This document shows, in pieces, positions 1-39,832 of a stretch of DNA of 39,832 nt. Origin of the DNA: Nitrospira sp. (GTDB taxonomy: Bacteria; Nitrospirota; Nitrospiria; Nitrospirales; Nitrospiraceae); contig JARFPM010000017.1 in NCBI GenBank assembly GCA_030444405.1, forward strand, positions 1 through 39,832, in the 5' to 3' direction. The notes below the pieces were generated by a model. That model did no database searches and was not told the DNA's origin. It saw only the letters and a program-made list of their open reading frames with translations. Numbering within the stretch: position 1 is the stretch's first letter; each line of letters starts with the position of its first letter. Both the position numbers and the translations under genes were made by a program.

Positions 1-1424
1 AGATTGGTGAAGGACGCCATCACGGCAAAGAAGGTGGCTTTCAGATTGGCCGGAGCCGAGTTCGCGATCCAGGCCAACATCGGGATCATGGAAATCTGCC
101 CAAGCGGCGATTCCAGTGCCGTGTCGACCAAGGCAATGAAGCGCGCATCGACCACTCCGCCGGTCACCCTCGCCGTCCATTCGTGCACTCCATAGAACAT
201 GCCCACGATGGGAAGAGCGAGGATCGTGCCGACCACGGTCAAAACTCCGACGATGTAACTGATGGAGCGTTCGGCCATGAAGCGTCGAAGGACAAACATG
301 CCCACCAAGGCCAACGTGCTACCGATCAATGAAAGAACTGAAAGAAACTGCTGGTCGAACTTCAGCTGGTCGATCATCCACCAGGTCGCGCCCGGTCCAG
401 ATTGTGGGATGGCACGTAACATGAAGATCACCGCAGCCGTGCCGACCAAGGTAAATCGCTTATCGGCCTCCAGTTCCCGGACCAGTCTCGACATCAGAAA
501 CAGCACGATGGTCATGGAACCAGCGAACACGATCTCCTCTCGATATGGAAATCCGCCCAATCCGACTGTCAACGTGAACAGGACAAAGGCCGAGCTTCCG
601 CCGAGGATCCACCAATTGGGTTTCGTCGGTTCGCTCTCTGCAGCCCGCACATTCACCATCTCCCGTGCCTGCTCCAACGAGAACCCTTCTTGAACAAGCC
701 GTTGTCTCTGTCGACGTTTCAACCACCAGGCCAGGCCGAGCCCTGTCACCGACACAACTGGAATCACCATGGCCAGCAGATAGATTTGTTTATAGAGAAG
801 AACGAGGTCGGCCTGCGGCAGTCCTTCGGTTCCGGTGAAGACATACACATTGACCAGCGCCACAAGGATCCCGCCGCCGACAATCGCGACTCGACCGAGA
901 GTCTGCATGGTCGTATGCATCAGTTTACGCGTCTGGTCATCGAAGGGTCGGCCCTGATCGTCAACGCGAGGGACGGCCTCAACAGTCATGGCGTCTGCGA
1001 CGGCGTCTTGAATGACATATCCGATGGGGGCCAGCAGAACGCTGAGGACATACCAGACTTCCGCCGGCAAGATGGCCGTCATCGCTTCGCGATCGCCGAT
1101 CAACAGGGCCATGATACCCAGACTTATGGTCAGCAGCCCTGCGCCCAACCCAACAAGCCAGCTCTTCCATCGCCACAAGAGATCGATCGTATGGCCGATC
1201 GGCATCTTCAGAGCCCAGGGAATCCCGGCCCAAAAGCCAAGCGCGGCCAGAAATGCGGCGGAGAGACCGAGGTAGTCCTTGACGAAGAAGGTCCCAACGA
1301 TGCCGGTAAGGCCAGAGATGCCGTAGGCGACATAGACCATGAGCGGCGGCAGATAGGACAAGCGCATCTCACGGCCAAGCGAGAGAATGTTACGATCGAT
1401 CCAATGGGCGACGGCTGTCAGCAT
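1..1424 (-). CDS. MFS/BT1-like multi-pass membrane transporter (3' part missing)
   Basis: The reading frame is open from an ATG at 1424 to the window edge, about 474 codons, so the C-terminus is missing. The protein opens with MLTAVAHWIDRN and is a string of hydrophobic segments broken by short charged loops. A loop with KMPIGHTIDLLW after the second hydrophobic segment resembles the cytoplasmic loop of the folate/biopterin transporter (BT1) branch of the major facilitator superfamily. The substrate cannot be told. The ATG lies two bases after the stop of the ferredoxin/metallo-beta-lactamase gene, so the two are almost certainly co-transcribed as the tail of the long efflux operon. Membrane transporter is near certain; BT1 membership is a recognition-based inference. 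Confidence 0.7.
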   Translation of the reverse strand, partial: MLTAVAHWIDRNILSLGREMRLSYLPPLMVYVAYGISGLTGIVGTFFVKDYLGLSAAFLAALGFWAGIPWALKMPIGHTIDLLWRWKSWLVGLGAGLLTISLGIMALLIGDREAMTAILPAEVWYVLSVLLAPIGYVIQDAVADAMTVEAVPRVDDQGRPFDDQTRKLMHTTMQTLGRVAIVGGGILVALVNVYVFTGTEGLPQADLVLLYKQIYLLAMVIPVVSVTGLGLAWWLKRRQRQRLVQEGFSLEQAREMVNVRAAESEPTKPNWWILGGSSAFVLFTLTVGLGGFPYREEIVFAGSMTIVLFLMSRLVRELEADKRFTLVGTAAVIFMLRAIPQSGPGATWWMIDQLKFDQQFLSVLSLIGSTLALVGMFVLRRFMAERSISYIVGVLTVVGTILALPIVGMFYGVHEWTARVTGGVVDARFIALVDTALESPLGQISMIPMLAWIANSAPANLKATFFAVMASFTN

Positions 1425-1426
1425 CT

Positions 1427-2308
1427 CTATCGTAATCCACTGCCCTTTTCGCGACGCTCCACCAAAGCCATGAGCTGTCGTTGCATTTCTGCTGAGGAAA
1501 GCTGTACCCGATCCCCGTGCCCGGCGAGTACCCATTCAAACCGGTAGTCGAGGAGTTTGCGGATAGACTCAATCAAAGTCCATCTTTTCCAAATGAGACG
1601 GATAGGAGCTGCCAGCGACTTGGTGTGTGGATCCCACCAGAGATGATCGCCCGTGAAGAGAAATCGCTCGCGGTAGAGCAGTGCCATGCTGCCGGCGGTA
1701 TGGCCTGGAACAGGAATGAGGCGGAACTGTGGGCCGACCCGGACCGTTTCCTCCCCATCAATAATCCACTCGGCGCCCGGCACGGCGTCTGCATCATCCC
1801 GATGGATGATCCGCTTGGCTCCGAAATGCGCGGCATACTTATCCGCATCCGCCACGTCATCCTTGTGGGTGAGAAAGATATGGGCGATGCCTCCCCGCCG
1901 CTCAAAGACTTCAACCAGATGCTTGATGTACCGAGGGGAGTCGATCAGCCAGTTGCCGCCCGGATGTTCGATGAAAAAACTGTTCGCGCCGAACGATTTC
2001 TCTGAATTGAAGCCGCAACAACTCACCTCGGTTTCAATCTGGATGGGAAAGCTCGCCATCGCCGATCGCAATTGTTCTTTGTCGCTGTGTTCAGTGCCGA
2101 TCGAGCCGACAGGACAGGCAAGCAACGCCTGGTACGCTTGATGAGTCTGTGACTCACTATCCGGCTGGCGGCTGACCGCGGAATAGTCGCCGACTTCTTC
2201 GAAGCTCAGCGGCGCCAACTGGCGACAGGTGTCGCAATTGATGCACGTCGCATCCACATAGAAGTGACCAGGCGCGTTGGAGTCGAGGCGCTTGTTTCGG
2301 TCAGCCAT
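1427..2308 (-). CDS. Ferredoxin-like domain fused to metallo-beta-lactamase-fold domain
   Basis: A 293-residue protein. Residues about 15-75 form a ferredoxin-like domain with C22, C25, C28 and a C-P at 65-66, the spacing of one Fe-S cluster. Residues about 95-290 are a metallo-beta-lactamase fold: HPGGN near 115, THKDD at 147, GHTAGS at 202, GDH at 220 and GHGD at 263. The usual first metal motif HxHxDH reads H148-K-D-D-V-A-D, so the second histidine is replaced by aspartate. Similar ferredoxin/MBL fusions occur in bacteria and plants with no settled substrate. I start at ATG 2308 (MADRNKR), four bases after the glycosylase stop; the upstream in-frame extension lies inside that gene and looks non-coding. 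Redox-linked hydrolase or oxidoreductase is inference. Confidence 0.8.
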   Translation of the reverse strand: MADRNKRLDSNAPGHFYVDATCINCDTCRQLAPLSFEEVGDYSAVSRQPDSESQTHQAYQALLACPVGSIGTEHSDKEQLRSAMASFPIQIETEVSCCGFNSEKSFGANSFFIEHPGGNWLIDSPRYIKHLVEVFERRGGIAHIFLTHKDDVADADKYAAHFGAKRIIHRDDADAVPGAEWIIDGEETVRVGPQFRLIPVPGHTAGSMALLYRERFLFTGDHLWWDPHTKSLAAPIRLIWKRWTLIESIRKLLDYRFEWVLAGHGDRVQLSSAEMQRQLMALVERREKGSGLR

Positions 2309-2312
2309 CAGA

Positions 2313-2948
2313 TTACTTTCGTCCCAGCTTTTCCCGGTCAGCCGCCCGCCACAGGTACCAGGCGGCAGCCGTACGATAGGGTCTCCATCGTTCACCATGC
2401 TGAAACAGTTCTTTCGGCAGAGGCATCGTGGGCCGCAGATAGGCAATGCGGAAGCCGTTGCGCAGGCCGAAATCATCGACCGGCAACACATCGGGGCGTC
2501 CCAACTGAAAAATCAAGAGCATCTCGACTGTCCATCGCCCCACGCCTCGGACTTCACTCAGCCGCTCAACAATCGTCTCGTCATCCAATCGTTTGATCAT
2601 ACGGCTTGTCGGGACCATACCACCGAGCGTCTTCGAAGCCAGATCACGGAGCGCCAGCACCTTCGCGCGAGAAAAACCGGTCTTCCGGATTGACCGCACA
2701 TTCATGGCGAGAAGTTCATCGGGGCGAGGAAACCTTCGTCCGGGAAAGCGCGCAATGAACCGCTTGAGAATGCTCTCCGCGGCTTTGTCATGAAGCTGCT
2801 GGTAGGCGATCGCCCGGACAAGTGATTCAAACGGCGAGCGGTGCCCTTTCGGCTTCAGTGAGAAAGGACCAATCTCCCCAATCAACCGACGCATGACCGG
2901 GTCAACCTTGGAGAGATGGCCGGTCGCTTCAGAATGACGGTCGCCCAT
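2313..2948 (-). CDS. DNA-3-methyladenine glycosylase (AlkA-like, HhH-GPD)
   Basis: A 211-residue base-excision repair glycosylase that removes alkylated purines by cutting the N-glycosidic bond. Visible signatures are the conserved helix SLVRAIAYQQL near residue 42, the helix-hairpin-helix VRGVGRWTVEML at 133-144, and the LPVDD segment in which D159 matches the catalytic aspartate of the HhH-GPD superfamily. The length fits the short single-domain AlkA branch without the N-terminal TBP-like domain. No FCL cysteine motif is present, so it is not an EndoIII/MutY type. The ATG at 2948 overlaps the stop of the upstream NmrA-like gene by one base (TAATG), so translation is probably coupled. Its place in an efflux/nitroreductase operon fits defence against reactive or alkylating compounds. 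Confidence 0.9.
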   Translation of the reverse strand: MGDRHSEATGHLSKVDPVMRRLIGEIGPFSLKPKGHRSPFESLVRAIAYQQLHDKAAESILKRFIARFPGRRFPRPDELLAMNVRSIRKTGFSRAKVLALRDLASKTLGGMVPTSRMIKRLDDETIVERLSEVRGVGRWTVEMLLIFQLGRPDVLPVDDFGLRNGFRIAYLRPTMPLPKELFQHGERWRPYRTAAAWYLWRAADREKLGRK

Positions 2949-3898
2949 TAAGTCAGCGGAATACGGCTCTTGTTCCGTGCCAACCAGACCTCAAATGTTT
3001 GGAGTTCAGGATTGAGGCTCTTCGTAACAGCGGGATTGCGTGAACTACAGAACATCTCGTTGAAGTCACACTTGAACTGAAACATGTTCCCGAGGTCCTC
3101 GGCACCCTGAAAACCAAACCCTCGATACTGCTCGGGTGTCACTGCGTTGTAGCGAACGGTCTGGCCAAAGGCCTTGGTCATAGCGGCAGCCATCTCCAGG
3201 CCGGTCAAGTGCTGGCCGGCTATCCCGACCGTCTTTCCTATGTACTCCTTCCCCTTTTTGAAAATTCCCAACGCGCACTTTCCAATGTCCTCGACCGCGA
3301 TCCCGGGAAGCTTCTTATCTCCCATCGGCATTGTGAACAGGAGCGTGCCGTCCGGCCCCTTCTTTGGTCCCATGCCGAAGAAGATCAAATTGTCCCAATA
3401 AAACGAGGTCAGAAGAAACGTGACTGGGAGACCCAGCTTGCTAAACTCCCGATCGGCCTCACCTTTGGCGTCGAAATGCGGGACCTTATATCTCCCCATC
3501 AGTGTCGGCATGCGGTTGTCCGAGAGCGGCACCCATTTGCGGGTATCCTCCAACGTAGACCAGATGACATGTTGCACTTCCATGGCCTTCGCCGCCTCGG
3601 CTTGGCTCTTGGCCTGCGCATATTCTTTTTCCGGAGAAAAATGTTCCCAAAAATTGGTCAGGCAAAAAACCCCGTACGCGCCCGAAAAAGCTCGCTTCAG
3701 GCTATCCGCGTCATCCAGGTCAGCGGACACCACCTCAGCCCCAAGCTTGGCGAGAGTCTTGGCTTTGTCCGAACTCACATCCCTCGTCAATGCACGAGCA
3801 ATAAAGGTCTTGTCTGGATCGCTCAAAATTGCCCGCACAAGCCCACCACCCTGGGCCCCTGTCGCCCCCACAACGGCGATGATTTTCTTTTCAGCCAC
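2948..3898 (-). CDS. NmrA-like NAD(P)-binding protein
   Basis: A 316-residue atypical short-chain dehydrogenase of the NmrA/HSCARG type. The N-terminal Rossmann motif GATGAQGGG, the ALTRD segment after beta-2 (dinucleotide phosphate recognition) and the SADLDD and VFCLTNFW segments are typical. The classical YxxxK catalytic pair is not evident, as in NmrA proteins that sense NAD(P) redox state instead of catalysing; an enzymatic role is not excluded. I choose the GTG at 3898 (VAEKK) because GGAGGG stands nine bases upstream; an ATG seven codons earlier would swallow that ribosome site. It sits between an SDR gene and the glycosylase in the same operon. A second NmrA-like gene lies at 21401-22258. 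Confidence 0.85.
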   Translation of the reverse strand: MAEKKIIAVVGATGAQGGGLVRAILSDPDKTFIARALTRDVSSDKAKTLAKLGAEVVSADLDDADSLKRAFSGAYGVFCLTNFWEHFSPEKEYAQAKSQAEAAKAMEVQHVIWSTLEDTRKWVPLSDNRMPTLMGRYKVPHFDAKGEADREFSKLGLPVTFLLTSFYWDNLIFFGMGPKKGPDGTLLFTMPMGDKKLPGIAVEDIGKCALGIFKKGKEYIGKTVGIAGQHLTGLEMAAAMTKAFGQTVRYNAVTPEQYRGFGFQGAEDLGNMFQFKCDFNEMFCSSRNPAVTKSLNPELQTFEVWLARNKSRIPLT

Positions 3899-3943
3899 GA
3901 TATTTATCCCTCCCTGCAAACCGGTCCGAACTGCTTTGGCGCA

Positions 3944-4675
3944 TCACATGACGATGCCCCCGCCGGCCTGTATCGTCTGTCCCGTCAGCCACCGGGCCTC
4001 TTCGCTCACAATGAACGCCACGACATCGGCTATATCTTTGGGCACACCGAGCCGTTTCATCGGCGACAGTTGAATGCCGATCTGCCGATATTCCTCCATC
4101 ATCATCCCGGTTTCGGTAAAACCCGGCGAGACGGTATTCACGGTGATCCCCTTCGGAGCCAGTTCTTGAGCCAATCCCTTGGTGTATTGCTCAAGCGCCG
4201 CCTTGCTCCCGAGATAGGCGGTGGCCCCGGGAAAGTGCAGATGCGTCCCGCCGGTAGAGATGTTCACGACACGTCCTCCGTCTTTCAGCACTCTTGCCGC
4301 TTCCTGCATGGCAAAGTACGGTCCCTTCGCATTCAAATCGACCACCGCGTCAAAGTCGGATTCCGTCGTCTCTTCAAGCGGTTTCGGCATGAACTTTCCG
4401 GCGTTATTCACGAGGATGTCCAGACGGTTGAATTGCTTGACCGTATCGACCACGAGCCGGCGCGCGTCCGTCACCTGGCTCATGTCGGCTTGGACCGCCA
4501 ATGCCTTGCCCCCTTTAGCTTGAATGCCCGCAACAACCTGTTGAGCTTTTTCCGCACTCTTTGAATAGTTCACCACAACGATGGCACCGTCCTCCGCCAA
4601 TCGTTCTGCGATCGCGCGACCGATCCCGTTGGAGGCCCCGGTCACAATCGCCACCTTTCCGCTCAACAATTTCAT
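3944..4675 (-). CDS. Short-chain dehydrogenase/reductase (FabG-like classical SDR)
   Basis: A 243-residue classical SDR, a soluble NAD(P)H-dependent oxidoreductase. It carries the cofactor motif TGASNGIG at 12-19, NNAG at 90-93, the active-site serine S140 (NIST), and Y154-x3-K158 (AYLGSK). The C-terminal segment [17 protein letters not shown] is the usual family ending. It resembles 3-oxoacyl-ACP reductase and glucose-dehydrogenase-like SDRs, but nothing nearby points to fatty-acid synthesis, so the substrate is unknown. The ATG at 4675 follows a GAGGAG ribosome site. It lies 33 bases after the nitroreductase and 45 before the NmrA-like gene, so it belongs to the same operon and probably reduces carbonyl products of a shared detoxification route. 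Confidence 0.9.
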
Positions 4676-4708
4676 CGGTTAGACTCCTCTTCTCGAGCCA
4701 TGACAGTG

Positions 4709-5305
4709 CTAGGAAATGGGGCTTCCCCACTGCCCAAAAAATGTCCACTCTCGAATCGGCCTGCGACTTCGAGGCCGTAATTCGCGTTCTCGCAGCCGCT
4801 CGGGAAGAACGGCTGGATCACCTGGATAGCCGACGGCGATCATGGCAACCGGCTCGTAGCCTGAAGGAATATGGAGATCGGCTCGCGCCTTCTCGACGTC
4901 AAAGCCTGCCATCTGATGAGCGACCAATCCCTGTGCCGTCGCTTGTAAGACGAGATTCTCAACGGCCAATCCTGTATCGTGAAAGGCATGCCGGTTCGGC
5001 TTGTCGTCATCTTCAAAGTTGATGCTCGCAATCGAAAGTATCAGCACCGGCGCGCGGATGACCCAGATCCTATTCCCCTCCGTCAGACAATCAAACAGTC
5101 GCCTCCACTCCGCTTCGTGGTCTCGCTTCGTCGCGACGATAAATCGCCAAGGCTGTTCGTTGTTCGACGAAGGCGCCCACCGAGCGGCTTCAAAAAGAGT
5201 TCGTAGTAGGTCGGCGTCTACAGCCCGCTCATTAAAGGCGCGGGGGCTCCAACGACGGGCCAGCAAGTCATGAATCGGGAACTCAATGGGGGCCATCTTG
5301 TCCAT
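4709..5305 (-). CDS. Nitroreductase family protein
   Basis: A 198-residue flavoprotein of the nitroreductase fold, expected to bind FMN and reduce nitro groups, quinones or similar electrophiles with NAD(P)H. Family marks are the N-terminal RRWSPRAFNER segment (the RRSxRxF FMN contact), ARWAPSSNNEQPWRF at about 43-57, the mid-protein DTGLAVENLVLQA helix, and AMIAVGYPGD near the end. The ATG at 5305 has AGGG just upstream; a GTG two codons earlier is the alternative. It starts eight bases after the stop of the RND outer-membrane channel, so efflux pump and reductase share a transcript, a combination that makes sense for handling nitroaromatic or quinone-like toxicants. Confidence 0.88.
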   Translation of the reverse strand: MDKMAPIEFPIHDLLARRWSPRAFNERAVDADLLRTLFEAARWAPSSNNEQPWRFIVATKRDHEAEWRRLFDCLTEGNRIWVIRAPVLILSIASINFEDDDKPNRHAFHDTGLAVENLVLQATAQGLVAHQMAGFDVEKARADLHIPSGYEPVAMIAVGYPGDPAVLPERLRERELRPRSRRPIREWTFFGQWGSPIS

Positions 5306-5312
5306 GATCACC

Positions 5313-6725
5313 CTAGCTTTTCAAGTTCTCCTTCGCTGGTTCCATGTCCGGCGTCCAGCCGCCTCCCAAGGCCTTGTAGAGTTGGATAACGGATACCAGG
5401 TGCAGCCGGTGCGTGCTGGTCAAGGCGAGCTCCGCTTCGAATAGGTTTCTCCGCGCAACGAGCACATCGAGGTAGTTCGCCAGCCCACCTTTATACCGGA
5501 GTTCGGCCAGCTTCAGGGCTGACTGGAGCGCCGCAACCTGTTGTCGCTGCGCCTCGCTCTGCGTTCGCGCCGTACGGACTGCAACAAGCGCGTCCTCAAC
5601 CTCGCGGAAGGCAACGAGGATATTTTGCTCATATTTCGCGAGCGCCTGTCGGTGCTGCGCTTCGGCCGCATCCTGCGCAAACCCCAGTGCCATACTGTTC
5701 AACAACGGACCGGCGAATCCGGCTCCCGCCACACCGAAGGAAGCCGGATCCGTGAAAAACTGCGAATACTCGGGACTGGCTGCGCCGACCAGGCCTGTAA
5801 GTGTGACTTTTGGAAAGCGATCAGCCTTTGCTGCGCCGATGCGGGCCGTCGCGGCCGCAAGCTGCTGTTCGGTTTGCAAGACATCGGGCCGCCGCTGCAA
5901 CAATTCAGAGGGTAGCCCCGGCGGCACCTCGGGCGGCATGACTTGGTCGCTCAACGGCCGGCCGCGCGTCACGGCAAATGGCTTGCGGCCGAGGAGCACA
6001 CTCAGCGCATTCTCAGCTTGAATCATCTGTCGGTGAAGTTCCGCCGTACGGGCCGCTGCGTTGGCCCGTTCCGCTTCGAACTGATCGGCGTCCAGTTTCG
6101 ACGTCATTCCTTGACGTAGCCGTGCCTGGGCAATCCGAACGGATTCTTCCCACGATTGCAGTGTGCGCTTTGCGATATCGAGCTGTGCGTCGAGCTGGAG
6201 CACATTGAAATAGGCTTCCGCCACGCCGCTGACCAGCTGGAGGACGACCGCCCGGCGGTTTTCCTCCTTGGAGAGCAGATCTTTCTGCGCCGCTTCGAAC
6301 GAACGCCTGATCCTCCCAAAGAAATCGATCTCCCAGGACAGGTTGCCTTGCAGATAATAATTGAAGGGGTTCGCAAAGCCCGGAACGAGGAAGACGGTCT
6401 TTTTCCCAAACGGGAGATTGCCTGCCGCCGTGATGGTAGGGAAGAAATCCTGTCTGGAGATAAAGGCGCGGGCCTGAAACTCTTCGATGACCGCGACCGC
6501 GTGCTGGAGGTCCCTGTTCTCAGCCAGCGCGATCCTGATCAAGGCCTGCAACTGCTCATCCCGCAGCAGATCCCACCAGGGCAAGTTCGCGATCGACGGA
6601 GCATCAGGTGCCCCTTCGGCCATTCTGAAGGTAGCGGGAGATTCTGACTTCGGGCGTTCGTAGTCTGGTCCCAGCGCGCAGGCCGCCAGGAGTATCAACA
6701 ATGCAATAGCCAGTAAGGTACGCAC
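5313..6725 (-). CDS. RND efflux outer-membrane lipoprotein (NodT/OprM family)
   Basis: A 470-residue TolC-like channel. The N-terminus is a lipoprotein signal, MRTLLAIALLILLAAC, with the lipobox cysteine at residue 16, followed by the family motif GPDYERP. Two internal halves show the outer-membrane efflux repeat; LLQRRPDVLQTEQQL near the middle and the AELRYKGGLANYLDVLVAR region near the end are diagnostic. It would form the trimeric outer-membrane and periplasmic duct for the pump encoded just upstream. The start is GTG at 6725, with AAGGAG nine bases ahead; the pump's stop precedes it by one base. All three parts of the tripartite pump are present and intact. Confidence 0.93.
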   Translation of the reverse strand: MRTLLAIALLILLAACALGPDYERPKSESPATFRMAEGAPDAPSIANLPWWDLLRDEQLQALIRIALAENRDLQHAVAVIEEFQARAFISRQDFFPTITAAGNLPFGKKTVFLVPGFANPFNYYLQGNLSWEIDFFGRIRRSFEAAQKDLLSKEENRRAVVLQLVSGVAEAYFNVLQLDAQLDIAKRTLQSWEESVRIAQARLRQGMTSKLDADQFEAERANAAARTAELHRQMIQAENALSVLLGRKPFAVTRGRPLSDQVMPPEVPPGLPSELLQRRPDVLQTEQQLAAATARIGAAKADRFPKVTLTGLVGAASPEYSQFFTDPASFGVAGAGFAGPLLNSMALGFAQDAAEAQHRQALAKYEQNILVAFREVEDALVAVRTARTQSEAQRQQVAALQSALKLAELRYKGGLANYLDVLVARRNLFEAELALTSTHRLHLVSVIQLYKALGGGWTPDMEPAKENLKS

Positions 6726-6726
6726 G

Positions 6727-9700
6727 TCAGAGCTCCTTCTCCGATGAGTGGGGCGGCATCATCGCTTGGCTGAGCGTCATGGCCGGTTGGGTCCCACGCC
6801 GGGTCAACTTGCGAATCAATACATAGAACAACGGAACGAAAAAGATTGCAAGGAACGTCGCCGCCAACATGCCGCCCATGACACCGGTGCCGATCGACTG
6901 ACGACTTGCCGCACCGGCGCCGCTCGCGATGACCAGCGGAACCATGCCGAATATGAAGGCCATCGAGGTCATGATGATCGGACGAAAGCGCAACCTCGCC
7001 GCTTCGACCGCCGCTTCGATCAAGGGACGGCCTGCTTCGTATCTGGTGTTGGCGAACTCGACGATCAAAATCGCATTCTTGGCCGAAAGGCCGATCAATG
7101 TGACAAGACCGATTTGGAAGTAAATATCATTTTCGAAACCTCGAAGCCAGACAGCCGTCAACGCCCCAAAAACCGCGAACGGAACGGCGAGAATCACAGC
7201 AAACGGTACCGCCCAACTCTCGAACTGCGCCGCCAACACCAGGAAGACCATCAACAAGCCGATCACAAAGACCTGGGCCGATTGCCCGCCTACCCGCCGC
7301 TCTTGAAACGAAATATTGCTCCAATCGATCGCATATCCCTGCGGAACCAGCACGTCCTTCGCCACTCGTTCCAACGCTTCGATGGCTTGACCTGAGCTGA
7401 AGCCAGGCGCGGCAGCACCCAGCAGAAGCGCCGTATTGTAGCCATTGAAATGATTCACGGGATCCGGTCCGCTCTGATACTCCGCCGTCACGACCGTATC
7501 GAGTGGGATCATGTTGACGCCCTGTGCGTTCTGGGTCCGCACATAAATTTTTGAGAGATCCTGTGGCGTCGACCGATACTCGGCATCGGCTTCGGTCTGC
7601 ACGTGATACACGCGACCAAACTTCACAAAGTCATTAATGTAGAAATTGCCGAAGTACGCCTGCAGGGTGTCAAAGATATCCGAAATCGGGATACCCAACG
7701 CCTTTGCCCGCTCCCGATTCACATTGGCATAGAGCCTCGGCGAGGACACACGGAAATTCGTCCCGACGCGCCCGATCGCTGGTTCTTTTTGCGCCCGCTC
7801 GACGAATTGCTGTGCCACCATGGCGAATTTCTTGAAGTCGCCGCTGCTCGGATCCTGGATCTGCGCAGAGAATCCACCAACGGCCCCCACTCCACGAATC
7901 GACGGCGCATTGAATGCAAGGAGCAGGGCCTCAGGAATTTTTGCGAACTCCGCATAGGCCGCGCCGACAAGCGCCTTCGCATGGTACTGCGGCTCCGGCC
8001 GTTCATCCCATAATACCAAGGGGACAAACATCGTCGCAGAGTTCGGCCCTCTGGTGCCGAACACGAAATTTTGGCCCGTTAAGGCATCGGTGGAATGCAC
8101 CGCTGGAATCGCCTGAAAAAACCGCTCAATCCGTTCGAGGACCGCCACGGTCCGCTGCTTCGATGCACCGTCCGGCAATTGCGCGATCACGATGAAGTAG
8201 CCCTGATCTTCTTCCGGTAGAAAACTCTTTGGGAGCTTTTGGAACAGTCCGACGCTCGCAACAACGAGCAACGCAAAGACCGCCATGACACGAAGCGGTC
8301 TAACAAGGAGCGCAGCGGTCGTTCGTGTATAGCCCCGCTGCGTCCCACCGAACCAGCGATCAAAGAGGTCCCAGAAGCCGCTCCGTTTCCCGTGCTTCGG
8401 CGCAAGGACGACGCCGCACAGTGCGGGGCTCAGGGTCAGCGCCACGAACCCGGACACGGTGACCGAAATCGCAATCGTCGCCGCAAATTGCTTATAGAGC
8501 GCCCCGGTGATCCCGCCAATAAAACCGACAGGAGCAAAGACGGATACCAAGACCAGGACAATCGCGATGATAGGCTCGGTGACTTCGCTCATCGCCCGCT
8601 TGGCCGCTTCTTTTGCCGACAGGCGATCCTCGCGCATATGGCGTTCGACGTTTTCCACCACCACGATCGCGTCGTCAACCACGATACCGATCGCGAGCAC
8701 CATCCCAAAAAGAGTGATCGTATTGATCGAGAACCCAAGGGCATAGAGACCGATAAAAGTCCCGATCAACGACACCGGCACGGCGACGGTCGGAATGATG
8801 GTGGCCCGCCAAGTTTGCAGGAACAGATACACGACGAGGACCACCAGCACCATCGCTTCCAACAGCGTCTTGACCACTTCCTTGATCGAGATTTCGATGA
8901 ACCGAGTGGTGTCGTACGGCGTGTCGTACGACACGCTGGGTGGGAAATTCTTGGCCAGCTCATCCATCTGATCTCTGGTGCGACGCACCGTATCGAGCGC
9001 ATTTGCACCGGGAGATAAGAACGTCAGGATGAACGTGGTGGGTTTGCTGTTCCATCGGCCTTCCAGGCCATAGGACTGAGCTCCTAGTTCGATACGCGCG
9101 ACATCCTTCAGTCGAACCGTGGAGCCGTCTGGGAGAGCACGAACGATCAACTCCTCAAACTCCTTCACCTCTGTAAGCCGGCCCTTCGTGATGATCGGGA
9201 TCGTGAGCTCGGTCCCCTTCGGAGCTGGTTCTCGCCCAATCGTCCCGGCAGGATAGTCACGGTTCTGCTCACGAATGATCGTCGTAATATCGTTGGGGGT
9301 CAGATTCAGTTTGGCCATCAACATCGGGTTGAGGATGATCCGCATGCTGTAATTTTGCTGCCCGAACACCAGCGCGTCCCCCACACCTTTGACCCGTTTC
9401 AACTCATCGACCAGTCGAAGCGTCGCGTAGTTCGAGAGAAAGACGGCGTCGTGTCGCGGATCGGTTGACTTGAGCGCAATGACCAACACGAGGTCGGGCG
9501 ACATCTTCTTCACGGAAATTCCCTGCCGGACCACTTCCGGAGGAAGTTGCGGTTCGGCGAGTTTTTCACGATTCTGAGTCTGGACTTGGGCGATATCCGG
9601 ATTGGTGCCGATCTCAAACGTCAGCTTCAGCGTGACATGCCCATCGTTACTGCTGGTCGATTCGTAGTACAGCAGATTATCGATCCCTGGAAGAGTAACC

Positions 9701-9900
9701 TCAATCGGGCGAGCCACAGCTTCTGCCGCCACCTCAGCGCTGGCACCGGGGTAGTCCGCATCGATCTGGACGACCGGCGGGGTGATTTCGGGAAACTGTG
9801 CGATCGGCAGGAACTGCATCGCGAGCAGTCCCATCACGACAATGACGATGGACACCACCGACGCAAAAATCGGCCGATCGATAAATACGTTCGAGATCAC
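6727..9900 (-). CDS. RND multidrug efflux pump, inner-membrane subunit (HAE1/AcrB family)
   Basis: A 1057-residue hydrophobe/amphiphile efflux transporter of the AcrB/MexB type, full length for the family. It begins MISNVFIDRPIFASV, the standard first transmembrane helix, has two large periplasmic loops, and ends with a short basic tail. The proton-relay double aspartate of TM4 is present in GIVVDDAIVVVENVERHM, and a lysine matches the TM10 relay in LIGLSAKNAILIVEFA. These residues argue for drug/proton antiport; no heavy-metal (CzcA-type) motif is seen. The start is GTG at 9900 with AAGGA upstream, ten bases after the adaptor stop. Substrates cannot be predicted, but linkage to nitroreductase and SDR genes suggests small hydrophobic toxicants. 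Confidence 0.95.
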   Translation of the reverse strand: MISNVFIDRPIFASVVSIVIVVMGLLAMQFLPIAQFPEITPPVVQIDADYPGASAEVAAEAVARPIEVTLPGIDNLLYYESTSSNDGHVTLKLTFEIGTNPDIAQVQTQNREKLAEPQLPPEVVRQGISVKKMSPDLVLVIALKSTDPRHDAVFLSNYATLRLVDELKRVKGVGDALVFGQQNYSMRIILNPMLMAKLNLTPNDITTIIREQNRDYPAGTIGREPAPKGTELTIPIITKGRLTEVKEFEELIVRALPDGSTVRLKDVARIELGAQSYGLEGRWNSKPTTFILTFLSPGANALDTVRRTRDQMDELAKNFPPSVSYDTPYDTTRFIEISIKEVVKTLLEAMVLVVLVVYLFLQTWRATIIPTVAVPVSLIGTFIGLYALGFSINTITLFGMVLAIGIVVDDAIVVVENVERHMREDRLSAKEAAKRAMSEVTEPIIAIVLVLVSVFAPVGFIGGITGALYKQFAATIAISVTVSGFVALTLSPALCGVVLAPKHGKRSGFWDLFDRWFGGTQRGYTRTTAALLVRPLRVMAVFALLVVASVGLFQKLPKSFLPEEDQGYFIVIAQLPDGASKQRTVAVLERIERFFQAIPAVHSTDALTGQNFVFGTRGPNSATMFVPLVLWDERPEPQYHAKALVGAAYAEFAKIPEALLLAFNAPSIRGVGAVGGFSAQIQDPSSGDFKKFAMVAQQFVERAQKEPAIGRVGTNFRVSSPRLYANVNRERAKALGIPISDIFDTLQAYFGNFYINDFVKFGRVYHVQTEADAEYRSTPQDLSKIYVRTQNAQGVNMIPLDTVVTAEYQSGPDPVNHFNGYNTALLLGAAAPGFSSGQAIEALERVAKDVLVPQGYAIDWSNISFQERRVGGQSAQVFVIGLLMVFLVLAAQFESWAVPFAVILAVPFAVFGALTAVWLRGFENDIYFQIGLVTLIGLSAKNAILIVEFANTRYEAGRPLIEAAVEAARLRFRPIIMTSMAFIFGMVPLVIASGAGAASRQSIGTGVMGGMLAATFLAIFFVPLFYVLIRKLTRRGTQPAMTLSQAMMPPHSSEKEL

Positions 9901-9909
9901 AAACGATCC

Positions 9910-11100
9910 TTAATGAGGCGTGGAAGGAGCCGGTTCGGTTGCCGAGGCGTCCGCCGGAACCCACGGGACAGCATTGACCGGTGCACCTGGCCCAATCTTC
10001 ATCAACCCGTTCACCACCACGCGATCGCCTTTATTCAAGCCAGTGTCGATGAGCCATTGACTCCCTTTCCAGTCGGATGCTGCGACAGCGCGAATCTCGA
10101 TCTTCTCGTCTTGGTTGACGACGAAGACAAAGGGACCTTGGGGACCCTGCAACACCGCGCGTTGAGGTACAAGGACTGCATCCGTCTTGGTATCGCCGGT
10201 AAAGCGAACTTTCACAAATTGCCCCGGCAGAAGCGTCCGCTGAGGATTGGGAAATGTCATTCGTATTTGACGCGAGCTGGTTTCCGTTCTCAAGCCAGGC
10301 TCTAACAGGTCGAGGACCCCTTCCTGGGGATAGACCGTCCCATCCATAAGCGTGAGCCGACCTCGCAATTGGTAGACTCCCGGATGGGTAATTCTCTTCG
10401 CTTCGATGTCCCGTCGCCGCTTTAAGATGAACGATTCAGGGACGTTCACAACCACATACATCGGATCGACACGATGGATCGTCGTCAGCAGATCGGTTTG
10501 AGCCGAGACCAGCCGCCCTTCATAGTAACGGCTGCGCTCAATAATCCCAGTGATGGGGGCCGTGATGAGTGTGTTGTCCAGATCGAACTGCGCCTTAATC
10601 AGGTCGGCCTGAGCCCCTTCCAGTGCGGCATTTGCCGACAGCTCTTCTGCAATCGCATCGTCGACGTCCTTCTGACTCACTGCCTGTTCCGCAACCAACG
10701 GTTTCACCCGTGCCAGATCCTGTTTGGCTTGGACGACGCGAGCCTGAGCCTGGGCAATCTTGGCCTTAGCACTCGCTGCCGCCGCCTTGAACGGAACGGG
10801 GTCGATCTGATAGAGACGATCGCCTTTCTTCACGTCGCGGCCTTCTGGATACAAGACCGCCTTCAACAGACCCGTCACTTGCGAGCGAATCTCCACAGGA
10901 CGGGAGGCTTCGGCCTGACCGATAAATTCAGGTTCATCAGGAACGATCTGCGTCTGCACCGTCACGACTTCCACCTGCGGGATCGGAAGAGGGGAAGGAG
11001 CCGAACCGGCATCGTCCTTGCAGCCAAGCAGCGCGGCTATTGCAGCCGATACACACAAGACAGCGACATATCTCAGCAGATGACTATCCAAAAAACTCAT
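9910..11100 (-). CDS. RND efflux periplasmic adaptor (AcrA/MFP family lipoprotein)
   Basis: A 396-residue membrane-fusion protein linking the pump to its channel. The signal peptide ends in a lipobox LLGC, so it is probably lipid-anchored to the periplasmic face of the inner membrane. The lipoyl half-motif IRSQVTGLLKAVLYPEG and the partner segment ITAPITGIIERS flank an alpha-hairpin rich in A, K and Q; the beta-barrel domain follows (LLPGQFVKVRF). I choose ATG 11100 over 11127 because AGGG lies upstream of it and the extra nine residues add charge before the signal. It is the first gene of the efflux operon, preceded by a candidate sigma-70 promoter at 11157-11186. Confidence 0.92.
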   Translation of the reverse strand: MSFLDSHLLRYVAVLCVSAAIAALLGCKDDAGSAPSPLPIPQVEVVTVQTQIVPDEPEFIGQAEASRPVEIRSQVTGLLKAVLYPEGRDVKKGDRLYQIDPVPFKAAAASAKAKIAQAQARVVQAKQDLARVKPLVAEQAVSQKDVDDAIAEELSANAALEGAQADLIKAQFDLDNTLITAPITGIIERSRYYEGRLVSAQTDLLTTIHRVDPMYVVVNVPESFILKRRRDIEAKRITHPGVYQLRGRLTLMDGTVYPQEGVLDLLEPGLRTETSSRQIRMTFPNPQRTLLPGQFVKVRFTGDTKTDAVLVPQRAVLQGPQGPFVFVVNQDEKIEIRAVAASDWKGSQWLIDTGLNKGDRVVVNGLMKIGPGAPVNAVPWVPADASATEPAPSTPH

Positions 11101-11156
11101 GCGATCTACCCTATTTTGCACTCTCATAAATTATTCTGCGGAAAGGTAAAAGTGTC

Positions 11157-11186
11157 ATTGTACCGGTGCAGGAGAGACGGCGGCAA
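11157..11186 (-). promoter_or_regulatory. Candidate sigma-70 promoter of the efflux operon
   Basis: On the minus strand TTGCCG (11186-11181) and TACAAT (11162-11157) are separated by 18 bases, close to the TTGACA/TATAAT consensus. The predicted start falls about 50 bases ahead of the adaptor ATG. Pattern match only. Confidence 0.45.
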
Positions 11187-11239
11187 GCCCAAGACAGGCA
11201 CGACGTTTCGACATTGTGGTGACCATGGAGGATCACACG

Positions 11240-11581
11240 TCACGTTTCATCCTGCGTCGCTCTCGAAGCGAACTTGTCCTCTTTCTTGCTCGAAGCATTG
11301 AACGTGCCACCCTTGGTGATTTCTTCGACGATGCACCTGGTCAAACAGCCCGACGCCCGCAGCTCCGCCCCTTGACCCCACAGACGCGCCAAAAGCGACT
11401 TGCCATCCTTATCGACGAATGTCACACCGGTTAAGTCAAGCACCGCGCAATGGTGGTCGTCCTCGAACATCTTCCGGCAATAGGCATCGAGCTCCTCTAC
11501 CCAGGGACCGGCAAGACGTCCTTCAATGACGAGTGAAACGCCCTGCAGCGCTGCATCTCGCTGACTCGTGATCTTTAACAA
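11240..11581 (-). CDS. STAS-domain protein (anti-sigma-factor-antagonist-like)
   Basis: A 113-residue protein whose first 95 residues fit one STAS domain: SLVIEGRLAG for beta-2, AVLDLTGVTFVDKDGKSLLARL for the central strand, loop and helix, then a lysine-rich tail. STAS proteins of the SpoIIAA/RsbV group bind kinase-type anti-sigma factors and are switched by phosphorylation of a serine or threonine in the D-S-x-G loop. Here the loop reads D-K-D-G, so that residue is missing; this may be a constitutive binder, or a domain sensing something else. The start is a TTG at 11581 with GGGAG ten bases upstream, so it is less certain. It follows the NTF2-like gene by 30 bases and lies 140 bases ahead of the efflux operon. 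Confidence 0.75.
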   Translation of the reverse strand: MLKITSQRDAALQGVSLVIEGRLAGPWVEELDAYCRKMFEDDHHCAVLDLTGVTFVDKDGKSLLARLWGQGAELRASGCLTRCIVEEITKGGTFNASSKKEDKFASRATQDET

Positions 11582-11611
11582 TTTCTACGCTCTCCCATTC
11601 ACCTCTGTCGC

Positions 11612-11989
11612 CTATGCGACAATCTCCGTTCCCCAAGGATTATCCACCAAGAAGAGCCATCGCCCGTCGGCCTGACGCCGAAGGATGCTGGAGGATCGAC
11701 CATTGAGCTGGACCGGTTTTCCCTCAGGATCAGTTCCACGTATGTTCCATCTGGCGCAGTATTGCGCAACATCCCCTGCTTGCACGACCTGCTGCGCTTC
11801 AATCGTCAACGTTGGTTTCATCGCCATGAACCCCTCGAGCGCTTGACGAATTCCAGCGGTCCCGCTGACGACGACGCCGGGCTTCATCACGAACGAGGCG
11901 CCCGGCTCAAACAATGCCACAGCCGGTTCCAGTTCCTGCGCATTCATCGCAGCAACGAGTTGTGTCATCACATTGAGTGGACTAGACAT
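11612..11989 (-). CDS. NTF2-like (SnoaL/DUF4440-type) small protein
   Basis: A 125-residue single-domain protein of the NTF2-like cone fold. Typical features are the N-terminal helix MTQLVAAMNAQELEPAVALF, the GASFVMKPGVVVSG segment, GIRQALEGFMAMKPTL, and the terminal RRQADGRWLFLVDNPWG strand, which is the DUF4440/SnoaL-like ending. Such proteins act as small ligand-binding or isomerase-like enzymes, or as association domains; the function here is unknown. There is no signal peptide, so it should be cytoplasmic. The ATG at 11989 follows AAGGAA. Its neighbours are the STAS gene downstream and the zinc-ribbon gene upstream. Confidence 0.8.
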   Translation of the reverse strand: MSSPLNVMTQLVAAMNAQELEPAVALFEPGASFVMKPGVVVSGTAGIRQALEGFMAMKPTLTIEAQQVVQAGDVAQYCARWNIRGTDPEGKPVQLNGRSSSILRRQADGRWLFLVDNPWGTEIVA

Positions 11990-12077
11990 TTCCTTACGTG
12001 CTCCTCTTTGACGTCCGCACTTAACTGCCCATTATTTCAGGATGGACTCACTGCCCCCTTCTCGCTTCCTTTTGGAC

Positions 12078-12326
12078 TCATTTCAGTGCGCCTCTGAGCT
12101 GCGATCGACGATTCTGCAGAATAACCGGATCAATAACTTCGCCGCACTGCACGCACCGTCGTAGCGACACATCAACCTCGCCGGTGCCAACCATGGAATC
12201 GAACCGATGTTCGATGACCATGAGTCCTCTGCACCGAGAACAACGTATCGAATCCGCGAGTGTCTCCAACTCTATTCGATCGTCTTCCTTCCGCTTCTTC
12301 TCCAGCAACCCTGACGTCGTCGCCAT
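12078..12326 (-). CDS. Small zinc-ribbon protein
   Basis: An 82-residue protein with two cysteine pairs, CSRC and CVQC, about 30 residues apart, which would form one treble-clef or zinc-ribbon site. An acidic and lysine-rich N-terminal helix (LEKKRKEDDRIELETLAD) precedes the ribbon. The function is unknown; such proteins often bind nucleic acid or act as regulatory adaptors. I choose ATG 12326 (MATTSG) because GAGG lies six bases upstream; the in-frame GTG four codons earlier overlaps that ribosome site. A sigma-54-type promoter candidate lies at 12365-12381, placing the transcript start about 28 bases ahead of the ATG. Confidence 0.75.
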   Translation of the reverse strand: MATTSGLLEKKRKEDDRIELETLADSIRCSRCRGLMVIEHRFDSMVGTGEVDVSLRRCVQCGEVIDPVILQNRRSQLRGALK

Positions 12327-12364
12327 GGTCGACCTCACTTGTTCAAGGGTTCATCTAGAGTCAT

Positions 12365-12381
12365 GGCAATATACATTCCAG
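12365..12381 (-). promoter_or_regulatory. Candidate sigma-54 (-24/-12) promoter for the zinc-ribbon gene
   Basis: The minus strand reads CTGGAATGTATATTGCC. TGG and TTGC sit at the exact spacing of the sigma-54 consensus (GG at -24, GC at -12). The predicted start is about 28 bases before the ATG at 12326. The first eight bases are identical to the site at 22389-22405. Confidence 0.55.
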
Positions 12382-12498
12382 GACAGCTAGAATAGGCTGA
12401 CGCTATCCAAGGTGTGGAAATTAAAGTGAAGATGTGTTGATGGTAAAGAGCGCTTGCTGGAGCAGATCTAAGATGGTCTGCCGATCCCGAGGCACGCT

Positions 12499-12512
12499 GC
12501 CGAACGGTCGGC
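12499..12512. repeat. Short perfect inverted repeat (5-bp arms, 4-base loop)
   Basis: GCCGA and TCGGC flank ACGG, just beyond the stop of the exported-protein gene at 12538. No T-run follows on the minus strand, so it is at best a weak terminator; it could instead be a binding site upstream of the sigma-54 candidate. Confidence 0.25.
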
Positions 12513-12537
12513 GCGTACCACGGGAGGATCGAACGCT

Positions 12538-13071
12538 TTAAGGCAGTGTGTAGGTTAAATTGGGCCAGACCGCATACCCGATCGCTTGGCCTTTCTTCCC
12601 TTCCTGGAGCTCAAAGTCGATACTGGTCTCGAAAGGTGTGGTTCCTGACATTCCAGTAAATCCACCGGAACCACCCGTAAACGTGAAATCACCCATACAC
12701 TCTTTTGAATTTCCTGTGCACTTCAAGCGGCCATAGGCGACGTCCTTGCCTTCATGCGCCACGATCATGCAGAGGCCTTCTATCGCCTGAGAATCTTTGT
12801 TTCTGTTGAGATTCACACGAGCCAGACAAGTCAGTTTGGATGAATGGACGGTCATCTTGCCCCCGTCTTTATGACGGGAGATCATCACTCCTTTCACAAA
12901 TGCATTGACGACCTGTTCTCCATTTCCAAGTTCCAAGAACTCGCCGGTTCCGTTCCAGCTTGAACTGGACTCTCCCGCCTCAACGGTTTTCCCATAAGCC
13001 ACGGAACCGGATCCGTATCCAATGACGAGAAGCATTCCAATCACGCCTATCAAACAGCTGAAACTCCTCAT
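12538..13071 (-). CDS. Exported protein of unknown function (beta-rich)
   Basis: A 177-residue protein with a clear Sec signal peptide (MRSFSCLIGVIGMLLVIGYG, cleavage probably near residue 28). The mature part is rich in beta-prone and glycine segments: GTGEFLELGNGEQ, LTCLARVNL, CTGNSKECMGDFTF, and a C-terminal GGSGGFTGMSGTTPF, which recalls the G-G-T-G-x-F-x-G-x-S-G motif of secreted allene-oxide-cyclase-like barrels. Four cysteines in the mature part could make disulphides. I do not recognise a named family with certainty. The ATG at 13071 follows AAAGGAG by six bases; an ATG two codons earlier directly abuts the ribosome site. Confidence 0.7.
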   Translation of the reverse strand: MRSFSCLIGVIGMLLVIGYGSGSVAYGKTVEAGESSSSWNGTGEFLELGNGEQVVNAFVKGVMISRHKDGGKMTVHSSKLTCLARVNLNRNKDSQAIEGLCMIVAHEGKDVAYGRLKCTGNSKECMGDFTFTGGSGGFTGMSGTTPFETSIDFELQEGKKGQAIGYAVWPNLTYTLP

Positions 13072-13667
13072 GCCCATCTCCTTTCAGGTTGATTCATATG
13101 AAACGGTCACAAAGTACACCCACCCATCTCTGGCGGTGTGATTTTTAGCATGTTTCATCTGAATAGAACAACCGCATCCCGTAAGCAATCTGCTTCAGCG
13201 CAAGCTGCCAAACCAGCTCCGTCTTGCTCAGATCGGAACTGTTATTGCGATCACAACCAACAAGGAAGAGGATGAGTCCACACACCGTCCGCCCGCCGGT
13301 CGTGTTACCTAAACACCAACTTGTTGTTCGCTGTCTGTACCTCTTGATCATAAACTCTGCATATTTCAGATACCGCAAAGATGTGACGCGGCCTGACTCA
13401 CCAGGAATTCAGAAGTCTTATTCTGTTCCTCCAGCCATTGGGGGATCGGAAGCTCCACAGAGTCACACTGTTCATGTCGTCACCTCCACTTCCGACGCGA
13501 GTCAGATCAACAGCAAAGGGCGTTCTATGCTGAGGCGTAAGAGGACCAATCGCATAACGTTATGAAACGCCAGGGGAAAGCTCTTGAGCCAAGAATGGAT
13601 CGGTTCAGACTACACCGGCGTGATAAAGCGGAAGAGCCGAGGGTTCGTCATGAGACGAAGCAGGCCG
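13072..13667. other. Gap between the sigma-54 activator and the exported-protein gene
   Basis: About 600 bases without a convincing gene. It holds one weak minus-strand frame (13145-13378, listed separately) and a 12-base perfect palindrome CATAACGTTATG at 13553-13564. No clear terminator was seen. Confidence 0.5.
13145..13378 (-). CDS. Doubtful small ORF, possible lipoprotein
   Basis: A 77-codon frame whose middle reads TVCGLILFLVGCDRNN, a hydrophobic stretch ending in a lipobox-like L-V-G-C. The N-terminal part is long and polar for a lipoprotein signal, and no good ribosome site precedes any start, so it may be chance. It is listed because no other gene occupies this stretch. Confidence 0.22.
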   Translation of the reverse strand: MRYLKYAEFMIKRYRQRTTSWCLGNTTGGRTVCGLILFLVGCDRNNSSDLSKTELVWQLALKQIAYGMRLFYSDETC

Positions 13668-15209
13668 TCACGCCGGTGGGCGGGAGATGCCGAGCTTCTG
13701 CATCTTGGATTGGAGAGTCGTTCGCTTGACCCCCAACCGAGCCGCAGCGCCGGCTGGGCCTCCTACAACCCATTTCGCTTCCTGTAGGGCGCGCATGATC
13801 TGCTCCCGCTCTGCTTCCTCCAGTGTCGTCGCGGAGATAAGGACCGGACGGCTGTCTGCCTGAAGCTCGCTGATGGGCACCTGCAGATCAGTCCCTTGCG
13901 TCAGAATGACGGAACGCTCGACCAAATTCTCCAACTCACGAATGTTGCCCGGCCAATCATAGCGTGAGAGTACCTCCAGCGTCTTGGTCGGTACCGTTTG
14001 GATATTCTTCTTCATACGAATGGCGTAATGCTGGGTAAAGTAACGGACTAAGATAGGAATATCTTCCTGTCGTTCGCGTAGCGGCGGCAGAGTGATCGGG
14101 AAGACATTCAGCCGATAGTACAAGTCACTTCGGAACTGCCTGTCCTCCACCAAACTTTTGAGATCCCTGTTGGTCGCGGCGATCAAGCGAACGTTGACCC
14201 GTATAGTCTTCGTGCTGCCCAATCGTTCGAATTCCTGCTCCTGCAAGACACGAAGCAGCTTGGACTGCAGCTCCAACGGGATTTCGCCTACTTCATCGAG
14301 GAAGATCGTGCCTTTATCAGCCAACTCGAATCGGCCGGCCTTCTGCGAAATGGCGCCCGTGAAGGCCCCTCGTTCATGCCCGAAGAGCTCACTCTCCAAC
14401 AAACCGGTCGGGATGGCGGCACAGTTCAGTTTGACGAACGTGCGTTCGCTGCGCCCGCTCAGTCGATGAATGGCCCGGGCAATGAGTTCCTTGCCGGTGC
14501 CTGTTTCCCCTTGGATCAATACGGTCGAATCGGTCGGGGCCACGACCTCGACTTCCTTCAGCACCTGCTTCAAGGCTTCGCTGTCACCGATGATATCCTC
14601 AAACCCATGCTCGATTCGAAGCTCCTCTTCGAGATAGAGCTTTTCCTTCGCCAGTCTGTCTTTGAGCTCGGCAATCTGTTGGAATGCCAGGGCATTTTCG
14701 ACCGCAACCGCCACTTGTTGAGCCACTTGTTGCAGAAACTCGATGTCCCGATCGTTGTAGGCTTCTTTCTGCAGACTCAAGAATCCCATGGCACCCAACC
14801 GACCTCGCGCGGTGGTCAGAGGAACAAAACAAAATGACTCCGTCCCATCTTCCCTCATCTGACCAATGACCCACGGCCACCGACGTTCTTCTGACAAATT
14901 GGGGACCAGCAGCGGCTGCTGGTTTTCCCATACTAACCCCGCGGGACAGTCTTTAATCGCGACTTCATGCCCTCCCACGAGATCAGCCGGCACATTGGCT
15001 TGAATGGTATGGAGTCGCATCATCTTCTTGACAGGATCATGCAGAGACAAATCGACAAAATTAACCTGTACGACCCGAGGAAGACGGTGGGCGAGATCGC
15101 GAAAGAGTTGATCGAGGTCGCGCTGCGCGGAAATCGCTTGTGCAACTTCAAGAAGTGCCTGGTACCGCTCCGCAAGGTCCTCACAGGGAGAGACGTCAGG
15201 GCTACTCAT
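13668..15209 (-). CDS. Sigma-54-dependent transcriptional activator with GAF sensor domain
   Basis: A 513-residue enhancer-binding protein that would remodel RNA polymerase-sigma-54 at -24/-12 promoters. Residues about 20-170 form a GAF sensor domain (RYQALLEVAQAISAQRDLD at its start), as in FhlA and NorR. A linker helix leads to the AAA+ domain with Walker A GETGTGKE, the sigma-54 contact loop GAFTGA, Walker B GTIFLDEVGE and the RLNVFPITLPPLRER segment. The C-terminus is a Fis-type HTH (AAARLGVKRTTLQSKMQKLG). There is no receiver domain, so it probably senses a small ligand directly. I start at ATG 15209 (MSSPDVS); the frame stays open upstream but that part is unlike protein and overlaps the CDGSH gene. 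Possible targets are the sigma-54 sites proposed in this window. Confidence 0.92.
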   Translation of the reverse strand: MSSPDVSPCEDLAERYQALLEVAQAISAQRDLDQLFRDLAHRLPRVVQVNFVDLSLHDPVKKMMRLHTIQANVPADLVGGHEVAIKDCPAGLVWENQQPLLVPNLSEERRWPWVIGQMREDGTESFCFVPLTTARGRLGAMGFLSLQKEAYNDRDIEFLQQVAQQVAVAVENALAFQQIAELKDRLAKEKLYLEEELRIEHGFEDIIGDSEALKQVLKEVEVVAPTDSTVLIQGETGTGKELIARAIHRLSGRSERTFVKLNCAAIPTGLLESELFGHERGAFTGAISQKAGRFELADKGTIFLDEVGEIPLELQSKLLRVLQEQEFERLGSTKTIRVNVRLIAATNRDLKSLVEDRQFRSDLYYRLNVFPITLPPLRERQEDIPILVRYFTQHYAIRMKKNIQTVPTKTLEVLSRYDWPGNIRELENLVERSVILTQGTDLQVPISELQADSRPVLISATTLEEAEREQIMRALQEAKWVVGGPAGAAARLGVKRTTLQSKMQKLGISRPPA

Positions 15210-15291
15210 AGGTGGGCAGTATGGACCATCGAGCGTCAATCGCTCAAGGGGCAACCGATAAACGGCGGACCCACACAGGTTCCCGCCGCAC

Positions 15292-15528
15292 TTAGAGCGA
15301 CTGGTGCGTACCGTCGCAAAATGGTGGATCCTTCGTGTGCTTGCACTGACATAAGGCGACTTCTTTCTTTGCATCCACGGTAAACTCAACCGGCTCAAAC
15401 CCGGTCCCTTGATGAGCCCCATCACAGAACGGTTGGTCCCGCGAGCGTCCACAGGAACACCAGTAGTAGGTTCCCGGCTCCAACGACATCACCGAGGGTT
15501 GCTTGGCTGCGATGCGTGGTGTCCCCAT
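15292..15528 (-). CDS. CDGSH iron-sulfur domain protein (two motifs)
   Basis: A 78-residue protein with two CDGSH-type motifs, CSCGRSRDQPFCDGAH and CQCKHTKDPPFCDGTH, each with the three cysteines and one histidine that hold a redox-active 2Fe-2S cluster (mitoNEET-like). Bacterial two-motif members are small soluble proteins of uncertain role in redox or Fe-S transfer. The ATG at 15528 (MGTPRIAAK) follows AGGGAGG at good spacing; the open frame upstream is not needed. It lies 82 bases ahead of the sigma-54 activator on the same strand, so they may be co-transcribed. Confidence 0.9.
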   Translation of the reverse strand: MGTPRIAAKQPSVMSLEPGTYYWCSCGRSRDQPFCDGAHQGTGFEPVEFTVDAKKEVALCQCKHTKDPPFCDGTHQSL

Positions 15529-15642
15529 GACTGTGCCTCCCTTTCGTGATTGAGAGCTGAGTGCGCGGCTAAGTATATCGTTTCTCTCTAACTGCCGCAC
15601 GCCGGGTTGCAGGGTTCTTTCGACCGCAACCATCTCTCGGAA

Positions 15643-15663
15643 TCAACCGATATCTACTGACAT
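15643..15663 (-). other. Six-codon mini-ORF behind a strong ribosome binding site
   Basis: The minus strand shows AAAGGAGGAGATG followed by ATG and six codons (M-S-V-D-I-G) to a TGA, 115 bases upstream of the CDGSH start. The near-perfect Shine-Dalgarno is far stronger than a chance match. It could be a leader peptide or what remains of a lost gene. Confidence 0.35.
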
Positions 15664-15714
15664 GATCACATCTCCTCCTTTACGATGATCGCGGAACCAT
15701 TTGCGCGGAGCGAC

Positions 15715-17415
15715 ATGCAGCCCGACCCCATATTCTTCGAAGATCTTGCCACCGTATTCGTAGCCGCCGTCGCAGGGGGCGTACTCGCACGGATCGCCCG
15801 GCAACCTTTGATCCTTGGCTACGTCCTGGGCGGGATCGCAATCGGCCCGTTTACCCCGGGACCCACTATCTCGGGATCCCACACGTTCGAGCTCTTTGCG
15901 GAAATCGGTGTCATCCTGTTGATGTTTTCAATCGGACTTGAGTTCTCAGTGAAAGACCTCATGCAGGTCAAATGGGTCGCCCTTGGAGGCGGTCCGCTTG
16001 GCATTCTTTTGTCCATCGGATTGGCCATCGTGGTGGGAAGCCTGGCCGGATGGACGACGATCCAAAGCATCGTGATTGGGGCCGTCATTTCCATGGCGAG
16101 CACCATGGTGCTCGCCCGTCTGCTCGTTGATCGGGGCGAGCTGCACTCACAGCACGGACGGGTGATGATCGGCATTACCCTTGTCGAAGACGTAGCCGTC
16201 GTGGCGATGACTGTGCTCATGCCGGCCCTCGGCGAGTTTGATTCGGGACGATTGCTTTTAATCGGTCAAGCCCTGGCAAAGGCTCTCCTTATTCTGGTGC
16301 CATTGGGGTACATCGGTGCCACGGTCATTCCACACATCATGACGCTCGTCGCCAGGACACAGAACCAAGAACTGTTCCTACTCGTCACGCTCGCAATCAG
16401 CCTTGGGACCGCTGCGATCACGCAGATGGTCGGATTATCACTCGCCTTAGGGGCCTTCTTGGCCGGCCTCATTATCAGTGCATCGGAGTATGGCCACGAA
16501 ACCTTGGCCCGACTGCTCTCGCTGCGCGATGCTTTCGTCGCGCTATTCTTCGTGACGATCGGTATCCTGATCGATCCCCGAGTCATTGTTGATCATCTTT
16601 CTCTGCTGGGCACGATGATCGCCTTGATTGTGGCCGGGAAGCTCATCATTTGGACGACGGTCGTGCGGCTGTTCGGATACCCATGGATGACAGCATTCCT
16701 GACGGGGATCGGCCTCACACAAATCGGTGAATTCTCGTTTGTTCTTATCCAGGTGGCAAGAACGGCAGGTCATATCGGCAGCGAAGTCTACAATGCGACG
16801 CTTGCAGCCTCCCTCATCACCATTCTCATGAATGCAGCGCTCGTCAGGTATGTACCTGACTGGATTGGCCGGAGGCGCCTCGCTCGAGGTTCGCCCGAGA
16901 CGATGTGCTTGCCGGTGGAGAGTGAACTCGTTGAGAAGCACGTCGTCCTGTGCGGATTTGGACGAGTCGGCAGTTCGCTCGGGAAAGCTTTTGAGGCCTT
17001 CAATCTTCCTTATGTGGCGATTGACCGAGATCCGGATGTTGTTCGCCAACTACAGGTTCGTGGCGCATCCGGCTTCTATGGCGACGCCTCCCATCGCGAA
17101 TTGCTCGTGAAGGCTCGAGTTCCGGAGGCCTCTCTGGTAATCGTGGCATTACCAGAGATAGAACCTGCGGCCCTGGCGGTGAGTCGCATCCGTGACGTCA
17201 ATCCGAACGTCCCGATCCTGGCTCGCGCTCATGGAGACGCGGAAGCCGAAAGACTCGCGGCAGTCGGAGCAACCGAGGTCATTCAAACGGAAGTCGAGGC
17301 ATCGGCGACGCTCATCCGACATGCTTTGAACTGCCTTTCGGTACCGAAGAAGCGCATTCTCAACTATGTAGAACAATACCGTCACTCGAAAGAAACAAAG
17401 CGGCAACCGGATTAA
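15715..17415 (+). CDS. Monovalent cation:proton antiporter, CPA2 family with RCK_N domain (KefB/YbaL-like)
   Basis: A 566-residue inner-membrane protein. Residues 1-380 are about a dozen transmembrane segments of the Na+/H+ exchanger fold, with GYVLGGIAIGPF, MFSIGLEF, and GLTQIGEFSFVL as CPA2 signatures. A soluble C-terminal RCK/TrkA-N domain begins at EKHVVLCGFGRVG, a Rossmann motif for NAD(H) or nucleotide, followed by IDRDPDVV. It probably exports K+ or Na+ against protons and is gated by a nucleotide; the closest relatives are YbaL/KefB-type. I prefer ATG 15715 (MQPDP), with GGAG just upstream, over ATG 15685, which lacks a ribosome site. It is the only plus-strand gene between the two minus-strand blocks. 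Confidence 0.9.
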   Translation: MQPDPIFFEDLATVFVAAVAGGVLARIARQPLILGYVLGGIAIGPFTPGPTISGSHTFELFAEIGVILLMFSIGLEFSVKDLMQVKWVALGGGPLGILLSIGLAIVVGSLAGWTTIQSIVIGAVISMASTMVLARLLVDRGELHSQHGRVMIGITLVEDVAVVAMTVLMPALGEFDSGRLLLIGQALAKALLILVPLGYIGATVIPHIMTLVARTQNQELFLLVTLAISLGTAAITQMVGLSLALGAFLAGLIISASEYGHETLARLLSLRDAFVALFFVTIGILIDPRVIVDHLSLLGTMIALIVAGKLIIWTTVVRLFGYPWMTAFLTGIGLTQIGEFSFVLIQVARTAGHIGSEVYNATLAASLITILMNAALVRYVPDWIGRRRLARGSPETMCLPVESELVEKHVVLCGFGRVGSSLGKAFEAFNLPYVAIDRDPDVVRQLQVRGASGFYGDASHRELLVKARVPEASLVIVALPEIEPAALAVSRIRDVNPNVPILARAHGDAEAERLAAVGATEVIQTEVEASATLIRHALNCLSVPKKRILNYVEQYRHSKETKRQPD

Positions 17416-17508
17416 CGGATAGGACGATCAGGATTGATCACACGGGACTGCGGAAGCGCAAATTGAGATATCCACGGGCCACAGTGACAGGGCATGCCAA
17501 CCTAGTAG

Positions 17509-17522
17509 CCACAGGCTTGTGG
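17509..17522. terminator. Possible short hairpin between convergent genes
   Basis: CCACA and TGTGG flank GGCT in the 110-base gap between the antiporter stop and the end of the VOC gene. The stem is only five pairs and no T-run follows, so a terminator role is weakly supported. Confidence 0.2.
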
Positions 17523-17525
17523 GAT

Positions 17526-17972
17526 TCATAGATGCAACACCTTGATCGGCGACACCACCGCCGCCGGATTGTTCCTCCACAGCGACTCATCTGCATCCAC
17601 ATAGAGTTCGACTTCGTTGCCGTCGGGGTCGCGGAGATACAGGCTCTGGCTCACCGTGTGATCGCTCATACCGTCGATCGGGATTCCTGCCTGCTCCAAC
17701 TCTCGCTTGGCCTGGCGCAGCTCATCAAGGCTGTCGCCGACCTTGATTCCGATATGGTACAGCCCGCGCCGTCTCCCAGCCGGAGGCCCCGGCGCATCGC
17801 CAACCTGGATCAGTAACAGCTCATGATGGGTTCGCCCGGAAGTCAGCGCAGCGGCCGCCCCGTTGAAGATCCGCCCCACTTCGTTGAATCCCAACAGGTC
17901 TCGGTAAAATCTGAGCGACCGTTCCAAATCCTTCACATAAAAGACGACATGACCAAGGCAGTGGGCTTTCAT
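17526..17972 (-). CDS. VOC-superfamily protein (glyoxalase/dioxygenase-like)
   Basis: A 148-residue vicinal-oxygen-chelate protein with two beta-alpha-beta3 modules. The first begins LGHVVFYVKDLERSLRFYRDLLGF and the second LYHIGIKVGD. Candidate metal ligands are the histidines in GHVV and YHIG and the glutamate in NEVELYVD, so the site looks complete, consistent with a metal-dependent dioxygenase or glyoxalase-like enzyme. The substrate is unknown. ATG 17972 has GAGGTGA at good distance; a GTG three codons earlier overlaps the preceding stop. It is the last gene of the pirin/FrnE operon. Confidence 0.88.
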   Translation of the reverse strand: MKAHCLGHVVFYVKDLERSLRFYRDLLGFNEVGRIFNGAAAALTSGRTHHELLLIQVGDAPGPPAGRRRGLYHIGIKVGDSLDELRQAKRELEQAGIPIDGMSDHTVSQSLYLRDPDGNEVELYVDADESLWRNNPAAVVSPIKVLHL

Positions 17973-17977
17973 TTGAC

Positions 17978-18391
17978 TCACCTCTTGTTGGGAATAGACT
18001 GCATGAGCAATGCTCTGACCGCCGCGTGCTCCAGCACGACATCGGGGCTTCGTTGCAGCGCGTTGTAATACTGTCGACCAAATCCCTCCCCCGCCTCCGT
18101 CGGCGTCAACAGGGTCCGCACAGATGAGAGCAGGACTGAAACTTCCTCGTGCGTTGAGGACTCTTTCTCATCGCTGAACTCATCGAGCTTGACCATCAGT
18201 TGGGACAGCGGACGCAACCAGGTGAACCAGGCATCGTTCAACACCAGCTGCAAAAATGCTCCATTGGATGAGATGCGTCCGTGCACACGCTCATAGGACA
18301 CCCGTTCGTCGTCCAACAAGGCTTTGTGCAGACGAAGCAGCCCCTTAGAAATATTATCCAGAGAGGCGTCTCTACTTCTTCGCTCCCGCAT
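17978..18391 (-). CDS. Conserved-looking protein of unknown function
   Basis: A 137-residue soluble, probably all-helical protein with no signal peptide. Segments such as GLLRLHKALLDDERVSYE, LNDAWFTWLRPLSQLMV and VLLSSVRTLLTPTEAG look like helices with conserved tryptophans. I do not recognise a family. The frame has normal codon use for the window and is packed between the broken SnoaL-like gene (33 bases upstream) and the VOC gene (five-base gap), so it is surely a real gene in this operon. Confidence 0.7.
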   Translation of the reverse strand: MRERRSRDASLDNISKGLLRLHKALLDDERVSYERVHGRISSNGAFLQLVLNDAWFTWLRPLSQLMVKLDEFSDEKESSTHEEVSVLLSSVRTLLTPTEAGEGFGRQYYNALQRSPDVVLEHAAVRALLMQSIPNKR

Positions 18392-18424
18392 GGCAAATCC
18401 TTCAAGGCTTGGAGTAGCTCACGA

Positions 18425-18988
18425 TTACTGGGCCAACCCCAACTGCTTCATGAATGTCTGGTTGTCCCAGAACAGCCACTCCTCGGCCATCGTGGTTCCC
18501 TCCCAACGGCCGATCGTGACCATTTAGAGCTTGAAGGCTTTGCCCGTCGGCGCGATCGTCTTGCCACCACCGATAGGCATTGGTCTTGTGAAGGTTCCGG
18601 TCATGGTTCCCATGACGGCGGTCCAGTTCCCTGAGGCGATGCGGATCGGATGGTCAATAATTTTGTGATCGGGCGCAAAGACAAACATCGGTTTGAGGGC
18701 TTCGATGTGTGGATCCAACCCCTTGGTTGTACTGCCGTCGGGATAGTGGACGACGATATCCTTGGCGTGGCTTCTGCCAAGTTGGTCCCACTTCTGACTG
18801 CTGTACACGTTGAAATCGAGGTCGTCAAAATTGGCCAGATTGGCGGTTTCAACTTGCCGCTGGCGCTGAACCTCGGCAAGTTGCTGTTTCATCAGCTCAA
18901 TATCGGCGCTTGACTGTGCCCCACTAAAGCCCGGAAAACCAACGAGGAGAACCACGCCTAGCGCAGCAACATACAACCATTCCTTCAT
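18425..18988 (-). pseudogene. Secreted NTF2/SnoaL-like protein interrupted by an in-frame TAA
   Basis: The ATG at 18988, after AAAGGAG, opens an exported protein with a Sec signal (MKEWLYVAALGVVLLVGFPG, ending near GAQS). The mature part, with HYPDGSTTKGLDPHIEALK and GTMTGTFTRPMP, is typical of SnoaL-like proteins. The frame stops at TAA 18524-18526 after GKAFKL. The same frame then continues for 32 codons (MVTIGRWEGTTMAEEWLFWD, then NQTFMKQLGLAQ) to a second TAA at 18425. That continuation is the expected last beta-strands and helix of the fold. The truncated product would be 154 residues against about 187. It may be a young pseudogene, a read-through gene, a two-piece gene (TAAATG allows restart), or a base-calling error. 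Confidence 0.75.
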
Positions 18989-19043
18989 GGGACACACTCC
19001 TTTCAAAGACGGGATAATGATCGCAACCCCACGATCGACACGT

Positions 19044-19412
19044 TTACTTCTTTGCAGATTTGTAACGGAAACGTTCGTGAGCGATCTTGCCGTTGTTCCA
19101 TCTTGTCACCACCACCTGTTCCATATGGACCGGCTGCCTCGTCATCGCGATGAAGTCGAGGCTACATCCATTAGAACGTGACGTTGTCACCCACGGCTGA
19201 GGCGGTTACATTGCATCCCTTCCACTCTTTCACGCCGCTCATGAACTGTTTTTCCCGCTCGATGTTCGCGGCAAGGCCCACCGTCGGCGGATTGGCGTTA
19301 TCCAGCATCACCGTGTCCTTGTCGTAGAATTCATTCATCGCCTCGATGATTTTGCCCTGCCGGATGTGATCGAAGAGATCGTTCAACCGCGTTGTAGATT
19401 CGCCGTACTCAT
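19044..19412 (-). pseudogene. Small NTF2/SnoaL-like gene with two compensating frameshifts
   Basis: ATG 19412 overlaps the stop of the VOC gene (ATGA) and has AAAAGGAG nine bases upstream, so it is the genuine start. It reads MSTANLQRG and hits a TGA. The body continues in another frame from about 19386: LNDLFDHIRQGKI, MNEFYDKDTVMLDN and GDNVTF, then TAA at 19171. The tail continues back in the original frame: DFIAMTRQPVHMEQVV, TRWNNGKIAHERFRYKSAKK, ending at TAA 19044. Start and final stop are in register (369 bases), so one lost base near 19386-19405 and one gained base near 19172 explain the sequence. Intact, it would be about 122 residues with an NTF2-like fold. No full-length product can be made without frameshifting. 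Confidence 0.75.
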
Positions 19413-19843
19413 GGTCGTTTCTCCTTTTGAGGCTTGGAGGTCAATGTAATCCCGGTTTTCTGCACTTCCTGATAAGGGAGAAGCCACACTAACGATTCAT
19501 CGCTGAGGTCCCCAACTTGGATGCGATTCCCCCAAGGATCGCGAAAGTCGCAGCGAAAGTCCGGATGGAGCTTCAATTTATACTTCTTCGTCAGCTTGTT
19601 GCGGACTTCTTGTATCTGCTTCGCATCGCGGACCATGAGCCCGAAGTGCTTCGTGCGGTCAGGCTGCAATTCCTCCACTTCAAAAATCGCCATAAACTGA
19701 TGTTCGCCGAGCTTACACCAGGCTGCTCCTTCCCCACCACGCAGCATTTTCAAGCCGAAGACATCCTGATAAAACTTGACTGCTTTCTTGGCGTCGGTGA
19801 CCTCGATCACGACGTGGTTACATCCGTAGACTTGAACGGCCAT
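19409..19843 (-). CDS. VOC-superfamily protein
   Basis: A 144-residue vicinal-oxygen-chelate protein. The first module is CNHVVIEVTDAKKAVKFYQD, the second starts at KHFGLMVRD, and the C-terminal strand reads GNRIQVGDL. The usual metal glutamate of the last strand (N-x-x-E) is replaced by glutamine here, so metal catalysis is doubtful and a binding role is possible. It starts at ATG 19843, overlapping the FrnE-like stop by one base (TAATG), and ends overlapping the start of the frameshifted NTF2-like gene by four bases, a tight translationally coupled arrangement. Confidence 0.85.
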   Translation of the reverse strand: MAVQVYGCNHVVIEVTDAKKAVKFYQDVFGLKMLRGGEGAAWCKLGEHQFMAIFEVEELQPDRTKHFGLMVRDAKQIQEVRNKLTKKYKLKLHPDFRCDFRDPWGNRIQVGDLSDESLVWLLPYQEVQKTGITLTSKPQKEKRP

Positions 19844-20508
19844 TACACACCTGCCTTTCCCACTGACAAGCCGGCTTCACTCTGCCTGAAGGCAACTAAC
19901 AACTGCTCTGGCGGTTGCGCTCCAGAAAGTGCAGACGTCCTGTTGAATACAAAATACGGAACACCTCGTATGCCCACACGATGGCCAGCTGCTTCCTCTG
20001 CCTTCACAGCTTCTATCCCCCCATCGCCCGCCAGAAAGGTTTCGATCGCTGCTCGATCAAGCCCCGCATGCGCAGCAGCTTGGGACAATGTCTCGATGTT
20101 CCCGATATCTCCTCCCTCCAGGAAATACTGGCGAAAGAGCATCTCGACCATCTCATCCTGTTTATCATGATGCCCCGCCAACCAGATGAGGCGATGGGCG
20201 GCGAATGTGTTCGGCGTGCGAGCAATGCGCTCAAAATCGAAATGGATGCCTTCTTCGGTACCTGCTGTCGAGACTTGATCATAGATCGCTTGAGCAGCAT
20301 CAGGGCTGCCAAACTTCGCGTCAAGGTACTGTCGTCGATCCATCCCGTTGCGCGGCATGGTCGGATTCAGTTGAAATGGCCGCCATCGGATGTTCACAGG
20401 CACCCCATCCCATGTCTTGAGTGCCCGTTCCAGCCGCCGCTTGCCCACATAGCACCAGGGACAGATCACATCGGAATAGACTTCGACTGCCAGCGCTCGG
20501 TCATTCAT
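19843..20508 (-). CDS. FrnE-like DsbA-family oxidoreductase
   Basis: A 221-residue thioredoxin-fold protein of the 2-hydroxychromene-2-carboxylate isomerase/FrnE branch. The active site C16-P-W-C19 lies in YSDVICPWCYVGKRRLERAL, the cis-proline loop is GVPYFVFN, and the inserted helical domain contains NTFAAHRLIWLA. There is no signal peptide, so it acts in the cytoplasm, as FrnE does. Family members are dithiol oxidoreductases or isomerases linked to oxidative-stress resistance. The ATG overlaps the pirin stop (ATGA), placing it in the operon with pirin and VOC proteins. Confidence 0.92.
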   Translation of the reverse strand: MNDRALAVEVYSDVICPWCYVGKRRLERALKTWDGVPVNIRWRPFQLNPTMPRNGMDRRQYLDAKFGSPDAAQAIYDQVSTAGTEEGIHFDFERIARTPNTFAAHRLIWLAGHHDKQDEMVEMLFRQYFLEGGDIGNIETLSQAAAHAGLDRAAIETFLAGDGGIEAVKAEEAAGHRVGIRGVPYFVFNRTSALSGAQPPEQLLVAFRQSEAGLSVGKAGV

Positions 20509-21389
20509 GACAGGTGGCCCATCTTTCCCGCTTGATAATCGTTCACGGCTTGTACGAGTTCGGCTTTGGTATTCATGACGAACGGACCGTACCGCGCAAT
20601 CGGCTCATCGATAGGCTCACCACTCATGAGCAAAATCCGACTATCTGACTTGGCCTCAATCGTCACGAGTGATCCATTCCGCCTGCACACAAACAATTCC
20701 GCCTCTCCGGCGTCACGTGAACCATTCGCCGAAACCAGGCCTTGTACGACGAAGATGGATGTATTGTGCCCGTCCGGCAGATTCAACTCCACACGGCGGC
20801 CGGCAACTAGCTCCAGATCATAGAGTTCGATCGGTGTCACCGTATGGGCCGGCCCTTTCTGTCCCTGAGCCGTTCCAGCAATCAGACGCAGTCGGCCTGC
20901 GCCACCTTCGAGTTCGACCTTTGGAATATCGGCGTTCAGGATCGTCTGGTAACGGGGCGCCGACATCTTCTGTGCACGCGGCAGATTGACCCACAGCTGA
21001 ATCGCATGCAATGTGCCGCCGCTCTTCGCCCAATTCTTCTCATGCATTTCTTCATGCACGACCCCGGAGGCTGCGGTCATCCATTGCACATCGCCCGGGC
21101 CGATCACGCCGGCATTTCCGGCGGAATCTCGATGGGCCACGATGCCCCGATAGATGATGGTCACGGTTTCAAAACCGCGGTGCGGATGCTCACCGACGCC
21201 CCGCGGGTGATCGGTCGGTTCAAAATAGTGTGGCCCGGCATAGTCCAGCATGAGAAACGGACTGACCTCTCGATCGAGGTCGTTGCTCGGGAAAAGGTTC
21301 CGCACAGGAAACCCATCTCCGACCATATGGGCCGATCCTGGTTGATAGATCCCTGTTACTTCTTTGACAACAGCCGTCCCGGTAGCCAT
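20505..21389 (-). CDS. Pirin family protein
   Basis: A 294-residue bicupin. The N-terminal cupin holds the family signature: GVGEHPHRGFETVTIIYRG supplies the H-x-H pair, and VVHEEMHE supplies the further histidine and glutamate, so the iron site looks intact. Bacterial pirins act as quercetinase-like dioxygenases or as redox-sensitive regulators; which applies here cannot be told. ATG 21389 (MATGTAV) follows GGAGG; an upstream in-frame GTG lies within that ribosome site. The gene follows the NmrA-like gene by 11 bases and overlaps the FrnE-like gene by four. Confidence 0.93.
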   Translation of the reverse strand: MATGTAVVKEVTGIYQPGSAHMVGDGFPVRNLFPSNDLDREVSPFLMLDYAGPHYFEPTDHPRGVGEHPHRGFETVTIIYRGIVAHRDSAGNAGVIGPGDVQWMTAASGVVHEEMHEKNWAKSGGTLHAIQLWVNLPRAQKMSAPRYQTILNADIPKVELEGGAGRLRLIAGTAQGQKGPAHTVTPIELYDLELVAGRRVELNLPDGHNTSIFVVQGLVSANGSRDAGEAELFVCRRNGSLVTIEAKSDSRILLMSGEPIDEPIARYGPFVMNTKAELVQAVNDYQAGKMGHLS

Positions 21390-21400
21390 GTGGTCCTCCT

Positions 21401-22258
21401 TCACACCATCGTTCGTAGCGCGTCATCCAGCGTCACCGTACCCCGCACGAGCTTGTCAGGGTGCTCATACCCGATCGCGCCTGTTGAGAAAGCGGTGTAC
21501 ATTTCTTCGAATAATCTTGCCGCTTCATCGGAAAACCCAAACGATTTGAATGTCGGAACAACGGCACTCAGGGGCGCATGTTGGGCCTTCACCGGTTTGC
21601 CCAAGATCTGACCAAGTGCCGAAGCAACTTGATCCGGGCTGTACTCTTCAGGGCCCGCCATTTCCACGATCTGCTTACCATAGCCACCAATCATCAATTG
21701 TTCCGCACCAACCCTGCCGATGTCCTTGGTCGAAATCATGGGAATCTTCGCCGGTGGCGCAATGAATGTCGGAAGAACACCCTGAGCCTTGGCCGCACCA
21801 ATGACCGGCGCCCAGTTGTCCATGAAATAACAGGGACGGAGAATGGACAGACGCTTGGCCACACAGCCCAACGCATGTTCTCCATAACTCGCGGCTCGAA
21901 TCGGACCGGTCCCACCGTGCAGATGCCCCCCGACCGACGACAGCAACACAACATGTTCGACTCCGCTCTTCTGAACGGCTTCCGCCGCGCGATCCATCCG
22001 CGCTCGTTGATCCGCCAACCACGCCTCAGCCCCGTAATTCGGTGGCACCAACAAATAGACCCCTTTCGCTCCTTCGAATGCCTTGGTCAACGCAGGCACA
22101 TCGTCAAGCGACGCCACGGCCATGTCCGCCCCTTTCGCTTTCCACGCGGTCCCCTTGTCGGCCGAGCGGACGATCACCCGCACCGGCTGCTTCTTGCTCA
22201 GCAATGTCTCCACAACTGCAGACCCTGTATTCCCGGTAGCCCCTACGACAACAAACAT
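21401..22258 (-). CDS. NmrA-like NAD(P)-binding protein (atypical SDR)
   Basis: A 285-residue Rossmann-fold protein beginning MFVVVGATGNTGSAVVE, with the glycine motif GATGNTG at 6-12 and RVIVRSADKG after beta-2 for NADP contact. LLSSVGGHLHGG and LRPCYFMDNWAPV are typical of the NmrA/quinone-oxidoreductase-2-like group, which reduce quinones or sense NADPH. The YxxxK pair is not obvious. The ATG at 22258 follows AGGAGG. It is the first gene of the operon that runs down to 17526, with a sigma-54-type site 130 bases upstream. It differs clearly from the other NmrA-like gene at 2948-3898, so this is not a recent duplication. Confidence 0.88.
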   Translation of the reverse strand: MFVVVGATGNTGSAVVETLLSKKQPVRVIVRSADKGTAWKAKGADMAVASLDDVPALTKAFEGAKGVYLLVPPNYGAEAWLADQRARMDRAAEAVQKSGVEHVVLLSSVGGHLHGGTGPIRAASYGEHALGCVAKRLSILRPCYFMDNWAPVIGAAKAQGVLPTFIAPPAKIPMISTKDIGRVGAEQLMIGGYGKQIVEMAGPEEYSPDQVASALGQILGKPVKAQHAPLSAVVPTFKSFGFSDEAARLFEEMYTAFSTGAIGYEHPDKLVRGTVTLDDALRTMV

Positions 22259-22724
22259 GATGTGTCCTCCTAATCCTTACACGACGCCTGAGCGATTCGT
22301 GATCACGCTTGCATGATGGCGTCGCTGCCGTTGGTTGTAAACCGCCTCTCTCCGCCAAGCCAAAACTCATCACCACACATTCCAGCTCAGCAACTTGCAT
22401 TCCAGTGCAACACTGCGAATTTGAGATTTCTGATTCTGCTGCAGGTACGAGGGGTTAGAGGTGGAACAACCGAGGAATCAAGAGATCAGTATATACAGAT
22501 CAGGTGGCGAAGGATCGGCACAGTGCCGGATGATCGGCTTTCGGAGCGGACGGCGCTTATGGTGAAAGATGATAGCGACAAAATGAAGGAGATCGATCAA
22601 GGAGCCTGTGACGGGAATTCAAGCCAGCTGAAGGCACCACTGCTGAGAAATGAGACAACGGATCGATTTGTTGGCGTTTGTCCGCTTTTAGACCTCGCCC
22701 GATTTGGAATTGATCGATCATCAA
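22259..22724. other. Intergenic region upstream of the pirin/FrnE operon
   Basis: About 470 bases without a credible gene. Next to the operon it carries the sigma-54-type site at 22389-22405 and a small dyad, TTGCA-N6-TGCAA, at 22395-22410 that overlaps it. The remainder shows nothing recognisable. Confidence 0.5.
22389..22405 (-). promoter_or_regulatory. Candidate sigma-54 promoter for the NmrA/pirin/FrnE operon
   Basis: The minus strand reads CTGGAATGCAAGTTGCT: TGG and TTGC at the sigma-54 spacing, with the -24 half identical to the site at 12365-12381. The predicted start is about 120 bases before the ATG at 22258, a longish leader. Confidence 0.42.
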
Positions 22725-23159
22725 CTACTCCCATCCTCTGACTTCATAACCCTTTTCCTTCAAACAGCTCGTGACGGCATCGGCATATGGCGGTTCCGGT
22801 TGCAGCGGCATGAACGTTCCTCCGAGTAATCCAGCGACCAATCCAAGTCCGCTACCGGCGGCGGCTCCGATCGCCACTCCTGATAATCCCCCGACCACCC
22901 CCGCCGACGCGCCGACCGCACCGCCAAGTGTCAGCCCGAGCACCGCACCGGTTGCAGCGTTCGCGCTTTGGTTGGTCCCATGCCGTAACCCCGTCTTTTC
23001 AACTTGCCTCCGACAGGATTCAATCTCCTGTTGAGCTAGCTGCTTGCCATAGAAGTGGAGTTGTTTATTCGACCGTAAGATCGGCTGTGGGCCAGCACAG
23101 GCTGTGACAGTCAGTAGAAGGATGATTCCTATCAGGCACAGCGAAGATCGATCGGCCAC
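22725..23159 (-). CDS. Glycine-zipper lipoprotein (paralogue 1)
   Basis: A 144-residue lipoprotein with signal MADRSSLCLIGIILLLTVTAC and the lipobox cysteine near residue 21. Residues about 65-115 are a glycine/alanine-rich glycine-zipper segment (GAVLGLTLGGAVGASAG and repeats of the pattern), which can insert in or span a membrane. It ends with CLKEKGYEVRGWE. The start is GTG 23159 with AGGGAA upstream. It is clearly related to the 144-residue lipoprotein at 23729-24163: same length, same order of parts, and a nearly identical C-terminal motif. The function is unknown; glycine-zipper lipoproteins are often outer-membrane proteins induced by envelope stress. Confidence 0.82.
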   Translation of the reverse strand: MADRSSLCLIGIILLLTVTACAGPQPILRSNKQLHFYGKQLAQQEIESCRRQVEKTGLRHGTNQSANAATGAVLGLTLGGAVGASAGVVGGLSGVAIGAAAGSGLGLVAGLLGGTFMPLQPEPPYADAVTSCLKEKGYEVRGWE

Positions 23160-23395
23160 AGAAATTCCCTGGAGTGCTTTCTAGTCTTTCCTTCACTTCT
23201 CACCCTTTAGACGAAATGTCGAGGTTTTTCCCAATTGTGCACATCCCTCACACATGGCCAAATAGAACTTGTTCCACCCAGAGCCTTCCAATGTACCTTG
23301 GCGACGGGATAAGACCCGCTGCCCGCGCGGGCTGGCAAAGCACAATGAGCCTCCACTGAAACGCTCCCGCTCTCTTCACACCTTCCCTCGCAGAG

Positions 23396-23438
23396 CGGAT
23401 GGGTGGCACTCAACTGCGCGCACTGTCCGAGCGCATTC
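23396..23438. repeat. Direct repeat, copy A
   Basis: A 43-base unit sharing the cores CAACTGCGCGCA and TGTCCGAGC with copy B at 23626-23669; by eye there are three substitutions and a one-base gap. The similarity continues a little into the left flank on the plus strand. Confidence 0.75.
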
Positions 23439-23617
23439 TACCTTGCACTCCTCACCACTCAGATTGGGCATCAAAGTCGTTTCCATTGCGCGCATCCAAC
23501 GAGGGCCTATTTCCATTCTCACCCACCCACCCTTGCGGCGCCGAGACGCCGCACGTTCCCCCTGTCCACGCGAGCGCCTGGCGCTATTGCTCCTCCAGAT
23601 CCTCCTCTCTTCTTTCC

Positions 23618-23718
23618 GCATAGACCGGACGGGTGGACACTCAACTGCGCGCATTGTCCGAGCACATTCCGATGGTGCGCGGACAGCGAGCACGAGTGTT
23701 CATCCGTCCGGTCTATGC
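23618..23718. repeat. Palindrome-flanked element containing the second direct-repeat copy
   Basis: The 22-base arm at 23618-23639 (starting GCATAGACCGGACGGG) is matched in reverse complement at 23697-23718 with two mismatches. The 101-base span contains most of direct-repeat copy B, and the shape resembles a small MITE or a structured intergenic repeat. No transposase gene is nearby. Confidence 0.6.
23626..23669. repeat. Direct repeat, copy B
   Basis: A 44-base unit matching copy A at 23396-23438 in about 40 positions, about 190 bases away. It overlaps the left arm of the inverted repeat. Confidence 0.75.
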
Positions 23719-23728
23719 CTCCTCCCCC

Positions 23729-24163
23729 TCACTGCCAGCCTGTGACTTCATATCCTTTCTCTTGCAAACACCGGTTCACGAAATTCGTGTAGGCTTGGCT
23801 CGGTTGAGAAGGGCCGGCGGCATGAACCAGACCGGTCAAGAGCCCCCAGACCGCTCCACTTGCCGCACCAATCATCGAGCCTCGCCCCGCTGCTCCGGAA
23901 ATCGCTCCTCCCACCGCTCCACTCGCGGCACCGACTCCGGCGCCGACTGCCGTGCTCGTTGCAATACGCCCTCCCTTTCCCCCACCACCTTCCTCCGCGC
24001 CGGCCGACTCCGCCAACTGCCGACAGGCTTCAATATCGCGATCCGCCCCGTCTTTTCCCACCGACTCCAGCTGGGCATTGGGATAGAGCACCGGGCGTGC
24101 ACTGGAACAAGCTGAGAGCATCAACACAGCCAAGACGAAGCTGCTGATTCGTAATGCCTTCAT
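23729..24163 (-). CDS. Glycine-zipper lipoprotein (paralogue 2)
   Basis: A 144-residue lipoprotein with signal [19 protein letters not shown] and the lipobox cysteine near residue 19. A glycine/alanine zipper lies at residues about 70-115 (TAVGAGVGAASGAVGGAISG), and the C-terminus reads CLQEKGYEVTGWQ. ATG 24163 overlaps the stop of the DUF167 gene by four bases (ATGA), so it is translationally coupled to it and to the CbbQ-like gene. It is a paralogue of the lipoprotein at 22725-23159; the signal peptides and middle parts have diverged while the ends are conserved, so the C-terminal motif is probably functional. Confidence 0.83.
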   Translation of the reverse strand: MKALRISSFVLAVLMLSACSSARPVLYPNAQLESVGKDGADRDIEACRQLAESAGAEEGGGGKGGRIATSTAVGAGVGAASGAVGGAISGAAGRGSMIGAASGAVWGLLTGLVHAAGPSQPSQAYTNFVNRCLQEKGYEVTGWQ

Positions 24164-24504
24164 ACCTGCTTCATTTCTTTCTCGTTTCTCGACAGCAATC
24201 GAGCCAACAGCGCCTGAGCCGAGACCCCTTTCACACACAGTCGTTTGCGCCGAGCTTCAGCCCCGGCGTGAATTTGCACGTTTGCACGCGGCACGGCACA
24301 CCGAGCGGCGATGAAGCGAATCAGCTCGTCGTTGGCCGCACCGTCGATCGGACGAGCTGCCAGGCGGATCTTTATGGCGTCGCCATGAATTCCGACGCAC
24401 TCAGTACGTGAAGAGCCCGGTTGGACATGGACGGTCAGGAGCGCACCCCGCTCACTGTCCCGTGCGATGGCAGAAAGGGAATCCCCGAGAATCGATGGAT
24501 TCAA
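24160..24504 (-). CDS. DUF167/YggU family protein
   Basis: A 114-residue small soluble protein. The family core is clear: [41 protein letters not shown], and the RRKRLCVKG segment. DUF167 proteins are widespread and structurally known, but have no established function. The most upstream start is TTG 24504, overlapping the ATPase stop by four bases (TTGA) as expected for a coupled gene, although no strong ribosome site is visible, so the first 20 residues are uncertain. It sits between the CbbQ-like ATPase and a lipoprotein, linked by overlaps on both sides. Confidence 0.85.
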
Positions 24505-25319
24505 AAGATCGCTTTGACAAATTCCAGTATCGTGCGTTGCATGTCCGAATCATCAGTGATCGGACGAGCGACGGCCACATCACAGGCCCGTTCGGGTGGT
24601 ACGCCTTGTTTCATGAGCGTACCGGCATAGATCAGAAGTCTGGTGCTGACGCCTTCCTCCAACCCATGGCTTCTCAGGTTGCGGACCTTTTGGCCGAGCT
24701 TGACGAGACTCCCGGCGATCGCAGGCTCCACCCCCGCCTCCCGCTGAACCACCATCGTTTCGATATCCGGCGCGGGGTAGTCGAATTCGATCGCCATGAA
24801 TCGCTGCTTCGTACTTTGCTTCAAATCTTTGAGGACACTTTGATAGCCGGGGTTGTAAGAGATCACCAGCATAAACTCGTCGGCAGCCTCCACAATCTGG
24901 CCCTTTTTCTCGATCGGGAGCACCCGCCGGTCATCGCTGAGGGGATGGATGATGACGGTCGTGTCCTTTCTGGCTTCCACCACCTCGTCGAGATACACAA
25001 TGGCCCCATGTTTCACCCCGGCGGTCAAGGGCCCATCCATCCACACGGTATCCTGCCCCTTCAGGAGGTAACGGCCCACCAAGTCGGATGCCGTGAGATC
25101 TTCGTGGCACGCGACGGTGATCAACGGTCGGCCGAGCTTGTACGCCATGTATTGAACAAAACGGGTTTTCCCGCAGCCGGTCGGTCCCTTCAGCATAACC
25201 GGCAGTTTTTTCTCGGCTGCAATGGTGAACAGACCAACCTCCCCGCAGACCTCCGCATAAAATGGCTCCTGCAGGATACGATATTGTGCCATATCGACTT
25301 CACGGGCCTGTTGCGTCAC
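24501..25319 (-). CDS. CbbQ/NirQ/NorQ-type MoxR AAA+ ATPase
   Basis: A 272-residue AAA+ ATPase of the MoxR group. It shows Walker A GPTGCGKT, Walker [13 protein letters not shown], the sensor-like SYNPGYQS, and the ending [20 protein letters not shown], which is typical of CbbQ/NorQ. Family members work with a von Willebrand-type partner (CbbO/NorD) to activate Rubisco, nitric oxide reductase or related metalloenzymes. No partner or client gene lies next to it: downstream are DUF167 and lipoprotein genes. It is therefore an orphan in this window and its client is unknown. The start is GTG 25319 with AGGAG seven bases ahead. Confidence 0.9.
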
Positions 25320-25562
25320 TGCATAACTCCTGGTCTATGAAAACTGCTTCGGCTTGACCGCACGGCCAGTTCCGCAACCGTCACAATAAACGGAACAAAG
25401 ACTGAAGATCAAGCAAAGGGGATACGCTGTCGCCTTCAAGTGTGGAAATAGGAGGGAGCAAGCATTAACACATTAGAAAACCTCCACCCTGCGCAAATTC
25501 AGAACGCCGGTTGATCCTCTCGTATCATCGGTTGCCCCGTGATGACAAGCGTTCCATGTTCA

Positions 25563-26336
25563 TCACTTGTCTTCAAATGAAAAATCGAGTGACTGTGTCT
25601 CGTTCGGTTTCACTGTGATCTCCCGCGTTTGCGTTCCTAAAATCGGATGCCATGCCTTGATATGGTACGTGCCGGCCGGGAGATCGCCGATGGCGAACGA
25701 ACCATTGAGGCTCGTCACGGCATAGTAGGGATTGTCGATCGCGTAGCCCCAATTCTGCATATAGGGATGCATGCCGCATTGTATGGTAAACACTTTCCGT
25801 CCTTTGACTAGCTGCACGACATCAGTGGTCCCGCTCGCTTGCAGCGCAGGGCGATGGAGGACGATATCGACCCCTGCAAGGTCATAGGCATACCCTTGAA
25901 TGTCGTGTGCGACCGGATCTCGATTGACCACAGTGACTCGACGCTTATCGCTGACCACGGTGACGAACGGCAGGAACTGGCACATAGTCGCTTCTACTTC
26001 GGCATCGGTGAAGGTAAACGGCTTTCCTTTCTGAATGTCATCCACAATGATCACCACATCCTTGAGCCCACCCTCTGGGCCAATATTGACTTCTTTCAGG
26101 AGACGATGTCCGTTTCCATCCGACAGCTCACCACAAAATGCGCGGTCTGGGTAGCGATGCAGTTTGAATTCTTTCGGCTCCGGCACTGGGCCAGTGAACG
26201 TGATCTTACCCTGCACTGTCGCGCCATCTGTAACGGTTCCCGACTCATACGCCTCGGCGTTCTCGCACAGTCCGAGGCTCAGCATCGCTGATGCACAGAC
26301 CGTCATCCATAGTCCTGTCGGAATCGTTTTTCTCAT
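25563..26336 (-). CDS. Exported cupredoxin-like protein with carboxypeptidase-regulatory-like C-terminal domain
   Basis: A 257-residue periplasmic protein with a Sec signal (residues 1-29). The middle is a cupredoxin-like beta domain: H144 in DPVAHDIQGY and the loop C187-G-M-H190-P-Y-M193 give a full H/C/H/M type-1 copper set with the C-x2-H-x2-M spacing of amicyanin. The last 60 residues (VTSLNGSFAIGDLPAGTYHI, then KAWHPILG) match the carboxypeptidase regulatory-like fold. Such proteins are often annotated near methylamine or copper-dependent redox genes; the electron partner here is unknown. The ATG at 26336 follows GGAGGGG. A small uncertain ORF and a sigma-54-type palindrome lie upstream. 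Confidence 0.85.
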   Translation of the reverse strand: MRKTIPTGLWMTVCASAMLSLGLCENAEAYESGTVTDGATVQGKITFTGPVPEPKEFKLHRYPDRAFCGELSDGNGHRLLKEVNIGPEGGLKDVVIIVDDIQKGKPFTFTDAEVEATMCQFLPFVTVVSDKRRVTVVNRDPVAHDIQGYAYDLAGVDIVLHRPALQASGTTDVVQLVKGRKVFTIQCGMHPYMQNWGYAIDNPYYAVTSLNGSFAIGDLPAGTYHIKAWHPILGTQTREITVKPNETQSLDFSFEDK

Positions 26337-26414
26337 GTCCCCTCCGATTATGTTATGCGCTTACTGTTACCTGCCGATGGATCGGCTTTATCCAATTGCA
26401 ATTGCCGTGGTAGT

Positions 26415-26681
26415 TCAAATCGGGACGGAGATTGTGTTGTGCATACCAACCGACGAAACTCCTCCGACCAGTTCTCCCCTGAGCATTCTTCCGCATTGAG
26501 CCGAAACCGCTGGACCTTGGGCACACACCGAAATATTGCCGAGTTTGACCATCATAGGAAGAGACACAAGCAGTAGCACGACCACAACACTTGCGCAGAC
26601 CGTCTGAAAGCCCCATGCCCACCCATTTAATCTTCCCTCGTTTGCTGACCAACGATCCCTAGCCGCCTTATGAGATATCAA
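26415..26681 (-). CDS. Possible small membrane protein of unknown function
   Basis: An 88-codon frame starting at TTG 26681, with AGGAG seven bases upstream. One strongly hydrophobic helix (TVCASVVVVLLLVSLPMMV) is followed by a short tail with two cysteines. If the sigma-54-type site upstream is real, this would be the first gene of its transcript, ahead of the copper protein. The TTG start and the lack of any recognised family keep confidence low. Confidence 0.35.
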   Translation of the reverse strand: MISHKAARDRWSANEGRLNGWAWGFQTVCASVVVVLLLVSLPMMVKLGNISVCAQGPAVSAQCGRMLRGELVGGVSSVGMHNTISVPI

Positions 26682-26793
26682 AAGGCAACTCCTATGCCCC
26701 GTGAAACTCCTTGGACATATGCTGGATTTTTCACATGCTCAATAAAAGAACTGTTACGAGGCCAGCGAAGGCAAGCTCCAAGTAGAGGAGAAA

Positions 26794-26811
26794 GGTGCAA
26801 ACTTTGCACCA
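26794..26811 (-). promoter_or_regulatory. Perfect palindrome containing a sigma-54 promoter core
   Basis: GGTGCAAA-C-TTTGCACC (26794-26810) is a perfect 8+1+8 inverted repeat. With the neighbouring base the minus strand reads TGGTGCAAAGTTTGCA, matching TGG-N8-TTGC at exact sigma-54 spacing and directed at the copper-protein gene. It may instead be an operator for a dimeric regulator. Confidence 0.5.
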
Positions 26812-27039
26812 TGATATTAGCGGTATTGGAGTCTTTATCGAAATCGTGAGATTCCAAAATGAAAGCGATCGATGGCGTTTCTTCCCGAACTGGACTAAAC
26901 GTGGATGCTTCTCCTAAAGCTCTGATCGGAAGATGGACCGCAACTGCTATCCCAGACCATGGCGCCACCGATAGCCTCCTGATTCCGCGCATGATGAAAA
27001 CACTTAGTTAGTGTAAGTCCTGCTGTGAGTTGAGCTCGG

Positions 27040-27059
27040 CGCACAGGAGACCTTGTGCG
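27040..27059. repeat. Dyad upstream of the histidine kinase gene
   Basis: CGCACAGG-AGA-CCTTGTGCG: inverted arms with a one-base bulge, about 40 bases ahead of the kinase ATG. It could be an operator or a leader hairpin. Observation only. Confidence 0.35.
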
Positions 27060-27100
27060 TGGTAGCATAGTGGCGGTGTGCGCGTCTATGTGACATTGCG

Positions 27101-28498
27101 ATGTTCAGACCCATCCCAGAAACCACTGTCTTCCGAAGGATCCCCTATCGGCTGATCGCGTCCGTCCTTTTGATTCTGGCCCTGGTCGTCTCCGTCATTC
27201 TGCTCTTCAGTCTCGAACGCGAAAAACTCCTCCTGCAGGGTTTCACCAAAGGTAAGAGCGTTCCCACGGAACTATTCCCAGCTCTGTGGCAGTCGCGTAG
27301 CGACCTGATCGTCGTGACGCTTCTTGTATTCTTGGTGAGCGCGATCGGAATCGCGGCAGTCATCACCTTCCTGCACTACGACAGTACTCGCCGCACACTC
27401 GAGGAGGTAAAGGGATTAGCGCGCAACATCTTACAAAGTATCCCAACCGGCGTCTTGACTCTCAACCGCGCTGGAGTGATCACAGCCGTCAATCCCATGG
27501 CGGAGGCGGTATTGAAACGTGCCGGGGCAGACCTGTTGGGTCATTCGTACGAATCGGTCTTTGCGGAAGGAGATACCGTTCGTGAAGCACTTGATGGGGC
27601 GCTACGCTCACACGAGTACTCGAGACAGAAGGACGTGCCCTATGGAACTCACGACGGGATCGTTCATACCATCCGCATTGGCACCGCTGAATTGACCGGA
27701 GATGACGGACAACCGGCGGGCGTCATCTTGCAAGCTCAGGACGTCACGGAATGGCTGGCGCTCGAACGGCGGGTTCTCGTTGCGGAGAAACTTGCCGCTC
27801 TCCATACCTTGTCCGCCGGCGTCGCCCATGAGCTACGGAATCCCCTGAGCGCGATGGATTTGAACTTGCATCTCCTCGATGAAACATTGAAGGAACGGGG
27901 CGGGCTGGTACCGGACGCGGTGCACTATCTTCAAGTCGTGAATGCCGAATGTCGGCGCCTCTCCGTGATTTTGGATAACTTCATGAGATTTGCGCGTCCC
28001 ACCTCAATGGGCCTCCATGAAGTGGACTTGCGAAAGGTCAATGCACACATCATGGCACTCATGCAATTCGAGGCACAGGAGCGGAAGATCCAACTGGAGG
28101 AACGGGTTGAAGAAGGATTACCCCCAGTGTTTGGGGACGAGACACAAATCAGCCAGGTCCTCGTCAACATCCTGGTCAACGCGTTCCACGCCATGCCGGA
28201 CGGTGGGCGCTGTTCGATCATCACGCAGGTACGGAGAAATGCCGATGTTCGCTGGGTGGAGGTCGTCGTGTCCGACACGGGGATCGGAATCAAGCAAGAA
28301 GACCTGTCGCATCTGTTCGAGCCGTTCTACACCACGAAGGCTGGTGGAACAGGCCTCGGCCTGGCCATTGCTTATCGAATTATGCAGGACCACGGCGGCA
28401 CCATTCGTGTTTCCAGCGTACCAGGGAGTGGAACCACAGTGGTCATAAAACTCCCCGTCGCCGCCGAATCCATTGAGAAGCTTGGGGCAGGGGCATGA
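27101..28498 (+). CDS. Membrane-bound PAS-domain sensor histidine kinase (NtrB/ZraS-like)
   Basis: A 465-residue kinase. Two transmembrane helices (about 17-37 and 68-92) enclose a short periplasmic loop of about 30 residues. A PAS domain follows (NILQSIPTGVLTLNRAG, 109-220). The HisKA box is AGVAHELRNPLS with the phospho-acceptor H243. The HATPase region shows the N box NILVNAFHAM, the G1 box DTGIGI, the F box FEPFYTTK and the G2 box GTGLGLA. The gene overlaps the regulator start by four bases (ATGA), so the two form a cognate pair. The signal is unknown; the small periplasmic loop and the PAS domain are the likely sensors. No ribosome site is visible before the ATG. Confidence 0.93.
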   Translation: MFRPIPETTVFRRIPYRLIASVLLILALVVSVILLFSLEREKLLLQGFTKGKSVPTELFPALWQSRSDLIVVTLLVFLVSAIGIAAVITFLHYDSTRRTLEEVKGLARNILQSIPTGVLTLNRAGVITAVNPMAEAVLKRAGADLLGHSYESVFAEGDTVREALDGALRSHEYSRQKDVPYGTHDGIVHTIRIGTAELTGDDGQPAGVILQAQDVTEWLALERRVLVAEKLAALHTLSAGVAHELRNPLSAMDLNLHLLDETLKERGGLVPDAVHYLQVVNAECRRLSVILDNFMRFARPTSMGLHEVDLRKVNAHIMALMQFEAQERKIQLEERVEEGLPPVFGDETQISQVLVNILVNAFHAMPDGGRCSIITQVRRNADVRWVEVVVSDTGIGIKQEDLSHLFEPFYTTKAGGTGLGLAIAYRIMQDHGGTIRVSSVPGSGTTVVIKLPVAAESIEKLGAGA

Positions 28499-29853
28499 CG
28501 AACACCGCGCACATCCTCATCGTTGACGACGAGGTGAACATTCGCAACGCGCTGGTCACCCTACTCGAAAGGAAGGGATATCAGGCGCGAGGGGTGGGCA
28601 CAGCGGAAGAGGCGCTGGATCTGCTTGAAACGACCAGCATGGATTTGGTGATTAGCGACTTGCGCATGCCGGGAATCGGCGGGATGGAATTCCTGCGGCG
28701 GCTGCACACGAAATGGCCCTGCACGGAGGCCGTGGTCATGACGGCCTACGGCTCCATCGAAACCGCAGTGGAAGCGATGCGCTTCGGCGCCTACGATTAT
28801 CTCACCAAGCCCATCGATCGTGAGCGGTTCTCCATCGTTGTGGAGAAAGCGCTCGAGCGACACCTTCTCGCCATCGAAAACCAGCAGCTCCGTGATCGAC
28901 TCGAAACGAGAACACGTTTCGAACGAATGGTCGGCGAGAGCGAAGCCATGCAGCGAGTCTACAGCCTGGTAGAAATGGTGGCGGACAGCGATGTGACGGT
29001 CTTGCTCACGGGGGAAAGTGGAACCGGGAAGGAACTCGTCGCGCGTGCAATCCATCATAAAAGCCCTCGGGCCGACGGGCCGTTGATTACCATGAATTGC
29101 GGGGCATTGCCCGAGAACCTGTTCGAAAGCGAGTTATTCGGCTATGAAAAAGGCGCCTTCACCGGCGCGCTGATCACTAAGGCCGGCCGATTCGAACTGG
29201 CAGACGGCGGAACGCTCTTGTTGGACGAGATCGGTGAGCTCTCCTTAAAATCCCAAGTCGACTTCCTTCGCGTTTTGGAGACCAAAGAATTCCGCCGTCT
29301 GGGTGGAACGAAGGTCGTGAAAGTGGATGCCCGAATAATTGCCGCCACCAACCGCAACTTGGCGGAGGCCGTCAAGCAAGGCGACTTTCGTGAGGATCTC
29401 TTTTATCGGCTCAATGTTGTACCTATCAAACTACCGCCGCTGCGGGAACGCGGAGACGACATTCCCCTCCTTGTTGAGACGTTCCTGCCAGAATTTTGTG
29501 CGCAGCATCAACGAGCGTCAAAGGAAGTCTCGCGAGAAGCGATGCGGCTATTACGGCTGTATGCCTGGCCGGGAAATATTCGGCAACTCCGCAACCTCCT
29601 CGAACGACTGGTCGTGACCGTACGCGAGGATATGATCCAGCCCCAGCATTTGCCGGAGGAGATTCGGGCCAGCCAAGAAGATATTAGAACCATGGTCGTC
29701 ACCCTTGGAAGGCCCTTGGAGGAGGTCGAAAAAGAAGTAATTCGCCGGACCCTCTTGGAAGTCACCAACCACCGCGAGAAAGCCGCCAAACTGCTCGGTA
29801 TTAGCCTGCGATCCCTCCAGTACAAGATCAAGGAATACGGTATCCGCGAGTAA
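28495..29853 (+). CDS. NtrC/ZraR-family response regulator (sigma-54 activator)
   Basis: A 452-residue regulator. The receiver domain (1-120) has D11/D12, the phospho-acceptor D55 in VISDLRMPG and the conserved lysine in YLTKPID. The AAA+ domain has Walker A GESGTGKE, the sigma-54 contact loop GAFTGA, Walker B GTLLLDEIGE and the RLNVVPIKLPPLRER segment. The C-terminal Fis-type HTH reads AAKLLGISLRSLQYKIKEYG. Phosphorylated by the kinase just upstream, it should activate -24/-12 promoters. Candidate targets in the window are the three sigma-54-type sites, of which the palindrome at 26794-26811 is closest. Homologues next to hydrogenase-type loci exist, but a link to the downstream hyf-like genes is inference. 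Confidence 0.94.
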   Translation: MTNTAHILIVDDEVNIRNALVTLLERKGYQARGVGTAEEALDLLETTSMDLVISDLRMPGIGGMEFLRRLHTKWPCTEAVVMTAYGSIETAVEAMRFGAYDYLTKPIDRERFSIVVEKALERHLLAIENQQLRDRLETRTRFERMVGESEAMQRVYSLVEMVADSDVTVLLTGESGTGKELVARAIHHKSPRADGPLITMNCGALPENLFESELFGYEKGAFTGALITKAGRFELADGGTLLLDEIGELSLKSQVDFLRVLETKEFRRLGGTKVVKVDARIIAATNRNLAEAVKQGDFREDLFYRLNVVPIKLPPLRERGDDIPLLVETFLPEFCAQHQRASKEVSREAMRLLRLYAWPGNIRQLRNLLERLVVTVREDMIQPQHLPEEIRASQEDIRTMVVTLGRPLEEVEKEVIRRTLLEVTNHREKAAKLLGISLRSLQYKIKEYGIRE

Positions 29854-30205
29854 GGATCCCCCAAGCTTACCCGCACTAAATCAACCTTCTTGTCTCCTCT
29901 CCTCTTCGATCTGCAATTCTTGCACGTGTTTCATCGGCTACATCAAAGCGGTAACTCCGCGATCCGTCAAAAGACATCCGCGTCTCACCCATCAGCTGAA
30001 GGATTACGACCTGCAGATCTTGCAGATGACTAGTGTGCTCCCAGTCGGCTCGTGAATCCGACGATGCTCTGGTTTGTAGATTCCCGTTGAAAGCGCGCAA
30101 TAAATCTACTGCTTTGTCCGCTCGCTTTTCGCGGCACCCAGTATGCAGAGACTCCCTTCTGGCAGAGGAACGAGTCAGTCGAGAGGAACGCAAGGCGGAA
30201 GAGTA
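29854..30205. other. Gap between the response regulator and the lipoprotein gene
   Basis: About 350 bases. A minus-strand frame at 29876-30193 is the only candidate gene and is weak. No terminator was found after the regulator stop, and no sigma-54 core on the plus strand. Confidence 0.45.
29876..30193 (-). CDS. Doubtful small ORF of unknown function
   Basis: A 105-codon frame, convergent with the response regulator. Its second half (HLQDLQVVILQLMGETRMSF, then SRSYRFDVADETRARI) is rather protein-like, but the start is a TTG without a ribosome site and the N-terminal part is arginine/serine-rich. It could be a real small gene with a later start, or a chance frame. Confidence 0.28.
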   Translation of the reverse strand: MRSSRLTRSSARRESLHTGCREKRADKAVDLLRAFNGNLQTRASSDSRADWEHTSHLQDLQVVILQLMGETRMSFDGSRSYRFDVADETRARIADRRGEETRRLI

Positions 30206-30823
30206 ATGATCTTTGTGTCACAGATCACCGGAGCGGGAGTCGTCCTCGCAATCTTATTGATGAACGGCTGCACGCAACCGCCCACCAGGCAACTTGAGGC
30301 CGCCCAAAAGGCCGTCGACGACGCCAGAACTGCGGAGGCGGAGATCTATGCGAAGGACGACTTCATGAAATTGGAACAGGAGTTCGCCCTGGCCAAGGAT
30401 GAATTGGCCAAGCAAGAGACGGTCTTCTCTATTTTCAGATCCTATGCCGACGCGGACGAAATGCTGAGCACGGTCGTCGAGTACGGCGGGCACGTGGCCG
30501 CCAAAGCGTCACAGAACAAGGAAGCGGCCAAAACGGCAGCCCTCTCCATGGAACAAGCTGCCCAGCATGTCGTGGCGTCAGCCAAGGAACTGATGGCAAA
30601 AGCCCCAACCGGAAAAGAACGGGCTTCGGTAGAAGCGATCAAGCTGGATCTCACGGGATTAGATGCGGGTCTCGCTGCGATACATGAGCTTATCGCGAAG
30701 GGGGACTATCTCGCGGCTGAGGTGCAAGCCAGGGCGTTGAAGGAAAAAGGGGTTGCAGTTTCCAGAGAGATTCAGAGTGCTATCGAGAAGACGACTGGGA
30801 AGAAATCAGGAGCCCATGCGTAA
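30206..30823 (+). CDS. DUF4398-like lipoprotein with coiled-coil character
   Basis: A 205-residue lipoprotein. The signal MIFVSQITGAGVVLAILLMNGC ends in a lipobox at residue 22, followed by a long helical, alanine-, lysine- and glutamate-rich body (LEAAQKAVDDARTAEAEIYA, KLEQEFALAKDELAKQE). This pattern fits DUF4398-type lipoproteins, which begin with an A-x-x-A-V-x-x-A-x heptad-like helix. It is probably anchored to the outer membrane facing the periplasm. I use ATG 30206, after GGCGGAAG; the in-frame extension from 30143 would destroy the signal peptide. It is the first of a run of small plus-strand genes leading to the hyf-like cluster. Confidence 0.8.
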   Translation: MIFVSQITGAGVVLAILLMNGCTQPPTRQLEAAQKAVDDARTAEAEIYAKDDFMKLEQEFALAKDELAKQETVFSIFRSYADADEMLSTVVEYGGHVAAKASQNKEAAKTAALSMEQAAQHVVASAKELMAKAPTGKERASVEAIKLDLTGLDAGLAAIHELIAKGDYLAAEVQARALKEKGVAVSREIQSAIEKTTGKKSGAHA

Positions 30824-30846
30824 CGGAACAACTTTCCCCGGGCCCC

Positions 30847-31179
30847 TTGCATGTTTGGGCCTGGCATTCGGAATGGATTGCCAAGAGGGAGGCCATGTTG
30901 CGGCTTGCGGCGGAGATTCCAAACGTCTTGATTATTCCCATGCCGGATTACAGACCCAAATATTCCAAGATTGATCCCGAAGAGGGGATCAATCCCAACC
31001 ATCCCAATTTGACAATTTGGGGAAGCAAAATCGAGGTGGCGTCGTTCATCGATATTCATTGTCACTATGCCAATTTCGCGCTGCAAATGGTCCGAGCTGG
31101 GACGAATTGCCTCACTATAGCGTTTTGTCATGACATCCATGAGGACGCGATGCTCAGCGTACAGGACCTGGATGTATAA
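30847..31179 (+). CDS. Uncharacterised protein, start uncertain
   Basis: An open frame of up to 110 codons ending at TAA 31179. The sequence is protein-like and distinctive: VLIIPMPDYRPKYSKIDPEE, FIDIHCHYANFALQMVRAGT, then CLTIAFCHDIHEDAML, with paired histidines and cysteines that could bind metal. I do not recognise the family. Starts in this frame are TTG 30847 or ATG 30895, the latter with GGGAGG very close upstream. Oddly, the best ribosome site (AGGAG before ATG 30816, overlapping the lipoprotein stop) opens a different frame that ends at 30974. The true start may therefore be hidden by a frameshift, or the gene may be a truncated remnant. The opposite-strand frame over this region is judged a shadow. 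Confidence 0.5.
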   Translation: MHVWAWHSEWIAKREAMLRLAAEIPNVLIIPMPDYRPKYSKIDPEEGINPNHPNLTIWGSKIEVASFIDIHCHYANFALQMVRAGTNCLTIAFCHDIHEDAMLSVQDLDV

Positions 31180-31182
31180 CAG

Positions 31183-31326
31183 ATGCACCATATCATTGAG
31201 ATCTTCAGGACTGACCGGAAAGACATGGGCATTGAAATGCCGAGAGACGGGAAAACCGTGCGCCTGACCGGCACGCAAATTCCAGCGAATCACGAGATCG
31301 AACGAGTGAACCCACTGCCGGCATAG
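31183..31326 (+). CDS. Small uncharacterised protein (47 aa)
   Basis: ATG 31183 to TAG 31326, three bases after the previous stop: MHHIIEIFRTDRKDMGIEMP followed by a basic and polar tail ending NPLPA. The peptide is protein-like and fits snugly between neighbours, but no ribosome site is clear and no family is recognised. It might be coupled to, or originally part of, the preceding reading frame. Confidence 0.4.
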   Translation: MHHIIEIFRTDRKDMGIEMPRDGKTVRLTGTQIPANHEIERVNPLPA

Positions 31327-31368
31327 CGATGGTAGGACCGGTCTGAATAAGTGAGGAGGAGGACGGTC

Positions 31369-31650
31369 ATGAGCGTTGAACCGAGAAGGGAGACCTTATC
31401 AACTCCTCGATCGCCGAAGGAAGACTGGCTTGTCCGACTCGCTCGGCTGCAAGAACTGCTGACCGCCTGCCCGAGCGATATCCTTTCCCGATGCGAACTG
31501 GCAGCACTACTCGAAACGATGGAAATGTGCGAAGAGGCATTGGTCCACTGGAAAGTAGTCATAGATCTTGATGCCAACAGTCTTATAGCACGGGAAGGTC
31601 TCGTTCGGTGCCAACAGAAGACAAGACATCAGCTACAATCCGCACGTTGA
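31369..31650 (+). CDS. Small TPR-like protein
   Basis: A 93-residue soluble protein. Residues about 25-80 resemble one and a half tetratricopeptide repeats: helix WLVRLARLQELLTACPSD, then LSRCELAALLETMEMCEEAL, then HWKVVIDLDANSLIAREGLV, with the alanine, tyrosine-position and proline pattern of TPRs. It probably acts as a protein-interaction module. The ATG at 31369 has GAGGAGGAGG upstream, a strong ribosome site. It ends ten bases before the next gene, so they are co-transcribed. Confidence 0.65.
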   Translation: MSVEPRRETLSTPRSPKEDWLVRLARLQELLTACPSDILSRCELAALLETMEMCEEALVHWKVVIDLDANSLIAREGLVRCQQKTRHQLQSAR

Positions 31651-31660
31651 GGACGAGCTT

Positions 31661-32146
31661 ATGACGACGATCTGGGGTCGTCTCGAACGAATTGCCGAGG
31701 GCCTTCTTGATTATCGGTGGGTCCAAGTCAGAACGGTCGTGCCGGGAAGTGGGGCAATCCTCGCTCGCATCATCATCGGTGAACAGACGCTCATCACGAG
31801 AGGAATGGAACGAGTGGCACTTTCTAATCTTCGAGAAGGAGAGTTTGTGGAAGTCACCTTTCGATCGGCCCGCACAGGTCTGGTGAAGGCCGAAACAATC
31901 TACGCCCAACCGGAACCCGTGATGAACGCGTCAACATGTCCATCCTCAGTGTCACCCGAAATGAGCTCTCAGAGTTCCATGCTACAGGCCACTGGTGATC
32001 CCGAGTCAGTCTGCTGCTTCTCAGATCAACCGAGTATGGACACCGGTTCCGGCGCGCTCGACGATGTCCTTTTGACTTTGATGAGACAAACGCTCAGGCC
32101 GGAGGCAGGAGACAGTGTAGAGACGAACGCTAGGCTTCGCGAGTAG
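31661..32146 (+). CDS. Uncharacterised protein with N-terminal beta-rich domain
   Basis: A 161-residue soluble protein. Residues 15-85 look like a small beta-barrel: WVQVRTVVPGSGAILARIII, EGEFVEVTFRS, TGLVKAETIYAQPE. The rest is serine-, glutamate- and proline-rich and probably disordered. I do not recognise a family with confidence; the barrel recalls DUF5666- or OB-like domains, but that is a guess. ATG 31661 lies ten bases after the TPR-like gene; GAGG precedes it. Confidence 0.6.
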   Translation: MTTIWGRLERIAEGLLDYRWVQVRTVVPGSGAILARIIIGEQTLITRGMERVALSNLREGEFVEVTFRSARTGLVKAETIYAQPEPVMNASTCPSSVSPEMSSQSSMLQATGDPESVCCFSDQPSMDTGSGALDDVLLTLMRQTLRPEAGDSVETNARLRE

Positions 32147-32181
32147 ATCGAGCCATCACCATTCACCTCAGGAGGGCACCC

Positions 32182-32277
32182 ATGGCTGCAAAGCGCAAGG
32201 CCTCGGTCAAGAAAGCGAAGAAGGACTCAGCGAGCGGAAAAAGCATGAAGAAAAACGGACCGGGGAGAGCACGCTGA
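32182..32277 (+). CDS. Very small, highly basic protein (31 aa)
   Basis: ATG 32182, with AGGAGGG six bases upstream, opens 31 codons to TGA 32277: MAAKRKASVKKAKKDSASGK followed by a short tail ending GPGRAR. Nearly half of the residues are lysine or arginine. The strong ribosome site and the position in a gene run argue for a translated peptide. The composition suggests a nucleic-acid-binding tail or histone-H1-like peptide; the function is unknown. Confidence 0.6.
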   Translation: MAAKRKASVKKAKKDSASGKSMKKNGPGRAR

Positions 32278-32279
32278 AC

Positions 32280-32564
32280 ATGTCAGGACATGCGGACATC
32301 GTTGTGGTGCAGTTGCCGAGAGGTGCTACGGCGATGGTGTGGATGGACCAAGCCACGGGTACCGTGGCGACCAGCCATGCCGTACTGCAGGTGACGCTAT
32401 GCCGGGACGTGAAGGAAGACCGGGCCGTGCGTTGGGTACTGAAAGCTGAGCCGAGGTTCGAACTTACTCACTACTCAAGTCTTCACCTAGCCCGCAGGTC
32501 AGCCAATGTTACGGATGAACCGCAGCCTCCAGTCAGCCGCGCGGTAATGTCACAAGAATGCTAA
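32280..32564 (+). CDS. Small uncharacterised protein
   Basis: A 94-residue frame starting two bases after the basic peptide gene and ending 16 bases before hyfB. The first half (DIVVVQLPRGATAMVWMDQA) is protein-like; the rest is polar. No signal peptide, membrane segment or known motif. A GGGGAG lies somewhat far upstream of the ATG. It is probably real because it fills the space between two well-supported genes on the same strand. Confidence 0.45.
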   Translation: MSGHADIVVVQLPRGATAMVWMDQATGTVATSHAVLQVTLCRDVKEDRAVRWVLKAEPRFELTHYSSLHLARRSANVTDEPQPPVSRAVMSQEC

Positions 32565-32580
32565 GGCTTCAAGCGATCGC

Positions 32581-34608
32581 ATGCTGAACTTGCTATGGAT
32601 TCTTCTCGGCGGATATGCGATCGGGATACTTCTTCCACTCTGTCTCCCTCGACGGCCCAAAGCTCAAATTATCACGACCACCGCCCCCGCCATCGTGACG
32701 ACCAGCGCAGGCGTCGTCGTTGGGCTCCTTGGCCTCACGTCTTCGGAGCCTGCCACGGGCTCACTCGCCTCGACAATTCCTCTGCTCACCTTCGCCATTC
32801 GGCTTGATCCACTGGCGGCATTCTTCGTGTTGACCATCTCCCTCGTGGGTCTGGCCGCGTCGATCTATGCCATTGGATACATACGGCATTTTGATGGGCG
32901 CGCATCGGTCCCGACGCTCGGCTCCCTCTTCAACGGCTTTCTGCTCTCCATGACGCTCGTCGTTCTGGCAGACAATGGGTTCTTCTTTTTGATGGTCTGG
33001 GAACTCATGTCGTTGCTGTCCTATTTCCTCGTAGTGACAGAGCACGAGAAAGCTGAAGTGCGGTATGCGGGATTGTTCTATCTGATCATGACGCATGTGG
33101 GAACCGCGTTCATTGTCCTGGCTTTCCTCATTTTCTTCCAAGCAGGCGGGTCGTTTGCGTTCGAGGCCTTCCGACATCCGGCGCAGACCTTGCCGGAGGG
33201 CATGAAAACGATCGCGTTTCTGATGGCCCTGATCGGCTTCGGCACCAAAGCGGGCATCGTGCCACTCCATGTCTGGCTGCCGCATGCGCATCCCGTGGCG
33301 CCATCGCATATTTCAGCCTTGATGTCCGGCGTCATGATCAAGACCGCGATCTATGCCCTGATCCGGGTGTATTTCGATTTCCTCGGTGGACAGTTCCCCT
33401 GGTGGTGGGGCTTCGTCGTCCTCGTGATCGGCGCAGTGTCTGCGTTGCTCGGCGTGATGTACGCGCTGATGGAGCATGATTTGAAAAGCTTACTCGCCTA
33501 CCACAGCGTTGAGAACATTGGCATCATTCTGTTGGGGATCGGGGCCGGGATGATGTTTCAGACCTACGAGCTCAAGGAGTTTGCTGCTCTGGGCTTGTTG
33601 GCCGGACTGTATCACACGATCAACCACGCCATGTTCAAGGCCCTGCTGTTCCTGGGAGCCGGTTCGCTGCTTTATGCCACGCACACACGCAACATGGAGG
33701 AATACGGCGGCCTTCTTCGGCGCATGCCATGGACCGGTGCTTGCTTCTTGATCGGCGCTGTGTCGATTGCAGCCCTGCCGCCGACCAATGGATTCGTCAG
33801 CGAATGGCTGGTCTTCCAAAGCCTCTTTCTCAGCTTTCACATCCCCGACACCTTCCTGAAGCTGATGCTCCCGCTTGCAGCGGCGATGCTGGCCCTGACC
33901 GGAGCGCTCGCCTTGGCCTGCTTCGCAAAAGCGTTCGGGATTTCGTTTCTTGCCCTGCCACGGAGCACACACGCCCGACATGCGGGAGAGGTTCCGATTC
34001 CTATGCGCATAGGGATGGCCTTATTGGCTACAGTCTGTGTCGCCCTTGGTCTCGGACCGATGGTGGTCGTGCCGCTGCTGGACCGAGTTGTCGCGCCGTT
34101 CACGGGTGTGTCGATCGAAGGCCAAGTGCTGGCCCTTGACGGCTGGGCGCTAGCCACGGTGAATGTGGAGTTTTCGAGTCTCTCACCACCGATCCTTGCC
34201 ATGCTGCTGACAGTGCTTTCGATGCTTGGGCTCGGGATCGTGGCGGCCTTTGGTGGGCTCGTAAGGCGGCGCTATTACAAAACGTGGGGCTGCGGGATCA
34301 ACCTCACGCCCCGTATGGAGTATACGGCGACCGGATTTGTGCAACCCATCAAACGAGTATTCAGCTCGATTTATCAACCGACGGTGAAGCTCGAGACGGA
34401 GTTTCTCCAAGAGTCACAGTATTTCGCTAAACGACGGCGCTTTGAATTTCACGTTGAGCCGATCTTTCAGAAGTATCTCTATGATCCGGTGCTCGCGTTC
34501 GTTACCGCCCTAGCCGGGCGGCTGCGGGTCATCCAGGCGGGGAGCCTGCACCTCTACTTGGCCTATATCTTTGTCACGTTGATTGTCTTGTTATTATTTG
34601 CGGTGTAA
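32581..34608 (+). CDS. hyfB: Hydrogenase-4-like membrane subunit B (antiporter-like, ND5/ND2 type)
   Basis: A 675-residue integral membrane protein related to the proton-pumping antiporter subunits of complex I and group 4 hydrogenases. About 15 transmembrane segments are visible. Family marks are MVWELMSLLSYFLVVTEHE with the conserved glutamate of TM5, GFGTKAGIVPLHVWLPHAHP with the pumping lysine, SHISALMSGVMIK, and YHSVENIGIILLGIG. The C-terminal segment WGCGINLTPRMEYTATGFVQ is typical of HyfB/HycC proteins. It starts the hyf-like cluster and lies 16 bases after the small upstream gene. The C-terminal stop is four bases ahead of hyfC. It probably forms one ion channel of the complex. Confidence 0.93.
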   Translation: MLNLLWILLGGYAIGILLPLCLPRRPKAQIITTTAPAIVTTSAGVVVGLLGLTSSEPATGSLASTIPLLTFAIRLDPLAAFFVLTISLVGLAASIYAIGYIRHFDGRASVPTLGSLFNGFLLSMTLVVLADNGFFFLMVWELMSLLSYFLVVTEHEKAEVRYAGLFYLIMTHVGTAFIVLAFLIFFQAGGSFAFEAFRHPAQTLPEGMKTIAFLMALIGFGTKAGIVPLHVWLPHAHPVAPSHISALMSGVMIKTAIYALIRVYFDFLGGQFPWWWGFVVLVIGAVSALLGVMYALMEHDLKSLLAYHSVENIGIILLGIGAGMMFQTYELKEFAALGLLAGLYHTINHAMFKALLFLGAGSLLYATHTRNMEEYGGLLRRMPWTGACFLIGAVSIAALPPTNGFVSEWLVFQSLFLSFHIPDTFLKLMLPLAAAMLALTGALALACFAKAFGISFLALPRSTHARHAGEVPIPMRIGMALLATVCVALGLGPMVVVPLLDRVVAPFTGVSIEGQVLALDGWALATVNVEFSSLSPPILAMLLTVLSMLGLGIVAAFGGLVRRRYYKTWGCGINLTPRMEYTATGFVQPIKRVFSSIYQPTVKLETEFLQESQYFAKRRRFEFHVEPIFQKYLYDPVLAFVTALAGRLRVIQAGSLHLYLAYIFVTLIVLLLFAV

Positions 34609-34612
34609 GCCG

Positions 34613-35563
34613 ATGTTGTACGCCTTCGTTCTTATCGTCATGCAGACCGTCGTCTTATTGGCGGTCGCTCCGTTGATCGTCGGCCTCATCAGGAAGGTGA
34701 AGGCACGTCTGCAATGTCGGCGGGGGGCCGCCGTCTTTCAACCCTACGCGGATCTCATCAAGCTCTTCCGCAAGCAGCCGGTTGTCTCATCGACCACGTC
34801 GTGGATTTTCACCGCCACACCCTACATCCTCTTTGCTTCGACGCTGGCGGCCGGGCTGCTGGTGCCGGTGTTTATGTCCACGACGCCGTTGAACTTCGCA
34901 GGCAATATCATCGCCCTGGTCTACCTGCTGGCCTTGGGCACATTCTTTTTGATGTTGGCCGGTCTCGATGCCGGTTCGGCCTTCGGAGGGATGGGGAGCA
35001 GCCGCGAAGCGATTGTGGCATCGTTGACCGAACCAGCCATGATGCTGTCGATCTTTGCGATCGCGCTCACCGCAGGATCTACGAATCTGAGCACTATCGT
35101 CCACAAGACGGCGTTACTCGAAGGCATTGTGACCGATCCGTCGCCTCATCTCATGGCGTTCGCCGCACTGGTCATCGTGGCCATTGCCGAAACCGGACGG
35201 GTGCCTGTGGACAACCCGGCCACTCACCTCGAACTCACGATGATCCATGAAGCGATGATTTTAGAATACTCGGGGCGATACCTGGCGCTGGTTGAATGGG
35301 CGGCAGGACTCAAGCTCTTGGTATTTCTGACCTTGATCGCCAACGTGTCCGCTCCTTGGGGAATTGCAACCAGTATGGAGCCGGCCGCACTCGGCATCGG
35401 CCTGGCCACCTATCTCGTGAAGGTTTCGGGATTGGCGGTGTTGATCGGCTTCCTTGAATCGATGTTTGCCAAGTTGCGTCTCTTCAGAGTGACGGACTTG
35501 CTGGGAACCGCCTTTGTCCTGGCGCTGCTCGGACTTGTCTTCTTCTACGTCCTGCGAGGCTGA
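34613..35563 (+). CDS. hyfC: Hydrogenase-4-like membrane subunit C (NuoH/ND1 type)
   Basis: A 316-residue membrane protein with eight or so transmembrane helices, homologous to complex I NuoH, the subunit that connects the soluble arm to the pump modules. The conserved cytoplasmic loop is present: IAETGRVPVDNPATHLELTM, then HEAMILEYSGRYLALVEW, with the acidic residues expected at the quinone/interface site. PYADLIKLFRKQPV near residue 45 is another family mark. ATG 34613 lies four bases after the hyfB stop; the longer upstream extension overlaps hyfB and is rejected. In Hyf/Hyc-type complexes this subunit docks the large and small catalytic subunits. Confidence 0.93.
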   Translation: MLYAFVLIVMQTVVLLAVAPLIVGLIRKVKARLQCRRGAAVFQPYADLIKLFRKQPVVSSTTSWIFTATPYILFASTLAAGLLVPVFMSTTPLNFAGNIIALVYLLALGTFFLMLAGLDAGSAFGGMGSSREAIVASLTEPAMMLSIFAIALTAGSTNLSTIVHKTALLEGIVTDPSPHLMAFAALVIVAIAETGRVPVDNPATHLELTMIHEAMILEYSGRYLALVEWAAGLKLLVFLTLIANVSAPWGIATSMEPAALGIGLATYLVKVSGLAVLIGFLESMFAKLRLFRVTDLLGTAFVLALLGLVFFYVLRG

Positions 35564-35564
35564 C

Positions 35565-36233
35565 GTGCCGCTGATGACACCACCGATCGGATCACAATTG
35601 GTAGACTTGGGTTCGGCCCTTTTACTGCTGACCTGCTTTGCGATCGTGGCGCAGCGGCGGCTGTCGGCCTGTGTTGATCTGTTTGCCCTGCAATCGGTTT
35701 TCCTCGCGCTCACCGCGACGCTCGTCGCATTTCTGACGGGGATTCACCACATTTACATCGCCGCCACTCTGACCATCGTCATCAAGGCGATCGTCATCCC
35801 GCGAATCTTGAAGAAGGTGATCGAGCGACTCAATGTCTCGCGTGAACTGGTGATGCATATCAATGTGCCGGCCAGCCTGCTCATCTGCGGAGTGCTGGTC
35901 ATGATCGCCTTCCTGATTACACAGCCGATCATTCCGTTTGGACATCTCCTGACCCGTGATTCGCTGGCCATTGCGCTGGCAATCGTGTTGATCGGTTTCT
36001 TTACGATGATCGCCCGCCAGAAGGCCGTCACGCAAATGATCGCGTTTCTGGTCATGGAAAACGGCCTTTTCTTAGGAGCCACCGCTGCAACCTATGGCAT
36101 GCCGCTGATCGTCGAATTAGGCGTGTTCTTCGATGTATTGGTCGCAGCCTTGATCGCAGGCATCTATACGAATCGGCTGCAAGATACCTTCGATAGCGTC
36201 GATACCGCCCACCTCAGTGAGTTGAAGGAATGA
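35565..36233 (+). CDS. hyfE: Hydrogenase-4-like membrane subunit E (NuoK-like)
   Basis: A 222-residue membrane protein with six or seven transmembrane segments. The first half resembles NuoK/MrpC-like ND4L subunits (LFALQSVFLALTATLVAFLT, KAIVIPRILKKVIERL), and IAFLVMENGLFLGATAATYG carries the buried glutamate used in proton translocation. I choose GTG 35565 (VPLMTPP), with GAGG five bases ahead; ATG 35574 is the alternative. It overlaps hyfF by four bases (ATGA). Confidence 0.9.
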   Translation: MPLMTPPIGSQLVDLGSALLLLTCFAIVAQRRLSACVDLFALQSVFLALTATLVAFLTGIHHIYIAATLTIVIKAIVIPRILKKVIERLNVSRELVMHINVPASLLICGVLVMIAFLITQPIIPFGHLLTRDSLAIALAIVLIGFFTMIARQKAVTQMIAFLVMENGLFLGATAATYGMPLIVELGVFFDVLVAALIAGIYTNRLQDTFDSVDTAHLSELKE

Positions 36234-37744
36234 GCGATTTCACCATGACGATCGCCGTCAGCCTGCTCCTGCTCGCGCCGCTGCTAGCGGGTGGGCTCAG
36301 CCTGCTGCTGTCCAGCTCGCGCTGGCTCCATGTGACCAATTTGACCAGCATTGGAACACTGGTTGCCGCAGAAGTCATGATCGCGCGATCTGTCTTAGGG
36401 CAAGGCTCGCTCACGGCGTTCGGCGAGATCATTTACATCGACGCCCTCTCGTCGGTCATTCTGTTCATTATCGGGACGGTCGGTCTCGCCTGTTCCCTCT
36501 ATATGCGGTCGTATATGGACGAACAAGTCGCCCGCGGCGTCATCGCACCCAAGCGCCTCAATCTGTTTTTCTTCCTGTTTCATATGTTCCTGCTGACCAT
36601 GGTTGTCGCGACCGTCGCCAACAGCTTAGGGGTCCAATGGGTGGCGATCGAAGCCACGACGCTGACGACGACGTTTCTCATCGCCTTCTGGCGGCGGCGC
36701 GAATCGTTGGAAGCCGGCTGGAAATATCTCATCCTCTGTTCCGTCGGAATCTCCCTGGCTCTGTTCGGAGTCGTGCTGATGTATTATTCCTCCCTGCGTG
36801 TACTGGGAGATGTCAGTTCGGCCCTCAATATCACCCAGCTTCAGCAGGTGGCCTCGCAGTTGGACCCCCACATTCTGAAATTGGCCTTTGTGTTTCTGTT
36901 TGTCGGCTACGGCACAAAAGTCGGACTCGTGCCGATGCACAGCTGGCTGCCGGACGCCTACACGGAGGCGCCGGCACCGGTAGCGGCCATGCTGGCGGGC
37001 GTGCTGGAAACCGTGGCGGTCTATGCCATTCTGAGATGCCGGGGCATCGTCGATCAGGCCGTGCCTCCGGCTTTCACCGGTGGTCTATTAGCCTTCTTCG
37101 GGCTCGTATCGTTCGCGCTGGCGGCGTTCTTTATCCTCCTGCAGCACAATTACAAACGCCTCTTTGCCTACTCCAGCATTGAGCACATGGGCTTGGCGAT
37201 GGTCGGGTTCGGGATCGGCGGGCCCATCGGAAATTTTGGCGGCCTGTTCCATCTGGTCAATCATGCCTTTGCCAAATCGCTCGCCTTCTTTGCGGCAGGC
37301 AATATCCACCGCCGGTTCAAGTCGGTCGAGATCGATGAGGTCCATGGCCTTACGACCGTCCTGCCCTGGTCTGCTCTGGCGCTCCTCATTGCAGGACTGG
37401 CTCTGGCGACACTCCCGCCCTTTGCGCTCTTCAGTAGTGAGATGCAGATCATCACGGCGCTGGGATCATCGGGCCTCCCAGGTGAATGGACCCAGCCGGG
37501 CACAAGGTTTCCCATCGTGGTTCTCCTGCTCTGCAGTCTTGTTGCCTTCGGCGGTCTTCTCTACCGCATCGCTGGCATGGTCTGGGGCGTAGCTCCCAAG
37601 GACATCGTCCCCGGGGAGCAGTGGTCCGTGGGACACGTTCCAATCATTCTCTTGGGAGCTGTGCTCGTGGGATTCTGCTGGGCTCTGCCGCCTCCGTTGC
37701 AGCAGCTCTTTGAAGCCGCCTCAACCCTGTTGGTCAACTGGTAG
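36230..37744 (+). CDS. hyfF: Hydrogenase-4-like membrane subunit F (antiporter-like, ND4/ND5 type)
   Basis: A 504-residue membrane protein with about 14 transmembrane helices, the second antiporter-like subunit of the complex. Family motifs: VQWVAIEATTLTTTFLIAFW with the TM5 glutamate, GYGTKVGLVPMHSWLPDAYT with the channel lysine, EAPAPVAAMLAGVLETVAVY and YSSIEHMGLAMVGFGIGG. It starts at ATG 36230 overlapping hyfE by four bases, and ends 13 bases before hyfG. With hyfB it gives two ion-translocating modules; a third (HyfD-like) is not present here. Confidence 0.93.
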   Translation: MSDFTMTIAVSLLLLAPLLAGGLSLLLSSSRWLHVTNLTSIGTLVAAEVMIARSVLGQGSLTAFGEIIYIDALSSVILFIIGTVGLACSLYMRSYMDEQVARGVIAPKRLNLFFFLFHMFLLTMVVATVANSLGVQWVAIEATTLTTTFLIAFWRRRESLEAGWKYLILCSVGISLALFGVVLMYYSSLRVLGDVSSALNITQLQQVASQLDPHILKLAFVFLFVGYGTKVGLVPMHSWLPDAYTEAPAPVAAMLAGVLETVAVYAILRCRGIVDQAVPPAFTGGLLAFFGLVSFALAAFFILLQHNYKRLFAYSSIEHMGLAMVGFGIGGPIGNFGGLFHLVNHAFAKSLAFFAAGNIHRRFKSVEIDEVHGLTTVLPWSALALLIAGLALATLPPFALFSSEMQIITALGSSGLPGEWTQPGTRFPIVVLLLCSLVAFGGLLYRIAGMVWGVAPKDIVPGEQWSVGHVPIILLGAVLVGFCWALPPPLQQLFEAASTLLVNW

Positions 37745-37757
37745 TCGGGAGGGTATA

Positions 37758-39356
37758 GTGACAGACAGTCCATCGCCTGAACGATCAATCGAACAGCAGA
37801 TACAGACAGCCTTTCCCGGCGTGATTCCGGATTACCCCTCAGGCACAGCTCTGGTGCAGTATCGTACCGACAAACTCCAACTCCCGGAACTCGTCCGGTT
37901 TCTTCATGAGAAGATGCAGGGCCGCCTGGCTCTGCTGTTCGCGGTGGATTGCCGACCTCTGGAGAAGAAGTACGAGTTGCAGTACCTGTTCGCATTCAAG
38001 TCCCGCCAACCATTCGTGCTCGTTACGACAGAGTTGATCGGAGATGACCGTCTGTTCACATCGATCACGCCGTCGGTTCATGCTGCACAATGGTATGAAC
38101 GGGAAATTCGTGATCTCTTCGGCTTGATCCCGCAAGGCCATCCGGATCTCCGTCGTCTGGTTCGACACGAGCATTGGCCGAAGGGAACCCATCCGTTACA
38201 GAAAGACGTTTCGTGGAACAACGTCTTGGGACGGCAACAAGGCGAATACCGGTTCCACCATATTGAAGGGGAGGGGGTCTTCGAAGTCCCGGTCGGACCG
38301 ATTCACGCCGGGATCATCGAGCCGGGACATTTTCGGTTTTCCGTGGCCGGCGAACCAATCATGCAGCTCGAACTACGGCATTTTTGGAAACATCGTGGCG
38401 TGGAAAAACTGTTCGAGCAACTCACGCTGATCGACGCGGTGCTGCTGGCAGAACGCGTGTCGGGGGACACAACGGTGGGACACAGCCTCACCTATTGCCA
38501 AGCGGTTGAAACGCTTTTGGACCTCCAGGTGCCACGACGCGCCAACTACCTTCGTTCGCTCTTTCTGGAGCTGGAACGATTGTACAATCATTTCGGCGAC
38601 ATCGGCGCCATGTGCAATGACACAGCCTATGCGCTGGCCCATGCGCATTGCGGTCGGATCAAGGAACGGATCATGCAGCTTAATGACCGGCTGGTTGGAT
38701 CGCGCTTCCTGCGGGGCGTCATGCGGGTCGGGGGAGTCAGTTGGGACGTCGATCGCAGCCAACTCGGCACCCTTGTTGATGAACTCAACGGCATCCAGAA
38801 GGACTTTTCCGAAGTGGGCGCCATCATCTTTGCCAATGCCTCACTCACGGATCGGCTTGAAACCACAGGGGTTCTGACTGAACGGATTGCCTGGGATCAC
38901 GCCGTGACGGGAGTGGTCGGGCGGGCGTCAGGGATGGATCAGGATGTCCGCCGTGATCGCCCCTTCGCCGCGTATGACGAACTGCCCGTCAACGTCGCGC
39001 TCTACCGCTATGGTGACGCACGAGCGAGATTGCGCGTCCGTGGCGATGAAATCCACGAATCCATCCGGCTCATTCGTGAGATTCACGCGCGGATTCCGGA
39101 TGGTCCGATAGCGGCAGAGCCCGACCGATCGGCACCTCCTGGAGCCTGGGCAGTAGCTGCCGTGGAAGGATGGCGAGGCGAGATTCTCTATTTCGTATCG
39201 GCCGGAGACGATGGAATGATTCATCGCTGCAAAGTCCGCGATCCCTCATTCGTCAATTGGCCTGCCATACAGTGGGCGGTATTAGGGAACATCATTCCTG
39301 ATTTTCCACTGATCAACAAGAGTTTCAACCTGTCCTATGCGGGCAATGATCTCTGA
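37758..39356 (+). CDS. hyfG: Hydrogenase-4-like large subunit (HyfG/HycE family) lacking the Ni-Fe cysteine ligands
   Basis: A 532-residue fusion. Residues 1-165 match the complex I 30-kDa subunit (NuoC), with YEREIRDLFGLIPQGHPDLR near 113-132; residues 170-532 match the large hydrogenase subunit/NuoD, beginning PVGPIHAGIIEPGHFRFS. In a NiFe enzyme the N-terminal motif is R-x-C-G-x-C; here it is R233-V-S235-G-D-T238. The C-terminal D-P-C-x-x-C is replaced by DFPLINKSFNLSYAGNDL. All four nickel ligands are therefore missing, and no cleavable extension follows. Start GTG 37758 has GGGAGGG five bases ahead. The protein probably has the structural role NuoD plays in complex I, or carries another redox reaction, as in Ehr-type complexes. 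Confidence 0.92.
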   Translation: MTDSPSPERSIEQQIQTAFPGVIPDYPSGTALVQYRTDKLQLPELVRFLHEKMQGRLALLFAVDCRPLEKKYELQYLFAFKSRQPFVLVTTELIGDDRLFTSITPSVHAAQWYEREIRDLFGLIPQGHPDLRRLVRHEHWPKGTHPLQKDVSWNNVLGRQQGEYRFHHIEGEGVFEVPVGPIHAGIIEPGHFRFSVAGEPIMQLELRHFWKHRGVEKLFEQLTLIDAVLLAERVSGDTTVGHSLTYCQAVETLLDLQVPRRANYLRSLFLELERLYNHFGDIGAMCNDTAYALAHAHCGRIKERIMQLNDRLVGSRFLRGVMRVGGVSWDVDRSQLGTLVDELNGIQKDFSEVGAIIFANASLTDRLETTGVLTERIAWDHAVTGVVGRASGMDQDVRRDRPFAAYDELPVNVALYRYGDARARLRVRGDEIHESIRLIREIHARIPDGPIAAEPDRSAPPGAWAVAAVEGWRGEILYFVSAGDDGMIHRCKVRDPSFVNWPAIQWAVLGNIIPDFPLINKSFNLSYAGNDL

Positions 39357-39370
39357 GAAAGGGACGAGCC

Positions 39371-39832
39371 ATGTTTCGTATTATCAAAAAAAGTCTGAAG
39401 ACGGGCGTCGTCACGGGACAATATCCAGAATCTGAAATGCTCTCGGAACCAATCAACCCAGCCGTGACGGAAAGGGCTAACACCTTCCGACGATCTCTCG
39501 CAATCCGGGAAGTCGACACAGGCTCCTGCAACGCCTGCGAGATGGAAATGAATGCCTTGATGAATCCGGTATACGACGCCGAGCGGTTCGGCATTCACAT
39601 CGCAGCTTCGCCACGTCATGCGGACGCATTAGTTGTGACGGGGCCGGTCACCGTCAACATGGAGCGAGCCTTGAAAGACGTGCACAAGCAAACGCCTGAT
39701 CCGAAAATCGTCATCGCCCTCGGCGACTGTGCAATCAACTGCGGTTTGTTCAAAGGCAGCTACGCGGTAATGGGTCCAGTCGATCGCCATATTCCCGTTG
39801 ATGTACGAATCCCTGGTTGCCCACCGCGCCCA
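39371..39832 (+). CDS. hyfI: Hydrogenase-4-like small subunit (HyfI/NuoB family), truncated by window end
   Basis: 154 codons are present, open to the edge. It is the small subunit that carries the proximal 4Fe-4S cluster next to the large subunit. Cluster ligands look intact: C53-N-A-C56 in DTGSCNACEMEMNAL, the GDCAINCG motif at 118-125, and GCPPRP at 149-154. The N-terminal 45 residues are a family-typical basic extension. The ATG at 39371 follows GGGACGAG. Only the last part of the protein is missing. Intact cluster ligands beside a large subunit without nickel ligands suggest electron transfer without H2 chemistry. Confidence 0.9.
   Translation, partial: MFRIIKKSLKTGVVTGQYPESEMLSEPINPAVTERANTFRRSLAIREVDTGSCNACEMEMNALMNPVYDAERFGIHIAASPRHADALVVTGPVTVNMERALKDVHKQTPDPKIVIALGDCAINCGLFKGSYAVMGPVDRHIPVDVRIPGCPPRP

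Follow-up and report, generated by a model that had tools for sequence, protein, structure and literature searches.

An in-frame stop codon in a SnoaL-like gene beside a frameshifted related gene in a Nitrospira draft genome

Results

Gene content of the locus

The window, the whole stretch of 39,832 nucleotides that was analysed, is contig C86 of a Nitrospira sp. draft genome (G000; 3.46 Mb in 170 contigs). It contains a co-directional run of genes in the order NmrA, pirin, DsbA, glyoxalase, a slot for SnoaL-like genes, orf137 and a second glyoxalase (Table 1). The slot is occupied by two genes, B and A. Gene A starts at an ATG (position 18988, minus strand) with AAAGGAG upstream. Its premature TAA is followed directly by an ATG (18523-18521), from which 32 codons, the Met counted, remain open to a second TAA at 18427-18425. 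Both the stop and the open codons behind it had been described in a first-pass annotation made from the letters alone, and both are present in the assembled minus-strand sequence. Gene A is 82-88% identical to the intact copies of two relatives, G012 and G043.

A further A-family gene, intact and 53-55% identical, is located elsewhere in the same draft (L160:17918-18550, on G000:C146), beside a gene named as sulfatase-like by eye. Among the 79 genomes of the genus, only G000 has two A-family matches.

Table 1. Coordinates of the features at the locus and of gene A remnants in three relatives
Feature	Position	Strand	Remarks
NmrA-family protein	21401..22258	-	
Pirin	20505..21404	-	
DsbA-family oxidoreductase	19843..20508	-	
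Glyoxalase-family gene upstream of the SnoaL slot	19409..19843	-	in 61 of 79 genomes of the genus
Gene B	19044..19412	-	second SnoaL-like gene; broken by a net loss of one base close to the start and a net gain of one base mid-gene
Gene A	18425..18988	-	SnoaL-like protein, predicted to be exported; interrupted by an in-frame TAA after 154 codons, with 32 codons beyond it
Gene A N-terminal hydrophobic segment	18914..18988	-	putative export signal (by eye and hydropathy)
Premature TAA of gene A	18526-18524	-	column of high variability; the 33 homologues show 12 residue types and no stop here
Gene A tail	18428..18523	-	32 codons; remainder of strand 5, plus strand 6 and the final helix; 97% identity with G043
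orf137	17978..18391	-	conserved gene that follows the slot; without a Pfam match at E 0.01
Second glyoxalase-family gene	17526..17981	-	end of the conserved run
3' remnant of A after intact B (G001)	L051:4096-4224		
3' remnant of A after intact B (G061)	L018:1498-1584		
3' remnant of A after intact B (G093)	L059:1947-1976		

Family, fold and predicted export of the gene A product

The part of gene A before the stop matched the Pfam family PF07366 with 37.6 bits, against a gathering cut-off of 28.4 bits, and the intact copies of G012 and G043 scored 62.1 and 58.9 bits, respectively. No NCBIfam family matched above its cut-off, the single sub-threshold match being TIGR02096. The sequence search of the PDB returned IdmH as the sole match, and a weak one (E 0.0006). 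An AlphaFold2 model of the intact G043 protein, built from 32 homologues (mean pLDDT 88), had as its fold neighbours the putative cyclases 3i0y and 3kkg, IdmH, KstA15 and SnoaL2. The model superposed on these five solved SnoaL-like proteins with Z scores of 16.9-18.7 and rmsd values of 1.8-2.6 (Foldseek, VIA-align). The NTF2/SnoaL fold is thus assigned through the model of the intact G043 relative and not through a model of the truncated product.

A strongly hydrophobic N-terminal segment was present in 32 of the 33 A-family sequences and a lipobox pattern in 16, in a hydropathy scan that begins at the upstream stop and possibly includes untranslated codons. Intact gene A most likely encodes an exported protein of the SnoaL fold, export being predicted from hydropathy. 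The protein resembles the SnoaL-like polyketide cyclases (PF07366) in its profile score and its NTF2/cystatin-like fold; however, it differs from them by the putative N-terminal export signal, accompanied in many relatives by a lipobox. Such a signal is not known from 3i0y, 3kkg, IdmH, KstA15 or SnoaL2. No polyketide synthase was found among the window proteins scanned by Pfam. The neighbouring genes suggest a role for A in the handling of reactive small molecules. Literature search listings returned nothing linking Nitrospira with SnoaL, or Nitrospira with pirin and glyoxalase together.

The codons behind the stop

Gene A was compared with 33 homologous loci from Nitrospira and other phyla, a set that left out the matches consisting of a 3' piece only (L044, its copy L051, and L045). 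In all 33 the stop column is occupied by a residue and the tail follows, and none ends naturally at GKAFKL. The Met after the stop column is conserved in 31 of the 33, and no homologue has a stop before that Met. In the G043 model the cut falls at residue 155, within the strand 151-163, so that a product ending there is predicted to lack most of strand 5, strand 6 (166-174) and the helix 176-182. Nine of the 30 invariant columns of the alignment A1 lie in the lost tail; this alignment holds 32 sequences and was made without L032 and L033, which carry stops, and without the fragments L044 and L045. With all 33 loci reading on past this position, the tail is, by homology, part of the gene A protein and the true end of the SnoaL/NTF2 fold, as the first-pass annotation had proposed.

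The stop itself was peculiar to the source genome. An internal stop was found in one of 11 near-full A-family matches among the 79 genomes of the genus and in one of 27 matches among 395 genomes of the phylum, in both cases the gene A of G000. Compared with the intact orthologues, the TAA is a disabling lesion in G000 only. At this position the codon of the closest relatives is GAC, AAC or AAT, each two base changes from TAA, so a single mutation would have required an intermediate codon that was not seen.

Two distant homologues from other drafts, of Candidatus Eisenbacteria (L032:1260-1802) and Variovorax (L033:3090-3548), have one in-frame TAG each in frames that are otherwise conserved. 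Single stops in drafts of the A family (these 2 of 33) are therefore not unique to the window. All three stops lie at variable columns where some homologue has Gln, which, with n = 3 and no control family counted, proves nothing.

Constraint on gene A and age of the stop

Between gene A and its G043 counterpart, pN was 0.023 before the stop and 0.013 after it, and pS was 0.71 and 0.43, respectively. These values, like those for gene B below, are plain counts from short genes whose synonymous sites are close to saturation. Relative to four relatives, the gene A of G000 had two private residues of 112 before the stop and none of 32 in the tail, with 21 private synonymous codons before the stop and two in the tail. 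The private residues of the intact controls, before the stop and in the tail, numbered three and one in G043, 11 and two in G012, and two and one in G022. By these counts, relaxed selection was not found in gene A.

If the tail had been free for the whole private branch, the synonymous rate measured ahead of the stop (21 in approximately 74 sites) would lead one to expect approximately 22 replacements among its 77 replacement sites; the observed number was zero. By hand arithmetic on this rate, the tail would have been free of constraint for less than approximately 14% of the private branch, whereas the tail's own synonymous count (two in approximately 19 sites) bounds it only to approximately 37%. 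With gene A otherwise fully constrained, the stop is, on these counts, either recent or an assembly or consensus error. As relaxed selection was not detected, gene A is classed as a recent nonsense allele or an error and not as an aged pseudogene.

Lesions in gene B

In gene B, the one-base gain follows the one-base loss by approximately 200 bases, after which the first frame is restored. The genus contains 29 close copies (≥70% identity) without a lesion, of which 28 are full-length and one is at a contig edge; broken copies were found in G000 and G012. The damage to a second, adjacent and related gene, reported in the first-pass annotation, is thus real relative to the intact copies. Compared as profiles, A and B show weak similarity only (E 1.6e-4, probability 51%).

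Against 14 intact copies, the 3' segment of the G000 gene B (40 codons) showed pN of 0.18-0.24 and pN/pS of 0.24-0.46. The control, 28 pairs among eight of these intact copies, whose mutual distances are on average smaller than their distances from G000, gave pN of 0.01-0.12 and pN/pS of 0.02-0.22. Protein change in the 5' segment was not raised by the same pN/pS counts. Gene B therefore combines the two features expected of a pseudogene, a disabling lesion and raised protein change, the latter in the 3' segment only; because the 5' segment was not raised, the case for decay rests on the frame breaks and the 40-codon segment. Frame changes together with raised protein change in the 3' segment are hard to explain as an assembly artefact. 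The decay of B looks older than the stop in A, and we infer that B was lost before A.

The slot in other Nitrospira genomes

Among the 61 genomes with the first glyoxalase gene, the slot behind it holds B without a lesion and without an intact A beside it in 29 (one of them G091, where the contig ends inside B). The slot contains a broken B together with A in G000 and only A in G043; in the remaining 30 genomes neither gene lies close by. Two of these 30 (G004 and G067) are contig ends with almost no downstream sequence. G044, where the B-like match was weak (36%), was scored as lacking B, and a second glyoxalase match in G079 was not included.

A further B-A pair was found in G012, on one contig beside a partial glyoxalase copy. 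Here A is intact and B has lost its start codon and contains in-frame stops and a 64-nt insert. Two further copies of the insert (L046:4935-5005 = G012:C6:76934-77004) occur in G012, 88-90% alike over approximately 59 nt, which makes it a small interspersed repeat. Three other relatives (G001, G061 and G093) have an intact B followed by only 3' pieces of A, all with the same starting point in the gene. The sequence following these pieces matches that of G012, at 86% in G001 (piece and flank together) and at 94-95% in G061 and G093 (flank). A single B-A arrangement would thus have been shared by these genomes, losing B in the lineage of G012 and A, by one shared deletion, in the others. Pieces of A were not found in five of the eight B-carrying relatives tested (G010, G075, G052, G074 and G016), so the arrangement need not be old across the genus. 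In G092, both genes are present approximately 24 kb apart. Intact A and intact B side by side were not found in the genomes of the genus surveyed.

The pattern resembles gene displacement at one chromosomal slot, with A and B alternating between glyoxalase and orf137 and one or both broken where they occur together. Unlike a clear case of displacement by a related gene, however, the two profiles are only weakly alike, and the same job for both proteins is putative.

Discussion

The stop in gene A could be a base-calling, assembly or strain-consensus error of the draft, in which case the living cells would have an intact gene. The division of the genome into 170 contigs, the tight constraint on the whole frame including the tail, where no other lesion was found, and the restriction of the stop to a single one of the 11 near-full matches in the genus are all as expected of an error. 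Gene B, on the other hand, adjoins it with lesions and raised protein change in its 3' segment that an error would not produce, and these point to genuine decay of the locus. Nor would a one-base error in the codons of the nearest relatives yield TAA, which makes the single-base error a less simple explanation without deciding against it. On balance we regard an error as unlikely, although it retains appreciable weight.

Alternatively, the stop may be tolerated, either because translation restarts at the TAAATG junction or because a permissive column allows readthrough, with a working protein in one or two pieces and selection still acting on the tail. The TAA is indeed directly followed by ATG, none of the 32 tail residues is private, and the stop column accepts many residues. 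However, 31 of 33 homologues share the Met of this ATG without having a stop in front of it, and the junction is thus a by-product. By eye, there is no Shine-Dalgarno sequence in the 30 bases before the internal ATG, in contrast to the real start. The two-piece protein by restart that the first-pass annotation had raised is further disfavoured by the position of the cut, inside strand 5, and by the putative export signal, which is on the first piece and absent from the second; a restart peptide of 32 residues lacking such a signal could hardly join an exported first piece. UAA is usually the least leaky bacterial stop, and no other match in the 79 genomes of the genus or the 395 of the phylum shares it. 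We consider toleration of the stop very improbable, and the more specific claim, that the exported SnoaL-like protein is still made through coupled restart or readthrough and that the pieces or the product work, marginally more so. If true, bypass of the stop would explain an undecayed tail beside a dead sister gene, and the protein would be an unusual, naturally split or recoded member of the NTF2 fold. A third possibility, that the product of 154 residues is a working SnoaL-like protein of naturally reduced length, is just as improbable as toleration of the stop: the sequence ahead of the TAA does pass the Pfam SnoaL threshold (37.6 against 28.4 bits), but none of the 33 homologues ends there and nine of the 30 invariant columns would be lost with the tail.

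We therefore favour, as the likely though not certain explanation, ordinary repeated gene loss at one slot, in which gene A was inactivated very recently by a single nonsense codon after an earlier frameshift break of the adjoining gene B. B would have been broken first, by frameshifts; a nonsense codon, presumably present in the living cell, would then have hit A very recently, and the truncated product would probably be unstable and dead. The loss of A might be tolerated through redundancy with B or with the intact A paralogue on contig C146, and that paralogue may make it tolerable. If the slot keeps one working gene, however, losing A after B is not predicted by slot redundancy alone. The absence of other decay in A, compatible with a very recent loss, would equally be expected from an assembly or consensus error.

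Genes A and B are like other bacterial nonsense and frameshift pseudogenes in having a single stop or small indels relative to intact orthologues and independent losses in relatives; A is unlike them so far in showing no relaxed selection apart from the stop. The lesions look like a known kind of event, pseudogenisation, and not a new mechanism. Gene loss of this kind would make the locus a small and well-resolved case, in which two related genes share a slot, sister lineages have lost opposite members of the pair, and one lineage has just had its second gene hit. Draft annotation may call gene A a shorter protein or two genes.

Other genes of the window

The first-pass annotation had also described every flanking gene as intact. 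This held for the immediate neighbours of A and B and failed further along the contig, where a third broken gene was noted. When the gene places of the window were paired with stretches of three relatives, 24 of 27 were open, as counted by hand with antisense shadow rows left out and genes lacking a partner in the relatives' stretches outside the count. A changed genetic code was set aside, these 24 places being open under table 11. The third broken gene (30832-31323) belongs to the CO dehydrogenase beta / acetyl-CoA synthase epsilon family (PF02552, CO_dh). Its 5' part is missing, the first 65 residues of the G043 ORF having no counterpart, and the remaining frame contains an in-frame TAG.

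Follow-up and report, generated by a model that had tools for sequence, protein, structure and literature searches.

An Ehr-type complex without Ni-Fe ligands in Nitrospira, and relatives that have also lost iron-sulfur cluster ligands

Introduction

The energy-converting hydrogenase-related (Ehr) complex, which was named in Geobacter, has six kinds of subunit and no Ni-Fe ligands. Operons resembling hyf were described in Nitrospira in 2017 (PMC5596200), and the missing CxxC motifs of Nitrospira hyfG/Ehr were noted in 2020, 2023 and 2025 (PMC7305129, PMC10284858, PMC12542776), as they were for ammonia-oxidising archaea and candidate phyla (PMC10432482, PMC7304191). According to a second-hand citation in one of the papers on the missing motifs, N. 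moscoviensis did not express its group 4 hydrogenase under H2-oxidising conditions. A pairing of Ehr with formate dehydrogenase (FDH-Ehr) has been proposed for other phyla (PMC6349859), and Ehr proteins were higher on formate in Geobacter (PMC7894505). For Nitrospira, the source of low-potential ferredoxin was described as unknown, with a 2M-type complex I as the published candidate for this role (PMC8407350). A nickel-free Ehr in Nitrospira is already known, and the complex described here, which has the same six kinds of subunit and no essential difference from the known Ehr, is new only as the copy of the present genome.

Among solved structures, EhrA, EhrB and EhrL are closest to subunits of E. 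coli hydrogenase-4 and formate hydrogenlyase (HyfBCEFGI, HycE), with HycE sharing the fold of the large subunit. Ehr differs from both in having no Ni-Fe cysteines, no C-terminal extension and no HyfA/HyfH-type iron-sulfur subunits, and, unlike in formate hydrogenlyase, no formate dehydrogenase was seen in the ehr locus. In the sulfane sulfur reductase (MBS) of P. furiosus the Ni-Fe site is partly lost and quinone ligands are absent, as in Ehr, but two of the four Ni-Fe cysteines remain in MBS, its proximal cluster is held by three cysteines and accompanied by two further clusters, and it lacks an equivalent of MbhL E21, the glutamate carrying protons in MBH (PMC7684303). The Ehr described here has none of the four cysteines, a four-cysteine cluster with no further ones, and a counterpart of the glutamate, E187. 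Respiratory complex I (NuoB, NuoCD, NuoH, NuoLMN) has homologous subunits, fold and pump residues in common with Ehr, which in turn lacks NuoEFGI.

Results

The window analysed here is the whole of contig JARFPM010000017.1 (39,832 nucleotides; assembly GCA_030444405.1), from a genome whose nearest named relatives are Nitrospira species, N. moscoviensis included, in keeping with the nitrite-oxidiser-like character that the initial annotation had given it. An intact operon of six genes, ehrABCDLS, with ehrL fifth and ehrS running into the contig end, lies on the forward strand from 32581 to 39832 in the order HyfB-, HyfC-, HyfE-, HyfF-, HyfG- and HyfI-like; no HyfA, HyfD or HyfH gene was found in the operon. 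The HyfB/NuoL-like antiporter subunit EhrA (32581 to 34608) scored 748 bits against the NCBIfam model of hydrogenase 4 subunit B (cut-off 667), and the HyfC/NuoH-like EhrB (34613 to 35563) matched PF00146 and HycD (7z0s_D, E 2e-46). The HyfE-like membrane subunit EhrC (35571 to 36233; PRK11492 of NCBIfam, E 2e-27) and the HyfF/NuoN-like antiporter subunit EhrD (36230 to 37744; hydrogenase 4 subunit F of NCBIfam, E 7e-127) were recognised by matches under the curated cut-offs. Among about 100 relatives, E141, K223, K353 and E408 of EhrA are 97-100% conserved, E132, E140, E193, E207, E213 and E218 of EhrB 94-100%, and E141, K230, K349 and E404 of EhrD 90-100%, so EhrA, EhrD and the coupling subunit EhrB are predicted to retain the charged residues needed for ion translocation. 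Judging from the subunit identities, the six-gene operon and a common clade with known Ehr such as that of Geobacter, the locus almost certainly encodes an Ehr complex, as had been suggested from the window alone; such complexes are membrane machines with six subunits and belong to the complex I superfamily. Directly before ehrA lies a small member of a conserved gene family (cluster c11; 32280 to 32564); the window copy diverges from its relatives after about 45 residues and may therefore be frameshifted or decayed.

The large-subunit gene ehrL occupies 37761 to 39356 on the forward strand (GTG start at 37761, or further upstream), of which the span reported initially, 38454 to 39353, takes in only the stretch that begins at the first motif and ends with the last codon. 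Its reading frame of 531 residues is open, with no internal stop, and joins NuoC-like and NuoD/HycE-like parts, matching the NuoC-like and NuoD-like families of Pfam. The best match among solved chains was E. coli HycE (7z0s_E; E 2e-79, nearly full length), in whose alignment C-G-I-C falls on S-G-D-T of EhrL (S234, T237) and D-P-C-Y-S-C on N-L-S-Y-A-G (S525, G528). R-V-S-G-D-T (38454 to 38471) thus stands in place of R-x-C-G-x-C, and D-F-P-L-I-N-K-S-F-N-L-S-Y-A-G-N-D-L (39300 to 39353) in place of the D-P-C-x-x-C end; the protein closes with ...SYAGNDL, the hydrogenase maturation extension being absent. The alignment bears out the claim of the initial annotation that all four Ni-Fe cysteines are missing and its reading of the first motif, whose arginine is, however, residue 232 and not 233. 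As neither of the two Ni-Fe-binding CxxC motifs of group 4 [NiFe] hydrogenases is present, EhrL is predicted to be unable to hold Ni-Fe in the usual way, with a conserved polar replacement (S234, D236, T237, N523, S525, G528) at the predicted former nickel site. The AlphaFold model of EhrL (mean pLDDT 94) was nearest in fold to HycE (7z0s_E; Z 49.3, rmsd 1.9 over 523 residues) and was also NuoD-like (Z about 45); the structural search confirmed the fold and gave nothing further.

The HyfI/NuoB-like small-subunit gene ehrS (39371 to 39832, forward strand) is cut after 154 codons because the window is the whole contig. The 4Fe-4S cysteines that had been reported for it are present as C-x-x-C...C...C, and all four were found in 102 of 113 aligned small subunits, Nitrospira included; every Nitrospirota Ehr proper retains its cluster ligands, as do most other members. 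The small subunit of the cysteine-bearing sisters begins with a two-cluster ferredoxin domain, and this is cleanly absent from Nitrospira EhrS, in which a leading helix, MFRIIKKSLKTGVVTGQYPES, runs straight into the NuoB part, leaving it with a single predicted 4Fe-4S cluster. A Rokubacteria EhrS (L152:2559-3068) was observed to carry GSPNCCEIE, with an adjacent cysteine pair like complex I rather than CxxC.

Several of these residues separate Ehr from its relatives. The proximal cluster motif of EhrS, C-N-A-C, has the hydrogenase-like C-x-x-C spacing and not the adjacent C-C found at cluster N2 in NuoB of complex I, and the positions of the quinone ligands His38 and Tyr87 of Nqo4 are Ile186 and Gly235 in EhrL, so that the quinone pocket for which modelling of the complex had been suggested lacks its usual ligands. 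The marks of MBS and MBX, two kept Ni-Fe-site cysteines and a three-cysteine proximal cluster, are likewise absent. Together with the retained E187, the missing quinone ligands and the C-x-x-C spacing argue that Ehr, as judged from these features, is not a plain complex I-type quinone reductase, and not an MBS-type sulfane reductase either. Asp287 of EhrL, which aligns with Nqo4 Asp139, was dropped as a hallmark of a quinone site because MBH, a true hydrogenase, carries the same Asp.

Within the genus, ehr was found in 27 of 59 genomes, and about half lack it. EhrL identity is about 70% or more across the genus, S-G-D-T and DFPLINKSFNLSYAGNDL are near-invariant, and the replaced motifs recur nearly letter-for-letter in 26 other genomes. 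The gene is therefore intact apart from its ligands, as had been claimed, and a sequencing error, which had been put forward as a possible source of the lost CxxC motifs, is ruled out; a pseudogene was rejected on the same conservation. Matches were obtained in 125 of 198 Nitrospirota genomes, a count that includes some true hydrogenases (a Thermodesulfovibrio-like group), and, among the matches listed from a scan of named genomes, Ehr relatives occur in many phyla, so these complexes are widespread. The signature of the whole family is [RK]-[VI]-S-G-D-[TS] and D-F-P-L-x-N-K-S-F-N-x-S-Y-[AS]-G-x-D-L. In the tree, 105 Ehr rows, with Geobacter sp. UBA698 and N. moscoviensis among them, form one clade (support 97) apart from the cysteine-bearing relatives. 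The adjoining sisters have the full set of four cysteines within an almost identical frame (DFPLINKSFELCYSCxDR), and few positions separate them from Ehr: the four cysteines, A/V236D, G287D, E523N and some others. A single clade beside four-cysteine relatives indicates that the loss of nickel, as reconstructed from this tree, is ancient and was inherited by Nitrospira.

Other arrangements were seen among the loci compared. In the large subunit of Desulfosporosinus sp. UBA8487 (L177:4376-5830) each Ni-Fe pair retains its second cysteine alone (RISGIC..., ELSYAC), so that two of the four are present, an intermediate state resembling that of MBS. L107:9216-10811 and L109:8123-9697 encode a distinct nickel-free type marked by RFAATTAFAH and DFPIILATFDLSVAENDR, and the fourth cluster cysteine of its small subunit is also replaced (Q or N). 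Two loci of the Nitrospirota family f14 (L093 and L101) carry tandem pairs of ehr operons with the signatures SGT[DS]SFSH and SGDTTVAH, and in a Methanomassiliicoccus genome (L157) the operon of a group 4 hydrogenase that has its cysteines comes immediately after the ehr operon.

In 14 loci (L140, L141, L146, L147, L149, L181, L184, L188 and L214-L219), mostly from draft genomes assembled from metagenomes, EhrS has lost all 4Fe-4S ligands or all but one, with DCDD, TCDD, SEGD, DTDN and similar patterns replacing C-C-C-C. Most come from candidate-phyla bacteria: L140, L141, L146, L147 and L149 are of candidate-phyla type, and L214-L219, from six further genomes with the same loss, group around L140. 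As L188 branches in the tree away from the other ligand-less loci, at least two independent losses of the cluster ligands are likely. Apart from single exceptions, the ligand-less loci checked retain S234, D236, N523, S525, G528 and the residues of the pump: the E-K-K-E set persists in EhrA and EhrD, with one Glu changed to Lys in some EhrD, as do the EhrB glutamates, with one changed to Ser in L188. The operons checked are otherwise complete or nearly so, and of the six genomes searched only that of L188 was found to hold a second small subunit, a distant one of hydrogenase type. No report of a cluster-free Ehr was found in the open-licence literature, which is weak evidence of novelty.

The initial annotation had proposed a search for the maturation genes hypA-F elsewhere in the genome. 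HypD was looked for and gave no match in the window's own genome, which has a match to another [NiFe] large subunit on contig C84. HypD is absent from 6 of 21 good-quality Ehr genomes, three of the six (G010, G026, G043; 93-99% complete) have ehr with neither HypD nor a PF00374 large subunit, and no association of HypD with Ehr was found in the genus (Fisher p 0.29). Its presence in genomes that have no HypD indicates that Ehr can do without Ni-Fe maturation, and Ehr does not show the dependence on Hyp proteins of group 4 [NiFe] hydrogenases. No formate dehydrogenase gene was seen in the operon or the annotated flanking genes, no above-cut-off Fdh-alpha match was obtained in the window's genome, and the 59 genus genomes showed no excess of formate dehydrogenase with Ehr (Fisher p 0.49); the partner that characterises FDH-Ehr was not found.

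No redox partner or donor gene is constant beside the operon in the loci compared. An NDH-2-like flavoprotein gene lies directly after ehrS in L038 and L039 and close to it in L044 and L052, but it was rejected as a partner, being adjacent only in these few close relatives. In the window's genome (G000) the corresponding gene is in two pieces broken by contig ends (C115:2-517 and C98:3-374), and about 2.7 kb of sequence upstream of the C115 piece contains no ehrS, so adjacency to ehrS is not supported there. The other flanking genes (PTS EIIA-like, methyltransferase, UDP-glucose dehydrogenase, porin, KamA, D-Ala ligase) vary between lineages and were set aside.

Discussion

The best explanation, to which we would give about an even chance, is that Nitrospira Ehr pumps ions in a redox-linked, H2-independent way, using one 4Fe-4S cluster and a putative electron carrier. 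On this reading Ehr would neither make nor oxidise H2; a soluble one-electron carrier, for example a ferredoxin or flavoprotein, would exchange electrons with the EhrS cluster, and a reaction at the former nickel chamber would drive H+ or Na+ through EhrA, EhrB and EhrD. The complex would, in Nitrospira, be turned on by a sensor kinase and a sigma-54 regulator of its own. The cluster cysteines in 102 of 113 small subunits, the conserved pump residues, the intact fold, the clade support, E187, the hydrogenase-like cysteine spacing, the Ehr genomes without HypD and the conserved upstream regulators all count for a redox pump; the lack of a constant donor gene or of an excess of formate dehydrogenase, the absent quinone ligands and the 14 ligand-less loci count against it. 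The suggestion in the initial annotation of an ion-pumping oxidoreductase using an unknown donor agrees with the intact pump residues, but the oxidoreductase half is unproven, because no donor gene is consistently linked and the ligand-less relatives keep the same site. A decayed hydrogenase heading for loss could explain why every catalytic ligand is gone, but it is refuted by conservation, since the frame is intact, the replaced motifs are near-invariant in the genus and the replacement is common to the whole Ehr clade; its probability is negligible. Operation with formate dehydrogenase, as published for other phyla and suggested by the formate-raised Ehr of Geobacter (PMC6349859, PMC7894505), is very improbable in Nitrospira, where neither the locus, the genome nor the genus comparison gave a sign of the enzyme. 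A quinone-reactive, complex I-like module coupling ferredoxin and (mena)quinone, perhaps reversed in Nitrospira so as to yield reduced ferredoxin for the reductive TCA cycle, is somewhat less remote yet unlikely. The NuoD-like fold, the Asp at the Nqo4 Asp139 position and the need for a low-potential ferredoxin source (PMC8407350) would suit it, but Ile186 and Gly235 replace the quinone ligands, the same Asp occurs in MBH, no NuoI-like ferredoxin-docking subunit is present, about half of the genus does without Ehr, and 2M-type complex I is already a published candidate for the ferredoxin role (PMC8407350).

A core function independent of electrons is a serious alternative, strengthened by the ligand-less relatives, and we regard it as possible, though with tentative confidence. 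The former nickel chamber would bind a non-redox ligand or gate protons or ions, making Ehr an antiporter-like or gradient-driven device, perhaps comparable to Mrp antiporters and DAB carbon pumps, and the single cluster of Nitrospira would have a structural role or act as a redox switch. It fits a stepwise loss of the Ni-Fe site, then the ferredoxin domain and then, in the 14 loci, the 4Fe-4S ligands, probably in two or more lineages, with the Ehr-specific and pump residues kept in the loci checked and no replacement small subunit in the six genomes checked, apart from the distant one of L188. That the 14 loci keep the EhrL signature argues that the site needs no electrons from the cluster, and the core function of Ehr may be something other than electron transfer. 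Against this, all Nitrospirota Ehr proper and most other members still carry the ligands of the cluster, and the ligand-less relatives may have switched function. It is conceivable, at the same tentative level, that a conserved polar site for a ligand or for protons, linked to the antiporter subunits, has taken the place of the nickel site, with clusters optional; if so, the candidate-phyla Ehr with no metal-cluster ligands left would resemble complex I in build but carry out no redox chemistry. Some Ehr relatives have no protein ligands for any redox metal, so such machines may not always run on electrons, and the cluster-free operons of candidate phyla offer a natural test of whether a complex I-type peripheral arm can work without them. 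The residues listed above provide point mutations that separate an electron-driven pump, a quinone-reactive pump and a non-redox ion device.

The regulation proposed for the redox-linked pump rests on two genes that precede ehr in most of the loci sampled from the genus, a PAS-containing sensor histidine kinase (27101 to 28498; conserved cluster c7) and its partner, an NtrC/AtoC-type sigma-54 response regulator (28495 to 29853; cluster c1), both on the forward strand and identified with Pfam and NCBIfam. A sigma-54-like promoter site, CGGCACCCAGTATGCA, with 2 mismatches lies at 30132 to 30147 on the same strand, 278 bases past the regulator stop, and sites with at most 3 mismatches were found 199-285 bases past that stop in 15 of 15 loci; random 100-base stretches contain one with at most 2 mismatches in 2% of cases and with at most 3 in 16%. 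The conserved site supports a candidate promoter but does not prove it, because the loci compared are related. A transcript starting there would reach ehrA after passing a small conserved gene (31351 to 31650, forward strand; cluster c5) present between regulator and ehrA in 12 of 17 loci compared. The two-component and sigma-54 arrangement may be a feature of the Nitrospira group.

Elsewhere in the window, a secreted protein with a CarboxypepD_reg domain is encoded on the reverse strand at 25563 to 26336 and recurs near ehr in several loci of the Nitrospira group (L038, L050, L110, L111 and L116). A complete RND efflux set of outer-membrane channel, AcrB-type pump and HlyD-type adaptor occupies 5313 to 11127 on the reverse strand. 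A GAF and sigma-54 activator gene with an FhlA-like layout (13668 to 15452, reverse strand) lies beside the gene of a Na+/H+ exchanger with a TrkA-N domain (15685 to 17415, forward strand).
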